Of a stretch of 64,000 nt of DNA, positions 1 through 64,000 are shown piece by piece; the first letter of the stretch is position 1; every line of letters begins with the position of its first letter. Below the pieces are notes generated by a model. It ran no database searches, was not told where the DNA came from, and was given only the letters and a program-made list of their open reading frames with translations. This stretch comes from Metellina segmentata. Lineage: Eukaryota; Arthropoda; Arachnida; Araneae; Tetragnathidae. The stretch spans positions 121,722,557-121,786,556 of the forward strand of contig OX375879.1 in assembly GCA_947359465.1 (NCBI GenBank), written 5' to 3'. Made by a program: the position numbers and the translations under genes.

Positions 1-33
1 CCCTCCTTTCACTTCCTGTCAGATACAGACATC

Positions 34-400
34 ATGAAAAGACAAGAAAAAGTGAACTTTTCTTCAAAAATAGCAAAATTGCAATTGCTATGCAGGAACA
101 GTAGATACTATTCGATCCAAAAAATATTTCACACCTTTCCTATTGAACCCGGTGGTCATCTCTTCTATACTATTAGAACAGCAATATTGAAAAATAATTA
201 TATTTCCTACGCCGAGTAAAAATTGCCAATTTTTACCCAAATCTCCAAAATCCAAGTTCGATGCGGGGGCAGAAGATATTATCCAATCAAAAAAATATTT
301 TACATCGTGTTTATTAAATCCAGAGAAAACCCTTTCCGCACTATTAGAATAGCGATTTGAATTTAAGGTCAAACTGTGAAATATATCATTCAATTGTTCT
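34..400. repeat. Diverged two-copy tandem duplication, unit about 170 bp
   Basis: Bases 92-185 and 262-355 align to each other with an offset of about 170 bp (shared blocks around the word ACTATTAGAA at their right ends). On the minus strand both copies read in one frame as a repeated motif of the form GFN-x3-VKYF-x-D-x-I. I do not recognise the peptide. It could be an old repeat or part of an unknown transposon. No splice sites joining it to the receptor exons are evident. Confidence 0.45.
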
Positions 401-686
401 GACATTCTAATCGTTTGTTTTACTATGTATGTTCTTCACATCCACCCATTTTTACCCCAATCGGATATTTCCGTCTTGGTACGTCTATTTTTTTTGTTAA
501 AGAGTGTATTTCAGAGAGATTTTTTTCGGTGGGAGATCGGAGAAAAATGTGACACATTTTTAAGTGTGAACGCAGTATTTGAGGCATTAGTTAATGTGTG
601 CCATGGATGAAAAGTTTGAAAATCTTTACACTAGAGCAAAAATTTCTGTCTTATTTATCATTCAAAGAAAGTAATTGAATACTTAC

Positions 687-822
687 TACAAATGCGAAAC
701 TTTCGTTACTCTCAGCAGTTCCGGCATAAGCAAAGTCAAGACTCTGATTTGAAATGTCTCTGACCATCAAAACAACAGGGGCTATTAGCTCAGTGGGTGA
801 AGGTCGAGTCACGCACATTACT
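687..822 (-). CDS. MET/RON-like receptor, coding exon 7 (end of IPT domain 1)
   Basis: The most 3' exon of the receptor visible here. The acceptor is a T-rich tract ending in TTTGCAG just above 822 and the donor is GTAAGT at 686. It is 136 nt, phase 2 in and phase 0 out, and it completes the split Arg codon left by exon 6. The 46 codons include the motifs VMCVTRPSP and LDFAYAG, as expected for the last strands of an IPT (immunoglobulin-like, plexin, transcription factor) fold. At DNA level the stretch 780-810 looks like a tRNA 5' half (GCTCAGTGGG), but the splice sites and frame fit an exon. Further IPT, membrane and cytoplasmic exons must lie below base 1. Confidence 0.72.
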
Positions 823-2024
823 CTGCAAATAAAATTAGGGAATTAATATTGAATGGGATTTACTAAAATTACGGTCAAACGTGTACACGTGTACTATTGG
901 TCTACTAATTTGGTCGTGGTTCGAAATGACGAGGTGTTGTCTTCGGCTCTCGGTCTTCGGGAGGGATACGAAGAGGAAATATAGAGAGGAAGCAGAGTGA
1001 GTAATGGTAACCATTTTAGAAGTCACGTGATCCTTAAACTGCTTTCGTCTGCTGGGTGGAAACGAACATTTATCAGCTGGTTGGTCCACGGGACAAGAGG
1101 ACGTCCATTCATTGATTCTTCGTCTGATTGGTTCGACCAACACAGTAGACTAACACTATAAAATTTTTTTTCTAATTTAGACTTTAAAAGTCTAGTTTTT
1201 TACCACAGTTAATTGATGCATTCTTAAAATCATTCCAGGGAGAAAACGTAAGATTGTACAAATAATTAATTATCGAATTAAGATATAATTAACAAATTAG
1301 CATGGTTTTTGAAACATGATATCTCAAATTCTAATTTGTTCAGAGAGACGATTTCTGTTGGAAATTATTCCTGATATAATTTTTCACGTCTTGAACCTCC
1401 ATCAAGTTGCTAGAAGATACAGTTTTTTTTTTACAATTTCCTATTAAGGAAGAGTAAAAAAAGTCAACATTTTTTCAGGAATTTCAACGTTTAAAAACCA
1501 ATTCAAAATCCATTTATTGATTAAATATTCTGATTGAGGCTCACATCATATTCAGTATCATACAAATTATAATGATGAATAAATAATTATGATAGATGAA
1601 TGAATTCGTTGTGAAGTTATCACGTTGACAACAAAGTATCCTATTGCAAAAACTCAGTTCTTCAGAAATCGAGTTAAGAGTTTTGGAAATATGTCTCTTC
1701 ATGTACCTAACAAAAACCCTTGCAACCAAAAGAAAATACTTCGAATATTTAAAAGATCTTGGCATCTTTTGAGAACTAAGAAATTAAAAAATATTTTGAA
1801 TTAATAAAAAAATATTGATTTTCTGGTCGATTTTTTCCTGATTTCTTGTGTATACATACACTTTAATCAATTTTGGCGCCATTCTATAGGCTGAGTTGTC
1901 TGTCTGGTGTTTGGCGGACGCTGGGGCGACGTTGAAAAACCGGATATGTTCACCGGGCCTAAATCTCTTCTCAACACCGGTCTACTTTCATCTCACGTCT
2001 GCGTACCCAACACTTGTTTTTGAA
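823..2024. other. Intron 6, unassigned part
   Basis: Intron between exons 7 and 6. It is AT-rich and no exon or recognisable transposon was found. A short palindromic ACGTGTACACGTGT stands near 880-893. Confidence 0.5.
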
Positions 2025-2310
2025 AAGGTGAGGTAGCCTGGTTGGAAGAGTAACGGATTTGTAAACAGAGGATTGCGAGATCGAAACTACTTCCAACCAA
2101 ACACCGTCGTGTACGCGACGCTGGTACACGCTAAATGTGTCGCAAATGTCCTCACGCTGGCGTGGTGTGGAAATATGAAGAGTCGGGTGCCAGTTCGGAT
2201 GTCTTGTCTTCTTGACTTCAGATGACTTCGTCTTCTGAGCGAGGGTCAAAATTGCGTTGTCTTCGGGTGTTCTCTTTGGGAATTGATACCAGACCATCAC
2301 CAATATTCGG
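2025..2310 (+). repeat. tRNA-derived SINE, copy 1
   Basis: A pol III type head has an A-box-like word (CCTGGTTGGAAGAG, about 2037-2050) and a B-box-like word (GATCGAAAC) about 30 nt further on. Then comes a body shared with the copies at 9590-9855, 14690-14870 and 36355-36650. Hallmarks of the body are a GTACACG block, a TGGCGTGGTGTGGAA block and GGGTGCCAG. The family is inferred from these internal matches only. Confidence 0.75.
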
Positions 2311-2525
2311 TGGAAACCTCCCAGATGTTTCTACGGAATATTAAAGTATTCTATTCAACTGAATACTAGAAGATTCTTTTCTTAAGAAAACTGAAACAGA
2401 CAGTTGAAACACTTTATTCTACAGAATATTGAAACATTCTATTTTAGAGAATATTGGAACTTTTAGAGATTTCTCTAGGAATTTTATAGAGAGGGCACTT
2501 TAAAGAGCTTACAGAAAAACGGACC

Positions 2526-2760
2526 ATAGAATCCATAATTCTATGTGAGCTATATAATCCATAATTCTATGTAATCTATAGAATCCACAATTCTATGTGA
2601 TCAAGAGAATCCACAATTCTATGTGATCTATAGAATCCATAATTCTATGTGAGCTATAGAATCCATAATTCTAAGTGATCTACAGAATCCATAATTGTAT
2701 GTGAGCTACAGAATCCATAATTCTATGTTACCTATAGAATCCATAATTCTATAGACCACA
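2526..2760. repeat. Minisatellite, unit about 30 bp
   Basis: About eight diverged copies of a unit containing AGAATCCATAATTCTATGTG. The unit is partly palindromic (AGAAT...ATTCT). It lies in intron 6 of the receptor gene. Confidence 0.85.
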
Positions 2761-2846
2761 ATCTACAGAAATGTTTATAGAATTCTATAGCAATGTTTCG
2801 TAAAGGAGCCTATAAAAAGAAATTTTATTAGCTTTTCCAAACATAC

Positions 2847-2992
2847 CTTTCACTTTCCCAGAGAAGAATAGTGCATGGCACACCCTTAATAGAGACGAAA
2901 TTACTTGTAAAGGGTGGATTTTTTGTTCCAAAATTTTTTCCAAGTATTGTCAAGTGTGTTCCTCCGTTCGTTGAACCAATCAAAGGTCTAAC
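2847..2992 (-). CDS. MET/RON-like receptor, coding exon 6 (IPT domain 1)
   Basis: The acceptor is TTTTCCAG before 2992 and the donor is GTATGT from 2846. It is 146 nt, phase 0 in and phase 2 out. The reading frame gives the classic IPT start (VRPLIGSTNGGTHLTILG), with the GGT-x-LTI-x-G core strand found in MET, RON and plexin IPT domains, followed by a conserved Cys in a CTILL context. MET has a similar Cys-Thr-Leu-Thr-Leu stretch at this point. It joins in frame to exon 5 (PSI) and exon 7. IPT domains are extracellular stalk modules. Confidence 0.82.
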
Positions 2993-3164
2993 CTGGAAAA
3001 TTAAAAACAAATTATTACTGTCGAATGAGCAATAGACGGCGCGCACACATTAAGTTAGTTCACACGACCGCTCAGTTTAAATATCTCTGGGGGGTGGTCA
3101 CATTTTGTTAGGTATTCGAACATTTTCTTCTAGACTTATTTATGATATTTTGTAATTAACGTCA

Positions 3165-3350
3165 CTCTTGAGCAACACAGCGGGCTATTGTTGACGGTTC
3201 GGGATCAAACCTGAAGGGAAAGATACGCGGACATCATGTAATTTAGAACCACGATCAGAAGACGAGGCCACACCTGCGTGGTCAGCACGGCGTTGCCCGT
3301 GACAGTTATTTTCGCGGGATCAGGTGTGACCTCAGGACACTGCATCAAAC
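3165..3350 (-). repeat. Fragments of the SINE tail and of dispersed repeat family C
   Basis: Bases 3165-3235 (AGCAACACAG, then GGGCTATTG and ACGGTTCGGGATCAA) match, in reverse, the tail block also seen at 12595-12650, 15970-16040, 36580-36640 and 43800-43860. Bases 3275-3345 (CACGGCGTTGCCCGTGACAG) match repeat family C seen at 5357, 13920 and 31490. Confidence 0.6.
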
Positions 3351-3639
3351 AAAAACACTTCCTTTTATAAGAGTAGAGATCATATAACGGTCCATACGAG
3401 AAACTACACAACACCACACACAAAATGCGAAACACACGATGCTGTATGCTCGACAAGTTCAACACTGATTAAATCGTTTAGTATCTCTTTCGCGGTTTTT
3501 CACACCGGAAGTACCACCTCCACTCATTACTTGTCAATTGAAAGAAATCATCGTAAGTATAGTCATGCGGTAAGGAATATCCACAAACATCCCAAGGTTC
3601 ATACAATAAACCATGTTACTTGTTATGAAATTTCGTTTC

Positions 3640-4275
3640 TCTTTTGAAATCTATAAAGAATTATTTAGAATTTTGTTTTTTCATACCGCAATTTCGTTAT
3701 CCTATAAATTCTTTAGAAATTTGCTTCTTCCTTAACGAAATTTCGTTTTTTTTTTCTATAGAAATCCATATAGAATTGTTTAGAATTTTTGTTTTTCCGT
3801 AACGAAATTTCGTTTTTCTATTAGAATTCTTTAGAATTGTGTTTCTTTCGTAACGAAATTTCGTTTCTCTATACAATTGTGTTTCTTCCGTGACTTAATT
3901 TCGTTTCTCTTTAGAAATCTATATAGAAATCTTAAGAATTTTTCTACTTCCTTAAAGAAATTTCGTTTTTGTATAGAATTCTTTAGAATTTTGTTTCCTT
4001 TGGAAGGAAATTCAGTTTCTCTACAGAAATCTGTATAGAATTCTTTAGAATTTTTGTTCGTATCCAAAAGAATTCTTTAAAATTTTTGTTCTTACTTTTC
4101 ATATAGATATCTAAATCAAAATTTTTTTGCAGGAGCGAAATTTCGTTTTTCTATAAAATTATATGCAATTTTTTTCTTTTATTAGTGAAATTTCGTTTCT
4201 TTATAGAATTCTGTAGAACTTTTTTTCTATAGAAACGAAATTTCGTCTCTACATAATTCTCTATAGAATTCTATG
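3640..4275. repeat. Degenerate AT-rich tandem repeat, unit about 60-70 bp
   Basis: About ten copies of a unit containing GAAATTTCGTTTCT followed by ATAGAATTCTTTAGAATTTT. It fills most of intron 5. The minus-strand open frame through it (QKRNF and similar words repeated) is a by-product of the repetition. Confidence 0.85.
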
Positions 4276-4390
4276 GAATAATAATTTTTTTTTGGTATTT
4301 GCATGCATTTTGGCATAATAATCGATCGCCCAACAAGCTAGACTGAAAAGCCAGTTTGTAAATGCACCACTGCTGTTTAAAATAACATAC

Positions 4391-4564
4391 ACTGTAGATG
4401 AAAGGTGAACAAATGCTTCTGCTGAAGGTTGTTGAAGATTGACACTCTTGACTCTGGGCACATCGATCACCGCACCAACCGCATTCGAGAGGATCATGTT
4501 TTGCTTTAAAACATTCCCCACACGTTTTGTGGATCGCACAGGATTTGATAGGGTATTTTACAAT
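4391..4564 (-). CDS. MET/RON-like receptor, coding exon 5 (PSI domain)
   Basis: The acceptor is TATTTCCATAG before 4564 and the donor is GTATGT at 4390. It is 174 nt, 58 codons, phase 0 on both sides. It encodes a compact cysteine-rich PSI (plexin-semaphorin-integrin) module with the motifs SCAIHKTCGEC, ECGWCGDRC, QSQEC and ICSPFIYS. The run CGWC-x-D-x-C-x3-x-EC followed by IC-x-P-x-IY-x-V is closer to the PSI-IPT junction of MET and RON than to plexin PSI1, where a different IPT follows. This is the main reason for preferring the MET family. A reading shifted by one frame is also open but has no domain sense. Confidence 0.85.
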
Positions 4565-4619
4565 CTATGGAAATAAATACAGAACATTAATGAACTCAAA
4601 TAATAAAACAAAATTTTAT

Positions 4620-6890
4620 ATATTCCACAAAGGGATTATGAATCCTTTACGTGGATCTTCATTTTCAAGAAATAATTGCTAAAATTTTCAGCTACCGCTC
4701 TTAATTGTTGGCTTATTATGGGGAATTTGACTTTCTGTTTGATATCAGCAGCATTCAAAAATTGTCCAAAAAGTGGAAACATTTTATTTCGAAGTGTAAA
4801 AATAGGATTAAGTGAGTGATTCGTACAAGACCCGCCCCCTGAAGACAAATATCAGAGGCTCGCTCCGAAGGTGAAACATGTGTGCCCTATTCGCAATCTT
4901 AGCCATCCATTCAACGAAGGCTTTACTAGGTGAGGTTTCAGCTCTCACAGAAACTGTTTTACCTTCTTCCCTCAGTTCAAACACGTGTGTAAGAACTCTT
5001 CCTCTCGAAAATCATCTCACTTCTGAATGGAGTAGAGGATATTGGTGATGTAAGTCCAAACATACCTCTCACACAGTGTCTTAAACAGCCTCGTTCGTAG
5101 CTCAACTACGAATTTCGTGAATTATCTTCCCCGCGTCATTCATCAGTTTACTTCGGTAGAAAGTTTCTTTGCAGTTAGACGCTCCCGGCGGATCATACAA
5201 TGAGGGTACCAAACTTCCGGGCCTCCTTTATTTTCGCAACTACTCCTGTGCGACAACCAGTCATGCTCGAAGCACCATCCATACACACAAACGCACTTAT
5301 TCCAGTCTAGGCCATGTGCTTGAAAATACTCATCAAGAGTATTAAATACTACCCACTGCTTGGCCAACACGTTGTTGCACGTGACAGTTCTTTTCGTGGG
5401 GTAAAGTGTGACCACTGCTCGATAACGTTCGCCTACCCCCGATTTGGTTTGCTTCGCAAACCAACACCACAGACAATCTCAAAGAGGCTAGTAATAAATA
5501 AATGCCAATAAATTAATTAAAAAGTAATTTAGATCAAAATTTAAAAATCGGGTTGGACACATTCAATCTTATTGATACTGTTAACATTAAAGAGAAAAAA
5601 AAAATAATAATAATATTAAAGAAAACCATATTTCCGGTATCGATCTGGTGTAAAATTTTCCGCAGATTTTAAATCCGTTGAAATTTTCACTCTATTTTTA
5701 ATGATCGCGAAGATAGAAAACATCAAATATTCTTTGCCCGTGACAAAGTTGAAATCGCTAGCAAGAAAGTTATACTAATCAACAGTGTAAATCAAAACAC
5801 GCTTAGAATCGGAAAACTAGGCATTGTTCCATAGTCCTTAGGACGAAAAACGCAGAATCTGTCCTTTCTTCAATCTGACGTCAGCGGTCGAAAATCACAT
5901 AGTCCTCTCCTTCCTTCAATCGAGGAAGCCTTCCCCGAAAGAAGAAAGAAAGTTGAAAAAGCTAATAAATTAATTTTAAAAAATGTCCTAGATTAAATTT
6001 TAAAATTCGGGCTGGACGCAAAAATCGCAAAAGATTCAGACTACCTGTCTGCCGAATTTCGTCACAGATTCGTCACAGACTGCTCGCAGACAGAGAAACG
6101 CTTCCCTTTATTTTATTAAATATCTCTGAACTAGTGGTTCATCCAAATAAATCAAGGCAGCAACAAAGAAGTTTTTCTCCTAAATCTTCATCTCCACTCT
6201 ACCTCACTAAGCAGCAAAGTAGGATAGCATGATTACACACGTCTGTATATTCATCAAGTTGAGTCGCGAAACATCTCGATTTCTTTATCCTCTACAACTT
6301 GCTTTTGAATATCGATGGGCCATGTCAACAATTCTCCCTTGGTGATCAAAAGCGGTATAATCTCTAGTGTTTTTGCGGTTTGAGGAGCCAAAATTTCTTG
6401 TACGACATCTAAGATGTAAGGCATTACTAACCCCTCACCAATAGTAAACGGTTTTTTCGTTTCAGCTATTCGAAGAGCAATAAAATAAGACGCTTGAAGC
6501 AGCGACTTGTCATGGGTCGACCATCGTTTTCAGTTGACTTTTCTGAAATTTCATCTGGTCATGTAATTCTTTAAAAGTCCAGTGGCTTTAAGTGAAATAT
6601 ATGCTTTGAACGCAAATAACGAGTCAGTTTGGACAGTATCATAACGCCATTTGAACGAACTTCGGAACATATTACACACAAAGGCCGTGGCGATAGTTCA
6701 CTGCAAGGGATTAAACCAAGCTTTAAATATTTTCTATCGCAATGCATAACAGTTTCCTTTTCTAATTTTTTGTTTCGCATTGCACATTCCGAAGTAACGG
6801 GATATTTATTTTTCTTTGCTTCTTCTTTACTTGAAGCACCAGTACGTAGCATACTTTCGGCACCATCACTGATTTTCTTCTAAAGAAGGT
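4620..6890 (-). pseudogene. hAT transposase relic, ZBED5/FAM200-like, split by a dispersed repeat
   Basis: Minus-strand pieces in the correct order for a BED-finger hAT transposase. At 6850-6570 there is a BED zinc finger (PLCVICSEV, then LTRYLRSKH) followed by KPLDF. At 6500-6250 there is a degenerate helical region (KPFTIGEGLVMPYIL). At 5350-5143 comes a piece of the catalytic domain (DWNKCV, then PHCMIRRERL, where functional copies have HC-x-IHRE). At 5050-4850 follows a helical spacer, and at 4848-4636 a stretch with FPIISQQLRAVAENFSNYF. Several stops and frameshifts make it dead. The 5357-6110 segment is a family C/D repeat that interrupts it. The C-terminal dimerisation domain is absent. 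It lies in intron 4 of the receptor, in the same orientation. Confidence 0.72.
5357..6110. repeat. Dispersed repeat, family C plus D
   Basis: Starts with the family C block (GTGACAGTTCTTTTCGTGGGG, then a palindromic GGTTTGCTTCGCAAACC at about 5446-5462) and continues into a family D block (AAATCCGTTGAAATTTTC near 5665 and CTAGATTAAATTTTAAAATTCGG near 5990). The same order is seen at 13390-14640. No ORF was found. It may be a non-autonomous element of unknown class. Confidence 0.6.
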
Positions 6891-7264
6891 TAAAAGATTT
6901 TGCTGTTTTACTTTTTCTTTATCCACCTTGTCGAGTTTCAACTTCTACGAAAGGAATAATTTGTTTTCCGAAATTCCACAACACAATATTAAAAAAACAC
7001 CGTGCACACACGAGTGCGATAAAATAAGAATTCCTGCAAAGTGTCGTCGACGGGAAAAGTGCCGCAGTACTGCCATTCGGCGGTCGAGTACTTCGTCTCT
7101 ACACTCGTCGAGTGCAACGCTCGCGCAGTGTGAATTTCAGATTCTTGTAGCGGTAGAGTTGGATGAAAGCTTTCACGGATCGGCAGTCAATTCTTGCGGA
7201 CCACAGTACTAAACCATTCATTTGTCGCTGAAACACCAAGTCACCAAAATACGGCTACATATTG

Positions 7265-7345
7265 GACACACGCGAATCTACAACCCCCCCCCCGGTTGCA
7301 AATCCGTTACTCTACTAACCGAGCTACAGCGGCCCTAATTAATGT
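7265..7345 (-). repeat. tRNA-like SINE head fragment
   Basis: The reverse complement reads GGGCCGCTGTAGCTCGGTTAG followed by an anticodon-arm-like and a T-arm-like part. It contains an A-box match and a C9/G9 homopolymer where the B box is expected. It is truncated compared with the copy at 9590-9855. Confidence 0.6.
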
Positions 7346-7466
7346 GAACGAAACAAAGTTTCTAAAACATTAAAGGTATGATTAAATGAAGTATGAAATT
7401 ATGATTTTTTCTATCTTTAGATATTTGAGACTGTACACATAAGGAGTGAAAATTAATTTCTCTTAC

Positions 7467-7592
7467 TTTATTATGAGCGAGGAAATAAATATGTTCTTGC
7501 TTTAAATCAAAAGCTAGTGATGCTTGTATCTTATCTCCCTCTGTAACTTTTAGATGCACCACCACTCCTGGATTTTTCTCATCGAGAAGTAT
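7467..7592 (-). CDS. MET/RON-like receptor, coding exon 4 (end of sema domain)
   Basis: The acceptor is a T-rich tract ending in TCTTGTAG before 7592 and the donor is GTAAGA at 7466. It is 126 nt, 42 codons, phase 0 both sides. It encodes the last blade of the sema propeller: a VVVHLKVTEGDKI strand, then LAFDLKQEHIYFLAHNK. The final strand runs directly into the PSI domain of exon 5 (IVKYPIKSC), the usual sema-PSI hinge. Confidence 0.8.
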
Positions 7593-7903
7593 CTACAAGA
7601 AAAAAACAAATGCAATTGCGAAATGGTTCATTTCAAAACATTTAAACTCGGTAAGAATGGTAAATGGCCGTATTAAGACCATTCCAATTTGTAAATGTTT
7701 GATTTTGTTTAACGGATTTATTAACAGAACATTGTGAAGAATTTTAAATTTTGGACACTTCGCTTCTTATGGAAGGGGTTTCAAATTAAATGAACACTTA
7801 GGATGATAATTGGGTCAGATCGACAAACAGTATGGATGCAGTAAGGTCCAAACAGGTTCCGACAGGAACATGGCAGAATTTCGAAGCTTCTTGGGGTTGG
7901 TAT

Positions 7904-8703
7904 TAGGGATACGACATCGATGTCTATGTTTTCAAAACATCGATGTATATACCATCATTTATTGGAGCCCATATTTGTTTACCATCAATTTATTAGAGCC
8001 GATGTTTGTTTAACATCGATGTTTTAACATTGTCAATGTTTTATTTTTGAATGAAAAAAACACCATAGTAAGAATAAAGAAAAATAACCGTGCAGCTAAG
8101 TATTTGTCAGTGATGGGGACAGAAAGTGGTGGGATAGTTAATCCCTAACTGTTGGGATAGTTAGTGAAATAAGAAGTCGGCTTAAAGGGGAGAAAGTTAA
8201 ATTCTTTTCTTTTACAAACTGTAAATAAAAATATTGGGGCCTATAATAAATATAGGCCTCAATATTTTTTATTTACAGTAAATAACAAATAATTTTGTTA
8301 TTTTCCCTAATAAGTCGATTGATAAATAATAATAACTAACAATAATTATTGTTATGTACCTACTTATACTTATAGTTAGTAGTACCTATTTCAAATTGTC
8401 GTAAATATTATTTTGTTTAGTATCATTCAATTTGAAGATAAAAGATTTGTTAAATGTTTATATAATTTTTTTTTCTTTGTTTGACAGTTAAAAAAATATC
8501 TTAGTTCTAAAATAATAAACACGGCAACTGACAAATAATATCCCCCCCCCTAGGGCGAACATTAATGTTAGAGGTTACAAAACAAGTTTAAAAAAAATGG
8601 GAAAATAAAGTTTAAATACATCGATGTTTTTAGGGCGATGTGTCATCAACATCGATGTTTCAATATTGAACATGGATGTTTTGCTTTCGATGTCGCATCC
8701 CTA
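7904..8703 (+). mobile_element. hAT-derived non-autonomous element (MITE), copy 1
   Basis: Imperfect terminal inverted repeats, TAGGGATACGACATCGATGT at the left and the complement of TAGGGATGCGACATCGA at the right. The flanks carry an 8-bp near-duplication (GTTGGTAT and ATTGATAT, 6 of 8 equal). The interior is AT-rich with repeated AACATCGATGTTTT palindromes. A related copy at 10280-11924 still encodes part of the hAT dimerisation domain, which identifies the superfamily. Confidence 0.78.
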
Positions 8704-9371
8704 ATTGATATGCATCATTCTATCTTTATATTTGCAGTATTTCCAGTATGACTGCTGACCAGTTTCGACCTTCTTGACAAATAGAATCTTAAATTGTATT
8801 TCGAAGGAAAGAACCAATAGTATCTCTTTAAAAGGACTGCCATTCAATGGACCAATTAAACGACCAATAGTATCTTCCAAAGAATTATATTCCAAGTAAA
8901 GGGCCAATTTGAAACTTGGTTGCCACGAAAATAGGACAAAAAGGAGCGACAAAACATTTCATTCAAAGAAATGGATGGCCAACCTATTCACCAGACTTGG
9001 TCGCATGAGACATCTTGTTTCCAAATTTGAAAATTCGGCACGGTGGAAAGAAATTCTTGTCGAATAAGGATGTAAAAAAGTGCGTAATCCATCCATATGT
9101 TGCATCCGTTGAGAACATCCAACTCACTGGATCAAGCCCTCAATGGTAACGTTTGTTCAAATAGCTCGATTAGTGGACTGTCTTTAATTAAAAAAATTCG
9201 TTGTGACAAAAACAAGCGTATCAACAACAAATGTGACACTGTCGTGGAAGGAGCACTTTCTCATTAGGGCTAAAGGGAGCCTCGTTCTCGTTTCATCTAA
9301 AGAAAGTCTAAATGTCCAAACGTTCACCCAGAGCCCTTTACAATATATGGTGAGAGCCATATATTGAACCC

Positions 9372-9589
9372 TTAACACAGAGCCCTTAACAGTGATTCTA
9401 TTCGAAAACCAAAATCTATACCCCTTCCAAAAAAAAAAAAGTGTTCTACCTGCATTGTTACGACACTTATGAAAAAACTCTCGTAACTCGATCTCAACTC
9501 TAGGTGGCGCTCTTCGAAAGAGTAAATAGGTACGTATCTGTATTCTGATAGGTAGTTAATCGACATCACGCACCGGTTACCACGATGGG
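9372..9589. other. Spacer between repeats, no gene seen
   Basis: AT-rich sequence with a poly-A run near 9430. No recognisable exon or element was found. Confidence 0.4.
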
Positions 9590-9855
9590 CTACTGGAAAA
9601 TGTCCGGGTTCTATATCGAAGTGAAAAATCCAGGAAAGCATCAGCTCGTGTTTTTGAACCACAGTCGGATGACGAGAACATATACTGAGCTGGCACCCCA
9701 CTCTCCAAACTTCCACGCCACGCCGACTGCAGGACATTTAAGGACACGACACACTTAACGGTCACCATCCCCTGTGTGCACGACGGTCTGCGGCCTGACC
9801 GAGTTTCCAACTCCGGTTGCCTATCCGTTCCTCTACCAACTGGGCCGCTAACAAA
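9590..9855 (-). repeat. tRNA-derived SINE, copy 2
   Basis: In reverse complement it starts with GCGGCCCAGTTGGTAGAGG (A box) and a B box GGAGTTGGAAACTC. Then follow the GACCGTCGTGCACAC block and the body words GGCGTGGCGTGGAAGTTTGG and GGGGTGCCAGCTCAG. It is one of the two most complete copies and the best template for the family. The open frames on the minus strand here come from the SINE. Confidence 0.82.
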
Positions 9856-10089
9856 AGGAATGACTGCTTACAAATCAAAAGTAATGAAACAACACTCCTA
9901 TAATTCACATCACTCTCATTCGCTCATATTCTCACCGATGAATTTTCCTAACAACTTGAACACGGTGTCTTCGAGCTCAAATCGCCTCAACATCTCCTAA
10001 AATGGATCGGCCACACCTCATCGCGCTGAAAATGTCACACCGCGAATAGGAAAAAAAATCCGTGCCACAAAATCAGGACTCCCACCACC

Positions 10090-10279
10090 TACAAGCCGAC
10101 CGGTAAGGAAATCTGTGCGGATGAGTCCGAGATCAATCCCAAAGAGAACGATCCAAGAACGTCTTTTTGAACCGTGGTCAGACGTCATAGATCACCAACT
10201 GAGTTGGAATCCCACTCTCCGAACTTTCACACCACGCCAATGTGAGGACACGACAGGGTTGACGTGGCCTCGTGTACAC
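10090..10279 (-). repeat. tRNA-derived SINE, copy 3, split by a hAT MITE
   Basis: Reverse-orientation SINE body (complement of GGCGTGGTGTGAAAGTTCGG) that stops at GTGTACAC (10272-10279). The same 8 bp resume at 11925-11932, followed by ACAGTCTATGGTTGG, which fits the next SINE block. The hAT element between them therefore landed inside the SINE. Confidence 0.75.
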
Positions 10280-11924
10280 TGCGACATCGATGTCTATGTT
10301 TTCAAAACATCGATGCTTTATAAAACAAAACCATCGAATCGAGGTTTTATAAAAAACATTAAAAAAAAAAAAACGATGTATTGGCGCCGATGTTTTTGTA
10401 ACACCGATGGTTTTACGCTGTCGATGTTTAATTTTTAAATGAAAAAAGTACCATTATAAAAATTTAAAAATAACCAAGTAGCATAATTTTTATAACTAGG
10501 GGACTTCGCCCCTTGCACGCTTACGCTCGCCAACCGAATTTTGTCTGACCAACTTTTGATCGCATCGAATTTATTTATTAACCAATTTCATAAATAATTG
10601 TTCCGTAAGAAAGAGTACATTCTGAGGTATACTGCGATATTTTCAAAATTAAAAACTAATAACAATAAGATATAGATATGAAAATTAAAAAAAAAAACGA
10701 CAATGTCCCGATTTTTCCCGAATTAAAAAAAATATATATTATCAAGAACCAAATTGAAATTTCTAAAAAAATCGACGAGCTGCAAAAATTTACGTTGAGA
10801 GGTACTCTAAAAAAAACTCACGGCTGAAGACTGAAAATGTGTATGTATTTTGCTCACTCACGGAAGAAATTTCGCTTTATCAACTTTGACACTTAATAAA
10901 CCCTAAACTAATAAACCGCTTCGGAAAAATATCTTTACAATTGTCCAGGGAACACGATGAAGAACAAACCATGTTAATTTCGTATTTTTCGGATCCGTAC
11001 TTTCTCGAGAAACCGTCTAAGAATCGAGCAAAACAACACAGTTTTCAATCCTGCGACAGCGGCAAATTTTTTTTTAATATAGAGAGATCAGTAAATTGAA
11101 CATACTTTTAAACCCAAGTGGCCAAGGGAGAAAAAGGTGTGAAAAGTTGGGATGCGACATCGATGTCGATGTTTTATAAAAAAATTGTTGTATTTATACC
11201 ATCAACTTATTGGAGCTAATTTTTTTAACATCGATGTTTTTACGTTGTCGATGTTTTATTTTTGAATGAAAAAAGCACCTTAGTAAAAATTAAGAAAAAT
11301 AACCGTGCAACTAAGTATTTGTCAGTGATGGCGACAACTGTCCCCTCAGAAAGAGTTTTTTCCACTAACGGGTAAAAAAGGAAGTCCACCCGAGAAGTTA
11401 ACAAACTTCTTTTTTTTTCTGTACAAACTGTAAATAACAAATACATTGGGGCTTATAATAATTACACGCCCTTATATATTTTTTTTACATTAAATAAAAA
11501 ATAATTTTGGTGTGTTTTCCCCCCATAAGTTGATAAATAAATAATAACAACTAACAATAATTATTGTGTGTTATGTACATACCTAATTATACTTTTAGTT
11601 AGTAGTACCTTTGTTCAATTGTTGTAAACATTATTTTCTTTTATACTATTCAATTTAAAAATAAAAGATTTGTTAATTGTTCGTATTAATTTTTTGACTT
11701 CTTTTGGACAGTTAAAAAGTTTTACTTAAAAATAAAAAAAACACGTTAAATGACAAATTAAATCTCCCCCACAGGCGAACATTAATGCTTGAGGTTGCTA
11801 AACCAGTTTTAAGAGATGGGGGGAGTTGAAATACACTTATTCTTAAATGCATCGATGTTTAAAAACATCGATGGTTTTGGGGCTATGTATTATCAACATC
11901 GATGCTGTTGATGACGCATCCCTT
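10280..11924 (+). mobile_element. hAT-derived element, copy 2, with a family B repeat inside
   Basis: Flanked by a perfect 8-bp duplication GTGTACAC (10272-10279 and 11925-11932). The left end TGCGACATCGATGTC and the right end complement of AAGGGATGCGTCATC are the termini of the same MITE family as 7904-8703. A second left terminus occurs at about 11150, after an inserted AT-rich family B repeat (about 10494-11140). Bases 11308-11420 read on the plus strand as KYLSVMATTVPSERVFSTNG, the conserved start of the hAT C-terminal dimerisation domain, then a stop. Confidence 0.78.
10494..11140 (-). repeat. Dispersed repeat family B, copy 1
   Basis: Starts with GGGGACTTCGCCCC and matches in inverse orientation the stretch 36800-37830 (for example the block around GATCGCATCGAATTTA with ACCAATTT following, and the block around CCCGATTTTTCCCGAATT). 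No coding content. Class unknown. Confidence 0.55.
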
Positions 11925-12035
11925 GTGTACACCACAGTCTATGGTTGGCATCCCTCTGGTGGTGAGCTACTTAACTTACATAAAAACTTCGAAACTCATT
12001 TAAAGGTAAAAGTAATTGCATCTAAAACAACTTAC

Positions 12036-12224
12036 CTTTGCAAAAAGAGCGTGCTTTGACCCGATAAATGCAACTATTTTTTTATTCTGCTCGAAAACGG
12101 CTAAAGAAGTGATAAAAATTTCAGTAATGCTTATAGTAATAGTGGGTTGTGTATAGGCCACGACATTAGTATAGATGTAAGGATTGATACCGGATCCACA
12201 AAAGTCACTGTCTTCCAAATTGGA
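12036..12224 (-). CDS. MET/RON-like receptor, coding exon 3 (sema domain)
   Basis: The acceptor is TATTTTCTAG before 12224 and the donor is GTAAGT from 12035. It is 189 nt, 63 codons, phase 0 both sides. It encodes a sema propeller segment: SNLEDSDFCGSG, then a strand-rich stretch ending in LAVFEQNKKIVAFIGSKH. The last part has the usual sema pattern of a hydrophobic strand, a turn and a second strand (IVAFIGSKHALFAK). It joins exons 2 and 4 without frame change. Confidence 0.78.
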
Positions 12225-12288
12225 CTAGAAAATAAAGATAATTTAACATGAGCATGGAATAAGTAGTATCAAAATGTATTAAGGCACA

Positions 12289-12290
<2 letters not shown>

Positions 12291-12385
<95 letters not shown>
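12291..12385. repeat. (TA)n microsatellite
   Basis: About 94 bp of uninterrupted TA dinucleotides in intron 2. Confidence 0.98.
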
Positions 12386-12387
<2 letters not shown>

Positions 12388-12594
12388 CTTTCCGAAAAGT
12401 AAAATTTTTTCGTTACAACAATTTTTTTACGACTGAAGAAAATACAATTTTCTAAAAAAATTCGTACATCCTTTGAATGATTTGGACCTGAAGGTCAAAA
12501 GAAAATTGAATAAGAGTTTTGAAGCAGTTAAGGATAAAATTAATACCTTCTGAACTACGCTTTGTGATATTAGGTGGGTTTTTTATGAACGTCG

Positions 12595-12727
12595 CACTAG
12601 TGCAACACAAGGGGCTATTGGCAACGGTCGGGCATCAACCCTAGGAGGGAAAGGTCCGAGGACAACTCCACGTCAGTTTGAGCCCCGGTCAGATAACGAG
12701 GTCGCACCTCCAAACTTCTAGGAATTG
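12595..12727 (-). repeat. SINE tail fragment
   Basis: Contains the reverse-orientation tail block AGTGCAACACAAGGGGCTATTG with a GGTCAGATAACGAGGTCGCA body block. The tRNA-like head is missing. Confidence 0.55.
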
Positions 12728-13085
12728 TTGGCAACGAACTGGCCGTGGCAAAAAATGCCGTGACCCCATTTAACCTTCGCATTCCATACCACGATCTTCG
12801 TAGTCTATTGTACGGGATATGGTACGGAAAGAATGGCGCGAAGATGGGTGTGAGCAAATCAACACTAAACTTTTAAACCTGACCGTCTCGCGTTCCAACC
12901 GTCACTTCCATCTCGACGCGGTTCTTCTAACTTGTCTTCGCATCACCCATTCTAGAATCACTCATAGATTTGTATGGGTCGGCGAAACCGCACTATCCTG
13001 TCATCATTGTCAACAGCCTCTTTCCACTAGTCGCGTTTCAACATCTTGTTCTGGTCTTGGATGTTTTCACAAAATATTTTTTTAA
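12728..13085 (+). pseudogene. Jockey-like LINE fragment (end of RNase H and C-terminal zinc motif)
   Basis: Plus-strand pieces read GIVGNELAVAKNAVT (end of an RNase H domain, normally GN-x-x-AD-x-AAK), then FNLRIPYHDLRSLLYG, then in a second frame LLTCLRITHSRITHRFV and CHHCQQPL. These are typical of the ORF2 C-terminus of RNase-H-bearing LINEs of the Jockey/I group. The frame shifts once, and the usual second half of the Cys motif is lost. It belongs to a different subfamily from the element at 25.3-30.9 kb. Confidence 0.72.
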
Positions 13086-13389
13086 CACGACATGACCTAT
13101 TTTATCTGATTTGTTGTATTACCCCCTCATCCGTCGCATTTTTTTATCTTTTTACATCATTCTGGATTTTTATGGCATCTCTACTATTTTAAAAGGAAGT
13201 ATTTGTCTATTTATTTGTTTCTTGTAATCAAAGTCCTGACGAATCTATGGCACTAACAATAGTTGGATTTGGCGCACAGGTAGTGCAAATTTTTTGCAAT
13301 TTCAGGCTCGAGGCGAATTTTGAAATTTTTTTCTAGAACATTTTAAAATTAATTTAATAGTTTTTTTTCTGTTTAAGAACTTCTTCCGC

Positions 13390-14640
13390 GGAATGAAGGA
13401 GGATCAAAATTTAGATTTTTCGCCCTCACGTCACCTTGCCGACAGACTTTGGAACCATGCCACTATTTTGTCATCCTAGAAGGGGTAGACAGATTGTTTT
13501 CATCTTGCGCGGAGGAATGCAGCAGACGATAAAAAAGAAAGTTTTAACTGAAGTTATGTAGTTATTTTTTCTATCACCTAGACCGTTAAAGATAGAGTAA
13601 AAATTTCAACGGATTTGAAATGTGCGGAAAAAACCACATTAGATCGATACCTCAATACATGATTTTTCTTTTAATTTTTAAACTGAATATATCTTTTATA
13701 TTTTCGCAAGATAGATTGTAATATCACGTTAATTTCCAAAAATAAACAGATTGTTTTTTACAACGCGAAGGGCAAGAAATGCAGATTTACATTCCCTGCC
13801 CTTCGCGACTGGCATTGTTTAGTTTTTTTCGTAAACTCGTAATCATTATAGATAGATTGAAAACTTCAACGGATTTGAAATCTGCGGTAAATTTTAAACC
13901 AGTTTAATAACTTACATCACGTTGCGCGTGGTGTTGGTTTGCGAAGCAAATCAGCACCACGGGCATGGGTAACGCCGGGCCAACCACACAGTGGCTAGTA
14001 TATAATACACTAACCACTGAGTGGCTTGTCTATCGCTGCCCGTGCCAGTTTCTTTTGAGACGTTAATGGTTTGCGAAGCAAACCAAATGGAAATTTATAG
14101 CATATTGGATAACAACCATAACGGAGTTGCCCGTGGTGCTGTTTTGACTCGTCAAACCAAAAAATATAAATATTTAATTGAAAAATTATTTATTAAAAAA
14201 AATCAAACGTATTAGGTGTAAATGGGGACTAAAATTTTCCGCAGATTTCAAATCCGTTAAAATTTTCATACCACCTTTACCGATCGCAGAGACAGAAAAA
14301 AGCACTGAAGAACGCCAGTGATAACTTTAATAATTTCTTTTGCTTCACTCGAATCTGTTTCTCAGGAAATCAAAATGAATAAATCTCGAATCAAACGAAA
14401 GTCATTCGAATTTGTTTGCTACCATTCCCATTTATTGCGAATACATGAAAGGTGAAATTTTTTTTTTCATGGTTTCAAAGGCTGACGTCAATAGTGACTT
14501 CACAGAGGGAGAAAAAGTCAATATTCATGTGGTTCTTCATTTCTGGGAAAAGAGAGAAAGATGAAAAAAACTTATTAAATTCATTTTAAATGTTCCAGAT
14601 TGAATTTTAAAATTCGCTTTATAATCTTGGTATTTTTTAA
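13390..14640. repeat. Dispersed repeat, families D-C-D
   Basis: Contains two inverted D blocks (AAATTTCAACGGATTTGAAAT near 13600 and CTTCAACGGATTTGAAATCTG near 13864), a C block at 13920-14215 with two palindromes GGTTTGCGAAGCAAA(C/T)C, and a D block in the other orientation at 14235-14640. The symmetric layout suggests a palindromic or back-to-back insertion. No ORF was seen. Confidence 0.55.
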
Positions 14641-14689
14641 ATATCATTTAATCTTGTGTTTGTCGCAGTTTGTCCGCTATTGGACCTTG

Positions 14690-14872
14690 CGCCAAACCCA
14701 AATCAACCCACCAACCTCCAAATTTCCACACTACGCCAACGCGAGGAAATGACAGATTTAACGTGCTCCAGCTCCTTTGTAAACGACGGTTCTGGTTGGA
14801 TTCGAACTCTCAATCTTCCGGTTATTAGTCCGATACTCTTCCAACCTGGCAACCGCGGCCCTTACGCTTTAT
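14690..14872 (-). repeat. tRNA-derived SINE, copy 4
   Basis: In reverse complement: GGGCCGCGGTTGCCAGGTTGG (A box), then GATTGAGAGTTCGAATCCAAC (B box), then the GTTAAATCTGTC and GGCGTAGTGTGGAAATTTGG body words. The tail is truncated. Confidence 0.8.
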
Positions 14873-14979
14873 GAATTTTCTAGATCAACCGACTAAAGTC
14901 CAACACTGACTTTTGGAACTGTCAAACGAGACACTTGATACTCACATAAGTCACGGAACACCTGGAATATAAACATGGC

Positions 14980-15060
14980 ATTTATTGACATATGTAAATA
15001 AGGTGTCGGTCCACCTCTGGCCCTAATACTTGCATTGACAATTCATGACGTGTCACAATA
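14980..15060 (-). repeat. Tc1-like end fragment
   Basis: The stretch AAGGTGTCGGTCCACCTCTGG is nearly identical to ATGGTGTTGGTCCACCTCTGG at 21153, which is the end of a Tc1 relic. Only the end survives here. The next 1.3 kb (15060-16390) is AT-rich with no exon found and a SINE-tail-like block at 15970-16040. Confidence 0.5.
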
Positions 15061-16394
15061 ACAAAATATTAAAAGCCTGCAGTCGTGAGTGGAACAAGTG
15101 ATACAAGGCAACGAGAGAATGAGACTGAATGTGGTGTTGGTTCAACAAATGGAGAGGCAGACAATCCCATAACAATACTTTGTGACTTCAACAGACACGT
15201 ACGAACTAGCATCATAATACTTGGAGGTTGTGGAGCATTTGGTGTTTGGGATGACTCTGAGCTCCTCGTTCAAAGGGGCTCGTGAAAGAATGAATAGTTC
15301 AAAATGAACTCGCTAGGGAGATAAGGATTAAGAAAGATTATTGGACCGGTATCTACCGATAAATTCCATTGGCAGAAAGTAGTGTCTTAAGATATCCGAT
15401 TATGTTTGAGACTTTTTTTTTTTTAATATGGTATAGAAACATTTTTTTTTGATATTTTTATGGCTAGTTTCATTAAAAAATAGCATTGGGCTATAAATAT
15501 ATTTAAATATTATAATATAAATTTTAAAGAAATTTTTCAAAAACTTAAAAAAGGCTACTAAAAAATCTATTCAACCCATTTGAAAAATGATGCTACCAAA
15601 ATAAACTACACGCATTTTTCTAGGGAATGAAATAAACAAAAATTTTACAAGCGATCGAAAAATGAAAATAAGATTTTTGATAATTTTGCAGTCCTATTTC
15701 CTAAATAAATGGTCATGATTTAAAAACTTTTCAACTCAGCACAATTGTTCCAATTAATTCTCTAAATAACATTATATAAAACAAGTTCTCAAAGTTTTAA
15801 GAGAATCCATCCATAACTTTTTAGTATTATAACTTTTGAAGTGCGGAAATAATGTGTAAATATTAACTTAAAGTAAAAAATAGTTTGAAGTGTGTCGTTT
15901 GCTCTCTTTTGCTTTTACTGTTTTAGTCAACAATTTTGTTCTTCACTTCTCTTTAAAAGTCGGATCTTTCCCTTAAGGGATTGATCCCGGACCGTCATCA
16001 ATAGCCCATTGTGTTGCTCTAATACGACGTTAACTAACAATTGCCAATTGTCTCTTTAAAAGTATTCACACTATTTGTCTCCAAAAGATGAATCATTTAA
16101 ACACTTAAAAAAATTTCTAAAATTATGTTTACAAAAAAAAAATTTGTAATTTAAATTTTGACAGGTTTTAGGTTTTGTAATAGCCACTTCCGGGGTTTTT
16201 CATACCTACTTCCGGTTTTCCCGCCTTGATTAAAATCTTAATATCTATGGAACTAATTAACTTATAAAAAAAAACTAGTATTTTTTGTAAAGTTAAATAA
16301 ATAATCTATCAAATAAGATTAAAAGCTTTTTTCGTAATTTTTGGTCAAAAATTATATTTTTAACGTGTTTGGATACCATAACAAAGTTGATATT

Positions 16395-17235
16395 GCTCCG
16401 GCGATTCGAAAATGAGTGAGATTTATACATCATCACAAGCTCATATCACACAATTGACTGAAATTTTGACTGGAAATCTGAAGATGCATCGCGTTGAACA
16501 AAATTTGGGCTTCGTCTCTTGACCGATGAGCAAAAGAAGGAATCGTGACGCAGCTTGTCAGAAGTTGTTAGATCGTTCAAATGTGGATCAAAATTTTCTT
16601 AAGCATGTCATAACAGGTGATGAAACATAGGTTTACATATGGTTGAAACAAAAGGCAATCATCGCAGTGGGTACGAACACCAAGAAAAAAATGTGAAGGT
16701 GATGTTGATCGGCCTTTTGGGATCGGCAAAAGGTAGAATCGTTTATCACGAGTTCGTTAAACGAGGTCAAACAATCAAAGGACGCTTGTACTTGGATGTT
16801 ATGGGGCATTTAAGAGAAGTAATACGACGTAAGAGGCTGGAAGTATGGAGGAACAAGACCTGGATGCTTCACCTTGATAATGCACCAACCTGCACACTCG
16901 TCACTCTTTATCCGTGAAAATTTGGCCAGAAAGGAGGCGTTTGAAAAGGTCTCCCTACTCTCCAGATCTGGCCCCTCGGAACTTTTTGTTCCCAAAGTTG
17001 AAATTCACCTTGAAAGGTCGGCGATTTGAAACATAAAAAGAGATCGCTGCGAGACTTACGTGCGACCCCACAAAAGGATTTCCACGAGGCATTACAGCGA
17101 TAGAAGACACGTTGGGAGCGGTGTATAAATAAAGGAGAGTATTTTGAAGTAGACATGTTTGATTTAAAGGTACTCCTCAATTATTGATTTATTTTAAAAG
17201 TTTGGTTTCTTTTTGGACAAACCTTCTATATGTAT
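16395..17235 (+). pseudogene. Mariner (DD34D) transposase relic
   Basis: Plus-strand transposase in three broken frames. The N-terminal part holds RVEQNLGFVS and FLKHVITGDET (the segment with the first catalytic Asp). The middle holds NVKVMLIGLLG and YHEFVKRGQTI. Then come RRKRLEVWRN and MLHLDNAPTC (second catalytic Asp). The C-terminal part continues in other frames (FIRENLARKEAF, LSRSGPSELF). Functional mariners have HHDNAPAH and PYSPDLAPCDF at these places. Stops and frameshifts show it is dead. It lies in intron 2 of the receptor, opposite in orientation. Confidence 0.82.
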
Positions 17236-17379
17236 GTGTCATGAATGGTTAATGTAAATATCAGAGCCAAGGGTCTACCAAGACTTTATTAATGTATGTC
17301 AATATAAATGCTACGTTTTGTTTCTATGCCAGGTTTCCAGTGACTTTTGTCAGTACAATGTACTTGGGGGTATAAACGT

Positions 17380-17950
17380 AGAATCATCAACTGAACTGGT
17401 ACAATTTAATCCGCGGCCTGCCTTTCTTAAAAAAAGGAACTGGATAACTGAATTCGGGATAGTCATCTGAAACTGGAACTCTTCAAATATACTGGTGTAA
17501 TTTAATATTGTATCAAACATCCTAAACTGGTACCCAACATCTGAACTGGTATAATTAAATCCGTAGCCTGTCATTTTTACGTGGAATCGTTAACTGAACT
17601 AGTACAATTTAATGCGCAGCCTGCTATCTTAAAACGGACTCGTCAAAACTGAGCTGGTACAACAACATTTGGGGTGTCGTCTTAACCTGGAAGTCTTCAA
17701 GTGTACTGGTATAATTTAATGTTGTATCAAACATACAAAACTGGTAACCCTCACCGGAACTGATATAATTGAATTTGTAGTCTGTCATCTTAAAGTGGAA
17801 TCGTCAACTCAACTGGAACAATTTAATGCACGACTTGCCATCTTAAAACGGACTCGTCAACTGAACGGGTGTAACTAAATTCGGGAAGTCGTCTTAAACT
17901 GGAACTCTTTAAATGTACTGGTATAATTTAACGCTGTGCTAACCTTCTTA
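17380..17950. repeat. Tandem repeat with a 213-bp higher unit of about 40-bp blocks
   Basis: A block ending CTGGTATAATTTAATGTTGT recurs at about 17490, 17705 and 17920, each preceded by GTC-TC-TAA-CTGGAACTCTT-AA. Between them are about 40-bp subunits with ACTGGTACAATTTAAT. About 2.6 copies of the larger unit. It lies immediately beside exon 2. Confidence 0.75.
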
Positions 17951-18021
17951 AACGGACACTCGTCAAGGGACATGGTACAGTTATTGGGTTGGAACCTAGA
18001 AACGTATCGCCCTTCACTTAC

Positions 18022-18405
18022 CTTTTTTTGACATTGGAGTAAATCCCCATTTTCTAAATTCAGTCTAAAGGTCGCGTTGGCACTTCCAAAGCAATCTTTG
18101 ATTGAATTGTCGAAGAATCGATTCAAAACAGAGATACTGTAATCACAGAGCACAGAGAATTTGTTACTGTAGGCGACGTACAGGTGTTCCACTGGTTGGC
18201 CGTCTTCGAGTCCTGGACCGAAAGAGGCAGCAGTGGCCATTGTGTAGAGATCGGGTATGCGGCCGCACGTAAGTCTCTGCTCGACGTACGAAGTGAAGTT
18301 GGCGTCTTCGATGCAGATCCGAGCCAGAACAGTGGATATCGGTGAAAGACGTACGAAGAGAAAGTAGACATAGGACTCGTGGTGGAAGCTATATAAAAGA
18401 ATTTG
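18022..18405 (-). CDS. MET/RON-like receptor, coding exon 2 (sema domain)
   Basis: The acceptor is a polypyrimidine tract ending in CTCTTGTAG before 18405 and the donor is GTAAGT from 18021. It is 384 nt, 128 codons, phase 0 both sides. Middle part of the sema propeller: HHESYVYFLFVR (the sema strand usually written as YVYFL-V), ARICIEDANFTSYVEQRLTC (disulphide-linked strand), then LYVAYSNKFSVLC and FFDNSIKDCF. The cysteine pattern agrees with sema domains of MET, RON and plexins. The start was placed at the strong polypyrimidine acceptor because a nearer AG (TATATAG) would break the frame with exon 1. Confidence 0.85.
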
Positions 18406-18469
18406 CTACAAGAGAAAACAAACAGTTAAAAAACTTTATAGGTGTAGTAACCCCCCTTCCATGTGACTG

Positions 18470-20460
18470 TCTCTACAATGCATGTCGTCAATACCAAATC
18501 TTACCGGATCCTGATGGATGAGATATCTAGTCATTAGAATAATGATCAGACCTTGATAGATGAAATACCTCGTCATGAGAATACGAACGATGAGATCTTG
18601 ATGGATTAGATAGCTCTTCAATTACAGAAGAACGATCGGATCCTGGAAGATGATATATATTGTCATGAGAAGAAAAGATAGATCTTGATGGATCACATAT
18701 CTCGTCATGAGAAGAAAAGATAGATCTTGATGGATTAGATAGCTCTTCAATTACAGAAGAACGATCGGATCCTGGAAGATGATATGTATTGTCATGAGAA
18801 GAAAAGATAGATCATGATGGATTAGATAGCTCTTCAATTACAGAAGAACGATCGGATCCTGGAAGATGATATATATTGTCATGAGAAGAAAAGATAGATC
18901 TTGATGGATCACATATCTCGTCATGAGAAGAAAAGATAGATCTTGATGGATTAGATAGCTCTTCAATTACAGAAGAACGATCGGATCCTGGAAGATGATA
19001 TGTATTGTCATGAGAAGAAAAGATAGATCATGATGGATTAGATAGCTCTTCAATTACAGAAGAACAATCGGATCCTGGAAGATGATATATATTGTCATGA
19101 GAAGAAAAGATAGATCTTGATGGATCACATATCTCGTCATGAGAAGAAAAGATAGATCTTGATGGATTAGATAGCTCTTCAATTACAGAAGAACGATCGG
19201 ATCCTGGAAGATGATATATATTGTCATGAGAAGAAAAGATAGATCTTGATGGATCACATATCTCGTCATGAGAAGAAAAGATAGATCTTGATGGATTAGA
19301 TAGCTCTTCAATTACAGAAGAACGATCGGATCCTGGAAGATGATATGTATTGTCATGAGAAGAAAAGATAGATCATGATGGATTAGATAGCTCTTCAATT
19401 ACAGAAGAACGATCGGATCCTGGAAGATGATATATATTGTCATGAGAAGAAAAGATAGATCTTGATGGATCACATATCTCGTCATGAGAATACGAACGAT
19501 GAGATCTTGATGGATTAGATAGCTCTTCGATTACAGAAGAACGATCGGATCCTGGAGGATGATATATATTGTCATGAGAAGAAAAGATAGATCTTGATGG
19601 ATCACATATCTCGTCATGAGAAGAAAAGCTAGATCTTGATGGATCACATATCTCGTCAATAGAAGAATGCTCAGATCTTGATGGATCAGATATCTCTATA
19701 GCAGAATGACCAAGTCTTGATGGATCAGATATCTCTATAGAATAATGACCAGATGGTGATGAATGAGATACCGCCTAAGTAGAAGAACTACCAGATCTGC
19801 AAACATCTCGTCATAAGAACACGACGACCAGATATTGATGAATGAGATATCTTATGAATAGAAGAATGACCAGATCTTGATGGGTCAGATATCTCGTCTA
19901 TAGAAGAAATACCAGATGGTGATGGATGAGATACGGATTAATTAGAAGAACGACCAGATCTTAATGAAGGAAACATCTCGTCATGAGAACGCGAAAGACC
20001 AGATATTGATGAATATGATACCTCATCATTAATGAATGACAACAGATCCTGATGGATTAGATATCTCGCCAAAAGTAGAATGACCAGATCTAGATAGATG
20101 AGATATCTCGTCACATGAGAACACGAACGACCAGATATTGATAGATGTGATATCTCATCATCAGGTCATGAGAAAAGGGACCAGATATTGAGGGATGAAT
20201 TATTTCATCTTTAGAAGAATGATTCCAGATCCTGATGGATGAGATAACTTATCATTAATGAATGACCATAGGTCCTGATGGATGAGATATCTCGTCATTA
20301 GAAGAGTGACAAGGTCCTGATTTTGTCCTCGCAAAGAATATCGGCAATGTCTTGATGACGAGGTATCTCATCATTAGTGAAATTGATCACACGTTGATGG
20401 ACGAGATATCTTGTCGAAACTACTTGACAAGATATAACGGTTAAACAAAACTGCCGTAAG
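18470..20460. repeat. Large minisatellite with higher-order structure (43-bp monomer)
   Basis: The monomer is about 43 bp, with words such as GATAGATCTTGATGGAT and CTCGTCATGAGAAGAA. In the homogeneous core (about 18600-19650) the word TAGCTCTTCAATTACAGAAG starts at 18611, 18740, 18827, 18956, 19043, 19172, 19301 and 19388, so spacings run 129, 87, 129, 87, 129, 129, 87. That is three-monomer and two-monomer blocks alternating (216-bp higher-order unit). The flanks to 20460 are more diverged monomers. It lies in intron 1. Confidence 0.93.
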
Positions 20461-21120
20461 TATAGTCTCTCACTGGTAGTAACAAACACCGGTAAAACGG
20501 GCGACCTACGTCCCATATGTAACTTAATCAAATTAGAGATTCCACATTAAACCTTGTTAGACTTCCAACATAGGCAAATACCGCCGTTGTTGAACTTGAC
20601 ATTTTGGAAATCAAAAAGATGAGTTCGATCCATGTGTTTTTTTTTTCGAAAATGTTTTCGAATACATTATAAAGAAGACGTCCATTGAAAGCAATAATCC
20701 CCAACTTTCGTTCATCTCAATGATAAACTAATTTTGGCACCTTCAACGGATTGAGCCGGCAGTCGCTCCGATTTTGCCGGTGTGAGTGAAAACGCCACAG
20801 CGAGTATCAAAAAAGGCAGTTGAATTAATCAACATAATTACATTACGAATAAGAAATGGCGGAATCGTGAACTTTATATAATTGAGCACTTGACATTCGA
20901 ATACTTTCAAGTATCGATTAAGTACTTTCGAATACATTTTCAAGAAACGACTAATCAATAATAGGAATCTTCCAACTGCAATATCAGACTATTATACACT
21001 CTATAACAAAAAAGTCGACTCACCAAGAAGGAGTAGTCCGATTGTGATACAAATTGGTGTATGTGAAGAACACAAATAGAAACACGATTAAAATTTCAGA
21101 ATAATTGAATGATTCATTTC
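20461..21120. other. Intron 1, unassigned part
   Basis: AT-rich sequence with several copies of a TTCGAATAC word between 20650 and 20940 (related to the repeat at 21785-22105). No exon found. Confidence 0.4.
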
Positions 21121-21124
21121 AGAG

Positions 21125-21770
21125 TTTGACCATTACAAAGGGAGGAAATCAATATGGTGTTGGTCCACCTCTGGTCTGAATGTAAGCTGTCACCTGGCGT
21201 GGCAGAGACGGTGTCCTGCGGAATTTCTTGCTAAATTGTCTCCAACTGTCGGGCTAAATGATAAACATTCCGAGAGGGTTGCAATCACCTTCCCATAACG
21301 TCCGAAATATGCTCTATAAGAGAGAGAGAGAGAGAGATGAGGAGACTAAGCTGGCCAAGGAAGTGTTGGGAAAGCTTTAAGACAGTTCACAGCATTGCCG
21401 GGCCGCAGCCGGGCATTATCTCGAGGAAAAGTAAGTCCGGGGTGTCGCAAAAGGTAACCCAACCGGTCTTAGAATGTCGTCTACGTACCGCTGTGCTGTA
21501 AGTGTGCCACAAATGACTACAAAAGGGCTATCAAAGGAGATGGTACCCCAGACTATAATGCCCTGTTGTGGGCACGTGTAGTGTGCGATAGTAAAGGCAG
21601 AGTCCCCACGCTGCCCTGGTCCTCTCCCTACACGTATGCTGATGTTGTCGTTAGGACACAGTTGGAAACTGGACACGTCACTAAAGACTATACGTCCGGA
21701 GTCAGCGCCGTTCTAAGTGGATCGAGTCCGGCACCCCTGTTGGACAACTTCTTCTTGGTGCGTCGATTTT
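21125..21770 (-). pseudogene. Tc1-like transposase relic
   Basis: The minus-strand frame has GDSAFTIAHYTCPQQGIIVW, SFDSPFVVICGTLTAQRYVD and DILRPVGLPF, the standard central region of Tc1-type transposases (functional copies have VWG-x-IS, then GTL-x-A-x-RY). The DNA-binding N-terminus and the second Asp region (QDNARPH) are missing or frameshifted: about 21230-21415 keeps only traces. A GA microsatellite (21319-21337) sits inside it. Confidence 0.8.
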
Positions 21771-21784
21771 TTTGTTATCGAGTG

Positions 21785-22105
21785 CAATACAAATAGTTGG
21801 ATGAATACTTCGATATTCGAGTACGTATGATTAATACTTTGGTATTCGAGTAATTTGGCATGCAAGTACTTTGTTATTCGAATATTTTGGTATTTGAATA
21901 CTTCGATAAATGCGTACTTTGATATTCGAGTACTTAAGATGAGAATACATTGGGATTCGAGTTTTTTGTTATTCTGAGTTCTTTGTTATTCCAAGTTCTT
22001 TGGTATTCAAATATCATATACGGATTTGGTATTCGAATACTTTTTATGCATACAGATGTATTGGAAGTACAACGAATACTTTTAAGTATTGAGTACACGA
22101 GTACT
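21785..22105. repeat. Degenerate tandem repeat of about 20 bp
   Basis: More than ten copies of a unit like GAGTACTTTGGTATTCGA. Similar words occur at 20650-20940. Confidence 0.75.
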
Positions 22106-22489
22106 TTTGTAGTCGTATACTCTCTAGTGAACATGTTTTTCGAAAAGTCGCATGAAGGATGAGACTCTCTAATTGTGAAGAATTTGTCAGAAGAGAGGAC
22201 GAGTGGGATAAGGCAAAGAGTGCGGAGAAAGTACAAAATAAGCTAATCAAAGATTGGTTAACAGGTTTCTTAGAGAAATGACATGCCATTGTATTTATAA
22301 TGCGTCAGTTTCTGGGTCGAGAAATGAATGGAGAATATAAATATAGTGTTTACCATACCCTTTGAGCGTGTCACGAGATATTTCCTAGTAGTGTAGTATA
22401 TTTTACTTTTAAAACTAATAGTATCACGTTGAATGAATGAATAATCACACTATTAGTCTGGACAACGCGTAGATTCCTTCAAACTTTGG

Positions 22490-22745
22490 AAACATTACAT
22501 TTGTCTTTTCTTTAGAATGGTATTCTTACAGAAGATTCGATTGGTCCCACGATAAGAAAAGAATCTTTAAAAAGATAATATTGGATAATAGAATCTTGGG
22601 AAAAATTGTATTGCTCATTTTCCTACAATCCTTTAGAATGGTTCTGTTGGTGCTTTTTTTAGAACATAATCTTTTTGATCATTCTATTGGTCAATTCCTT
22701 ACAATAGAATACTTTGGATTGATTTTGTTGGCAATTTCTTGAGAA
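22490..22745. repeat. Degenerate repeat of about 60 bp
   Basis: Recurring TTTAGAATGGT and AGAATCTTT words (22512, 22559, 22580, 22630, 22690). No coding sense. Confidence 0.45.
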
Positions 22746-23261
22746 TGCAAGAAAGTTACAAATTGAAGAAGTGACCGCCTCAAGAGCCGTTTCGAGATTT
22801 TACTACATCTCAAGCCCATAGGAGTTCTGACAGCCCTGGTATAAGATGGTTGTAAACGAAATTCCAAACAACTTATGATGACAAGATTTCGGAATGAATT
22901 TAGAGTGACCGCTAAAAAAGGGGGAAGGACCTTCTTCAATAACTTTTATCCCTTCGTCGGAGCTCTTCTAAGTATACAAAGAGATGCACTATCCGAAGTG
23001 CACTTGTGCAACCCTAAGTACACAAAGAGTTGTTATGTCCCAAGTACACAAAGAATGGTTCCTGGAACAGAACGCTGACTATATCGACATATCGCGTCAA
23101 GAGATCTGCTACAAGCTCAAAAGTTGGCAACGTTCTTGGCGCTTGCCAAGTACATTGAAACAAGCCAATAGAAGAGTAGCGCCAACAACTGTCAGGGAGA
23201 TCGCACTGCCCAAACACCTTCTCTTTTAGGGATGATTCGAAGCAGTCATGAGCAATGGTCA

Positions 23262-23450
23262 GGGCCATCGATGCTCAGTGGGTATGTCCACTGCGCTAGC
23301 AACCTTAGAAATGTTGGCGGCACAGGTTCGATTCCCCTGGGTGTGTTTCTCTCTTCTGTGTCGGTAAAGCTTTCACTACGGGAGTGTGTTTGTTACTTGA
23401 TATTGCATGTCCTGTGCATGCTGCGCCATAAAACCGAAAACCAACCTTCA
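23262..23450 (+). repeat. tRNA-like element with full A and B boxes
   Basis: Bases 23262-23345 resemble a whole tRNA with a long variable arm: GGGCCATCGATGCTCAGTGGG (A box), CTAGCAACCTTAGAAATGTTGG (arm) and GGCACAGGTTCGATTCCCCTG (B box, perfect GGTTCGATTCC). The acceptor stem does not close and the sequence runs on into a body, so I call it a SINE head of a second family rather than a working tRNA gene. It lies just 3' of exon 1 within intron 1. Confidence 0.6.
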
Positions 23451-23493
23451 GCCAATGAAACTAAAGAGGCGACTAAACCACTGCTATATTTAC

Positions 23494-24171
23494 CTTGTGT
23501 GGAAGTTTGGCGAATATTGCGCTCATACTCGTCTCTGACTTGTAGGAATACTTGAATCTGAACTGCCCGTTTTCGTGCACCAGCACTTTGCTCGAGATGA
23601 AGGGCCGGGAGTCGTGCGTGTCGTTGTCGAGTTGCCAATCAGACCCCGAGTAGAAGACAATCTGATTGCCATAGCCGGGTCCGAAGAAAGCAGGGTCGCC
23701 TTTGTATTTCGTAGAACGGGCGACTGGGTCGTCGTACGGACCGATCCAGAAGAAATGATCGAGGTCGTGCAGGAGACGGAGCTGACACATGCCGTCGTAC
23801 AGCGAGCTGCATAGCATGAGGTACTGCGATTCCAGGTGGTACACGATTTTCATCGCGTGGGGGATGTACTGCGTGAGAGTCATTTTAGTGCAAGTTGTTG
23901 CGGGTGTTTTGCAGACCATTTCGGGGCCCGTGACTACTTTCTTCTTGAGAACCAGATCGGCGTCGAGGTGGTAGAGTGCGTTGGCCGAAGCCATGTACAC
24001 GTCTCCGGTAACATTATGAACCACTACTAGCAGCGTCAAGTAGTCGGAATGATCGAGGTCGGTAAACGTTTTCCAGCCAGCCTCGACTATCCAGTCTGGC
24101 TTAAGGGTAGTTGAAGATGCGAGAGCGATGCAAATAATACAGGATAGGGCGAATAGACTTTGGTGTGCCAT
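23494..24171 (-). CDS. MET/RON-like receptor, coding exon 1 (signal peptide and start of sema domain)
   Basis: The start codon is at 24171, the first Met that is followed by a signal peptide (MAHQSLFALSCIICIALAS). The donor is GTAAAT at 23493. 678 nt, 226 codons, phase 0 out. After the signal peptide the first propeller blades follow: WKTFTDLDHSDYLTLLVVV, NVTGDVYMASANALYHLD, KVVTGPEMVCK and LESQYLMLCSSLYDGMCQLR, the last being the sema hallmark of a strand, a Cys and an LY/F-x-G-x-C turn. The exon has a 5' untranslated part reaching an acceptor (CCCTTTGCAG) at 24212, so at least one non-coding exon lies further up. The protein would be a single-pass receptor, and the product binds its ligand outside the cell. 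Plexin is the alternative family. Confidence 0.87.
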
Positions 24172-24211
24172 CACATACAACGGATAGAAGTCACCCACTA
24201 GCAATACATAC
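24172..24211 (-). other. 5' untranslated part of receptor exon 1
   Basis: The acceptor CTCCCCTTTGCAG ends at 24212. The 40 nt between it and the ATG have an in-frame ATG-free reading. The upstream exon and promoter are not identifiable here and may be beyond the LINE and hAT insertions. Confidence 0.55.
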
Positions 24212-24249
24212 CTGCAAAGGGGAGAAATGCCTATTAGGTACATAATATT

Positions 24250-24700
24250 GGTTTTTTCTGGGTGGCAACAAAATCCTCGAAAAAAATTTCCCCTTATAGT
24301 GTCACAAAAATTTCTATAATTTTACAATTTTCTTAATAAATGTTGCGATCCGTGATTTGTATTGATATAAAGTATCCACACATTTTTAAATATTTAGAGT
24401 CAGATGGGGTGAAAGGATAATACACCAAAACAAATCATTCGTATTTTTTCTCTTCAGATATTTTAATTGTTATTGTAAGGGTTGGAACCCTAAATGGAAC
24501 TCTTACAATAGGAATTGAAAACACTAGAGAAAATTTCAAAATATTTTCACTATGAACTTACTACACCTGACCCTACATTATCGTACTACACATCAAAATA
24601 AAATGTAGATAAAAAATTGCACAAAAATGTATTTGCAAGCAAAATATATTAATTTAATGCATAAATAAACATCATGAGTTACATACATTTCAAATTGTAT
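24250..24700. other. Intergenic or 5' intronic AT-rich stretch
   Basis: No exon, repeat family or promoter recognised. A short inverted pair (GGAACCCTAAATGG and neighbours) near 24480-24510 is too small to interpret. Confidence 0.4.
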
Positions 24701-24704
24701 GCCA

Positions 24705-24860
24705 CAAGTTGTATCGCCGGCCTCACGGTGAAGAGACGCTGCGGCCGTGAAAAAAACGGAGGCAGCGGTTTTCGCGATGTTTAAAAACTACGACGCCAGT
24801 GTACTTTATTCAAATTCTATTTATTCTACTGACTGAGCTACCGCGGCTCGTTAGATTTGT
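24705..24860 (-). repeat. SINE head fragment
   Basis: The reverse complement starts GAGCCGCGGTAGCTCAGTCAG (A box), as in the other tRNA-like SINE heads. The B box region is degenerate. A GA microsatellite follows at 24924-24943. Confidence 0.5.
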
Positions 24861-25476
24861 GACAGAAACATTCAAACAAATTTATTTCTTAGTTATTTAA
24901 GATACAACGATTCTTCTCTAACATTGAGAGAGAGAGAGAGAGAGCTATTAAACAACCTGCCAGTACAGTTAGCATTTCCATTCAGTTTTAAAGTGTGCTT
25001 GTAGAAAACATGGTGAATTTATAGAAACGTCATTGAACCTCGATCTTATTTGGGTTAGGAATTGACTTGATGACGTTCCGACTCCACGATTGCCGGTGGA
25101 ATAGTGGAATTGTATCACAGCTCCGAGATTATGCTTTTGACTACTTCCAACACTGCAACATCTTTCTCAATTTTCGTTGCAAAATCACTACTTGCTGTTC
25201 AATTACCCACCGAACCAGCAAAGCTCTTTGTAAGTTTTGCCCTCTGCAGCAATTCTGTATTCAACGGAAGATTTTCCCACAATATCGTGCCCCCAGGGGC
25301 ATTCCTTCTTTAGGTTTGTACGGGCTTCACAACCCCGGGGTACCTGAGTGATCTTCCCTCCCTTTCGTTCTTCTTCTCCTCTACCCTTTGCTTTTTGCTC
25401 TTTCTTCCTCCCTCGTTGTGGTTGCCTCTCCGGAGGTGAGGGCTCCCCTTGAGAAGCTTTTAGCCAGTCTGTGCAT

Positions 25477-25782
25477 TTAGATCCTCTTGGGGATTATATC
25501 ATCCACGTGTTTGCCGTGCGTGGAGACCTGTGTCTTCGGAAAGGGTGATCCTGGTGATTGAGGGACAACATAACGCCCCAATACATTGCTTCGGCCCCTG
25601 CTTCGGATAAACAGGAAGTGTACTTTGGTCCCAGTACATTGATCGGCTGGTGGGTATATCCTGCTAGGACTAAGGATCTGCTCACCAACTAGCTCCCTAA
25701 GGCAGTCATAGAGGTGAGTTGGGTCCGTATAGTCCCTGGCTAGCACCGGTACAGGAACCTGTATCCCCTCGTTGGACTCCAT
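25477..25782 (-). other. Antisense open frame in the LINE 5' region (101 codons)
   Basis: Opposite to the LINE transcript, an ORF starts with MESNEGIQVPVPVLARDYTD and runs to IIPKRI. It contains no domain I know. Its start lies 40 bp from the ORF1 start, on the other strand. It could be chance in a GC-richer leader, or the trace of an antisense product of the LINE. Confidence 0.35.
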
Positions 25783-25825
25783 GGTGGGTGGGGCCGCCAG
25801 GGACTGAACATTTCTTTTGCAAACA

Positions 25826-27106
25826 TGGAAAATCTAAATTCAACTTCTCCTTCAGTGGAGCAACTATGTATAAAAACAAATGAAAACAATATATGTGAAG
25901 AAAAATTTTTTATCATCAAAAGTAACACAGGAAATCTTAAAAATATATCTGCAATCTTACTCCATAAAACTATACTGGGAATGGTAGGAGAGACTAAAAA
26001 CATAAAAAAAAACCCTAGCAGGAGATGTACTTGTTGAAGTTCTAAATAGAACACAGGCATTAAACATCCAAAAAATTAAATCTGTCGGTTCAATAGAGGT
26101 GACTGTTACACCCCACAAAACCTTAAATTCATCAAGAGGTGTAATTTCAGAATCCGATTTAGTACATGACACCGAACAAGACATCCTAGAAACCCTGTCC
26201 AACCAATCTGTAAATAATGTAAAAAGAATCCTTATTTCAAGAAATGGTCAAAGAATACCCACCAAACATTTAATATTAACTTTCAATACACCGATTATAC
26301 CAAAACACGTAAAAATAGCGTATATGAATTGCCCAGTTCGACCTTTCATACCAAACCCAGTTCGTTACTTTAAATGTCAGAGATTCGGCCACTCTTTCCT
26401 TGCTTGCCGTGGGAAAGAAACCTGCGCAAAATGCTGTAGTACAGAACACAAGACTGATGTCTGTACTACATCCTCCCTTTGCTGTGTTAACTGCAAAGGT
26501 GACCATCCAGCTTTTGCCAGGTCTTGCCCTAAATTTCAAACCGAGAAAGAAATCCAGACAGTAAAAGTTCAGCAAAACATTTCATTTCCGGAGGCACGAA
26601 AAATTGTAAATGATCGCACCCCAAAACCTGGTATTTCTTACTCTTCAATAGTAAAAAAACTTTCAAAACTAACGGAACTCAAACCGATGTAACTATTTTT
26701 AAGCCCAACATAAAACCCAACATCTGCCCAACATAAAACTTCAATGAACCAACCTATAACGCCTCTTTTTTCTAAAGCATCAGCTACAACCTCATCAAAT
26801 ACAAAACAGATAAAGCAACCAAATCGATCTATAAATACTTCCTTAAAAAGAGCCATATTATCTGTGTGTGAACAAAGTAATATTAAAATAGCTCTCTCTA
26901 AAAATACTTCTCAAACCTCTCTTCAACCTGACGTTTCCTCCAGAAATAAGTTAACTAATCCTTCTACGAGTGACCTTATTAATCTTTACCACACTGAAAG
27001 CGATATTTCCTCTGTAGAAGATGAGGAATTGGACACTTCGCCAATCAAGCCCAAAAAGGATCCGCGGCAAGACAAACATCGTCCTAGGACGAGAAATAAC
27101 AAGTAA
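25826..27106 (+). pseudogene. LINE ORF1: RNA-binding protein with CCHC knuckles
   Basis: The start ATG at 25826 opens a typical N-terminus (FFIIKSNTGNLKNISAILL). A frameshift occurs in an A run near 26010. The main block 26099-26692 then carries VTVTPHKTLNSSRGVI, an RNA-recognition-like fold, and three zinc knuckles: CQRFGHSFLAC, CAKCCSTEHKTDVC and CVNCKGDHPAFARSC. Next comes NISFPEARKIV. A stop at 26690 and a frame change separate the last part (26744-27106, Ser/Thr/Asn-rich with an acidic end, SDISSVEDEELD). In Jockey-type elements ORF1 binds the element RNA. Confidence 0.85.
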
Positions 27107-27136
27107 TTTTTTTCTTTTCTTTTATATTTTATTTTT

Positions 27137-30100
27137 ATGGCTTCCTTTCTTTCCTGGAACTGCCGGGGTTTTCGTAACAGATGTGATGATGTAAAAGACA
27201 TCATAAACAAACATAAGCCAGCTGCAATCGCCTTCCAGGAGACCTATCTAAAAAACAATGATACCACCAACATTCGTCATTACACTATATTTAGAAAAGA
27301 TTACAATGATGGCCAAAGAGCATGTGGAGGTGTTTGTTTACTTATCTCCCATGACTTACCAGTAACTCAAATTAACCTCAAAACAAATCTCCAATCTGTT
27401 GCTGTAAGACTTCATATCAATACTTTAATAACAATATGCAATTTATATCTACCTCCTAATACCCATATCGCCACATTTGACTTAAATAATTTGATAGATC
27501 AACTACCGCAACCATTCATCATACTTGGTGACCTAAATGGCCATCATATTCTCTGGGGCAGTTCAGACATTAATCGTAGAGGCAAACATATCGAAAAATT
27601 AAAAACAGACAATGATTTATGCATCATGAATAACGGCCAACCTACTTACTTTCACTCACCTTCACTTACTTACCATTCAATAGATCTGGCAATTTTCACT
27701 CCATCAATTTTACGATTTTGGACTTTTTCTGTGGATCCTTACCTTTACAATAGTGACCATTATCCTATAAAAGTAAAATATGCAGGCCTATACCAACCTC
27801 CCTCTGACAGCCAACCTCACTATATATTTGAAACTGCTAACTGGCCACTTTTTACTAGCCTTGCTGACATTACTAACACGGTAGAATATGATGATATCGA
27901 AGAAGTTACTAATAAAATAACAGACATAATCATAGCTAGTGATGACGCCTCAATAAAAAAGTAAGAAATGCGCCTAAAAAACAAAAGAAACCTTGGTGGA
28001 ATGAGTAATGTAGCGATGCCTATCGGAAGCAAAGAAAGCCTGAAATATCTTCAATAGATATCCAACAAGAGAAAACTTTATTATTTACAAAAAAACAAAA
28101 GCGGTATTTCGAAAAATACAAAGACGTAGTCGAAGGGATTCTTGGATTAATTATGTAAATAGTATAAATAGTAAAACCACAAGTAAACAATTGTGGAACA
28201 GGATTAAAAGGATTTCCGGTGTTTACCCCAATAGACAAATTCCTATTCTTGAACATAATAATCAAATAAAATCGGCACCCAAAGACATAGCAAACACAAT
28301 TGCTTCATGCCTTTCCGAAATATCCAGCTCCAATAACTACTCTGAAAGTTTAAAAAAAATTAAAATTGCATCTGAAAAGAATAAAGTTAATTTTACTTCA
28401 AGCCGCATATTATCTTATAATTGTAATTTTACCTTTTCTGAATTGACAAAGGCTTTATCCTTAGTTCACAAATCAACTCCCGGCCCAGATAATATTAGTT
28501 ACATCATGCTCAAACATCTCTCAAAAAGTTCTCTAAATAACCTCCTGAAATTTTATAACAGAATTTGGAACGAGCACACTTTTCCGCAGTCATGGAGATA
28601 TGCTACCATAATACCCATCCTTAAACCGAATAAAGACCCCGAGAACCCTTCGAACTACCGTCCAATAGCCCTGACAAGCTGCTTATGCAGAATTCTAGAA
28701 AAGATGGTCAACGCGCGGTTAATTCATATTTTAGAAAAAGACAAATGTCTCTCTCCACTTCAAAGTGGTTTCCGTAAAGGTCGATCCACTGTTGACAATT
28801 TGGTCGCTCTCGAGACTGAAATTAGAAATGCTTTTGTACAAAATAAACATTTCGTCTCGATTTTCTTCGATATCGAAAAAGCGTACGACCGAACATGGAG
28901 ATATGGAATTTTAAAGGACATTTTTAACAATAATATAAGAGGTAATCTGCCTATTTTTATTCAAAATTTTTTAGAAAAAAGATATTTTAAAGTAAGGATT
29001 GGATCGATTTTCTCAGATGTTTTTATTCAAGAGGAGGGACTACCACAAGGCAGTGTTTTAAGTGTTACTTTATTTATTTTAAAAATTAACAATATTGTTT
29101 CTCAATTGCCTCCATCTGTAAAAGGTCTTATTTACGTTGACGATCTGCAAATTTCATGCGCAGTTAAAGACATTCGTTTAATTGAAAGACAACTTCAACA
29201 GGCCGTTAACAAAATCACACATTGGACTAATGGTTTAAAATGGTTTCAGTTTCTCACCTTCCAAAACCGCGTGTGTTCATTTTTGTAAAAACGAAATCTT
29301 CACCTTGACCCTGAAATATTTTTCAAAGATATTTTAATTAATGTTGTGGACAGTATAAAATTTTTAGGAATAATATTTGACAAGAAATTGACTTTTCAAC
29401 CGCATATTTTAAATCTACGCAAACGTTGCGAAAAGGCCCTCAACAAATTAAGAGTTTTATCTAAGTTATCATGGGGATCTGATCGAGCTTGTCTTTTAAA
29501 AATATATAGAGCCCTAATACGATCAAAATTGGATTACGGCTGCGTGGTGTATGGTTCAGCGAGAAAATCTGCTCTTCAAACTCTGAACACTGTCCACCAC
29601 ACAGCTTTGCGTTTATGTTCTGGTGCTTTCAGAACTTCACCCATAAGCAGCTTATATGTAGACTCGTATGAACCTTCCCTGGACTTCAGGCGACAGTTGT
29701 TGTCCCTGGTGTACTATTTTAGAATAACCTCAACCTCTCATCACCCATTGCATACTATTCATCACAGTCCATATTTAAAACGCCTCTATCAAGCTAAAAC
29801 ATCCTTCATTCCTACATTCCACTTAAGAATACTAGATTTGACGAACGGATCCGAAATTTCATCACTTGACGTCACCCAGAAAAAACTTTATTATTTCTCT
29901 CCTTGGTTTAATCATGATTTTGAATTTCAAAACCCTTTCCAAGATTTTTATAAAGCAGATACCTCTGATATTATTTACAAACAACTCTTTCTAAAGCATT
30001 TAGAAAAATACTCTAATTTTATACATATTTATACGGACGGGTCTAAAAGGGCAAACTATGTTGGAGCTACGTTCACTATTAATGATTCCCTTCACAGTTT

Positions 30101-30715
30101 TAAACTTCATTCTTCATGTTCTGTTTTTACCGCTGAAATAATGGCCATCTATAAAGCACTAGAAAATATATCTGATCATTGTCATAAAAAATATATCATT
30201 TTCACAGATTCATTAAGTGTTTTACAGTCATTGAAACATCCTGATCATGACAGTCATCCCATTGTTTTAGAGTCATTAAAAAGAATTTATCATCTTTCAT
30301 CCAAAAATTTTAACTTGATATTTTGTTGGATTCCATCTCATGTTGGGATAGCAGGAAATGAGACTGTCGACAAAGCCGCCAAATCGGCCGTAAATAACAT
30401 TGACCATAGCATTCCTTATCGCGACTTAAAATCATTCATTTACAAATTTTTAGAAACAAAATAGCAGAACGAATGGAATGAACAAACCGAGAACAAACTT
30501 CACGGTGTTAAACCAATTATAACTCAATGGCAGTCACCACCTTTAAGAAGACAGCAGGTAGTACTAACACGTCTCCGTATTGGACATGCTCGTATAACAC
30601 ATAGACACATCCTCCTCGGAGAAGATCATCCCATTTGTAACTACTGCATTTGCCCACTAACAGCAAAACACATTTTAATAGAATGTTCTCATTTTAATAG
30701 TCAATGACTTAAACA
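27137..30715 (+). pseudogene. LINE ORF2: endonuclease, reverse transcriptase, RNase H
   Basis: 27137-27964 is an APE-type endonuclease with all motifs present (SWNCRG, FQETYL, GDLNGHH, SIDLAIF, SDHYPI). It ends at a stop, and about 220 nt with frame changes follow. 28191-29288 is the reverse transcriptase: YRPIALTSCLCRILEK, SGFRKGRSTVDN, FFDIEKAYDRTW, GLPQGSVLS and YVDDLQIS (active-site DD kept, usually YADD). After a second break 29346-30464 holds the thumb region (IKFLGIIFDKKLTF) and an RNase H domain: IYTDGSKR, FTAEIMAIYKAL, FTDSLSVLQSL and IPSHVGIAGNETVDKAAK. A last frame gives a Cys-rich tail near 30630-30690. RNase H with this RT places it in the Jockey/I superfamily. Confidence 0.87.
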
Positions 30716-30940
30716 TTTTAATTCATATACCTTGGTTTTAGAAGACACATGGTTGGAGAGAATCCAAATATTTTTAGCTTTTTATATGACATTGGTTTCA
30801 TCCATCACATATAATATATATAGTATTCATTTTATTACATCAGTTCTTATTTCATTTTATTGCTATATTATGTAGTTGATTTTTTATCTTCAGTTTGGCA
30901 TAATATGTCCCGAGAGGACTCAATGCCACAAAATCATACC

Positions 30941-31489
30941 CAATCCAATCTCACAACATCGTTGTCACAATTGTCATCGAAGTTAACATCCCTTCAATAA
31001 GACTGTACTGGTTGGTGTTAAAGATGACGGTGAAAAGTGCTTTAAAAGGATATTTATAAACCGACTGATAACCGATTTCTGCAACACGCATACTTCTGTC
31101 TTTTATAACCGGATCAATACCAATTATGTAAAAAATAAAGAACCGCACATGCGTTAGTGCTTCTTTTTTGAATTCTTAATTTCTACGGCTCCTTTCAGTT
31201 TATTACCGAATGCAGTATGAAGATCATCAAACATTTGAGCTAACAAAACAAATAATTTTTCGAATCAGAATTATCTACTGAACAGCAGTAACTGACAATG
31301 ACATGTAATAAAGACGAATTTTCATTCGGACACGTTGGTAAATACTAAACATTGAGGTGTTTGAATTAGGATGCGACATGCGCAGTGTGGTATACCTAGT
31401 TGTGGTGAATTTCTCTTTAGGGTTGCCAAAAACCATTTATATCGGTTTCCCTGAAACTTGTTTAGCAATCAATATATATTTTACCTATA
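30941..31489. other. Spacer, no gene seen
   Basis: AT-rich stretch between the LINE and the family C repeat. A single AGGATGCGACATGCGC word at 31368 recalls the hAT MITE terminus but nothing else of it follows. Confidence 0.4.
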
Positions 31490-34080
31490 TATAACACACT
31501 AGCCACTGCGGGGCTAGCACGGCATTGCCCGTGACAGTTCTTTTCGTGGGGTCAGGTGTTACCACTGCTAGCTAACCCCCGGTGATTGCAACGAATTCCC
31601 ATTTGGTTTGCAAAATGAGAATTCTATTGGTCTATTGCAGGGGTCGGCAACCTATTGAAACGGAAGAGCCAAAAGTTACAATTTACAAAATGTCCCAGTT
31701 TTTAAAGAGCCACTAAAAAATTTCAACGGCTTTAAATACGGAATAATATTTATTCATTTAAAAACACAAATATGGATAGTTACATCAATAGGATCATTGG
31801 CTTTGCATGCCTTTTGAAAGTTTGATTAAATCTGGCTTATAACTTGTTGTTTTAAGTTTCAAGCACGACTCTAGATTTTTATTTGTTAGTTGACTTCTAA
31901 CTTTACTTTTTAATATATTGATGCAAGAGAATGCTTGCTCGCACGAATATGTCGACCCGAAGATCGTCAGCACTCCATATGCCAACTTCTTTACCTCACT
32001 TTAGCATTTTGGAAGACTATTCCATGCGCCGAATATGAGGGCCTCAACTCGCGGAATTTCTTTTAGAGCTGTCCACTTGTGCTGCGCGATGTGCATGCAT
32101 TTCTGGACCTCCAACTCTTCCAACTTGCTCTTGAGCTCTGTGAACTTGCCACTCCACAAGACTTTTGCTTTCAAATCTAGCAATTGCATTTGAAGCGATC
32201 CAGCATCAATTCCAAATGGCTCAATGTTGATGTCATTTGTATTTGTGTTGAGAGGATTTACTATGAACGCGAGAGTACTTTTGTTTGTTTTGAATTGCTC
32301 GAATCTCTCAGCGAATCCATCCTTCATGTTTCTTAAAGCTATGATGAAGTAATTGGTGTCAATAGTTGCATTGGTCTCATCGCGATATTGCTTCAGATTT
32401 CTAAAATGAAGTAATTTACCGCTCTCCATGTCTTCAACAAAAAGAAGTAATTTTTTTTCGAAACAAACTACTTCTTCAATCAAGGAGTAGGCTGAGTTGC
32501 CCTTTCCTTGCAGTTTTAGATTTAGTTTCATTGTGGTATCTACCATGAAGTTGAATATTTGCAGTCATTTGTCTTCTTCCAGTTCGGGATGGTCAATGCT
32601 TTTTTCACTGAAGAATGTTTTTATTTCACTCAAGCACAAAACAAAACGTTGCAATATGTTACCTCTGGAAAGCCATCGCACTTTATTGTGCAGAAGTAGG
32701 TCAGAAAACTGGCTATCTATTTCTTCAAGGAAATCTTTAAACTGGCGATGGTAGAGTGCTTTGTCAAGATGCTGTTAATAATCTTAATTACCAAGTTCAT
32801 GACCTCAACTATTTTGGCCGGAAATGTTTGGGAACAAAGCGCTTCTTGATGAATTATGCAGTGAAACGTTAGAATTTCGTGGTTTATTTTTTTCTGAAGA
32901 ATTGATGTTACCCCTCTATGGGGGTATTCCTGTCATACTTCTGTCTAAATCAGTTGCTATAGAAACGATTTTATTTATATCGATTCCATTGTCTTCCAGG
33001 CATTTTTGCACAACATTTGCTATATCTTCTCCACGAGTTTGCCCTGAGAGCGGTAGCAATCCTAGCAATTCTTCTTTTGGACCTTGGGACGACATATACC
33101 TGACGAAAAGGGTATTTTGTGCCGTGTCTTTTATGTCGCAAGACTCATCTATAGCAAGATAAGGCAGAGGCCAGTTGAATGTCTTCCACTTGCATATGTG
33201 TTACATTTGAGGACATTTTAGCAGTTCTATCTTGTACGGTTTTAGTAGATAATATCAAATCTTTGATTTTTTTCATGATTTCTGCTTTGTTTTCAAAATT
33301 ACGAAACAGTTCTTCAGATGCACGTATAAAACAATCTTTGACGTACTCACCATCTGAGATCTCACCATCTGATCACCTAGACGTGTTGTCTAGACTCTAG
33401 ACGGTGGCTGTTTGGGTGGGAGGGAAATGGAATGCAATTGGCTGAAAGATAAACATGGTCACGGAGTTTCATCTCTAAGAACAAAACAATAGTTCAAATT
33501 TATCTCATACGGTCATGTTACGCGAAGAGATTTGTAATTAACGATTATGAAAATAGAGTCTATTGAGAAATTAGGAACTTAAAAATATTTTCTCTTATTT
33601 TTTAAGGGTTTTGATGATAAATTATTAATTTTTTCTTGTGGAACTGGAGAGCCGCAACTTTACATCAAAAGAGCCGCAGGTTGCCGACCCCTGGTCTATT
33701 GGATAATTGTTGGATAGTCTATTGGATAACAGACATTATGGCGTTTCCCGTGTTGGTTTGCTTCACAAACCAAATGGAAATTCGCAGTCTATTGGAATTA
33801 ATTCCCTGAGTAATCCAATTTCGTTTGCTTCGCAAACCAAATTATGAATATTATGAACTATGGTTTGCTACGCAAATCAACACCACGGACAACGCCGTGA
33901 TGGTCTCGTCATTATCAAATACGGCCAAATTAGATAACAGCTATCATGGCATTGCACGTCCCAAACGGAAATTCTTAGCCTATTGGAATGAATTTCCTGC
34001 GAACAGATATCCAAAACTTCGTCAAATCCGAACAAGGAAATTTTGCTTTCAAGCTGTTGTCGATCGATAACTCAATTAGT
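31490..34080. repeat. Family C repeat, split by a hAT element
   Basis: Left part 31490-31637 (CACGGCATTGCCCGTGACAG and GTGGGGTCAGGTGTTACCAC) and right part 33694-34080 (GGTTTGCTTCGCAAACC, CACCACGGACAACGCCGTG). GTCTATTG recurs several times in the right part as an internal word of this repeat. The hAT element at 31638-33693 duplicated 8 bp of it. Confidence 0.65.
31638..33693 (-). mobile_element. hAT transposon with matching ends, GTF2I-repeat-protein-like transposase remnant
   Basis: Perfect terminal inverted repeats CAGGGGTCGGCAACCT (31638-31653, and its complement at 33678-33693) with a perfect 8-bp target duplication GTCTATTG at 31630-31637 and 33694-33701. Minus-strand transposase pieces: about 33150-32780 a catalytic-domain stretch with DESCDIKDTAQNT, LPLSGQTRGEDIA and HCIIHQEALCS; 32546-32001 a helical part with [17 protein letters not shown]; 31985-31794 the dimerisation domain STYSCEQAFSCINILKSKVR. 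A BED finger is not visible and the frame is broken several times. At 2056 bp it is shorter than autonomous relatives. Confidence 0.92.
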
Positions 34081-34084
34081 TTTT

Positions 34085-35215
34085 TTTTTCTTGTGGAGCG
34101 TCATAACTGAATGGATCTTGGATCCAGGCTAACTTCTCGGTTAGGTCTTCTGCGAAGAGCTTTGCGAACCAGTCAGTTAGTTGTGATAGGTGCTCTGTGA
34201 AAAGTGTCAGCAAACTATGTGAATCTTATCTCCACTATGGATCATGTTCTGCTGCAATTCAAGAAAGCAATCTTTGCCCCCATTATCACTCATTTTTCTT
34301 TTCCACATCTGTAGTGTTTTCCTGAATGCTGCTGAAAATATTCTCTATTAGCTTCAATATATGCATGTTACGACCCTGTAGAGAAACATTCAATGCATTT
34401 AGTTTTTCAACTATGGCGCACAAGTATGCCAGTTTCAGCAGAAAGTCTGGATCCCCGAAATTGTCTGCGCCTGTAGACCTCTGTAATGACCAGACATTGA
34501 TCGAGCACCATCACTGCACACACCGATGCACTTTGTCCAGTCCAAATTATTTTCCGTCATAAACGTGTCAAGGATATCGAATATATCTTCAGTCATTGCA
34601 CTTCTAGTTATGATTTTACAAAACAGATCTTTAACGACAATACAACCATCAATGAAACATACATTTAGCTGATGAGATGTGCATCCTTGTTGTTGTCTAC
34701 GGTCTTATCTAGTTGCAGTCCAAATTCTTTTAATTTCATTTTTTCTATCAATTGATCGTTGAGATCCTGAGCCATGTGCTGGATTCAGCGATTGATGGTG
34801 TTATTCGACAAAGGAATCTTCGAGGGAAGTTCCCTGTATTTTCTCCCATATTATTAGCCATGCCCACAGCAGCCTGTATAATTAGTTCCTCAGCAATAGT
34901 GTAAACCTTTTTGTACTTCGCTACTGTACATAGCACCTCGAATGACGACAGTAAAGTTATTGTTTGGCGCTGACGATTGCTTAGTGAAAATTTTTTTGTT
35001 GGTGCCAATCTTTCATTTTTCTGCTAAAATATTCCCGTGGTTTGTTCGACAGTTAGGTGGTAAACTAATGTTTGATGAGTGACCTTGACACTTTTTTTTT
35101 CTTTCTTTTGCCAAGAAATATATTAATTAGATTTGAGATCACGGGTGCTTCGCGGCACCCCTCATCTTTCTACATGGCACCCCAGGGTACCGCAGCACAC
35201 ACTTTGAGAACACAT
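34085..35215 (-). pseudogene. Second hAT relic (ZBED5/FAM200-like), one end preserved
   Basis: The right terminus has the complement of CATGTGTTCTCAAAGTGTG followed by CTGCGGTACCCTGGGGTGCC, a typical hAT end. Minus-strand coding traces: 35008-34748 has LSNRQRQTITLL, then KKVYTIAEELIIQAAV and ITPSIAESSTWLR. Further down are KLKEFGLQLDKT, HLIS and, near 34560-34500, DWTKCIGVCSDGARS-like words (with a frameshift). The left end is missing. It differs from the relic at 4620-6890 by sequence. Confidence 0.72.
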
Positions 35216-35239
35216 GCCTTATGTTAGTCAGTAACAGAG

Positions 35240-36185
35240 TTTAATTGTCTAGGCCTGTGCTTAATCGAGCTGGTCATTCGTAAAGGGTTAAAACCGAGCA
35301 AAGGTATGTAGTTGTGTCCGCAGACCAGGTCATTCGTCATGAGTTAATGCTAAGGCGCTCAGGTCTGCGCTCAGTCGAGCTGGTTATTTGTAATGAGTTA
35401 ATGTCAAGCAAAGGCGTGCAGGTCTGTGCTCCGCCGAGCTAGTCATTCGTAATGGGTTAACACTGAGCTAATGCATGCATGTCTGTTCACAGCTGAGCTG
35501 GCCATTGGTATTGGGTTAAGCCGAGCTAAAGCGTCAATGTATGTGCTGTGCCAAGCTGGTAGTTTGTAATGGGTTAACGTTACGCTGAAGCGTACAGGTC
35601 TGTTCTGAGCCCCCGAGACGGTAGTTCTTAACGTTAACGCTGAGCTAAAGCGTGCCTGTCTCCAATGTGCCGACCCGGTCGTTAGTAATGGATGAACGCC
35701 GAGCTGGTCATTTGCAATTGGTTAAGCTTAGCTAAATCGTAAAGATCTGTGCTCAACCAAGCCGACATCTGTGCTGGGCCGAGCTGGTCGTTCGTAAAGG
35801 AAAGTCGACTTGAAGTAAGGCCAATTTGACTGAGCCGAGCAGGTCATTCCTAATGGGCTAATTCACTGCCACCATTATTGCCAAGCTGAAGCGAGCAAGT
35901 CTGTGCTCAGCGGAGCCTAATGGATTAACGGGAAGCTGAAGCGTATAGTGATCTGTACTGTTAATTCGTAATAGGTTAAAGCCGCTCTAAAGCGTACCGG
36001 TCTGTGCTGAATCAAGCCGACCGTTTGCAAAGGGGTAATGAATAGCTAAAGAGTGCAGATCAGTGCTCAGTTGGTCGTTCATAATGGCTTAAAACCGAAC
36101 TGAAGCGGTTTGTGCCCTGTCCAACCGTTCATTCGTAATATATTAACGCCGAGGTAAAGTGTGGCGGTCTGTGATGACGGCAGTT
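35240..36185. repeat. Degenerate tandem repeat of about 60 bp
   Basis: About 15 diverged copies of a unit with GAGCTGGTCATTCGTAATGG, then GTTAACGCCGAGCTAAAGCG and CAGGTCTGTGCTC. No ORF or hairpin stands out. Confidence 0.85.
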
Positions 36186-36354
36186 CGTTTACTACTTAAG
36201 TAGATAACAATGTATGCACTATCAAACTGTAAAATTAGGACTAGTAAAAATTGCTATTCATAAATTGCGATCTTCTATTCTCTCACATACTGGTGGCGCT
36301 TGCGGATACACAGGTTCATATAGACATCAATGTTTCACTTTTCACTGGAAGTTT

Positions 36355-36650
36355 GAGTGCCGCAATAGCGCAATCGCAAGAGCAACGGATTTACAACCGG
36401 CGATTTGCGAGTCCGAAACTAAGTCCTGACAACAAAGACCGTCGCATACACGGGGCCTGGCACACGGTAAATCTGTAATGTCCTCACGTTGGCGCTGTGT
36501 TGAAGTTCAGAGATTGGGGTGCCAGCTCAGGTGTTGCCTAGTCATCTGACTGCGGTGAAAAATTAGGATCTTTCAATTCAGGATTGATCCCGGACCGTCG
36601 CAAATTGTCCGTTGTGTTGCTCTTGTGCAACGTTAATTAATTAGCATGGC
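36355..36650 (+). repeat. tRNA-derived SINE, copy 5 (nearly complete)
   Basis: Head with ATAGCGCAATCGCAAGAG (A box) and GCGAGTCCGAAACT (B box). The body has GTAATGTCCTCACGTTGGCG and GGGGTGCCAGCTCAGGTG. The tail block GGATTGATCCCGGACCGTCG is followed by GTTGTGTTGCTC and an AATTAATTA end. The tail block is the one found alone at several other places, so it belongs to this SINE. Confidence 0.8.
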
Positions 36651-36799
36651 TAAAAGAAAAATTATAACAAACATATTTTATAAAAGAGAAAGATAAAGGG
36701 GGTCGTTAAGCACTGTAAAAAAAGAAGATAAATATCAAAGATTAAAATACTAATATAAAATAATAAAAATACAATTAGATTAAAAAAAAGAGAGAGAAC

Positions 36800-37830
36800 T
36801 GGTACATTTATAGGGGCACAAGCACGTTGCGAAGAAGCTCAAAAAGCCGACAGACAACCAGATCCGAAAAAGGAAAAATGCAAGTCTTTATATTAAAAAA
36901 GAGTTACGGCCGCTTCCGCAGGATAGAAAACCCGCTTTTTTCGCTCGATTCTCAGATGGTTTCCCAAGAAAGTACGGATCAGAAAATTACGAAATAACAC
37001 GGTTTGTTCAAAATTGTACAGGGAACAAGATGGAGAAGTTTTTTTCTGATGCTGCTATTAGTTTAAGGTGCCTTACGTGTCAAAGTCGAAAAAAGCGAAA
37101 TTTCTAACGCGAGGGAGCAAAACACGTACACATTTAGTCCTCAGACGTGAGCTTTTTTTTTATAGTACCCTAAAAGCATATTTTTGCACCTCAACGAGTT
37201 TTTATAGAAATTTCAATTTGCGTCATCTTAATATTTTTTTTGAAATTCGAAAAAAATCGGGTCATTTTCGTGATTTATTTTGTTAAAACTCTCGTATCTA
37301 TAGCTTATTACAATTAGTTTTTAAATTTGAAAACATCACAGGAAACCTTAGAATATACTTTTTCTTATAGTACAATTATTTTTTAAATTGGTTAGTAAGT
37401 AAATTCGATGCGATTAAAAGTTGGTCCTAAACATTTCAGAATTATGGGAAATTTTCGTTACTTTTTTGTTAAAACTGTCATATCTATAGCTTAATACTAT
37501 TCGTTTTAAAATTCGAAAATACCACGCGAAAGCTTAGAATGCACTCTTTCTTATGGTATAATTATTTTAATATTGGTTCATAAATAAATTCGATGAGACG
37601 AAAAGTATTATTTCGCGATAGCGTGCACAAATTTTTCATTGCGAATATGAAACATTAGATTATTCCAGCTGACCTTGTGAAACTCGCTGTGGCATCTTGG
37701 CCCGGAAAGACTCTAGCGAAAGGAGTGTTGTTGTTCGAATCATACCAAATGGGATCGCGTAGCAATCACCGGGGATAGGCGAGCGTGAGCGGGCGGGGGA
37801 GGAGTCCCAAAGTATCATAAATAAGGGAAG
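36800..37830 (+). repeat. Dispersed repeat family B, copy 2
   Basis: Inverse homologue of 10494-11140, somewhat longer. Ends near GATAGGCGAGCGTGAGCGGGC with GGGGGAGGAGTCCC. Two internal near-duplicate blocks each start with TAGCTTA-TAC and hold GTTTT-AAAT-TCGAAAATACCAC (37300-37400 and 37480-37570). No coding capacity. Confidence 0.55.
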
Positions 37831-38029
37831 AGTGGAATAAATTAGTGGCAAAAAGTGGATAGTTTAAGTTTGGTGCTAAAGGATGTAGTTGATTCGAGAT
37901 GGATGGACCCCTCATGGGAACGAATACACAGTCTCACGAAGGGCCTACTTCGCCCCTCTCGAGGTTTCTTTTCGATGTAAAACATTTTGTCACTTTCAAC
38001 TCAAATTTATAGCATGCTTCATCTCATCA

Positions 38030-38825
38030 CTCATTGACTGACCCTTTTGCAGAATCCTCGCAATTGATCGCGTCTATATACAAAATAGATTTACAACTTA
38101 TTTGGGGCATAAAAAAAAACCACCTACCTTTTACAAAAGCAAGTTTTGAAACAGTGCAGTGGCTCTCAATGGAGTCGGGGCACCGTGAAACACGTTTCAA
38201 GATGCTGGGAGTGACTTCTTGTATCCTTTGAGTAATAGCAATTTTCAGATCACTTATTGTTTGGTGAATATCTTCATTAATTCTGTTCTTTAAATATGCC
38301 CACAGAAAAAAGTTATGGATGTTCAGATCAGGGGAACTAGGTGGCCCAAGGTTTCTTGAGAAGAGTCGATCGCATTAATAAGATCGCAATACCATCGGTA
38401 TTAATAAAGCCGCTTCTCATTGTCCAGTGGCTTTAGCTCCGGCAACATTTTTACACGATAAGCACGAAAATGCAAAGCTCTTAAAGCCTTATGTATCGAT
38501 CCCTGTGATGTGCCCATTTGTTGCGACAAACGCCTCACGGATTGATGAGAGGATTGCAATATTTTCCGTTGAGTTTCTTGCACAAAGTGTGGTGTAACGA
38601 CTTTCGGACTCCTGTGTTTTGTGTTCCACCGAACCTGTCTCATGAAATCGCGGAACAAGTTGATATAGCGTATCATTACTCGGTATTGCATCATTTCTGT
38701 GGCCAAAATTTTTTACATCTTTCATGTGATTTACATTCAAAATAATCCTCAAACAGCGCAATTCTCTGAATGCGTGATAAACTCGTCTTGCAATGAAGAA
38801 CAAAAGAACGTGGAACTTAATTATC
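38030..38825 (-). pseudogene. Tc1/mariner-type transposase relic with an HTH N-terminus
   Basis: Minus strand, broken frames. 38800-38600: AFRELRCLRIILN and LVPRFHETGSVEHK, a helix-turn-helix start. 38600-38410: SSHQSVRRLSQQMGTSQGSI, HKALRALHFRAYRVKMLPEL. 38350-38150 in other frames: PPSSPDLNIHNFFLWAYLKN, then IVQRIQEVTPSILK-like words and a FALVKGR-like end. The segment with the first two catalytic Asp residues is deleted between about 38400 and 38350. The NFF-WAYLK word gives the group. Confidence 0.75.
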
Positions 38826-38923
38826 GCACAACTTAAGCGTGAAGAAAACCAAACGATAAATATTAAAGACTTGATAAAACTATCAGCAGACGATAGAATT
38901 TAATAATTAAAAAAAAAGAACGA

Positions 38924-39246
38924 TTTAACCGTCTCCCTTGGCTAGCTCAGTTTTTTTTTGGGTTTTAGGGAAAACGATTAAAAGAAAGAAGGGCCAGTTT
39001 GAATTTAAATAATAAGGTTTATTTACATAAGTATGGAAAATTAAAATATTGTTACATAGGATCAACTTGATCAAGAGGTTGGAAATATCTCGCATACAAA
39101 ATGGCGAACGCCAGTGAATTAGACAACCACAGTCATCACGAGAGCGGGGAAGAGAAGTGCCTCGTAGCCTCGCTTCAACTAGCAAAAGTACTTGTGGTGC
39201 TCTTGGCGCCATCTCTTGGTAGGAGAATGAAAATATGACTGTCACA
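38924..39246 (-). repeat. 3' LTR of the Toll-carrying Gypsy element
   Basis: Direct repeat of 43156-43477. The two differ in the T/G-run near 38950 and at CAACTAGC versus CAACAAGC. Confidence 0.93.
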
Positions 39247-41983
39247 GACTCCCCCTCTGGTTCCGACGTCTTTCAGACCGTCTCGGTAAGGAACCAGAAG
39301 TTTCAGCTTTTCGTGGCTCTCCACGTTTTTTCAGGGGGTGCACTGGTGTCACACTTTCGTCCTGTGTATACACTTTTAGTGCCGACGTGTGGTATGTTTC
39401 CATAGGTTCATTTGGATTGTCTGGGTTGGCGATTATACGAGTGGGTGATTTCTGTGCGAGTGTGATGCAGGGGCCATCTCTTTTCGGCATAAACTTGGAA
39501 GTTTGCCCTTCTGCAATGTTACTCAAATGGTGAGCGGTGATGTACACTTTGTCTCCAGGTAAGTAATGAGGAGCACTCAGTCGCTTTCTATCACCTCCAT
39601 TATGGCGTCCGACATGTAGCCACCCACTGGCAAGTCCATGTAGTGAAGGCACAGGCGAAAGGTCGTCACGCAACACTCCAGCTCCGGGGTCAGGATCTGT
39701 GTAAGGAAGGCCACATCCTTCTTGCTGTAGGACACGAAGGCGTCGAAGAGCTTGTCCTCGTCGCCGCCGCCTGTGTGAGACGCGCGCCCCTTGCCGCCCT
39801 GGAAGAGGCGGATGCCGTACTTGGCGTAGAGCCAGACGCCCATCTCCTTTCTGTAGACGAAGACGATGATAACGATGAATATCACAACGAAGAGTACAGT
39901 CGCCGCGATGATCAGGACCGGCAGGAGCTCGTTCTAATCGAACTCCAGCCGCATGGCGGTGGCCGTGAAGTTGGTGCACGCAGTGGTGTTGAAGTCGAGT
40001 ATGTAGTGCGTGCTGCTGTGGTTGAAGTTTCACTCTAGGTTCTACAGATCCCGCACGTGGTTCCTCTTGAGGTGCAGAAACTCCCTCAGCTCGCCTATGA
40101 TAAAGCAGTCGCACATCCAGGAGCTGTGTGCGAGCTTGACTTCCTGCAGGCGCGGGTTTACGTTGAGGAGCCACATTTAGTAGTGGACTATGTAGTTGTG
40201 TTCTAAGTGCAGGATCTCTATGTTCTTCCGGTCGATGAAGGTGTGGCTGGACAGGGTCGGGATATCGCTGCCGTACAGGTACAGCTCGGTGACATCCATG
40301 GGGATTTTGCGGGAGACGGCGGTGTGCCGTTTGTTGTTCCTGTTTCACATAAGGGGTAGGGTCTCCCCCTGGTTTGAAGACAGTGTCAAACTTTCCGAGC
40401 AGAGAGCTCATCTTACTTTGCACTGTGTTCAAAGGTGTACCTTCATCATCACGGTGGTAGAAAGAGTTTGCTGTAAAGCTATCAGCAGTCTGTAGTGAAC
40501 CTACATCAAGGTCTTCCTTGAAATAAATTTTGTAATTAGGCTCGTCGCCAAAATACCATCTTTTGTTCTTTAGGTCTAGAACAATACCAGTTTTTTCCAA
40601 AAAGTCGGTACCTAAGAGGGTTCTGTTACCCCTTGCTTCTGGTAGAGCCAGCATATCAATGGACACAGTTCTTCCTTCTATATTAATGGGCACCGTGGCG
40701 GTGAGAGCTTCTACGGTAGATCGACTGCCGTCTGCTAAAGCCATTGTAACTTCAAGTTTTTGGAAATCAACTCCTCGTTTCCGAAGCAGGTTGAACATTA
40801 TTTCACCAGCAATGGAGCGAGTGGCACCAGTATCGGCACAAACTCTTCCATGGATATCTCCTATGCGGATATCTAACAAAGCTGTTGGTGCTGCAGAAAC
40901 ATGGATAGTATACAGAGTTATACTATTGGAACTGAATTCCTCTCTAGGTGTACTGGGCGTACACGATGGACACTTGGCCTTTATGTATCCTGGCTTTCCA
41001 CAGCCATAACAAGTTAAAGTTGATCGATTTTCCATTCTATCAGGTTTGGGCTTATCCGAGAATTTTGTTTTATGTTCTGGATACCTTTTCTGGTTTGGCA
41101 TGAGATGTGATCTGTTATCAGTTACTCTGCGAGAGTGGAAGAGAGGGACATCTCTCTTGATTCGAACTGCATCATAATCATCTAACTTGCTAGTTAATTC
41201 TTCAACATTGTTGAGTTGACTCCATTCGTCTATGAAGTGCTCGCGCACTTCGGGGGGAACTCGACGCTTGATTTGATCCGAGATGATTAATTCCTTCAGC
41301 TGGTCAAAAGTGGAAATATCTAAACCACTGATCCATCCTTGAAAATAGTTCTTGACTTCATATGCAAAGTCTTTCCAGGTAGCAGTAGACAACTTGCAGT
41401 GTTTGGAGAACAGCTGCCTGAATTTCTCAGCTGTAAGTTTGTACCTTTTCAGTAGAAGGCTCTTCACTTTTTCAAAATCCTGGGATACCTCTACTTCTTC
41501 TCTGGCAACGAGCTGTGCTATTTCGTAGGGTAACAGACGCAGTAAATTTGAGGCCCAAAATTCCTTCGGAACGTCTGCGGCCTGAGCTTGGCACTCAAAT
41601 AGGGTTAAATATAAGCTGATATCATTGTCTACTGGATCAAACCTAGGAATCATGGAGAGGAACTCTATTTTCGGACGTGAAGATACATAACCAGTTGAAT
41701 TGAAAGATTCATTTTGAAGTTGCAGTTTTTTCAGTTCGAAGTCCATTTCTTCTTTTCTTATTCGTTCTTCGCTGTCGAGCTGAAGTTTTCTTTGTTCAGT
41801 TTCTTCGATTCTTTGGGTCATAATGGTGTTCAACAATTCTTTCACATAATCCGGCTCATAGTTTGGGCTTGCTAGTATTAAATTCTTTAGATCTATCATC
41901 TTTGAATCCGGAGTGACCTTCTCTCCAACCTCATTGGCGAGAATGATAAGATCTTCCTTACGGGCTTTACCGAGGAACGCCAT
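39242..41983 (-). CDS. gag-pol: Chimeric Gag-protease-(Toll insert)-integrase tail polyprotein, 913 codons, uninterrupted
   Basis: The start is the Met at 41983, the conserved MAFLGKARKEDL start of this gag type (the frame is open further up only through the leader repeat). Residues 55-95 form a charged coiled coil. Residues about 105-300 are the capsid region, with a SCAN-like part (FRQLFSKHCK, VKNYFQGWISGLD, DQIKRRVPPEVREHF). At about 324 lies a zinc knuckle, CYGCGKPGYIKAKC, in which the usual His is Tyr. At about 381 is the retropepsin active site CADTGATRS. From about residue 544 to 799 the frame passes through Toll-derived DNA in a frame that is not the Toll frame, giving an Arg/His/Pro/Gln-rich stretch. 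The end is a Gypsy integrase tail (LPGDKVYITAHHLSN, KFMPKRDGP, YHTSALKVY). Confidence 0.88.
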   Translation of the reverse strand: MAFLGKARKEDLIILANEVGEKVTPDSKMIDLKNLILASPNYEPDYVKELLNTIMTQRIEETEQRKLQLDSEERIRKEEMDFELKKLQLQNESFNSTGYVSSRPKIEFLSMIPRFDPVDNDISLYLTLFECQAQAADVPKEFWASNLLRLLPYEIAQLVAREEVEVSQDFEKVKSLLLKRYKLTAEKFRQLFSKHCKLSTATWKDFAYEVKNYFQGWISGLDISTFDQLKELIISDQIKRRVPPEVREHFIDEWSQLNNVEELTSKLDDYDAVRIKRDVPLFHSRRVTDNRSHLMPNQKRYPEHKTKFSDKPKPDRMENRSTLTCYGCGKPGYIKAKCPSCTPSTPREEFSSNSITLYTIHVSAAPTALLDIRIGDIHGRVCADTGATRSIAGEIMFNLLRKRGVDFQKLEVTMALADGSRSTVEALTATVPINIEGRTVSIDMLALPEARGNRTLLGTDFLEKTGIVLDLKNKRWYFGDEPNYKIYFKEDLDVGSLQTADSFTANSFYHRDDEGTPLNTVQSKMSSLLGKFDTVFKPGGDPTPYVKQEQQTAHRRLPQNPHGCHRAVPVRQRYPDPVQPHLHRPEEHRDPALRTQLHSPLLNVAPQRKPAPAGSQARTQLLDVRLLYHRRAEGVSAPQEEPRAGSVEPRVKLQPQQHALHTRLQHHCVHQLHGHRHAAGVRLERAPAGPDHRGDCTLRCDIHRYHRLRLQKGDGRLALRQVRHPPLPGRQGARVSHRRRRRGQALRRLRVLQQEGCGLPYTDPDPGAGVLRDDLSPVPSLHGLASGWLHVGRHNGGDRKRLSAPHYLPGDKVYITAHHLSNIAEGQTSKFMPKRDGPCITLAQKSPTRIIANPDNPNEPMETYHTSALKVYTQDESVTPVHPLKKRGEPRKAETSGSLPRRSERRRNQRGSL
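39580..40350 (-). pseudogene. Captured host Toll receptor fragment (LRR flank, transmembrane segment, partial TIR)
   Basis: In its own frame (different from the gag-pol frame): an LRR N-flank and repeat (HTAVSRKIPMDVTELYLYGS, HTFIDRKNIEILHLEHNYI), an LRR C-flank (WMCDCFIIGELREFLHLKRN, then CTNFTATAM), a hydrophobic segment (LLPVLIIAATVLFVVIFIVI, about 39925-39866) and a juxtamembrane YAKYGIRLF. The first half of a TIR domain follows, with box 1 (LFDAFVSYSKKD) and box 2 (RLCLHYMDLPVGGYM); box 3 (FW) is missing. Four stops interrupt the Toll frame (codons near 40180, 40055, 40045 and 39937). It is intronless and visibly GC-richer than its surroundings. The closest relatives by memory are the Toll-6/Toll-7/Tollo group of arthropods. 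Confidence 0.93.
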
Positions 41984-42119
41984 GTTTGAACTTTTCTTCA
42001 CAATCGGGTGCAAGAAAGTTCGTAGCACTGGAGTGGACGGATTCACGGTAGTACACACAGACAGTGCCGACGATACGTGGAGCAATGGAATCGACCGATT
42101 CTCGATAGCGCGCACACAC

Positions 42120-42590
42120 ACACACAGAGATGCAATGAGATTTGAATCGACTGATTCAAGGTAGCACACACAGATGCGATGAGATTTGAATCGGCTGATT
42201 CAAGATAGCACACGCACAGTTACGATGAGATTTGAATCGACTGATTCAAGATAGCACACACAGATGCGATGAGATTTGAATCGACTGATTCAAGATAGCA
42301 CACACAGATGCGATGAGATTTGAATCGACTGATTCAAGATAGCACACACAGATGCGATGAGATTTGAATCGACTGATTCAAGATAGCACACACAGATGCG
42401 ATGAGATTTGAATCGACTGATTCCCGATAGCACACGCACAGATGCGATGAGATTTGAATCGACTGATTCCCGATAGCACACGCACAGATGCGATGAGATT
42501 TGAATCGACTGATTCAAGGTAGCACACACAGATGCGATGAGATTTGAATCGACTGATTCAAGATAGCACACACAGATTAATATGTATCAC
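42120..42590 (-). repeat. Leader minisatellite of the Toll-carrying element, unit 44-46 bp
   Basis: About ten units between the 5' LTR region and the gag start. Starts of GATGCGATGAG at 42262, 42307, 42351, 42395, 42441, 42487 and 42531 give 44- and 46-bp spacings. Each unit holds a hairpin, TTGAATC-GACT-GATTCAA. Confidence 0.92.
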
Positions 42591-43155
42591 CCACTTCAAA
42601 TGTAAAGTTTTACTTTGAAGTACACTTTCATTTTCGTTGAAGGCGGATGATGAACACATTATGACACACAATAAACCAAATCTTAGAATTTACGAAAATT
42701 GCACAATAACTAATAATGCTTTCAGACAAGAACACAAGACAAGCACACAAGAACAGTGCTATTGAATAACATGATTAATTTCACCACTAATCATCAATCA
42801 TAAGAACAGTTAAATCGAATAATATTCCAGTTACACTATGTCTATAAAATTGCTTTACTTAATGAAAATGTGTAGCATGAAACTACGATCAACAAATGAA
42901 AACTTCGGGTTTCAAAAGTTCCAAACTAGAGTTTTAACACCTTTAGTCTAAGACTAACATGCGAATACATTTTTACGCAATGACACGTGCGACCAAAGAC
43001 TTCCAAAATAAAGTATTTATGATTAAATTTTTGACAAACTATATCACTATATTTCAAAAGGAAATTCGCTATTATCATTTTAGAACCTGGATGCAAAGTT
43101 ATACTTATCCAAAATCAGAATGCAAGAGGATTCGGCCTCGAGTTCGGGCGCCAGT
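42591..43155 (-). other. 5' leader of the Toll-carrying element
   Basis: AT-rich, no ORF of note. Contains the primer binding site at its upper end (TGGCGCCCGAAC on the minus strand). Confidence 0.6.
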
Positions 43156-43477
43156 TTTAACCGTCTCCCTTGGCTAGCTCAGTTTTTTTTGGGTTTTTGG
43201 GAAAACGATTAAAAGAAAGAAGGGCCAGTTTGAATTTAAATAATAAGGTTTATTTACATAAGTATGGAAAATTAAAATATTGTTACATAGGATCAACTTG
43301 ATCAAGAGGTTGGAAATATCTCGCATACAAAATGGCGAACGCCAGTGAATTAGACAACCACAGTCATCACGAGAGCGGGGAAGAGAAGTGCCTCGTAGCC
43401 TCGCTTCAACAAGCAAAAGTACTTGTGGTGCTCTTGGCGCCATCTCTTGGTAGGAGAATGAAAATATGACTGTCACA
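43156..43477 (-). repeat. 5' LTR of the Toll-carrying Gypsy element
   Basis: Direct repeat of 38924-39246. The promoter would lie here, reading towards lower coordinates. The outer boundary is set by the ACGA duplication. Confidence 0.93.
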
Positions 43478-43794
43478 ACGAGCAATATTTTTTTAAAGTT
43501 GGAGTACGGGAACTTTCAGGACATCCTGTTTTTGCGCGTTAAGTTTGAAATGTGAAATATATTTTTAACACAATAACCGAAATGATGAACAAAGAGAACA
43601 AAAAGTGAACACAATCGAAAAAGAGCGGACAAAAAAAGATCCGACTTAAAAAAGAGAGTGAAAAAAAGAGATCCGAGAGAAAAAAAGCGTTCCCTTTAAA
43701 AGAGCAACCTTAGCCACCAGGGCTCCACACAACAGAGGAGTGTGAAACAATTGGTGTATTGCGTTAAAAAAATATTCGTGAAGGAAGTGTTCGT

Positions 43795-43870
43795 ACATTA
43801 ACTAATCCCGGACAGTCGCCAATGGCCCGTCGAGTTGCTCCAGTGCGACGTCGATTCAACTAGCAATCGA
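43795..43870 (+). repeat. SINE tail fragment
   Basis: AATCCCGGACAGTCGCCAATGG and GAGTTGCTCCAGTGCGACGTC match the tail of the SINE at 36355-36650. The head is absent. Confidence 0.6.
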
Positions 43871-44334
43871 CGTAGCATATCATTTTAGCCCCAAATGCGC
43901 ACAATCACCCAACTGAAGGAAATAGCCCAAAGGGAGAGTTACAGTACGGCTATACTGCTTCTAATGCAAAATGTCATCGTCTCTATCTGGCCTCGATTCA
44001 AGGACTCTTTCGCAAACGGAAGCTTTCATCAATGTGAGCCACGTGCCGCTTACCCAAGCTACCCGGTGCTTTTTCTGTCTGGCGAATGAATGAATACAAA
44101 ACTGTTATTTTGCGATAACAGTGTTAACTGTTATTCACCGCTACTTCGGGATAACAGCTGTTGTTATAACTGTTAACATACGCAGGTTTGTCATGTGTGA
44201 GAACGGCAAAATGGATTGAGGAATTACTTCTGGAAGCGGCTGTTCGAATTTTCGATTCGTTTATGTGAGCTGTGTTGTGAAATGTGGTTACCAAAATGGT
44301 TGCTTGGGAGCGCTTTACGCCGTCCCACGTTAAA

Positions 44335-44790
44335 ACTAGGCATGCGACGTCGACACCAAAACATAGATGTTTTGAAACATCAGTGTATTCAAACTTTTCT
44401 TTCCCATTTTTTAAAACTGGATTAGTAACCTCTGACATTAATGTTCGCCCGGGGAGGGATTTAATTTGTCAGTTGCCGTGTTTATTAATTTATAACTAAG
44501 ATTGTTTTTAACTGTCAAAACAAAGTGTGAAAAATTAACAAGAACAATTAACAAATATTTTATTTTACAATTGAATGATACAAAAGAAAATAATAATTAC
44601 AACAATTTGAAATCGGTGCTACTAACAATAAGTATAAGTAGATAGGTACATAACAACAATTATTGTTAGTAATTATTTATCAACTTACTGGGAAAACATA
44701 AACTTATTTTTTTTTCATTGTGAATAAAAAATATTGGGGCCAATAACTATTATGTGCCCCAATATTTGTTATTTACAGTTTGCAAAAAAA
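44335..44790 (-). mobile_element. hAT MITE fragment, copy 3
   Basis: Starts with the family terminus (GGCATGCGACGTCGACACC) and continues with the reverse complement of 8230-8700, for example GACATTAATGTTCGCCC and GTCAGTTGCCGTGTTTATTA. The far end is missing after about 44780. Confidence 0.75.
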
Positions 44791-45404
44791 AAGTTTTTTT
44801 TTTTTTTTTCCATAGAATTTAGGTCAAATTTGTTGAATTTGTAAACTTTAAAGTGCCATACAAATTTTAGTTTCTGCTTTTTTTTTTAAATAAATTTTTA
44901 AAACATTTGAGTGACGTGATTTCGTAGTCAAGGGACATACATTCTCTTACAAATTAACAAAATATTTTCAGGTGTCATTTGTAGGAAGTAATGTTTACAA
45001 CAATGTGGATGTTCCCAAATTGGAACATTGGCGTTTGTGGTATAGTGTTTAAGGGGATTTTTTTCAACTCGCAAAATTTGAGTCCATATTTTTTTTTAAT
45101 TATCACAATTCTTCTGCTATGGGTGACTTCATAAATGTGGTGGATGATTCTTTCATACTTCCAGCTGGCACTTTTGTATCTGCATGTGCCTAACACCCGT
45201 TTTATGTGCAAGCCGTGACACTCTATTATAAGGTAATCGTATTGTTACAATTATAAATGTTTACAATTGATATTTCCTTCATTCTACTCACCTTACAAGA
45301 ATAGTAACCACATTCCACTTTGGTTAAATGGTTGGTTGAAATGTATGGCGTAATTTAAAGGTACGAAAAGAAAGGAGGGTCATACCATATGGGGCCACTT
45401 GAAG

Positions 45405-46216
45405 TGTGTTGCACCATAGTCATGGATTTTTTTTCAAATTTTTACCATAGATAGACATGGCAGTGAAACCCTTAAATCTCAATTTTTTAAATATTTTGTC
45501 CAGTATTAGTTGAAAAACAATAATTTAAAAATTGGTCAATTTTACAAAATGGCGGCCATCTTGGATTTGCCACACTGTCTATACAGGGCCCTAACTATAG
45601 AACTAACAGTTCAAATTTAGTAATTTTCGTATCAAATGGAAGCTATTTATTTCAGAAGTGTACATAAAATACAAAACCAGTGGTAATTTTACATTTTAAT
45701 TGAGTTTTTTATATGTAAAATGGAAAATTCACTTTTAAAAACAGACGAATTTAAAGAAAGCTATAAAAAATGAACCCTCTTATTTTTCTCTTAGATTTTA
45801 TAGAAGTATTAACTAACATATGTACTTTGATCTGAGAAAAATTCAGGTGCGTGCAACACATTTTTCATTTTTGAATAAAAGCTATTCTAATGACAGCATA
45901 GATTTGCAAAACGGTGGTCCTCTTACAGTGCAAAAATGACCATAACTTAAAAACAATGGTCAAATTTATTTTTATGATGTTCTAATTCAAAGCAAGCTTA
46001 CATTATTTCATGTTTATTATCTGTACAGTATCAAATTATTTTAAATTTGTTTTATAGCATGTCTGTCTTTCAAAAAGTACTTTTAAGAAGCACTGTAGAA
46101 AAATGTTTTTATTTATTTAAATTTTTTAAAAATATTTTTCAAAATGTTATGCATTTTACAATATTTAATTCCAGTATTTTTCTAAAAAAAATTACATTTA
46201 TGCTTAGGGTATATAT
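45405..46216 (+). repeat. Left arm of a long inverted repeat (about 800 bp)
   Basis: Matches the reverse complement of 62880-63690 along its length: GTTGCACCATAGTCATGG at the outer end, AAAATGGCGGCCATCTTGGAT in the middle, TGCATTTTACAATATTTAATTCC and GGGTATA at the inner end. The LTR element at 46217 interrupts it at an AT-repeat. Confidence 0.82.
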
Positions 46217-46782
46217 TGTACCATATGGTACTAGCCGACCCTTTTCCCTAACACGTGGACGCTGGAATGTTTCGAAATGCAGAAACAACTTCAGACTTTG
46301 CACGTGCGGGTTTTCACAAAATACCGAAAGAGAGTATTTTCTCATCGGCGGCCCGGCGTTCCATTTGATCCATAGACACAGCTGGAGTTTCCGTCGGTTC
46401 CCTAATCCCATGTCTGGGATGAAGTTTTGCTGTGGGGAAGTCAAGTCGGCATGACAGACGGTTTTCGCATCTGTGTGGGGGTGTTTCTGTTCTGGAGAGG
46501 ACATAAACATCTCTAGAGGGCTCGGAATTCACCCCCTCTCGTTGGCGGCTGCGGTTCTGTTGAGCGAAGCGAACATGGATTTTGAGGAGATTCGGACTCG
46601 AGATTCGACGAGAGACAGACGTCTCTGTTTTGCCATTTGTTACTTTGGCTTCAGGCAGGATTCGGTTGTCGATGGCTGTGCCCTTAATTATCTTTTTAAA
46701 TTTTCTTGTAAATATTTTATTTATGTAAATAAATAGTTTAATTTTAAACCAGCTGTCCGTCTAATTCTTACATGACGGTACA
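46217..46782 (+). repeat. 5' LTR of the outer Gypsy element
   Basis: Direct repeat of 57284-57849. Contains an AATAAA-like region (GTAAATAAATAG near 46724) suitable as a polyadenylation signal. Confidence 0.92.
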
Positions 46783-47139
46783 GCTTATTAATATGGTGGC
46801 AGCGGGTTGGATAGATTAAAACAGCCTCGACAAGTAAATCGAACCTGCCGTTTTGCCTGAAAGAGAAGGCCGATAGAACTTCGTAACCAGAAGTTCGGAC
46901 TGTCATTTTCGCTGAAACCTGATAGAACTTCGCAACCAGAAGTTCGGATTTTCGCTGGAGACCGTTTCCCTTGTCTTAGAGAAAGCGAGAAGGAGGTACC
47001 GGAGTCACCGACCCCATCCATCACCGAAACGGAAACTCGTCGCAAGAAGTTCTGGTTTTGGTTTCGAGTTGCCGGTCCTTTTCAACGGAGCGTGAGCGGA
47101 ATCGACGGAAAGTTTGACAAGTTCAGTTCATCAGGGGAA

Positions 47140-47450
47140 TAGATTCCCCACCGGTTCGTCCAGAGGTCATCTTGACCGTTTTTTATTGGGAAAAAGTCCC
47201 ACCGGTTCGTCCAGAGGTCATCGTGACCGTTTATTATTGGGAAAAAGTCCCATCGGTTCGTCCAGAGGTCATCTTGACCGTTTATTATTGGGAAAAGCTC
47301 CCATCGGTTCGTCCAGAGGTCATATTGATCGGTTATTATTGGGAAAAAGTTCCCATCGGTTCGTCCAGAGATCATCTTGATCGGTTATTATTGGGAAAAA
47401 GTTCCCATCGGTTCGTCCAGAGGTCATCTTGACCGTTTAATATAGGTTCA
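47140..47450 (+). repeat. Leader minisatellite of the outer Gypsy element, unit 51-52 bp
   Basis: Six units. GGTTCGTCCAGAGG recurs at 47153, 47204, 47255, 47306, 47358 and 47410. Each unit has a small hairpin (GGTCA-TCT-TGACC or a variant). Because 51 is a multiple of three, both strands are open for long stretches. These frames have no support as proteins. Confidence 0.93.
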
Positions 47451-47574
47451 TCGCGAACCGTGTTTTCGTCAGTGGCGCAGGGTTATTTGTGCGCGTTGTG
47501 GAAGAGGTCGAGACGACCTACACCAGTGGGCTTTCAGCCGAAGAGTGTGTGTGTGGGCTTTTTAGCCGAAGATA

Positions 47575-48659
47575 GTGCAGTGCAGTGTTTCCACCCGTGG
47601 TCCAGCCTGTGGACAGTGGTGCCAAGTGATCCAAGTCAGCAGATACAGGTTAGTGCCATTTCCCTATTTTGTCACTGTGACTAAGTTTCAAGAATTGTGT
47701 AATAGCGATCACGTCGACTCGTTAAGTTCCCAAGGAAAACCACGAATAGATATTTTAAAACTGGTTCCCAAATTCGATTCAGACCAGACCGACATTAGTC
47801 TGTACCTGATAATGTTTGAGCGTCAGGCTAAGAGGGCTAACATTGAGAAAAAAGACTGGGTGTCTTGCTTACAACCGGTATTGCCTCTGTATATCGTGCA
47901 GATCATCGCACGCGAACCAGATGAGGTAGCAGAAAACTATGACCACGTCAAAGAGCTTCTGCTAAAGCGGTATAAGTTGAGTCCCGAAATTTTTCGCCAA
48001 AAATTCCTCCACCATGGCCGAAAACCCGATAGCACTTGGAAGGATTTTATTTTCGAAACCCGAAATTATCTGGAAGAGTGGATTCGAGGGTTGGAGGTTA
48101 TGGACTATGAATCTTTAAAAGATTTAATGATAACGGACCAAGTCAAAAGACGTGTCCCGTTGGAGGTGAGGGACCATTTCCTCGATGATTGGGCTAAGAT
48201 TAAAGACCCCGGCAAATTAGCCGAACTGCTAGATTCCTACGAAGACATTCGGAAACCCAAAAGAAAGCCTTTTGAAAAACCCAAAGGAAGTACACCTTTC
48301 CCAGCGAAAGTGAGGGAGGGGAAATACCAACTGGTCCCCACTCGAGGGAGGAACGATTTTTTCCCGCCTAGTTCCCAGGGAAGGAAATTCGACACTTTTG
48401 ACCGGAGACGCACGCCGCGGTGTTTTGAGTGCAACGCGAGCGACCACCTAAGGCCAAATTGTCCGAGGTTGGGGAATAGAGTGACAGTTGAATCGGTAAA
48501 TAGACTCGGACGGGAAGCCGAACATGAATTATTGATGCCGTATGTACAAAAGGGATCTGTAAACGCTAAGGAAATAAACATCCTTCGAGATTCGGGTTCG
48601 ACCTTGGATTTAGTACACCGGAATTACGTGGACCCCAAATCCTACACGGGAGAGACCGT
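47575..48659 (+). pseudogene. gag: Gag and start of protease of the outer Gypsy element, cut by the nested insertion
   Basis: The frame opens upstream of any safe Met (first Met at 47575). Domain content starts near 47735 with RIDILKLVPKFDSDQTDIS. Capsid with a SCAN-like part (FRQKFLHHGRK, RNYLEEWIRGLEV, DQVKRRVPLEVRDHF). CCHC knuckle CFECNASDHLRPNC at 48420-48461. Protease motif ILRDSGSTLDLV (DSG instead of DTG) near 48580. The frame is interrupted at 48659 by the LTR of the nested element and continues at 55228. Compared with the intact nested element it lacks the MAFLG-type N-terminal region. Confidence 0.87.
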
Positions 48660-48920
48660 TGTAAGGAGTTTCGTAGACGGAATAAGGTAGCTGGACTAGA
48701 CCGTCAAGTCTTTATTTGCTTGGACGACACAAACACCAATTTACAAGACCGTGCACCACTTGGACGTAAAAACATGACAACATATTAACAGAAAGACATT
48801 TTAAATTTTGTTGAATCCAACGTCATCAGCCGTCCCATCCGCAGAACCGCACTCGTTGTTCTTTTTCTGCTTCCGCAAAGCATTCTGGGTGCTCATAATG
48901 ACGTGGGTCATGACGTTACA
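48660..48920 (-). repeat. 3' LTR of the nested element
   Basis: Identical by eye to 54963-55223 over 261 bp. Confidence 0.95.
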
Positions 48921-49175
48921 GGAGATTCCTCCCCTCTGGAAAAACTTTCTGCAGGTCTCCAACCGAAGAAAGTCAAAAGTTAGAAATGTTTAAATATGAA
49001 AACCACATGACGATAGGTCTAGCACCACACTTACCAGATTTGATCAGTACCAAACCTACACGAAGATTAATAAACATTTAAAGACGAAAGTAAGATACAA
49101 ATGTAATTAATTATTACTAAAGGTGTAGAACTACAGATAAAAGACTAAATATTAAGAACTACTATATTTACAAGT

Positions 49176-52100
49176 TCATTCAGGATCGTCAAGAGTGGGG
49201 ATCCTGCTTAATCCGTCTGCATTTTTGTGCAGAGAACCACTTCTATGTTTAACCTCAAAGTCATAAGGTTGTAAGGCCAAAGACCAACGCATAAGACGGG
49301 CATTTGTGCCTGCGTTGCTATTCAACCAAACCAGTGGATTATGATCAGTCACAATTGTAAATGATTTACCGTCGAGGTAACATTTGAGTTTTTTCACAGC
49401 AAAGATAATAGCAGCACATTCTTTCTCACTCACACTGTACCGTTTCTCCACGTTTGAAAATTTCTTGCTGAGGTAAACAATAGGATGTTCGGAACCATCT
49501 TCAGAATTCTGAGATAAAACGGCTCCCATGCCCAAGTCAGACGCATCAGTTTGTAAGATGAATGGGCGATTATAGTCGGGTGCATACAGGATAGGAAAGT
49601 TAGAAAGAGCTTTCTTAAGTGTGACAAAAGCCACGTCACATTCCTTAGTCCAACTTATAGTTCCCTTTCGAATCTTACCCTTCAAAGTGTCTGTCAAAGG
49701 AGATGCAATCGAAGAAAACATAGGGATATAACGGCTGTAATATCCCGCTAGTCCTAAAAAGGCTCTCACATCAGATTTAGTTCTAGGAGGAGAAAAGTTT
49801 TTAATGGCTTCAATTTTTATGTCCATCGGCTTTCTACATCCTTCACCCACGATATGTCCAAGATACTGAACTTGACCTTGTGCAAACTTGCACTTTGAAG
49901 GTTTAATGGTCAAACCAGCCTTTTGTATTCTTTGTAAGACAGCATCCACTTGTTTTAGATGGTCTTGAAAAGAATGAGAGAAGATCGCAATGTCATCGAG
50001 ATACGGCACAGCGAACTCCCCGCACCCTTCCAAAAGTTGCGAAACCATTTTGCTAAATTCGTATGGGGCATTTTTCAATCCGAACGGCATTCTCAAAGGA
50101 CGATAGGTGCCAAAGTTTGTGATAAATGCTGCGAGTCTTTGGGCATTTTCACTCAGCGGGATTTGCCAATACCCTCTTGAGAGATCTAAAATAGTTATAA
50201 ATTTTGCACTTGATACCGTCTCAATTCGTTCTTCTATATTTGGAAGAGGAAAGTACTTTGTCTTAGTTATTTTATTTAGGTTTCTATAATCGATGCAAGG
50301 TCTGGGATCTTTTCCAGGCGCCTCAACTAAGATCATCGGAGAAGTGTAATCCGAAAAACCAACTTCTATAATTTTCAATGCCAACATTTTCTGAATTTCG
50401 GACTTCAGGATGTCGTTCTGTCTTGCCGAATTTCGATATGGTTTCGATAGAAGTGGCTGATCACTGCTTAGTTCGATATCGTGAGTAACAATATCGGTCT
50501 TTCCAGGAACATTAGAAAAACATTTCTCGTATTTACACACGAGTTGCTTCAATTGAATGAGTTGATCTTCCTCCAACTTATTTCCTAGAAGATTTTCTTG
50601 AAACATCTCATTTAAGTCTAAGATGTTTGGATTTGAGTCCACATAAGGAATTTCCATCTCGACTTCCACATTTTCATTAGTTTCATTCAAAAGAAAGTTA
50701 ATTTGTTCGGGTCTCCTATAGTAAGGTTTCAACATATTGACGTGGTATACTTTAGATGTGGATTTCTCACCAGGCATTTCTACCACATAATTGGTTTCAG
50801 ACAGTTGTCGCAGAACTTTACCAGGACCTGTCCAGTGAGGGCTTAACTTATTTGCCTTAAAGGTAGAAAAAATTAGGACCAGGTCTCCTTCGTGAAATTC
50901 TCTTTTAACTGCTCTCTTATCATACCAAGTTTTATTCTTTTGTTGGGATTCTTCCATGTTTGTTGTGGCAAGCTCTTGACACCGCTTCATTCGATTAATC
51001 AAAGAGAAAACATACTCGGTTACAGGTTCTCCATCGTCTTCCGAGTCCATCCACTTCTCGTATAACAGCGTTAAAGGTGTTCTTAAATTCTTTCCATGAA
51101 CAAGTTCAGCAGGAGTGAACCCAGTGCTTTCATGAGAAACCGTTCTCAAAGCAAACAGAGCAGGATAAATTGATTTCTCCCAATCTGATCCAGCTTCCAA
51201 GCATAGAATCTTCAAAATCCTTTTAACTGTCCTGTGAAATCTTTCCACCGGATTACTTTGTGGATGATAAATTGAACTATGAACTACTTTTACTCCAAAT
51301 TTCTCAAGGAATGTTGTAGTAAGTTCACTCGTAAAAGAACTTCCTTGATCTAACTGTAGAACTTTTGGAAACCCCATCCTACTAAAAATCTGCATCAATG
51401 CGTCCACCACAGATGTAGAAGTTATGTCTTCGACAGGAACGGCATCAGGATATTTAGATGCTAGACACATGGCAGTAATTAGATAACGTTTACCACTTGA
51501 AGTAACTGGCAAGGGACCACATGCGTCTATATTAATCTTCGAGAAAACTTCTTGTATCACAGGAACTAACTTCATAGGAGCTTTCTTTTTATCGCTTGGT
51601 TTTCCAACCCGTTGACATTTATCACAAGTTCGGACGAATTCTTCTATTTCTTTGTAGCATTGAGGCCAGAAGAAATGTCTCGATAGAACGTCTTTAGTTT
51701 TCGTCACACCTAGATGACCAGAAGTTCCCTCGTGACACAAAGCTTTTAAGTCATTTCGATATATCTTAGGAATCACCAATAACGGTCGATTCACTCCTAA
51801 CTTATCAATCTTCTTTTTGATGAGGAGTTCATTTGATAGGATTTCAAATTCTGCTTTATCTTCAGGGCTTTTCTTTTGTAGTTTCTCGATTATGTGTTTC
51901 AAATCTTTACATTCCTTTTGCTGAGATGCAAAGGTTTTAGAATCCACCTTTAAGAGAGATAACCCTTCAAACTCTTCGCTGGGAGGAAAAGAAAATAGAT
52001 CATCTTCTTCAATCAGGATTTCTTCCGACAAGGATTTGTCATCTTGAACACCTTTTTCGTGTCCGTGATTTTCTTCTTCCACTAGACGTTTCTGAGCTCT

Positions 52101-53525
52101 AGTTTGGATAGCGTTGATTTGATGAGGAACTGGATCTTCCTTCATCTTCTCCAGGAGAGCCGCAGTTCGGTTTCCGAGCAAGTATCTCCCTTTGTCTACT
52201 TGACTCCACACAACTGCTGCTTTCGTAATTACATGTCCGAATTCTCCCTTCAACTCTACTTCTGCCAGTGGCAAGCAAACAGGAGCATCATCTAAAGGTT
52301 GTTGCACCCATATATTTTCGCCAGTGAGCATCTCGGGTTTTATACGGTTTCTGCACACTACGTCAATACTGGTCCCAGTATCACGGAGAATCGGCATCTT
52401 GAATCCGTTCACTTCCCCAATGTAGGTGTAAGGGGACAAGAAGATATCTTCTTCCTTACCAATCAGACGATTTACAGGGGCGGAACTTCCTTCTTTTCTT
52501 TTTAGCAACGGACAACAGGGTCTTAAGTGTTCTGTTGAGTTACACATATAGCAACGGAGTTTTCTTCGTTTTTCAAATGCTTCAGTACTTTTCATCGTCT
52601 TTTCAGCTTCAATTTTCTCTTGCTTCAGTTCCTTAGGATAATTTTTCGGTTCTGAGTGAAATTTATTTCTCCAATTAGGAACTGTTTTTTCTTTTGGATT
52701 GAAAGCTTTCTTCTTGGTCAGCATTCGAACGCTGTCATATCCATCCAACTTCTCAGCCAGAACCTCTGGACATTTGATTTGTGCCCATTCGTCAATGAAA
52801 TGTTCTTTCATCTCTGCAGGAACACGGCGTTTTATCTGATCTGTGATAATCAGATCACACAATTGTGCAAAGGTCTCTACTTCCAATCCCCTGATCCATT
52901 CTTGAAAGTAGTTTCTGATTTCGTACAGGTAATCAGTCCACGACCCTTCGACATTCTTGTTATGTTGAGTAAACATCTGACGAAATTTTTCGGCAGTCAA
53001 TTTATATCGTTTCAGCAAAATTTTCTTCACCTGCTCGTAATCATCACATACCTCTTCCGACTCCCTTGCTATCAATTGAGCCATATCTTGAGGTAGCAAC
53101 CCGATCAGATGAGATACCCAGTATTCTTGGGAAATGTCAACTCTTTTTGCTTGACGTTCAAAAAGGACGAGATATAAACTAATATCCCCATTCTTTGGAT
53201 CAAATTTCTGCATAAGATGATGCAATTCCAGTTTAGATTTTGAGTTGGTTCCACCTGCTGTTGGTTCAGGTCTGTTTTGTACCTCTATCCTCATTTTCTC
53301 AAGAGTAAATTCTTCTTCCCTCTTTCTTTTCTCAAGGTCCTCTTTTTCAGTCCTGGTTGCAACAATAGTACTTAAGAGTTCTCTAACAAAATTTACTTCG
53401 AAATCCTCATGAGTTTCTATAGCCTTCTTGAGATCGATTATCTTTGCCGAAGCCCTAATCTCTATACCCATTTCATCAGCTAAAATCTGAAGATCGGCCT
53501 TTCGTGCTGACCCTAAAAATGCCAT
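49176..53525 (-). CDS. gag-pol: Gag-protease-integrase-RT-RNase H polyprotein (1449 aa)
   Basis: The start is MAFLGSARKADL at 53525. Residues 1-100: N-terminal part with a coiled coil. About 110-290: capsid with a SCAN-like segment (FRQMFTQHNK, IRNYFQEWIRGLEV, DQIKRRVPAEMKEHF). About 325: knuckle CYMCNSTEHLRPCC. About 380: protease ILRDTGTSIDVV. About 590-950: integrase, with the zinc part (HLGVTKT, CDKCQRVGK), the catalytic residues in NIDACGPL, LQLDQGSSF and NPVERFHRT, and a C-terminal GPGKVLRQL module. About 1020-1250: Gypsy RT with LDLSRGYWQIPL, FGLKNAPYEFSK and YLDD at about 1176. About 1320-1440: RNase H with LQTDASDLGMGAVL, VSEKECAAI and TDHNPLVW, ending NADGLSRIP. RT is of the Ty3 type although integrase stands before it. 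Confidence 0.96.
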   Translation of the reverse strand: MAFLGSARKADLQILADEMGIEIRASAKIIDLKKAIETHEDFEVNFVRELLSTIVATRTEKEDLEKRKREEEFTLEKMRIEVQNRPEPTAGGTNSKSKLELHHLMQKFDPKNGDISLYLVLFERQAKRVDISQEYWVSHLIGLLPQDMAQLIARESEEVCDDYEQVKKILLKRYKLTAEKFRQMFTQHNKNVEGSWTDYLYEIRNYFQEWIRGLEVETFAQLCDLIITDQIKRRVPAEMKEHFIDEWAQIKCPEVLAEKLDGYDSVRMLTKKKAFNPKEKTVPNWRNKFHSEPKNYPKELKQEKIEAEKTMKSTEAFEKRRKLRCYMCNSTEHLRPCCPLLKRKEGSSAPVNRLIGKEEDIFLSPYTYIGEVNGFKMPILRDTGTSIDVVCRNRIKPEMLTGENIWVQQPLDDAPVCLPLAEVELKGEFGHVITKAAVVWSQVDKGRYLLGNRTAALLEKMKEDPVPHQINAIQTRAQKRLVEEENHGHEKGVQDDKSLSEEILIEEDDLFSFPPSEEFEGLSLLKVDSKTFASQQKECKDLKHIIEKLQKKSPEDKAEFEILSNELLIKKKIDKLGVNRPLLVIPKIYRNDLKALCHEGTSGHLGVTKTKDVLSRHFFWPQCYKEIEEFVRTCDKCQRVGKPSDKKKAPMKLVPVIQEVFSKINIDACGPLPVTSSGKRYLITAMCLASKYPDAVPVEDITSTSVVDALMQIFSRMGFPKVLQLDQGSSFTSELTTTFLEKFGVKVVHSSIYHPQSNPVERFHRTVKRILKILCLEAGSDWEKSIYPALFALRTVSHESTGFTPAELVHGKNLRTPLTLLYEKWMDSEDDGEPVTEYVFSLINRMKRCQELATTNMEESQQKNKTWYDKRAVKREFHEGDLVLIFSTFKANKLSPHWTGPGKVLRQLSETNYVVEMPGEKSTSKVYHVNMLKPYYRRPEQINFLLNETNENVEVEMEIPYVDSNPNILDLNEMFQENLLGNKLEEDQLIQLKQLVCKYEKCFSNVPGKTDIVTHDIELSSDQPLLSKPYRNSARQNDILKSEIQKMLALKIIEVGFSDYTSPMILVEAPGKDPRPCIDYRNLNKITKTKYFPLPNIEERIETVSSAKFITILDLSRGYWQIPLSENAQRLAAFITNFGTYRPLRMPFGLKNAPYEFSKMVSQLLEGCGEFAVPYLDDIAIFSHSFQDHLKQVDAVLQRIQKAGLTIKPSKCKFAQGQVQYLGHIVGEGCRKPMDIKIEAIKNFSPPRTKSDVRAFLGLAGYYSRYIPMFSSIASPLTDTLKGKIRKGTISWTKECDVAFVTLKKALSNFPILYAPDYNRPFILQTDASDLGMGAVLSQNSEDGSEHPIVYLSKKFSNVEKRYSVSEKECAAIIFAVKKLKCYLDGKSFTIVTDHNPLVWLNSNAGTNARLMRWSLALQPYDFEVKHRSGSLHKNADGLSRIPTLDDPE

Positions 53526-54962
53526 CTTCTCGAACTTTATAACCTCACTAATTTTAATTACGAAACAATTTTGAATTAAATTTTCTAAAATGCAAGCAAC
53601 GAATACACACTCTTAACGATTGTATAAACACGTGCACACACACAAAAATGTGTATAAATTGAATTATGATTAAATATATAAAAGTGAGCAATCGCGAAAT
53701 AATTAGGATTTATATCATATGCACAATGAAAAGAATAACTTTCTCTTTTTAAGCTTGAAACCATAAAGAGGCAATGAACATGTGACCACAAAAATAAATT
53801 CCCTACTTTTCTTCTGACATAGGAAAGAAAAAGAAAATATATACATATACCAATGTATTCGAGGAACAGAAAACACTATTTCATTTTTATCCATCGACAG
53901 CACCATAAACAAAATTCTACTCCAAAAATAAAACAAATTTTCATCTAACAGGAAGTAATCTGTATTTTGTTTTTACCAAGCTATAAATAAACACAATGGC
54001 GCGCAAAAACGAATTCCACACTTCAAATTCTTAACAGCTGTGAGCAATCAGTAACGATTCAGAACCAAAACTAATGTACCTAAATAGTTGAAACACATTT
54101 GATACAAGTTTTACACACTTCTAGTAAAGATTGAACTTTGCAAGAACAAATTTTTCAGAAAGAAATATAATTCAATGAAACGGGGATGCTTCATAAAAAA
54201 TATATTAATAGTTGAATGTTCCAAACTCAATATTCTCAGAATTTTGTACGAGACACTACATAAATTCAGCCATGAATTCTACCAAAACTCAGAAAAATAT
54301 ATGAACATATCAATACGATTAATATTTAACATATCAAGGTCCGATATAGTTATACAATCACATTCATTTCTAAACTTAGTTAAGTATGCCAAACCGAAAC
54401 AGAACTGTGCTTCGCATAACAAAATTTTAACAGTTAACCAGAAATGAATAATGCTTAGTATTTACTTTTAATCCAAGAAAATAATGGATACAAATTCCAA
54501 AGCTAATTTGTTATTATTCCCGAAATATTAACACTATTTCAACAACAAATTATACATACAGCCTAACGGAAATTAAAATCAATGTACTTTTAACAAATGA
54601 ATTCCTAAGCTAATTTGTTATTATTCCCGAAATATTAAGAACACTATTTCAATAACAAATTTTACAGCCTACCGGAAATTATAACGATTTCAGTTCAACA
54701 ATAATCACAATCAATGTACTTTTAACAAGTGGATTCCTAAGCTAATCTGTTGGTATACCCGAAATATAATGAACAATATTTCACACAACAGATATAAACA
54801 AGCTTACCGGAAGTCCAACTTGGTTTAATACACCATTATCATTAAACTATAGGACAGGTACTGATCCGTACTAAACAATTTATCTGGTAAGGGGTACTTA
54901 CCCTGAACTTCTGTTTAACTATTGTGAGACGTATCCAACCGTATGCCACCATTCTGCAGGCC
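53526..54962 (-). other. Leader of the nested element with a three-copy repeat
   Basis: AT-rich, no long ORF. Three copies of a block with AAGCTAATTTGTTATTATTC and CCGAAATATTAA lie at about 54490, 54605 and 54735 (spacing 110-130 bp). The primer binding site is near 54951-54934 on the minus strand. Confidence 0.7.
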
Positions 54963-55223
54963 TGTAAGGAGTTTCGTAGACGGAATAAGGTAGCTGGACT
55001 AGACCGTCAAGTCTTTATTTGCTTGGACGACACAAACACCAATTTACAAGACCGTGCACCACTTGGACGTAAAAACATGACAACATATTAACAGAAAGAC
55101 ATTTTAAATTTTGTTGAATCCAACGTCATCAGCCGTCCCATCCGCAGAACCGCACTCGTTGTTCTTTTTCTGCTTCCGCAAAGCATTCTGGGTGCTCATA
55201 ATGACGTGGGTCATGACGTTACA
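54963..55223 (-). repeat. 5' LTR of the nested element
   Basis: Identical by eye to 48660-48920. Transcription would start here and read towards lower coordinates. Confidence 0.95.
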
Positions 55224-55227
55224 CCGT

Positions 55228-56260
55228 GTGGATTCAGCAACCGCTAGACTCCTATCAAATTTCGTTACCCTTAGCGGAAGTGAAAGTAGAAGGAGGTTTC
55301 GGGTCAATCACTACCAAGGCAGCTGTCTTTGCAAACACCGCCGATGTGCGACGATACATCTTAGGTAACCGAACAGCTCAGATGATTCGCGAATTAACGG
55401 GGTATGAGTTCTCGGAAACTGAGCAAATTAATGCCGTTCAAATGCGTTTACAGAAACGGCAGTCAGAAGCGAATGTTTTGGGGGAGGGGGAAAACCCCCA
55501 AGTAGTTTCGATTTCGCCCTCGTCGGGGATAGACAAGACAGCTACAGAATTGAGGTTGAACGAACCGCTTGTTATTCCCGTGGCGGAGGCAAGCGGCACG
55601 GAATTGGAGCTCCTGGAAGTAAAGATAGAGGAATATAAGACCGACGCGGAGTTGAGATCGGGCGAGCCTATTAGTCTTCCTATGACAGAGGCTAACGACC
55701 AGAAAAAAGAACTAAAGGGGCAGAGAGACGACGATGTTTACGGAGGGGAGAAAGTAAGTCCTCAAGTAGCCAAGTTATGCTCTCCGAGGGTGGTAATCCA
55801 GACCGACACAAAGGTGCGATCGAAAGAACCGTTAGTTCTTCCAGTGGGGGTAGCAAGTGAAACGACGGGAATGATTTTCCTGGAAATACCGAATAGCAGT
55901 AAGGGAAAGATAACGGAAGGTGGCCCAGGGTTAGAAGAAGAATTAGATGTGTCCGTTTCCGTTCAGGAGGAAACTTTTGAAATAGGTCACGTGGGCCAAA
56001 AGGGGAAAAGAAAAGAGTTGCTAGTGAGTGAAGGGGTGAAGCCAAGACCTTTAGCGTTAGGTTCCGGAGCCGGATCAGATTGGGACCCACAACTTACACC
56101 GTTAGTGTTTTCCACGGTACATGACATCGGTATTGATGATTGTGGCAACACGTCGACCAAAAAAATTGGAAATTCCGCGATCGAACACCGATCTGGGAAA
56201 GAAAAAAAGAATTTAATGCCGACAGTCTGAGTCGCGCTTTTCACGAAAATTCAAAAAGCT
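55228..56260 (+). pseudogene. Rest of the outer element's protease, repetitive linker and last residues of RNase H
   Basis: Continues the frame cut at 48659: WIQQPLDSYQISLPLAEV and RRYILGNRTAQMIREL match the end of the protease region in the nested element. Then comes an acidic linker with three related blocks (LNEPLVIPVAEAS, SGEPISLPMTEAN, SKEPLVLPVGVAS at about 55560, 55660 and 55815). Close to the end the frame reaches EHRSGKE and, after one frameshift, NADSLSRAFHE with a stop at about 56260. These are the last residues of RNase H. About 900 codons of integrase, RT and RNase H are missing between linker and end. Confidence 0.82.
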
Positions 56261-57283
56261 AAATAAAATGTAATTGAGGAAGATTTGTGTTGTAAAGTGT
56301 AATATTATTGCGAATTATGTTTTGAGTTGAGTGAAATGGAGATTTTTGTAGTTATGGGCATTTCACTTAAATGTTTCTTTATTCTTGCTGGAGATTTTAA
56401 GTGCTAAAATTGTGAATCATGTTTGCTCGGAGTGAAATTGGTAGCCTTGTAATTATGAAATATTCATTCAATGATTTCAGTATCATTTGCTGAGGATTTT
56501 AAATGTTAAAAGTTGTAAACTATGTTTTGCGTATGGTGGAATTGATTTTATTGCATCTATGTTCTTCATTCGAGTACTTTTCGCTGAAAGCTACGTGCAA
56601 ATTTTAATTATGTTTTGTGTAGAGTGGAAATTAATTTTGTGTTTAGGATGTTTTCACTCAGTCATTCTAAACAACTGTCAAAGATTTGTAGTCTTAAAAT
56701 TGCAAATCATGACGTGTGGCGAGTGAAACTTAGGAATTTGGTTTTCGCTTAACAAGTTTGATATTTTATATATGTTTTGGTGTATTTTGGTTTGTTTAAT
56801 GAAAGTATTATTATAGTTTGTTTATTCTGGGTTCGCTTAGCGAAAATATTGCATTTAGAAATATGCTTTGTTGTATTTTTGTCTGGTTAATGGAATTTGT
56901 ATAGTTCGTAATGTGTATTGAAATTTTGGGTTTCGCTTAACGAAATTCTTATATGTGATGTGGTTAATGTGATTTGGTTTTAGTTTTAACGAATTTGGTA
57001 TAAGTCTTAAAGTTTAGTGTTTATTTTGTTTTTATTTTAATTTGGTATTTGAGCCTTGAGTGACCATACTGTAAGGGAGTAGAAAGTTACTCCGGTATAT
57101 GAATTTTAAATTGATTGGATTTCACTTGCCTTACACATATTCTTGAGTCACGGTTTCAGGATATGGCGGTGGTAAGTGATCTGTTATTCTGAATTGCCAG
57201 TGGGTAATTATCCGTGCGTATGTGGAAGCGTACGTTGAAAACTTTTCACCTTTGGGAAAAGTTTTTTCAGTAGTGGGGGCGGT
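56261..57283 (+). other. 3' untranslated part of the outer element, with diverged repeats
   Basis: Contains about four diverged copies of a 120-150 bp block (words such as TTTTAAATG-TAAAA, GTGAA-T-ATG-TTTG and GTTTCGCTTAACGAAAT). No ORF was seen. Confidence 0.55.
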
Positions 57284-57846
57284 TGTACCATATGGTACTA
57301 GCCGACCCTTTTCCCTAACACGTGGACGCTGAAATGTTTCGAAATGCAAAAACAACTTCAGACTTTGCACGTGCGGGTTTTCACAAAATACCGAAAGAGA
57401 GTATTTTCTCATCGGCGGCCCGGCGTTCCATTTGATCCATAGACACAGCTGGAGTTTCCGTCGGTTCCCTAATCCCATGTCTGGGATGAAGTTTTGCTGT
57501 GGGGAACTCAAGACGGCATGACAGACGGTTTTCGCATCTGTGTGGGGGTGTTTCTGTTCTGGAGAGGACATAAACATCTCTAGAGGGCTCGGAATTCACC
57601 CCCTCTCGTTGGCAGCTGCGGTTCTGTTGAGCGAAGCGAACATGGATTTTGAGGAGATTCGGACTCGAGATTCGACGAGAGACAGACGTCTCTGTTTTGC
57701 CATTTGTTACTTTGGCTTCAGGCAGGATTCGGTTGTCGATGCCTGTGCCCTTAATTATCTTTTTAAACTTTCTTGTAAATATTTAATTTATGTAAATAAA
57801 TAGTTTAATTTTAAACCAGCTGTCCGTCTAATTCTTACATGACGGT

Positions 57847-57849
<3 letters not shown>
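57284..57849 (+). repeat. 3' LTR of the outer Gypsy element
   Basis: Same length as the 5' LTR. Differences include CTGAAATG versus CTGGAATG and GAACTCAAGACGG versus GAAGTCAAGTCGG. Confidence 0.92.

Positions 57850-57918
<69 letters not shown>
57850..57918. repeat. (AT)n microsatellite at the insertion site
   Basis: About 68 bp of AT dinucleotides directly after the 3' LTR. The outer Gypsy element inserted in or beside it. Confidence 0.97.
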
Positions 57919-57921
<3 letters not shown>

Positions 57922-58262
57922 TCAAAATTACAATATAAAATTCTCTTTTACTTAATAGTTTCTTTTCTTTTTAGAAATACAAAAATACTTATAATGCCCC
58001 AAGTGTACTACTAACTAACTAACTAACACCAACACACACACACCCGTGCCTAGTGTCGTGAGACACTGTACCAGTTTAAATAAGTGTGGTTGGATGAGTA
58101 GAGCATGCCACCAAGGTAACATGTCTACCCAGAATGTTAGAGCACATTACATTACATTTATACATCCTTACATCTATACAGTATATACATTAAATCACTA
58201 TACTAGGTTACATTATAAATATATATATACATCATGCAAGGTGAGAAAAAAGTTCGTTTTTC

Positions 58263-61200
58263 TTAGTCTCTTAGGATAATCAAGTCCTGATGATTTTCAA
58301 TGAATCTCACCATGTTAATAATTTTAACCCTCGAGCCCTTGTTGCATGCAATGTTCCTGAGCCATGCAATTTTTAGGTGGTCGGCAGGTGTTCTCACATG
58401 CCATGAGGCTGTAAGGGGGCAAACTGTGATGTAATGTAGAGGTCTGCCAATTTCACCACATGAGCAGTTTTCGGACTTGATTTTCTTAAACCTCGTTAGG
58501 TAGGATGGGAATGGGCCGTGCCCTGTGAAGAAAAGTGTCTCTTCCCTGGTCCAACTTGATGATTTTAGTGACACTTTTGGTAACACATCGTGCACCGTCC
58601 TGCCTGTTTCTCCTTCGTCCCATTCATTCTGCCATGCATCAAGTAGCCAGCTAGTGGTTTCCTTTCTGTAATGGCTCTTGGGCCATTTCACCCCTTCATC
58701 TACGCATTCCATTGTTGTTGCCTCTTTTGCTAATCTATCTGCTTCTTCGTATCCATCGTGACCCGCATGGGCTTTAATCCATCCTAGGCAAATTTCCTTG
58801 TTGTTGTATAGTAAGTGTTGTATTTTTCGTGCCAGTGGACTAGGCGTCTTGGGGTTTTTAAGTGCCAGGAAACCAGCTCGACTGTCCGACCAGATCTTGA
58901 CATTTTTGTCTGCTCTTGCTTCTGCTGCTTTTATGGCTGAAAGTATTCCATAAAGCTCCGCCTGGAAAACGGAATTATTATCCTGCATTCTCGTGGACCA
59001 TTGTTGTGTTATGCGCCCTTCTTGAATAGCGCAGAATGCACTTCCCACTCTCTTCTCCATTTTAGAGCCATCGGTATAGTAGCTTATGCCGGAATGTGAA
59101 GAACTCCCACTGCAGGATTTATTCTGTCATTCGAAAGAGTTTTAGCTGGATGTATAGACCAGCCTATCGCTCTTTCCTCGTAGTCATCTTTGCTATAATT
59201 TGCATCTCCAAGCTTTGTACTTATTTTCATTCTCATTTTGACGCACACCGCTTCTTTTTGAAGTGAAGCAATTCAAAAGTGAATGCTTCACTGCAAACAG
59301 TGGTGCAATTCCCGCAATTGTTTGAAGGGCCATAGTGGGTGCTGTTCTGTAACTTCCTGTTATTGAGATCAGAAATTTTCTTAATATCCCATTTAACTTT
59401 CGTACAGTACGTTGAGTTGGGTTGTGACACCAGACCACTGCACCGTGACTCAACATTCTTTCAGTCACTGTTTTGTACAGCAGCTTTCGGAATTTGTGTC
59501 CTATTCCCCATCTCGTTCCAGCTATTCTTTGTAGCATTTGAAATTGGAACATGGCTTTTTGTCCTATAGTTTGTACATGAGCCGCCCAATTTAGTTTCTC
59601 GTCTAGTATAAGTCCTAGGTACTTTAGAGTACTAGTTCGTTTAATTCTTCGTTTATTCCAGTAGATGGAAGGTCCTCTCAAGAGATTACTAAGGAGGAGG
59701 TATTTAGTCTTTTCTTCGGACACGTTCAGACCTTGCTGATCTGTCCAGGTTTTTAACAGATCTAGTGCATTTGTGGCTAGCTCACCTAATTTGCGCTCTG
59801 ATTTTGCCGCGATTACAATGGCAAAGTCGTCAGAAAATGCTTGCATGTGGACTCCTTCAGGCCATGGTAGATCCAATGCTTCATCGGCCACGATATTCCA
59901 CAGCACTGGTCCGCTGCACGATCTCTGTGGACAGCCTTTTGCTTGTTTCTTGATTGCCGGACCTTCGCTTGTCATTAGCATGACTTTTCTATCCTCGAGG
60001 ACTTTAGCAAAAGTATTTTTAATGTGGGAAGGGCATTTAGATTTCGCTAGTCTGTTTTTGATGACATTGTAATTAAGATTGTCGAATGCCCCGTCAATAT
60101 CAACCGACACAACAGCTACGAGCAGTTTTTTCTTTTTCTGTTCATTAATTCTGTTTAGTAAGGTTTCTAGAGCACTGTCAACAGATGAGCCCTCCTTGAA
60201 ACCAAATTGGAGTGCATGCCTTTCTTTGTTTACAACTTGATGATAAGTTAATCTTTGCACAAGCAATCTCTCCAAAGCTTTTCCAATAGTTGGTAGAAGG
60301 GAAATTGGTCGATATGATTTTATTTCATCGTGTTTTCTTCCCGCCTTGTGGAAAAGAATAATAATTCCGATTTTTAGGGACTTAGGAAAGGCTGCAAGAT
60401 TTAGACATTTATTGAAGAAAGCATATAGGAGTTCTGGAAATTTGTTATTGATTATTTGCAACACCAGATTATCTATACCATCATATCCAGGTGCTTTGCC
60501 TTTCGGAAGATAGTTTGTAGTTCTATTGACCTCATCTTTGGAGAAGTCTGGGTCCCTTGGCGTATTGGTAAATTCTTCTACCATTAGACTGTTGCAGTTG
60601 TTACACGGATAAAGTGATTCCAGAATTTTACAAGCGAATTCTTTGACAGAACCAGCGTTTCCTACACCTGTTATTTTGAAAATTTCGTCTGGTATAATTC
60701 CTTTCCGAAAAACTGCCCTGTACTGTTTACCGTAAGGAGTTCTAGCATCTGTACAGAATTTTCTCCAAGCTTCCTTTTTAGCTTTATTTACATCTTTTAT
60801 GAGTTGAGTTCTTTTCTGTGCATAAATCTTTTTAGCTCGTGCTTTTTCTTCACCCTGTGTCTTTTGAGATCTTGTTCTAAGGGCATTTACTTCCCTCTTT
60901 CTAATTTGAAAATCCTGGTTCCACCAAACAGGTGTCGGATTATTGTATGAAGATTTCTTTTTCCTAAATGCCTTATTGCAGGCTGTGGTAATAGATTTTC
61001 GCAAGTCCTCTGTTATGTTGTTCAGTGTTTCAGGCTCTGAACACTCGGAAATGTCTCTGTATATTCGAGCTGCATCATTTTCGAAGCTGAGTGCGAATTT
61101 TTTATGTCCTCCAAAGGCTGTTTTGTACCTGGTGTACGTTGATGATTTTCTTATCGATGAGATAACTGTTCTGACATACATGTGGTCACTCAGTGTTTCT

Positions 61201-61846
61201 TCATCCAGTACTTCCCAGCCGCACTGATTCGCTAGCTCTGGGTGAGACACCAGAGTAATGTCCGGCCAGCCCACACTCATGTTGTTGTTAAAGGTTGGAG
61301 GTGATTTGGGATCGTTGAGGACTTGTAATTTATGTTCATGTATGAACTCCAGTAGATCCGACCCTCTGGAGTTTTGATGGTCGTACCCCCAGTTGATGCT
61401 ATGAGCATTTAAATCACAGCCAATTATGAAGTATTCATTTCCGACTTTTCGAACATTTTCGCTGATTTCTTGAAGGGTTACTTAAGGTCCTCTTGAGGTG
61501 ATGAGTAGGCCGAGAAGAACATTAGAGGCCCGTTTATATTTTCAACTTTAGCCACCACTGTGTTATCGGTAATCGCAATAATGACTGGATGCAAATTTCT
61601 ATTCGTTATTACAATTCCTGCTTTTTTATTCTTCGATATCCAGTGAATCCATGAACAGGGGATTCCAATCATTTTATTTTCTTTCACATATGGCTCTTGT
61701 ACCAGAATCACATCTGGTTTGTATTTTTCTGCCATAATCGAGAGTTGGCTAGTTGGATCTCTTGACTGTCTTAGGTTTATTTGGACGAGTGTCAATGTGG
61801 GACGTATTTGCGTTGTTATGAATTGAGTTGACGTGTGGTGTGACAT
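58263..61846 (-). pseudogene. LINE ORF2: endonuclease, RT, RNase H
   Basis: 61846-61478: endonuclease start (LVQINLRQSRDPTSQL, VILVQEPYV, GIVITNR). After a one-base shift: GCDLNAHSINWGYDHQNSRG, GWPDITLV and LSDHMYV, so the catalytic set is present. RT at 61280-59193: YRPISLLPTIGKALERLL, FGFKEGSSVDSA, SVDIDGAFDNL, GCPQRSCSGPVLWN and FSDDFAIV (DD kept, with S where A is usual). After the second break: YYTDGSKMEKRVGSAF, AELYGILSAIKAAE, WSDSRAGFLAL and GWIKAHAGHDGYEEADRLAK (RNase H), then a Cys/His tail (CSCGEIGRPLHYITVC). Confidence 0.88.
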
Positions 61847-61847
61847 T

Positions 61848-62135
61848 TTAATATGCTATTGCGTTTTTGAATATTTTTACTTCTTCTTGATAGCAAGGAC
61901 ATACAACATCTGCTGCAGAGTGAGCCATGTTTATATTGGCTCCATATTTTTCCACTTGCTCCCAACAGTTGATGCATTTGAAAGATTGACTTTTGCATTC
62001 AACTGTTTTATGTGGACCGGAACAATGAGCACAATACATTTTAAGGGTGTGGCAATTGTTTTGAGTGTGGCCATACGTTTGACATCTAAAGCACCTCTTT
62101 ACATTAAAATGTTCTTTAACCTTGTATGTTGACAT
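61848..62135 (-). pseudogene. LINE ORF1 C-terminal part with zinc knuckles
   Basis: Three Cys-rich knuckles in a row: CFRCQTYGHTQNNC, CAHCSGPHKTVEC and CINC followed by NMAHSAADVVCPC. This arrangement is usual for ORF1 of R1/I-type LINEs. The frame starts at the truncation point, and the coiled-coil and RNA-binding part expected before it are missing. Confidence 0.83.
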
Positions 62136-62286
62136 GGATTGCTATAGGCTCAATAATAAAAAAAATTTATCACAGCTGACATAACTTAAATATTTTAAGC
62201 TGGTCCAAAAAAGGGAATCATTGAAGTAAATCTAAGTATGTTCTTGAAATTGACAAAATAAAACTAAAATTTCTAAGCACTAAAAT

Positions 62287-62310
62287 TTAAAAAAAAAAAA
62301 AAAAAAAAAA
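62287..62310. repeat. Poly-A run
   Basis: About 23 A residues on the plus strand. It is at the 5' side of the LINE, so it is not its tail. It may be the tail of another small insertion that I could not define. Confidence 0.7.
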
Positions 62311-62393
62311 CATGTCTTTGAAGATAAATATTGAGCATAAATAAAAATAGTCACCACATTAACACAAAATAAAAAGCATTATTACTTCATATT

Positions 62394-63029
62394 TCAATTT
62401 GTCTGGTAGTTTTGGAACGATAGTTCAATTAATTCATTTTCCTTAGGAACAGCGTTATATATTCTTACTGTTGCAGTTGCGGGAGAAGAAATGACTTTTA
62501 TTCCGTGTTCATAAGCAATCCAACATGTATGTAAAGGCTCTGACCATGTGCAGGATGCACTTGATCCATGAGGATGCACGAACATAATTTTGTAATCATT
62601 ATATTCCTCATAGCATTTCAAAATCTTCCCGATCCAACAATTAAATACACACGTACAACATATTGTTCATTTTGGAATGTTGGTAATTTGATGGTTTTTC
62701 CAATCCTATGGTAGCAATGAAGTTTTTGAGGAACCTGAAACTCTGGAAACCAGCATCTGACTTTTGTTTATTGGTGTAAAGCAGTGATTAGTCCTTGTTC
62801 CTGTAATTGTATTGCCCATTGCATACCTATCTGCTAATTGATTGTTAACAATTTCAAATGGATATTGAAACACTATACCCTTATCAAAAATGTAATTTTT
62901 TACAGAAATATTGGAATTAAATATTGTAAAATGCATAAAATTTTGTAAAATATAAAAAAAAAATTTAATAAATAAAAACATTTTTCTACTGTGCTTCTTA
63001 AAAGTACTTTTTGAAAAACAGCTATGCAA
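62394..63029 (-). pseudogene. Degenerate coding remnant of an unknown transposon
   Basis: Minus strand in one frame with two stops. 63029-62706 ends in FEIVNNQLADRYAMGNTI, TGTRTNHCFTPIN and LVSRVSGSSKTSL. After the stops, CCTCVFNCWIGKILKCYEEY leads into NDYKIMFVHPHGSSASCTW and a CWIAYEHGIKVIS end (62621-62394). The pattern W-IG-(VIL)-x-E, then ND-K-F-HPHGP, then W, then CW(IV) is one I associate with accessory domains of animal DNA transposons, but I cannot name the family. It reads inwards from the right arm of the inverted repeat. Confidence 0.45.
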
Positions 63030-63690
63030 TGAAACAAATTTAAAATAATTTGATACTGTATTGAAAAAAAAACATAAAATAATGTGACCTTGCTTTGAAT
63101 TAGTACATCATAAAAATAAATTTGACTATTGTTTTTAAGTTATGGTCATTTTTGCACTGTAAGATGACCACCGTTTTGCAAATCTATGCTGTCATTAGAA
63201 TAGCTTTTATTCAAAAATAAAAAATGTGTTGCTCGCTCTGAATTTTTCTCAGATTAAAGTATATCTGTTAGTTAATACTTCTACAAAGTTCAGAAAAATG
63301 AGAGGGTTCATTTTTTATAGCCCTTTAAATTCGACTGTTCTAAAAGTGTACTTCTTAGTAAGTAACTTCCACTTTACATGTAAAAAACTCAACTAAAATG
63401 TAAAATTACTACTGGTTTTGTTTTTTATGTACACTCCTGAAATAAATGGCTTTTATTTGGAACAAAAATTACTAAATTTGAACTTATAGTTCTATAGTTA
63501 GGGCCCTGTATAGACAGTCTGGCATATCCAAGATGGCCGCCATTTTGTAAAGTTGACCAACTTTTAAATTATCGTATCTCGTCCAATATTGGACAAAATA
63601 TTTAAAAAATTGATATCTAAGGGTTTCACTGCCTTGTCTATCTATGGTAAAAATTTGAAAAAATCCATGACTATGGTGCAACAACTTTTT
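62880..63690 (-). repeat. Right arm of the long inverted repeat
   Basis: Reverse complement of 45405-46216 with scattered differences (for example AAGATGGCCGCCATTTTG at 63533). Beyond 63690 similarity stops. 63691-64000 shows no recognised feature. Confidence 0.82.
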
Positions 63691-64000
63691 TTCAAAATGG
63701 GTGTTTTCACAAGGAATGACCCAGGATCGCGTTTTGAATGACCTTTGCAACGATCACATTCCAACAACATTCCTTTTTCAAGACTCGTAGTCGTTACGGT
63801 TTCAACCAATGAGTTCCATTCTCACCAAAGATTTTCTTTCTCGTCTATCTCAAGAGTAGTACTGTATAGTATACGCTGAAGGCTGTAGTTTCAATCATTT
63901 TTTTTACGTAATACGCCATTCCTAATAGAAATTGACTATTCAAATGCTTCTTAAAAATACGTAGACAACCCTGATCTTTGCATATTTCCACCTGATTAAG

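What the first reader, a model, noticed from the sequence alone, without database searches (positions are those of the whole stretch)
39242..41983. LTR retrotransposon that replaced its RT-integrase core with a host Toll receptor segment
Seen directly: between a Gypsy protease and a Gypsy integrase tail lie about 770 bp that translate as Toll (LRR flanks, transmembrane segment, TIR boxes 1 and 2). The whole is bounded by near-identical LTRs, a 4-bp target duplication, a primer site and a purine tract. Capture of cellular genes is known for acute retroviruses and plant LTR elements. A Toll receptor in an arthropod Gypsy element is not known to me. Inference: capture via RNA, because the fragment has no intron, although donors of the Toll-6/Tollo type can be intronless too.
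Basis: partly seen in the sequence, partly recalled or inferred. Interest (0 to 1): 0.95.

Follow-up and report, generated by a model that had tools for sequence, protein, structure and literature searches.

The report
Retrotransposon carrying a captured Toll fragment
In an unnamed spider genome, a jumping gene has swapped its own copying enzymes for a piece of a host developmental receptor gene (Tollo), in a form that does not normally make that receptor piece, and still spread to dozens of places, apparently with help from a close relative that kept the enzymes.

Summary
The element fills 38924-43477 (minus strand): near-identical LTRs, 4-bp target duplication, gag-protease, 764 bp from a Toll gene, integrase C-terminus. 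At least 38 further places in the genome match the Toll piece; in all 20 fetched with flanks, and the window, both junctions are present, and 18 of 18 scorable copies have a perfect 4-bp target duplication.

The donor is the host Tollo/LongTollA gene (one 1201-codon open frame). The progenitor also survives: RT-bearing siblings, one with 96-98% identical gag-protease. Against both parents, the switch points fall where sibling and donor agree (7 of 7; 11 of 13 bases), as expected of reverse-transcriptase template switching. It replaced 2.36 kb of pol.

The cargo is not a working receptor: cut within TIR, with an LRR deletion, and out of frame with Gag-Pro. Gag-Pro is under purifying selection among copies, so this looks like a gag-protease element moved by siblings' RT/integrase; three recombinant copies indicate that both RNAs met.

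Gene capture by LTR elements is known; I found no Toll-carrying one in the open-access listings searched.

The parts
43478..43481 (.). Target-site duplication, gag side (TCGT read on the minus strand)
   Evidence: identical to 38920-38923
43156..43477 (-). 5' LTR (322 bp)
   Evidence: 2 mismatches and 1 gap against 38924-39246
43142..43153 (-). Primer-binding site TGGCGCCCGAAC, 2 nt after the LTR
   Evidence: sequence; the match to tRNA-Lys is recalled, not tested
42075..42577 (-). 5' leader with 44/46-bp tandem repeats
40361..41983 (-). gag-protease, 541 codons, ATG at 41983; aspartic protease; zinc knuckle by eye
   Evidence: (RVP_2, E 7.5e-4, 19.7 bits against a cut-off of 20.3)
39583..40346 (-). 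Tollo/LongTollA-derived segment: part of the last LRR block with a 216-bp internal deletion, LRR C-terminal flank, transmembrane helix, TIR to box 2 (domain labels recalled); out of frame with gag-pro
   Evidence: ends include the two stretches where sibling and donor agree
40340..40346 (-). 5' junction: sibling and donor both read GGAACAC here; the Toll copies printed now read GAAACAG
39583..39595 (-). 3' junction: sibling GGTGATAGAAAGC against donor GGCGATGGAAAGC (11 of 13); the window copy reads as the sibling
39242..39582 (-). Integrase C-terminal tail in the gag-pro frame, to the stop
39249..39258 (-). Polypurine tract AGAGGGGGAG
   Evidence: sequence; same tract before the 3' LTR in 20 of the 21 copies listed, one base changed in L039
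38924..39246 (-). 3' LTR (323 bp)
38920..38923 (.). Target-site duplication, other side

Best explanation
A Ty3/Gypsy element of an orb-weaver-like spider packaged host Tollo mRNA together with its own RNA. During minus-strand synthesis the reverse transcriptase switched to Tollo RNA inside the integrase coding region and back to element RNA at the very start of RT, replacing 2.36 kb of pol with 0.76 kb of Tollo (inferred from the junctions). The product keeps LTRs, primer site, purine tract, gag and protease, so it can be transcribed, make particles and be packaged (inferred), but has no RT or integrase core (shown for the copies read). RT-bearing siblings with related LTRs and nearly the same gag-pro supply those in trans (inferred; recombinants shown). 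The Toll piece is mainly a passenger: out of frame with Gag-Pro and evolving close to neutrality, while gag-pro stays under selection (shown for the copies read).
For: Copies: 38 places besides window and donor. I fetched 20 of the 38 with flanks: in all 20 and the window the Toll query with 13-14 bases of element on each side aligns (L038 only from base 3 to 790 of 791). Target duplications perfect in 18 of 18 scorable copies (14 different words), 3 of the 21 dropped (L022 interrupted 5' LTR, L039 cut 3' LTR, L040 no 5' LTR found); LTR mismatch 0-3.8%, none in 8 of 18. Donor: one gene at C8:91124 kb, open frame 1201 codons, 91% protein identity, next Toll 55% (DNA 91-93%); 92% to Nephila pilipes Tollo over 541 residues. 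Progenitor: L046, L047, L048 carry RT/IN sequence and no Toll (of L048 only the C-terminal half was fetched); 3' LTR 96% (L046) and 89% (L047); gag-pro of L046 96.1-98.3% to six Toll copies, the 502-bp piece of L047 94%; 16 of 40 scored places match the RT-IN core at 97-100% over its length (585 candidates), and two matches at 97% lie in stop-free 1506-codon frames. Junctions: sibling and donor agree 7 of 7 and 11 of 13; random-breakpoint frequencies 4.2e-4 and 6.5e-5. Selection: shared gag-pro variants dN/dS-like 0.43 (0 of 3000 shuffles), singletons 0.93; gag-pro stop-free and in frame in 16 of 20, L040 dropped as partial; mean pairwise difference gag-pro 2.0%, Toll 4.2%, IN tail 5.2%. Recombinants: L042 and L043 share one RT-to-Toll junction at two loci; L051 runs gag-pro, Toll, sibling IN.
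Against: No expression, packaging or mobility data. Donor is intronless, so RNA origin rests on the junctions, and DNA end-joining with filler also leaves short homology (recalled). At the 5' junction the Toll copies printed (window, L027, L036) differ at three bases from a seamless join of sibling and donor, so the 7-base agreement is between the parents, not visible unchanged in the product. The Toll frame shows a weak excess of silent changes among shared variants (0.68, P 0.018, one of three frames tested), and there is no fixed donor difference in columns 347-525 against 33 elsewhere (region picked after seeing the gap); a pure passenger predicts neither. Stop gains in the gag-pro frame across the Toll piece are fewer than expected (4 against 9.6, P 0.027; 4 against 8.6, P 0.053).
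Confidence: 0.78

Rival explanations
1. DNA-level capture: a double-strand break in an element copy was repaired with a filler patch from the Tollo gene by homology-guided end joining; the composite then amplified by ordinary retrotransposition.
For: Donor intronless; short agreement at both ends is also typical of end joining (recalled); an LRR-to-LRR deletion (216 bp) can arise in DNA.
Against: Same-strand replacement with agreement at both ends of a 2.4-kb loss needs two joins; joins between members of this very family are seen at two other junctions, though these too could have been made in DNA.
Confidence: 0.16
2. The shifted-frame translation of the Toll segment has become a useful C-terminal extension of Gag-Pro (overprinting).
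For: Frame open across the Toll segment in 15 of 20 copies, L038 dropped; 9 of 20 have one frame of at least 880 codons from the gag ATG into the integrase tail, L040 dropped; stop gains 4 against 9.6 expected (P 0.027).
Against: No amino-acid constraint in that frame among shared variants (1.32); the depletion of stops is P 0.053 when polarised by majority; four of the twenty copies break it by indels and one by a stop; no protein among the 235 stored shares it except its own translation.
Confidence: 0.1
3. The Toll piece is expressed as a truncated membrane-TIR decoy that interferes with Toll signalling.
For: The 118-codon membrane-TIR stretch is free of stops in 28 of the 32 element matches that span it (counted from the list; further copies are split by indels); one recombinant copy, L042, has it at the end of an 888-codon frame that contains gag.
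Against: In six of the seven copies printed the Toll frame can be read past a stop at the 5' junction only, and that stop stands in all seven; each of 20 copies has at least one stop in that frame; TIR cut after box 2; a database search with the piece, limited to proteins of similar length, had 4 candidates and no hit; stop gains in the Toll frame at the neutral level (6 against 5.95).
Confidence: 0.03
4. Assembly artefact or chance juxtaposition.
For: None found; long reads could not be checked.
Against: Matches on contigs C1 to C13, independent flanks and 14 different target duplications among 18 copies.
Confidence: 0.005

Closest known systems
LTR-mediated retroposition in animals and Bs1 of maize (as told in the review PMC5408686, passages read; the primary papers not read)
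   Same: host mRNA copied into an LTR element by template switching at short similarities, ending up between LTRs
   Different: here the composite became a multicopy family, with progenitor and donor both identifiable in the same genome and gag-pro still under selection; intron loss cannot be shown
NLR immune-receptor genes inside LTR elements of pepper and other plants (PMC5664825, passages)
   Same: an LRR receptor gene carried and multiplied by LTR elements, about 72% of the pepper cases inside non-autonomous ones
   Different: plants; those elements mostly have no gag or pol, and the receptor genes are under purifying selection; here a truncated, out-of-frame fragment in an animal element that keeps gag-pro
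TR-GAG elements (PMC8704663, passages)
   Same: non-autonomous LTR elements encoding Gag, thought to be mobilised with proteins from a relative
   Different: described there from plants; this one also keeps protease and integrase tail and has a host gene piece in place of the pol core
Pxyfem, partial PxyMasc retrocopies joined to retrotransposon sequence in the diamondback moth (PMC9674220, passages)
   Same: arthropod; partial host cDNA joined to retrotransposon sequence
   Different: antisense, W-linked arrays making silencing RNAs against the parent gene; no small-RNA data here and the Toll piece is in sense
Acute transforming retroviruses (recalled)
   Same: loss of pol in exchange for a host signalling gene; helper needed
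   Different: no in-frame Gag-host fusion in the standard copies; cargo not functional

Membership tests
Ty3/Gypsy LTR retrotransposon (autonomous) | LTRs, 4-bp target duplication, primer site, purine tract | tested here: met
   (tRNA partner of the primer site not tested)
Ty3/Gypsy LTR retrotransposon (autonomous) | gag and aspartic protease of Gypsy type | tested here: met
   75-77% to three Araneus ventricosus Gypsy polyproteins
Ty3/Gypsy LTR retrotransposon (autonomous) | encodes RT, RNase H and integrase core | tested here: not met
   replaced by Toll in the 21 copies aligned; present in siblings L046-L048. So it is a non-autonomous derivative, not an autonomous member
TR-GAG-like non-autonomous elements | LTR element with intact Gag frame and no RT/IN core | tested here: met
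   gag-pro intact in 16 of 20
TR-GAG-like non-autonomous elements | transposition shown | not testable with these tools
   only inferred from copies with LTRs lacking mismatches (8 of 18)
LTR-mediated retroposition (host mRNA capture) | host exonic sequence inside the LTRs with an identifiable parent gene | tested here: met
LTR-mediated retroposition (host mRNA capture) | short similarity between element and mRNA at both switch points | tested here: met
   at the 5' end the product itself has since changed
LTR-mediated retroposition (host mRNA capture) | introns removed relative to the parent | tested here: inconclusive
   parent is one open frame of 1201 codons
Oncogene-type transduction (acute retroviruses) | in-frame, functional host gene product | tested here: not met
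   Toll frame shifted and with stops; exception by recombination in L042

The most novel reading that the evidence does not exclude
The Toll piece protects or empowers the element at RNA level: because each of 20 copies tested shares an exact run of 48-91 bp with Tollo, small RNAs made against the element would also hit a developmental gene, so the host cannot silence it freely (a hostage insert), or the element tunes Tollo expression. The lack of fixed differences in columns 347-525 would then mark the stretch kept identical to the donor.
Probability: 0.06. Interest if true: 0.92.

Novelty: new variant of a known kind. Interest (0 to 1): 0.63.

Why it matters
All partners of a gene capture are present in one genome: donor gene, RT-bearing progenitor line, captured product, and later recombinants of the two. 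That makes the steps (packaging of host mRNA, switch points, trans-mobilisation, fate of cargo) readable from sequence, in an animal. It also shows that an element can lose RT and integrase core, keep gag-protease under selection, and spread to at least 39 places, against 16 close RT-bearing copies among the places scored (different queries, both lower bounds). Long exact identity with a developmental gene makes cross-silencing directly testable.

Tried and rejected
Misassembly or lone copy: rejected. Immune-type Toll: rejected, best relatives are Tollo/LongTollA. Intron loss as proof of RNA capture: rejected, donor is one open frame. In-frame Toll decoy: rejected for the standard copies. The neighbouring intact 1478-codon Gypsy (49176-53612) as helper: unlikely, its gag is 43% and its RT 37% identical to those of this family. 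Same insert in other species' proteins: no listed hit covers more than 63% of the query, i.e. gag-pro (120 of 180 hits listed), no hit to the shifted frame among 235 stored proteins other than its own translation, none to the 118-aa piece (4 candidates, proteins of similar length only); genomes of other spiders cannot be searched here. Pfam: only the protease hit. Rfam at gathering threshold: nothing in the window. Literature, listings only: searches (20 of 113 listed; 20 of 29; 0 found; 8 of 8; 12 of 19; 15 of 68; 15 of 16) show no title about a Toll-carrying retrotransposon; the library is open-access only. Trees of the copies were made but nothing is concluded from them.

Names and motifs recalled rather than tested: tRNA-Lys primer, Toll domain labels, IN-before-RT (Gmr1-like) order by eye, Bs1 beyond what the review says, retrovirus transduction, end joining as a source of short homology.
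Full report
What is there. The element runs from 43477 down to 38924 on the minus strand: LTRs of 322 and 323 bp with 2 mismatches and 1 gap, target duplication TCGT, primer site two bases after the 5' LTR, tandem-repeat leader, gag-protease of 541 codons, a Toll-derived stretch, an integrase C-terminal tail and a purine tract. The interval of the finding is the 913-codon frame from the gag ATG. The Toll stretch is in another frame than gag-pro; read in the gag frame it is stop-free in the window copy, read as Toll it has five stops, one of them at the 5' junction.

It is a family. A DNA search of the own genome (1.665 Gb, 173 contigs, unnamed) with the Toll stretch gave 43 matches at 40 places on contigs C1 to C13: the window copy, 38 others (some partial) and the donor gene (40 of 48 candidates scored). 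In the window and all 20 the Toll query, which carries 13-14 bases of element on either side, aligns over its length (L038 from base 3 to 790 of 791). Target duplications are perfect in 18 of 18 copies with two scorable LTRs, with 14 different words; L022, L039 and L040 were dropped for damaged or missing LTRs. LTR mismatch is 0-3.8%, 8 of 18 have none. There are two length classes, about 791 bp (window, L021-L024, L026; L025 has its own deletions) and about 806 bp.

Donor. A protein search found one gene, C8:91124 kb, with a 1201-codon open frame and 91% identity; the next Toll genes are at 55% or less, four of them also in single frames of 1213-1254 codons. The part fetched is 92% identical to Nephila pilipes Tollo over 541 residues and belongs with Parasteatoda LongTollA. 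Long Toll genes act in embryonic axis elongation (PMC6013529, passages). The captured part runs from the LRR block next to the membrane to just after TIR box 2, minus 72 codons between two LRRs (domain labels recalled).

Progenitor. Of 40 scored places with the integrase tail (65 candidates), 37 lie next to Toll by comparison, and 3 do not. Those three (L046-L048) are colinear with the Gypsy polyprotein P0060 through RT and integrase and have no Toll (of L048 only the C-terminal half was fetched, of L047 only the end of gag-pro). The two whose 3' LTR I fetched have it at 96% (L046) and 89% (L047) to the window LTR; gag-pro of L046 is 96.1-98.3% identical to six Toll copies tested, the 502-bp piece of L047 94%. 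A search with the RT-IN core gave 16 whole-length matches at 97-100% among 40 scored of 585 candidates. Two matches at 97% lie in stop-free 1506-codon frames; others have stops or shorter frames. L046 itself is split over three frames.

Junctions. Between sibling and donor, the 5' switch lies at a shared GGAACAC (7 bases) at the start of RT, the 3' switch at a 13-base stretch with 11 matches inside integrase. Random breakpoints between the two sequences give 7 contiguous matches in 4.2e-4 and such a 13-base window in 6.5e-5 of 200,000 draws. Against this: in the copies printed (window, L027, L036) three bases at the 5' junction differ from a seamless join, two of them within the seven, so the agreement is inferred from the parents. 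2361 bp of pol were lost for 981 bp of donor span, less 216 bp. This is what template switching during minus-strand synthesis leaves (mechanism as in the review PMC5408686, passages).

How it lives. Shared variants in gag-pro are depleted in amino-acid changes (dN/dS-like 0.43; 0 of 3000 shuffles as low), singletons are not (0.93), the pattern of genes selected while copies transpose and free afterwards. Gag-pro is intact in 16 of 20 copies (L040 dropped as partial). So the element makes, or lately made, its own Gag-Pro and needs RT and integrase from elsewhere (inference). Recombinants indicate that both RNAs were reverse-transcribed together: L042 and L043, at two loci, share one junction from sibling RT into Toll (L042 has target duplication AAAC/AAAC by eye and 5 LTR mismatches), and L051 passes from Toll into sibling integrase.

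The cargo. In the Toll frame stop gains are at the neutral level (6 against 5.95). In the gag frame they are fewer than expected (4 against 9.6, P 0.027; with majority polarity 4 against 8.6, P 0.053), and 9 of 20 copies keep one frame of at least 880 codons, but amino-acid changes in that frame are not depleted (1.32 among shared variants). Results that fit a pure passenger poorly: Toll-frame value 0.68 among shared variants (P 0.018, three frames tested), and no fixed difference from the donor in columns 347-525, with normal polymorphism (0:39 against 33:116, P 2.7e-4, region chosen after inspection; the gap of 179 columns exceeds the 95% null of 127). Recapture or conversion from the donor is one possible cause. 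I keep the passenger reading as most likely.

Known or new. Capture of host genes by LTR elements is known in plants and animals (PMC5408686, PMC5664825, passages), Gag-only elements that move are known in plants (PMC8704663, passages), and arthropod retrocopies joined to retrotransposon sequence can acquire silencing roles (PMC9674220, passages). No listing of the seven searches on this question names a Toll-carrying retrotransposon (listings capped, open-access library). I rate it a new variant of a known kind.

Noticed in passing
window 49176-53612 (-), LTRs 48660-48920 and 54963-55223: Uninterrupted 1478-codon Gypsy-type frame with 100% identical 261-bp repeats on either side; RT lies at residues 1044-1133 onward, after what looks by eye like the integrase, i.e. 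IN before RT (Gmr1-like order, recalled).
   Followed up: partly
L044 (C1:9835700-9837900): In one element copy the Toll box 2/integrase junction has become a 144-bp tandem array, 7.8 copies at 98% matches, with open frames of 387 and 453 codons running through it.
   Followed up: partly
L042 (C8:58886200-58891200): Recombinant copy whose 888-codon frame runs from gag through the start of RT, a shifted Toll stretch and then the Toll membrane-TIR part in its own frame.
   Followed up: partly
Toll segment, alignment columns 347-525 (membrane region): No fixed difference between donor and 20 copies although polymorphism is normal; possible recapture or gene conversion.
   Followed up: partly
window 42075-42577 and other copies: Leader of 44/46-bp repeats; it seems to vary in length between copies (element lengths 3781-4919 bp over 18 copies, which also include other indels).
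   Followed up: no
window 26006-30464 and 58263-61481: Long frames that look by eye like non-LTR retrotransposons (endonuclease, RT, RNase H).
   Followed up: no
window 38027-38899 (-): Broken frames resembling a DNA-transposon transposase directly beside the 3' LTR (by eye).
   Followed up: no
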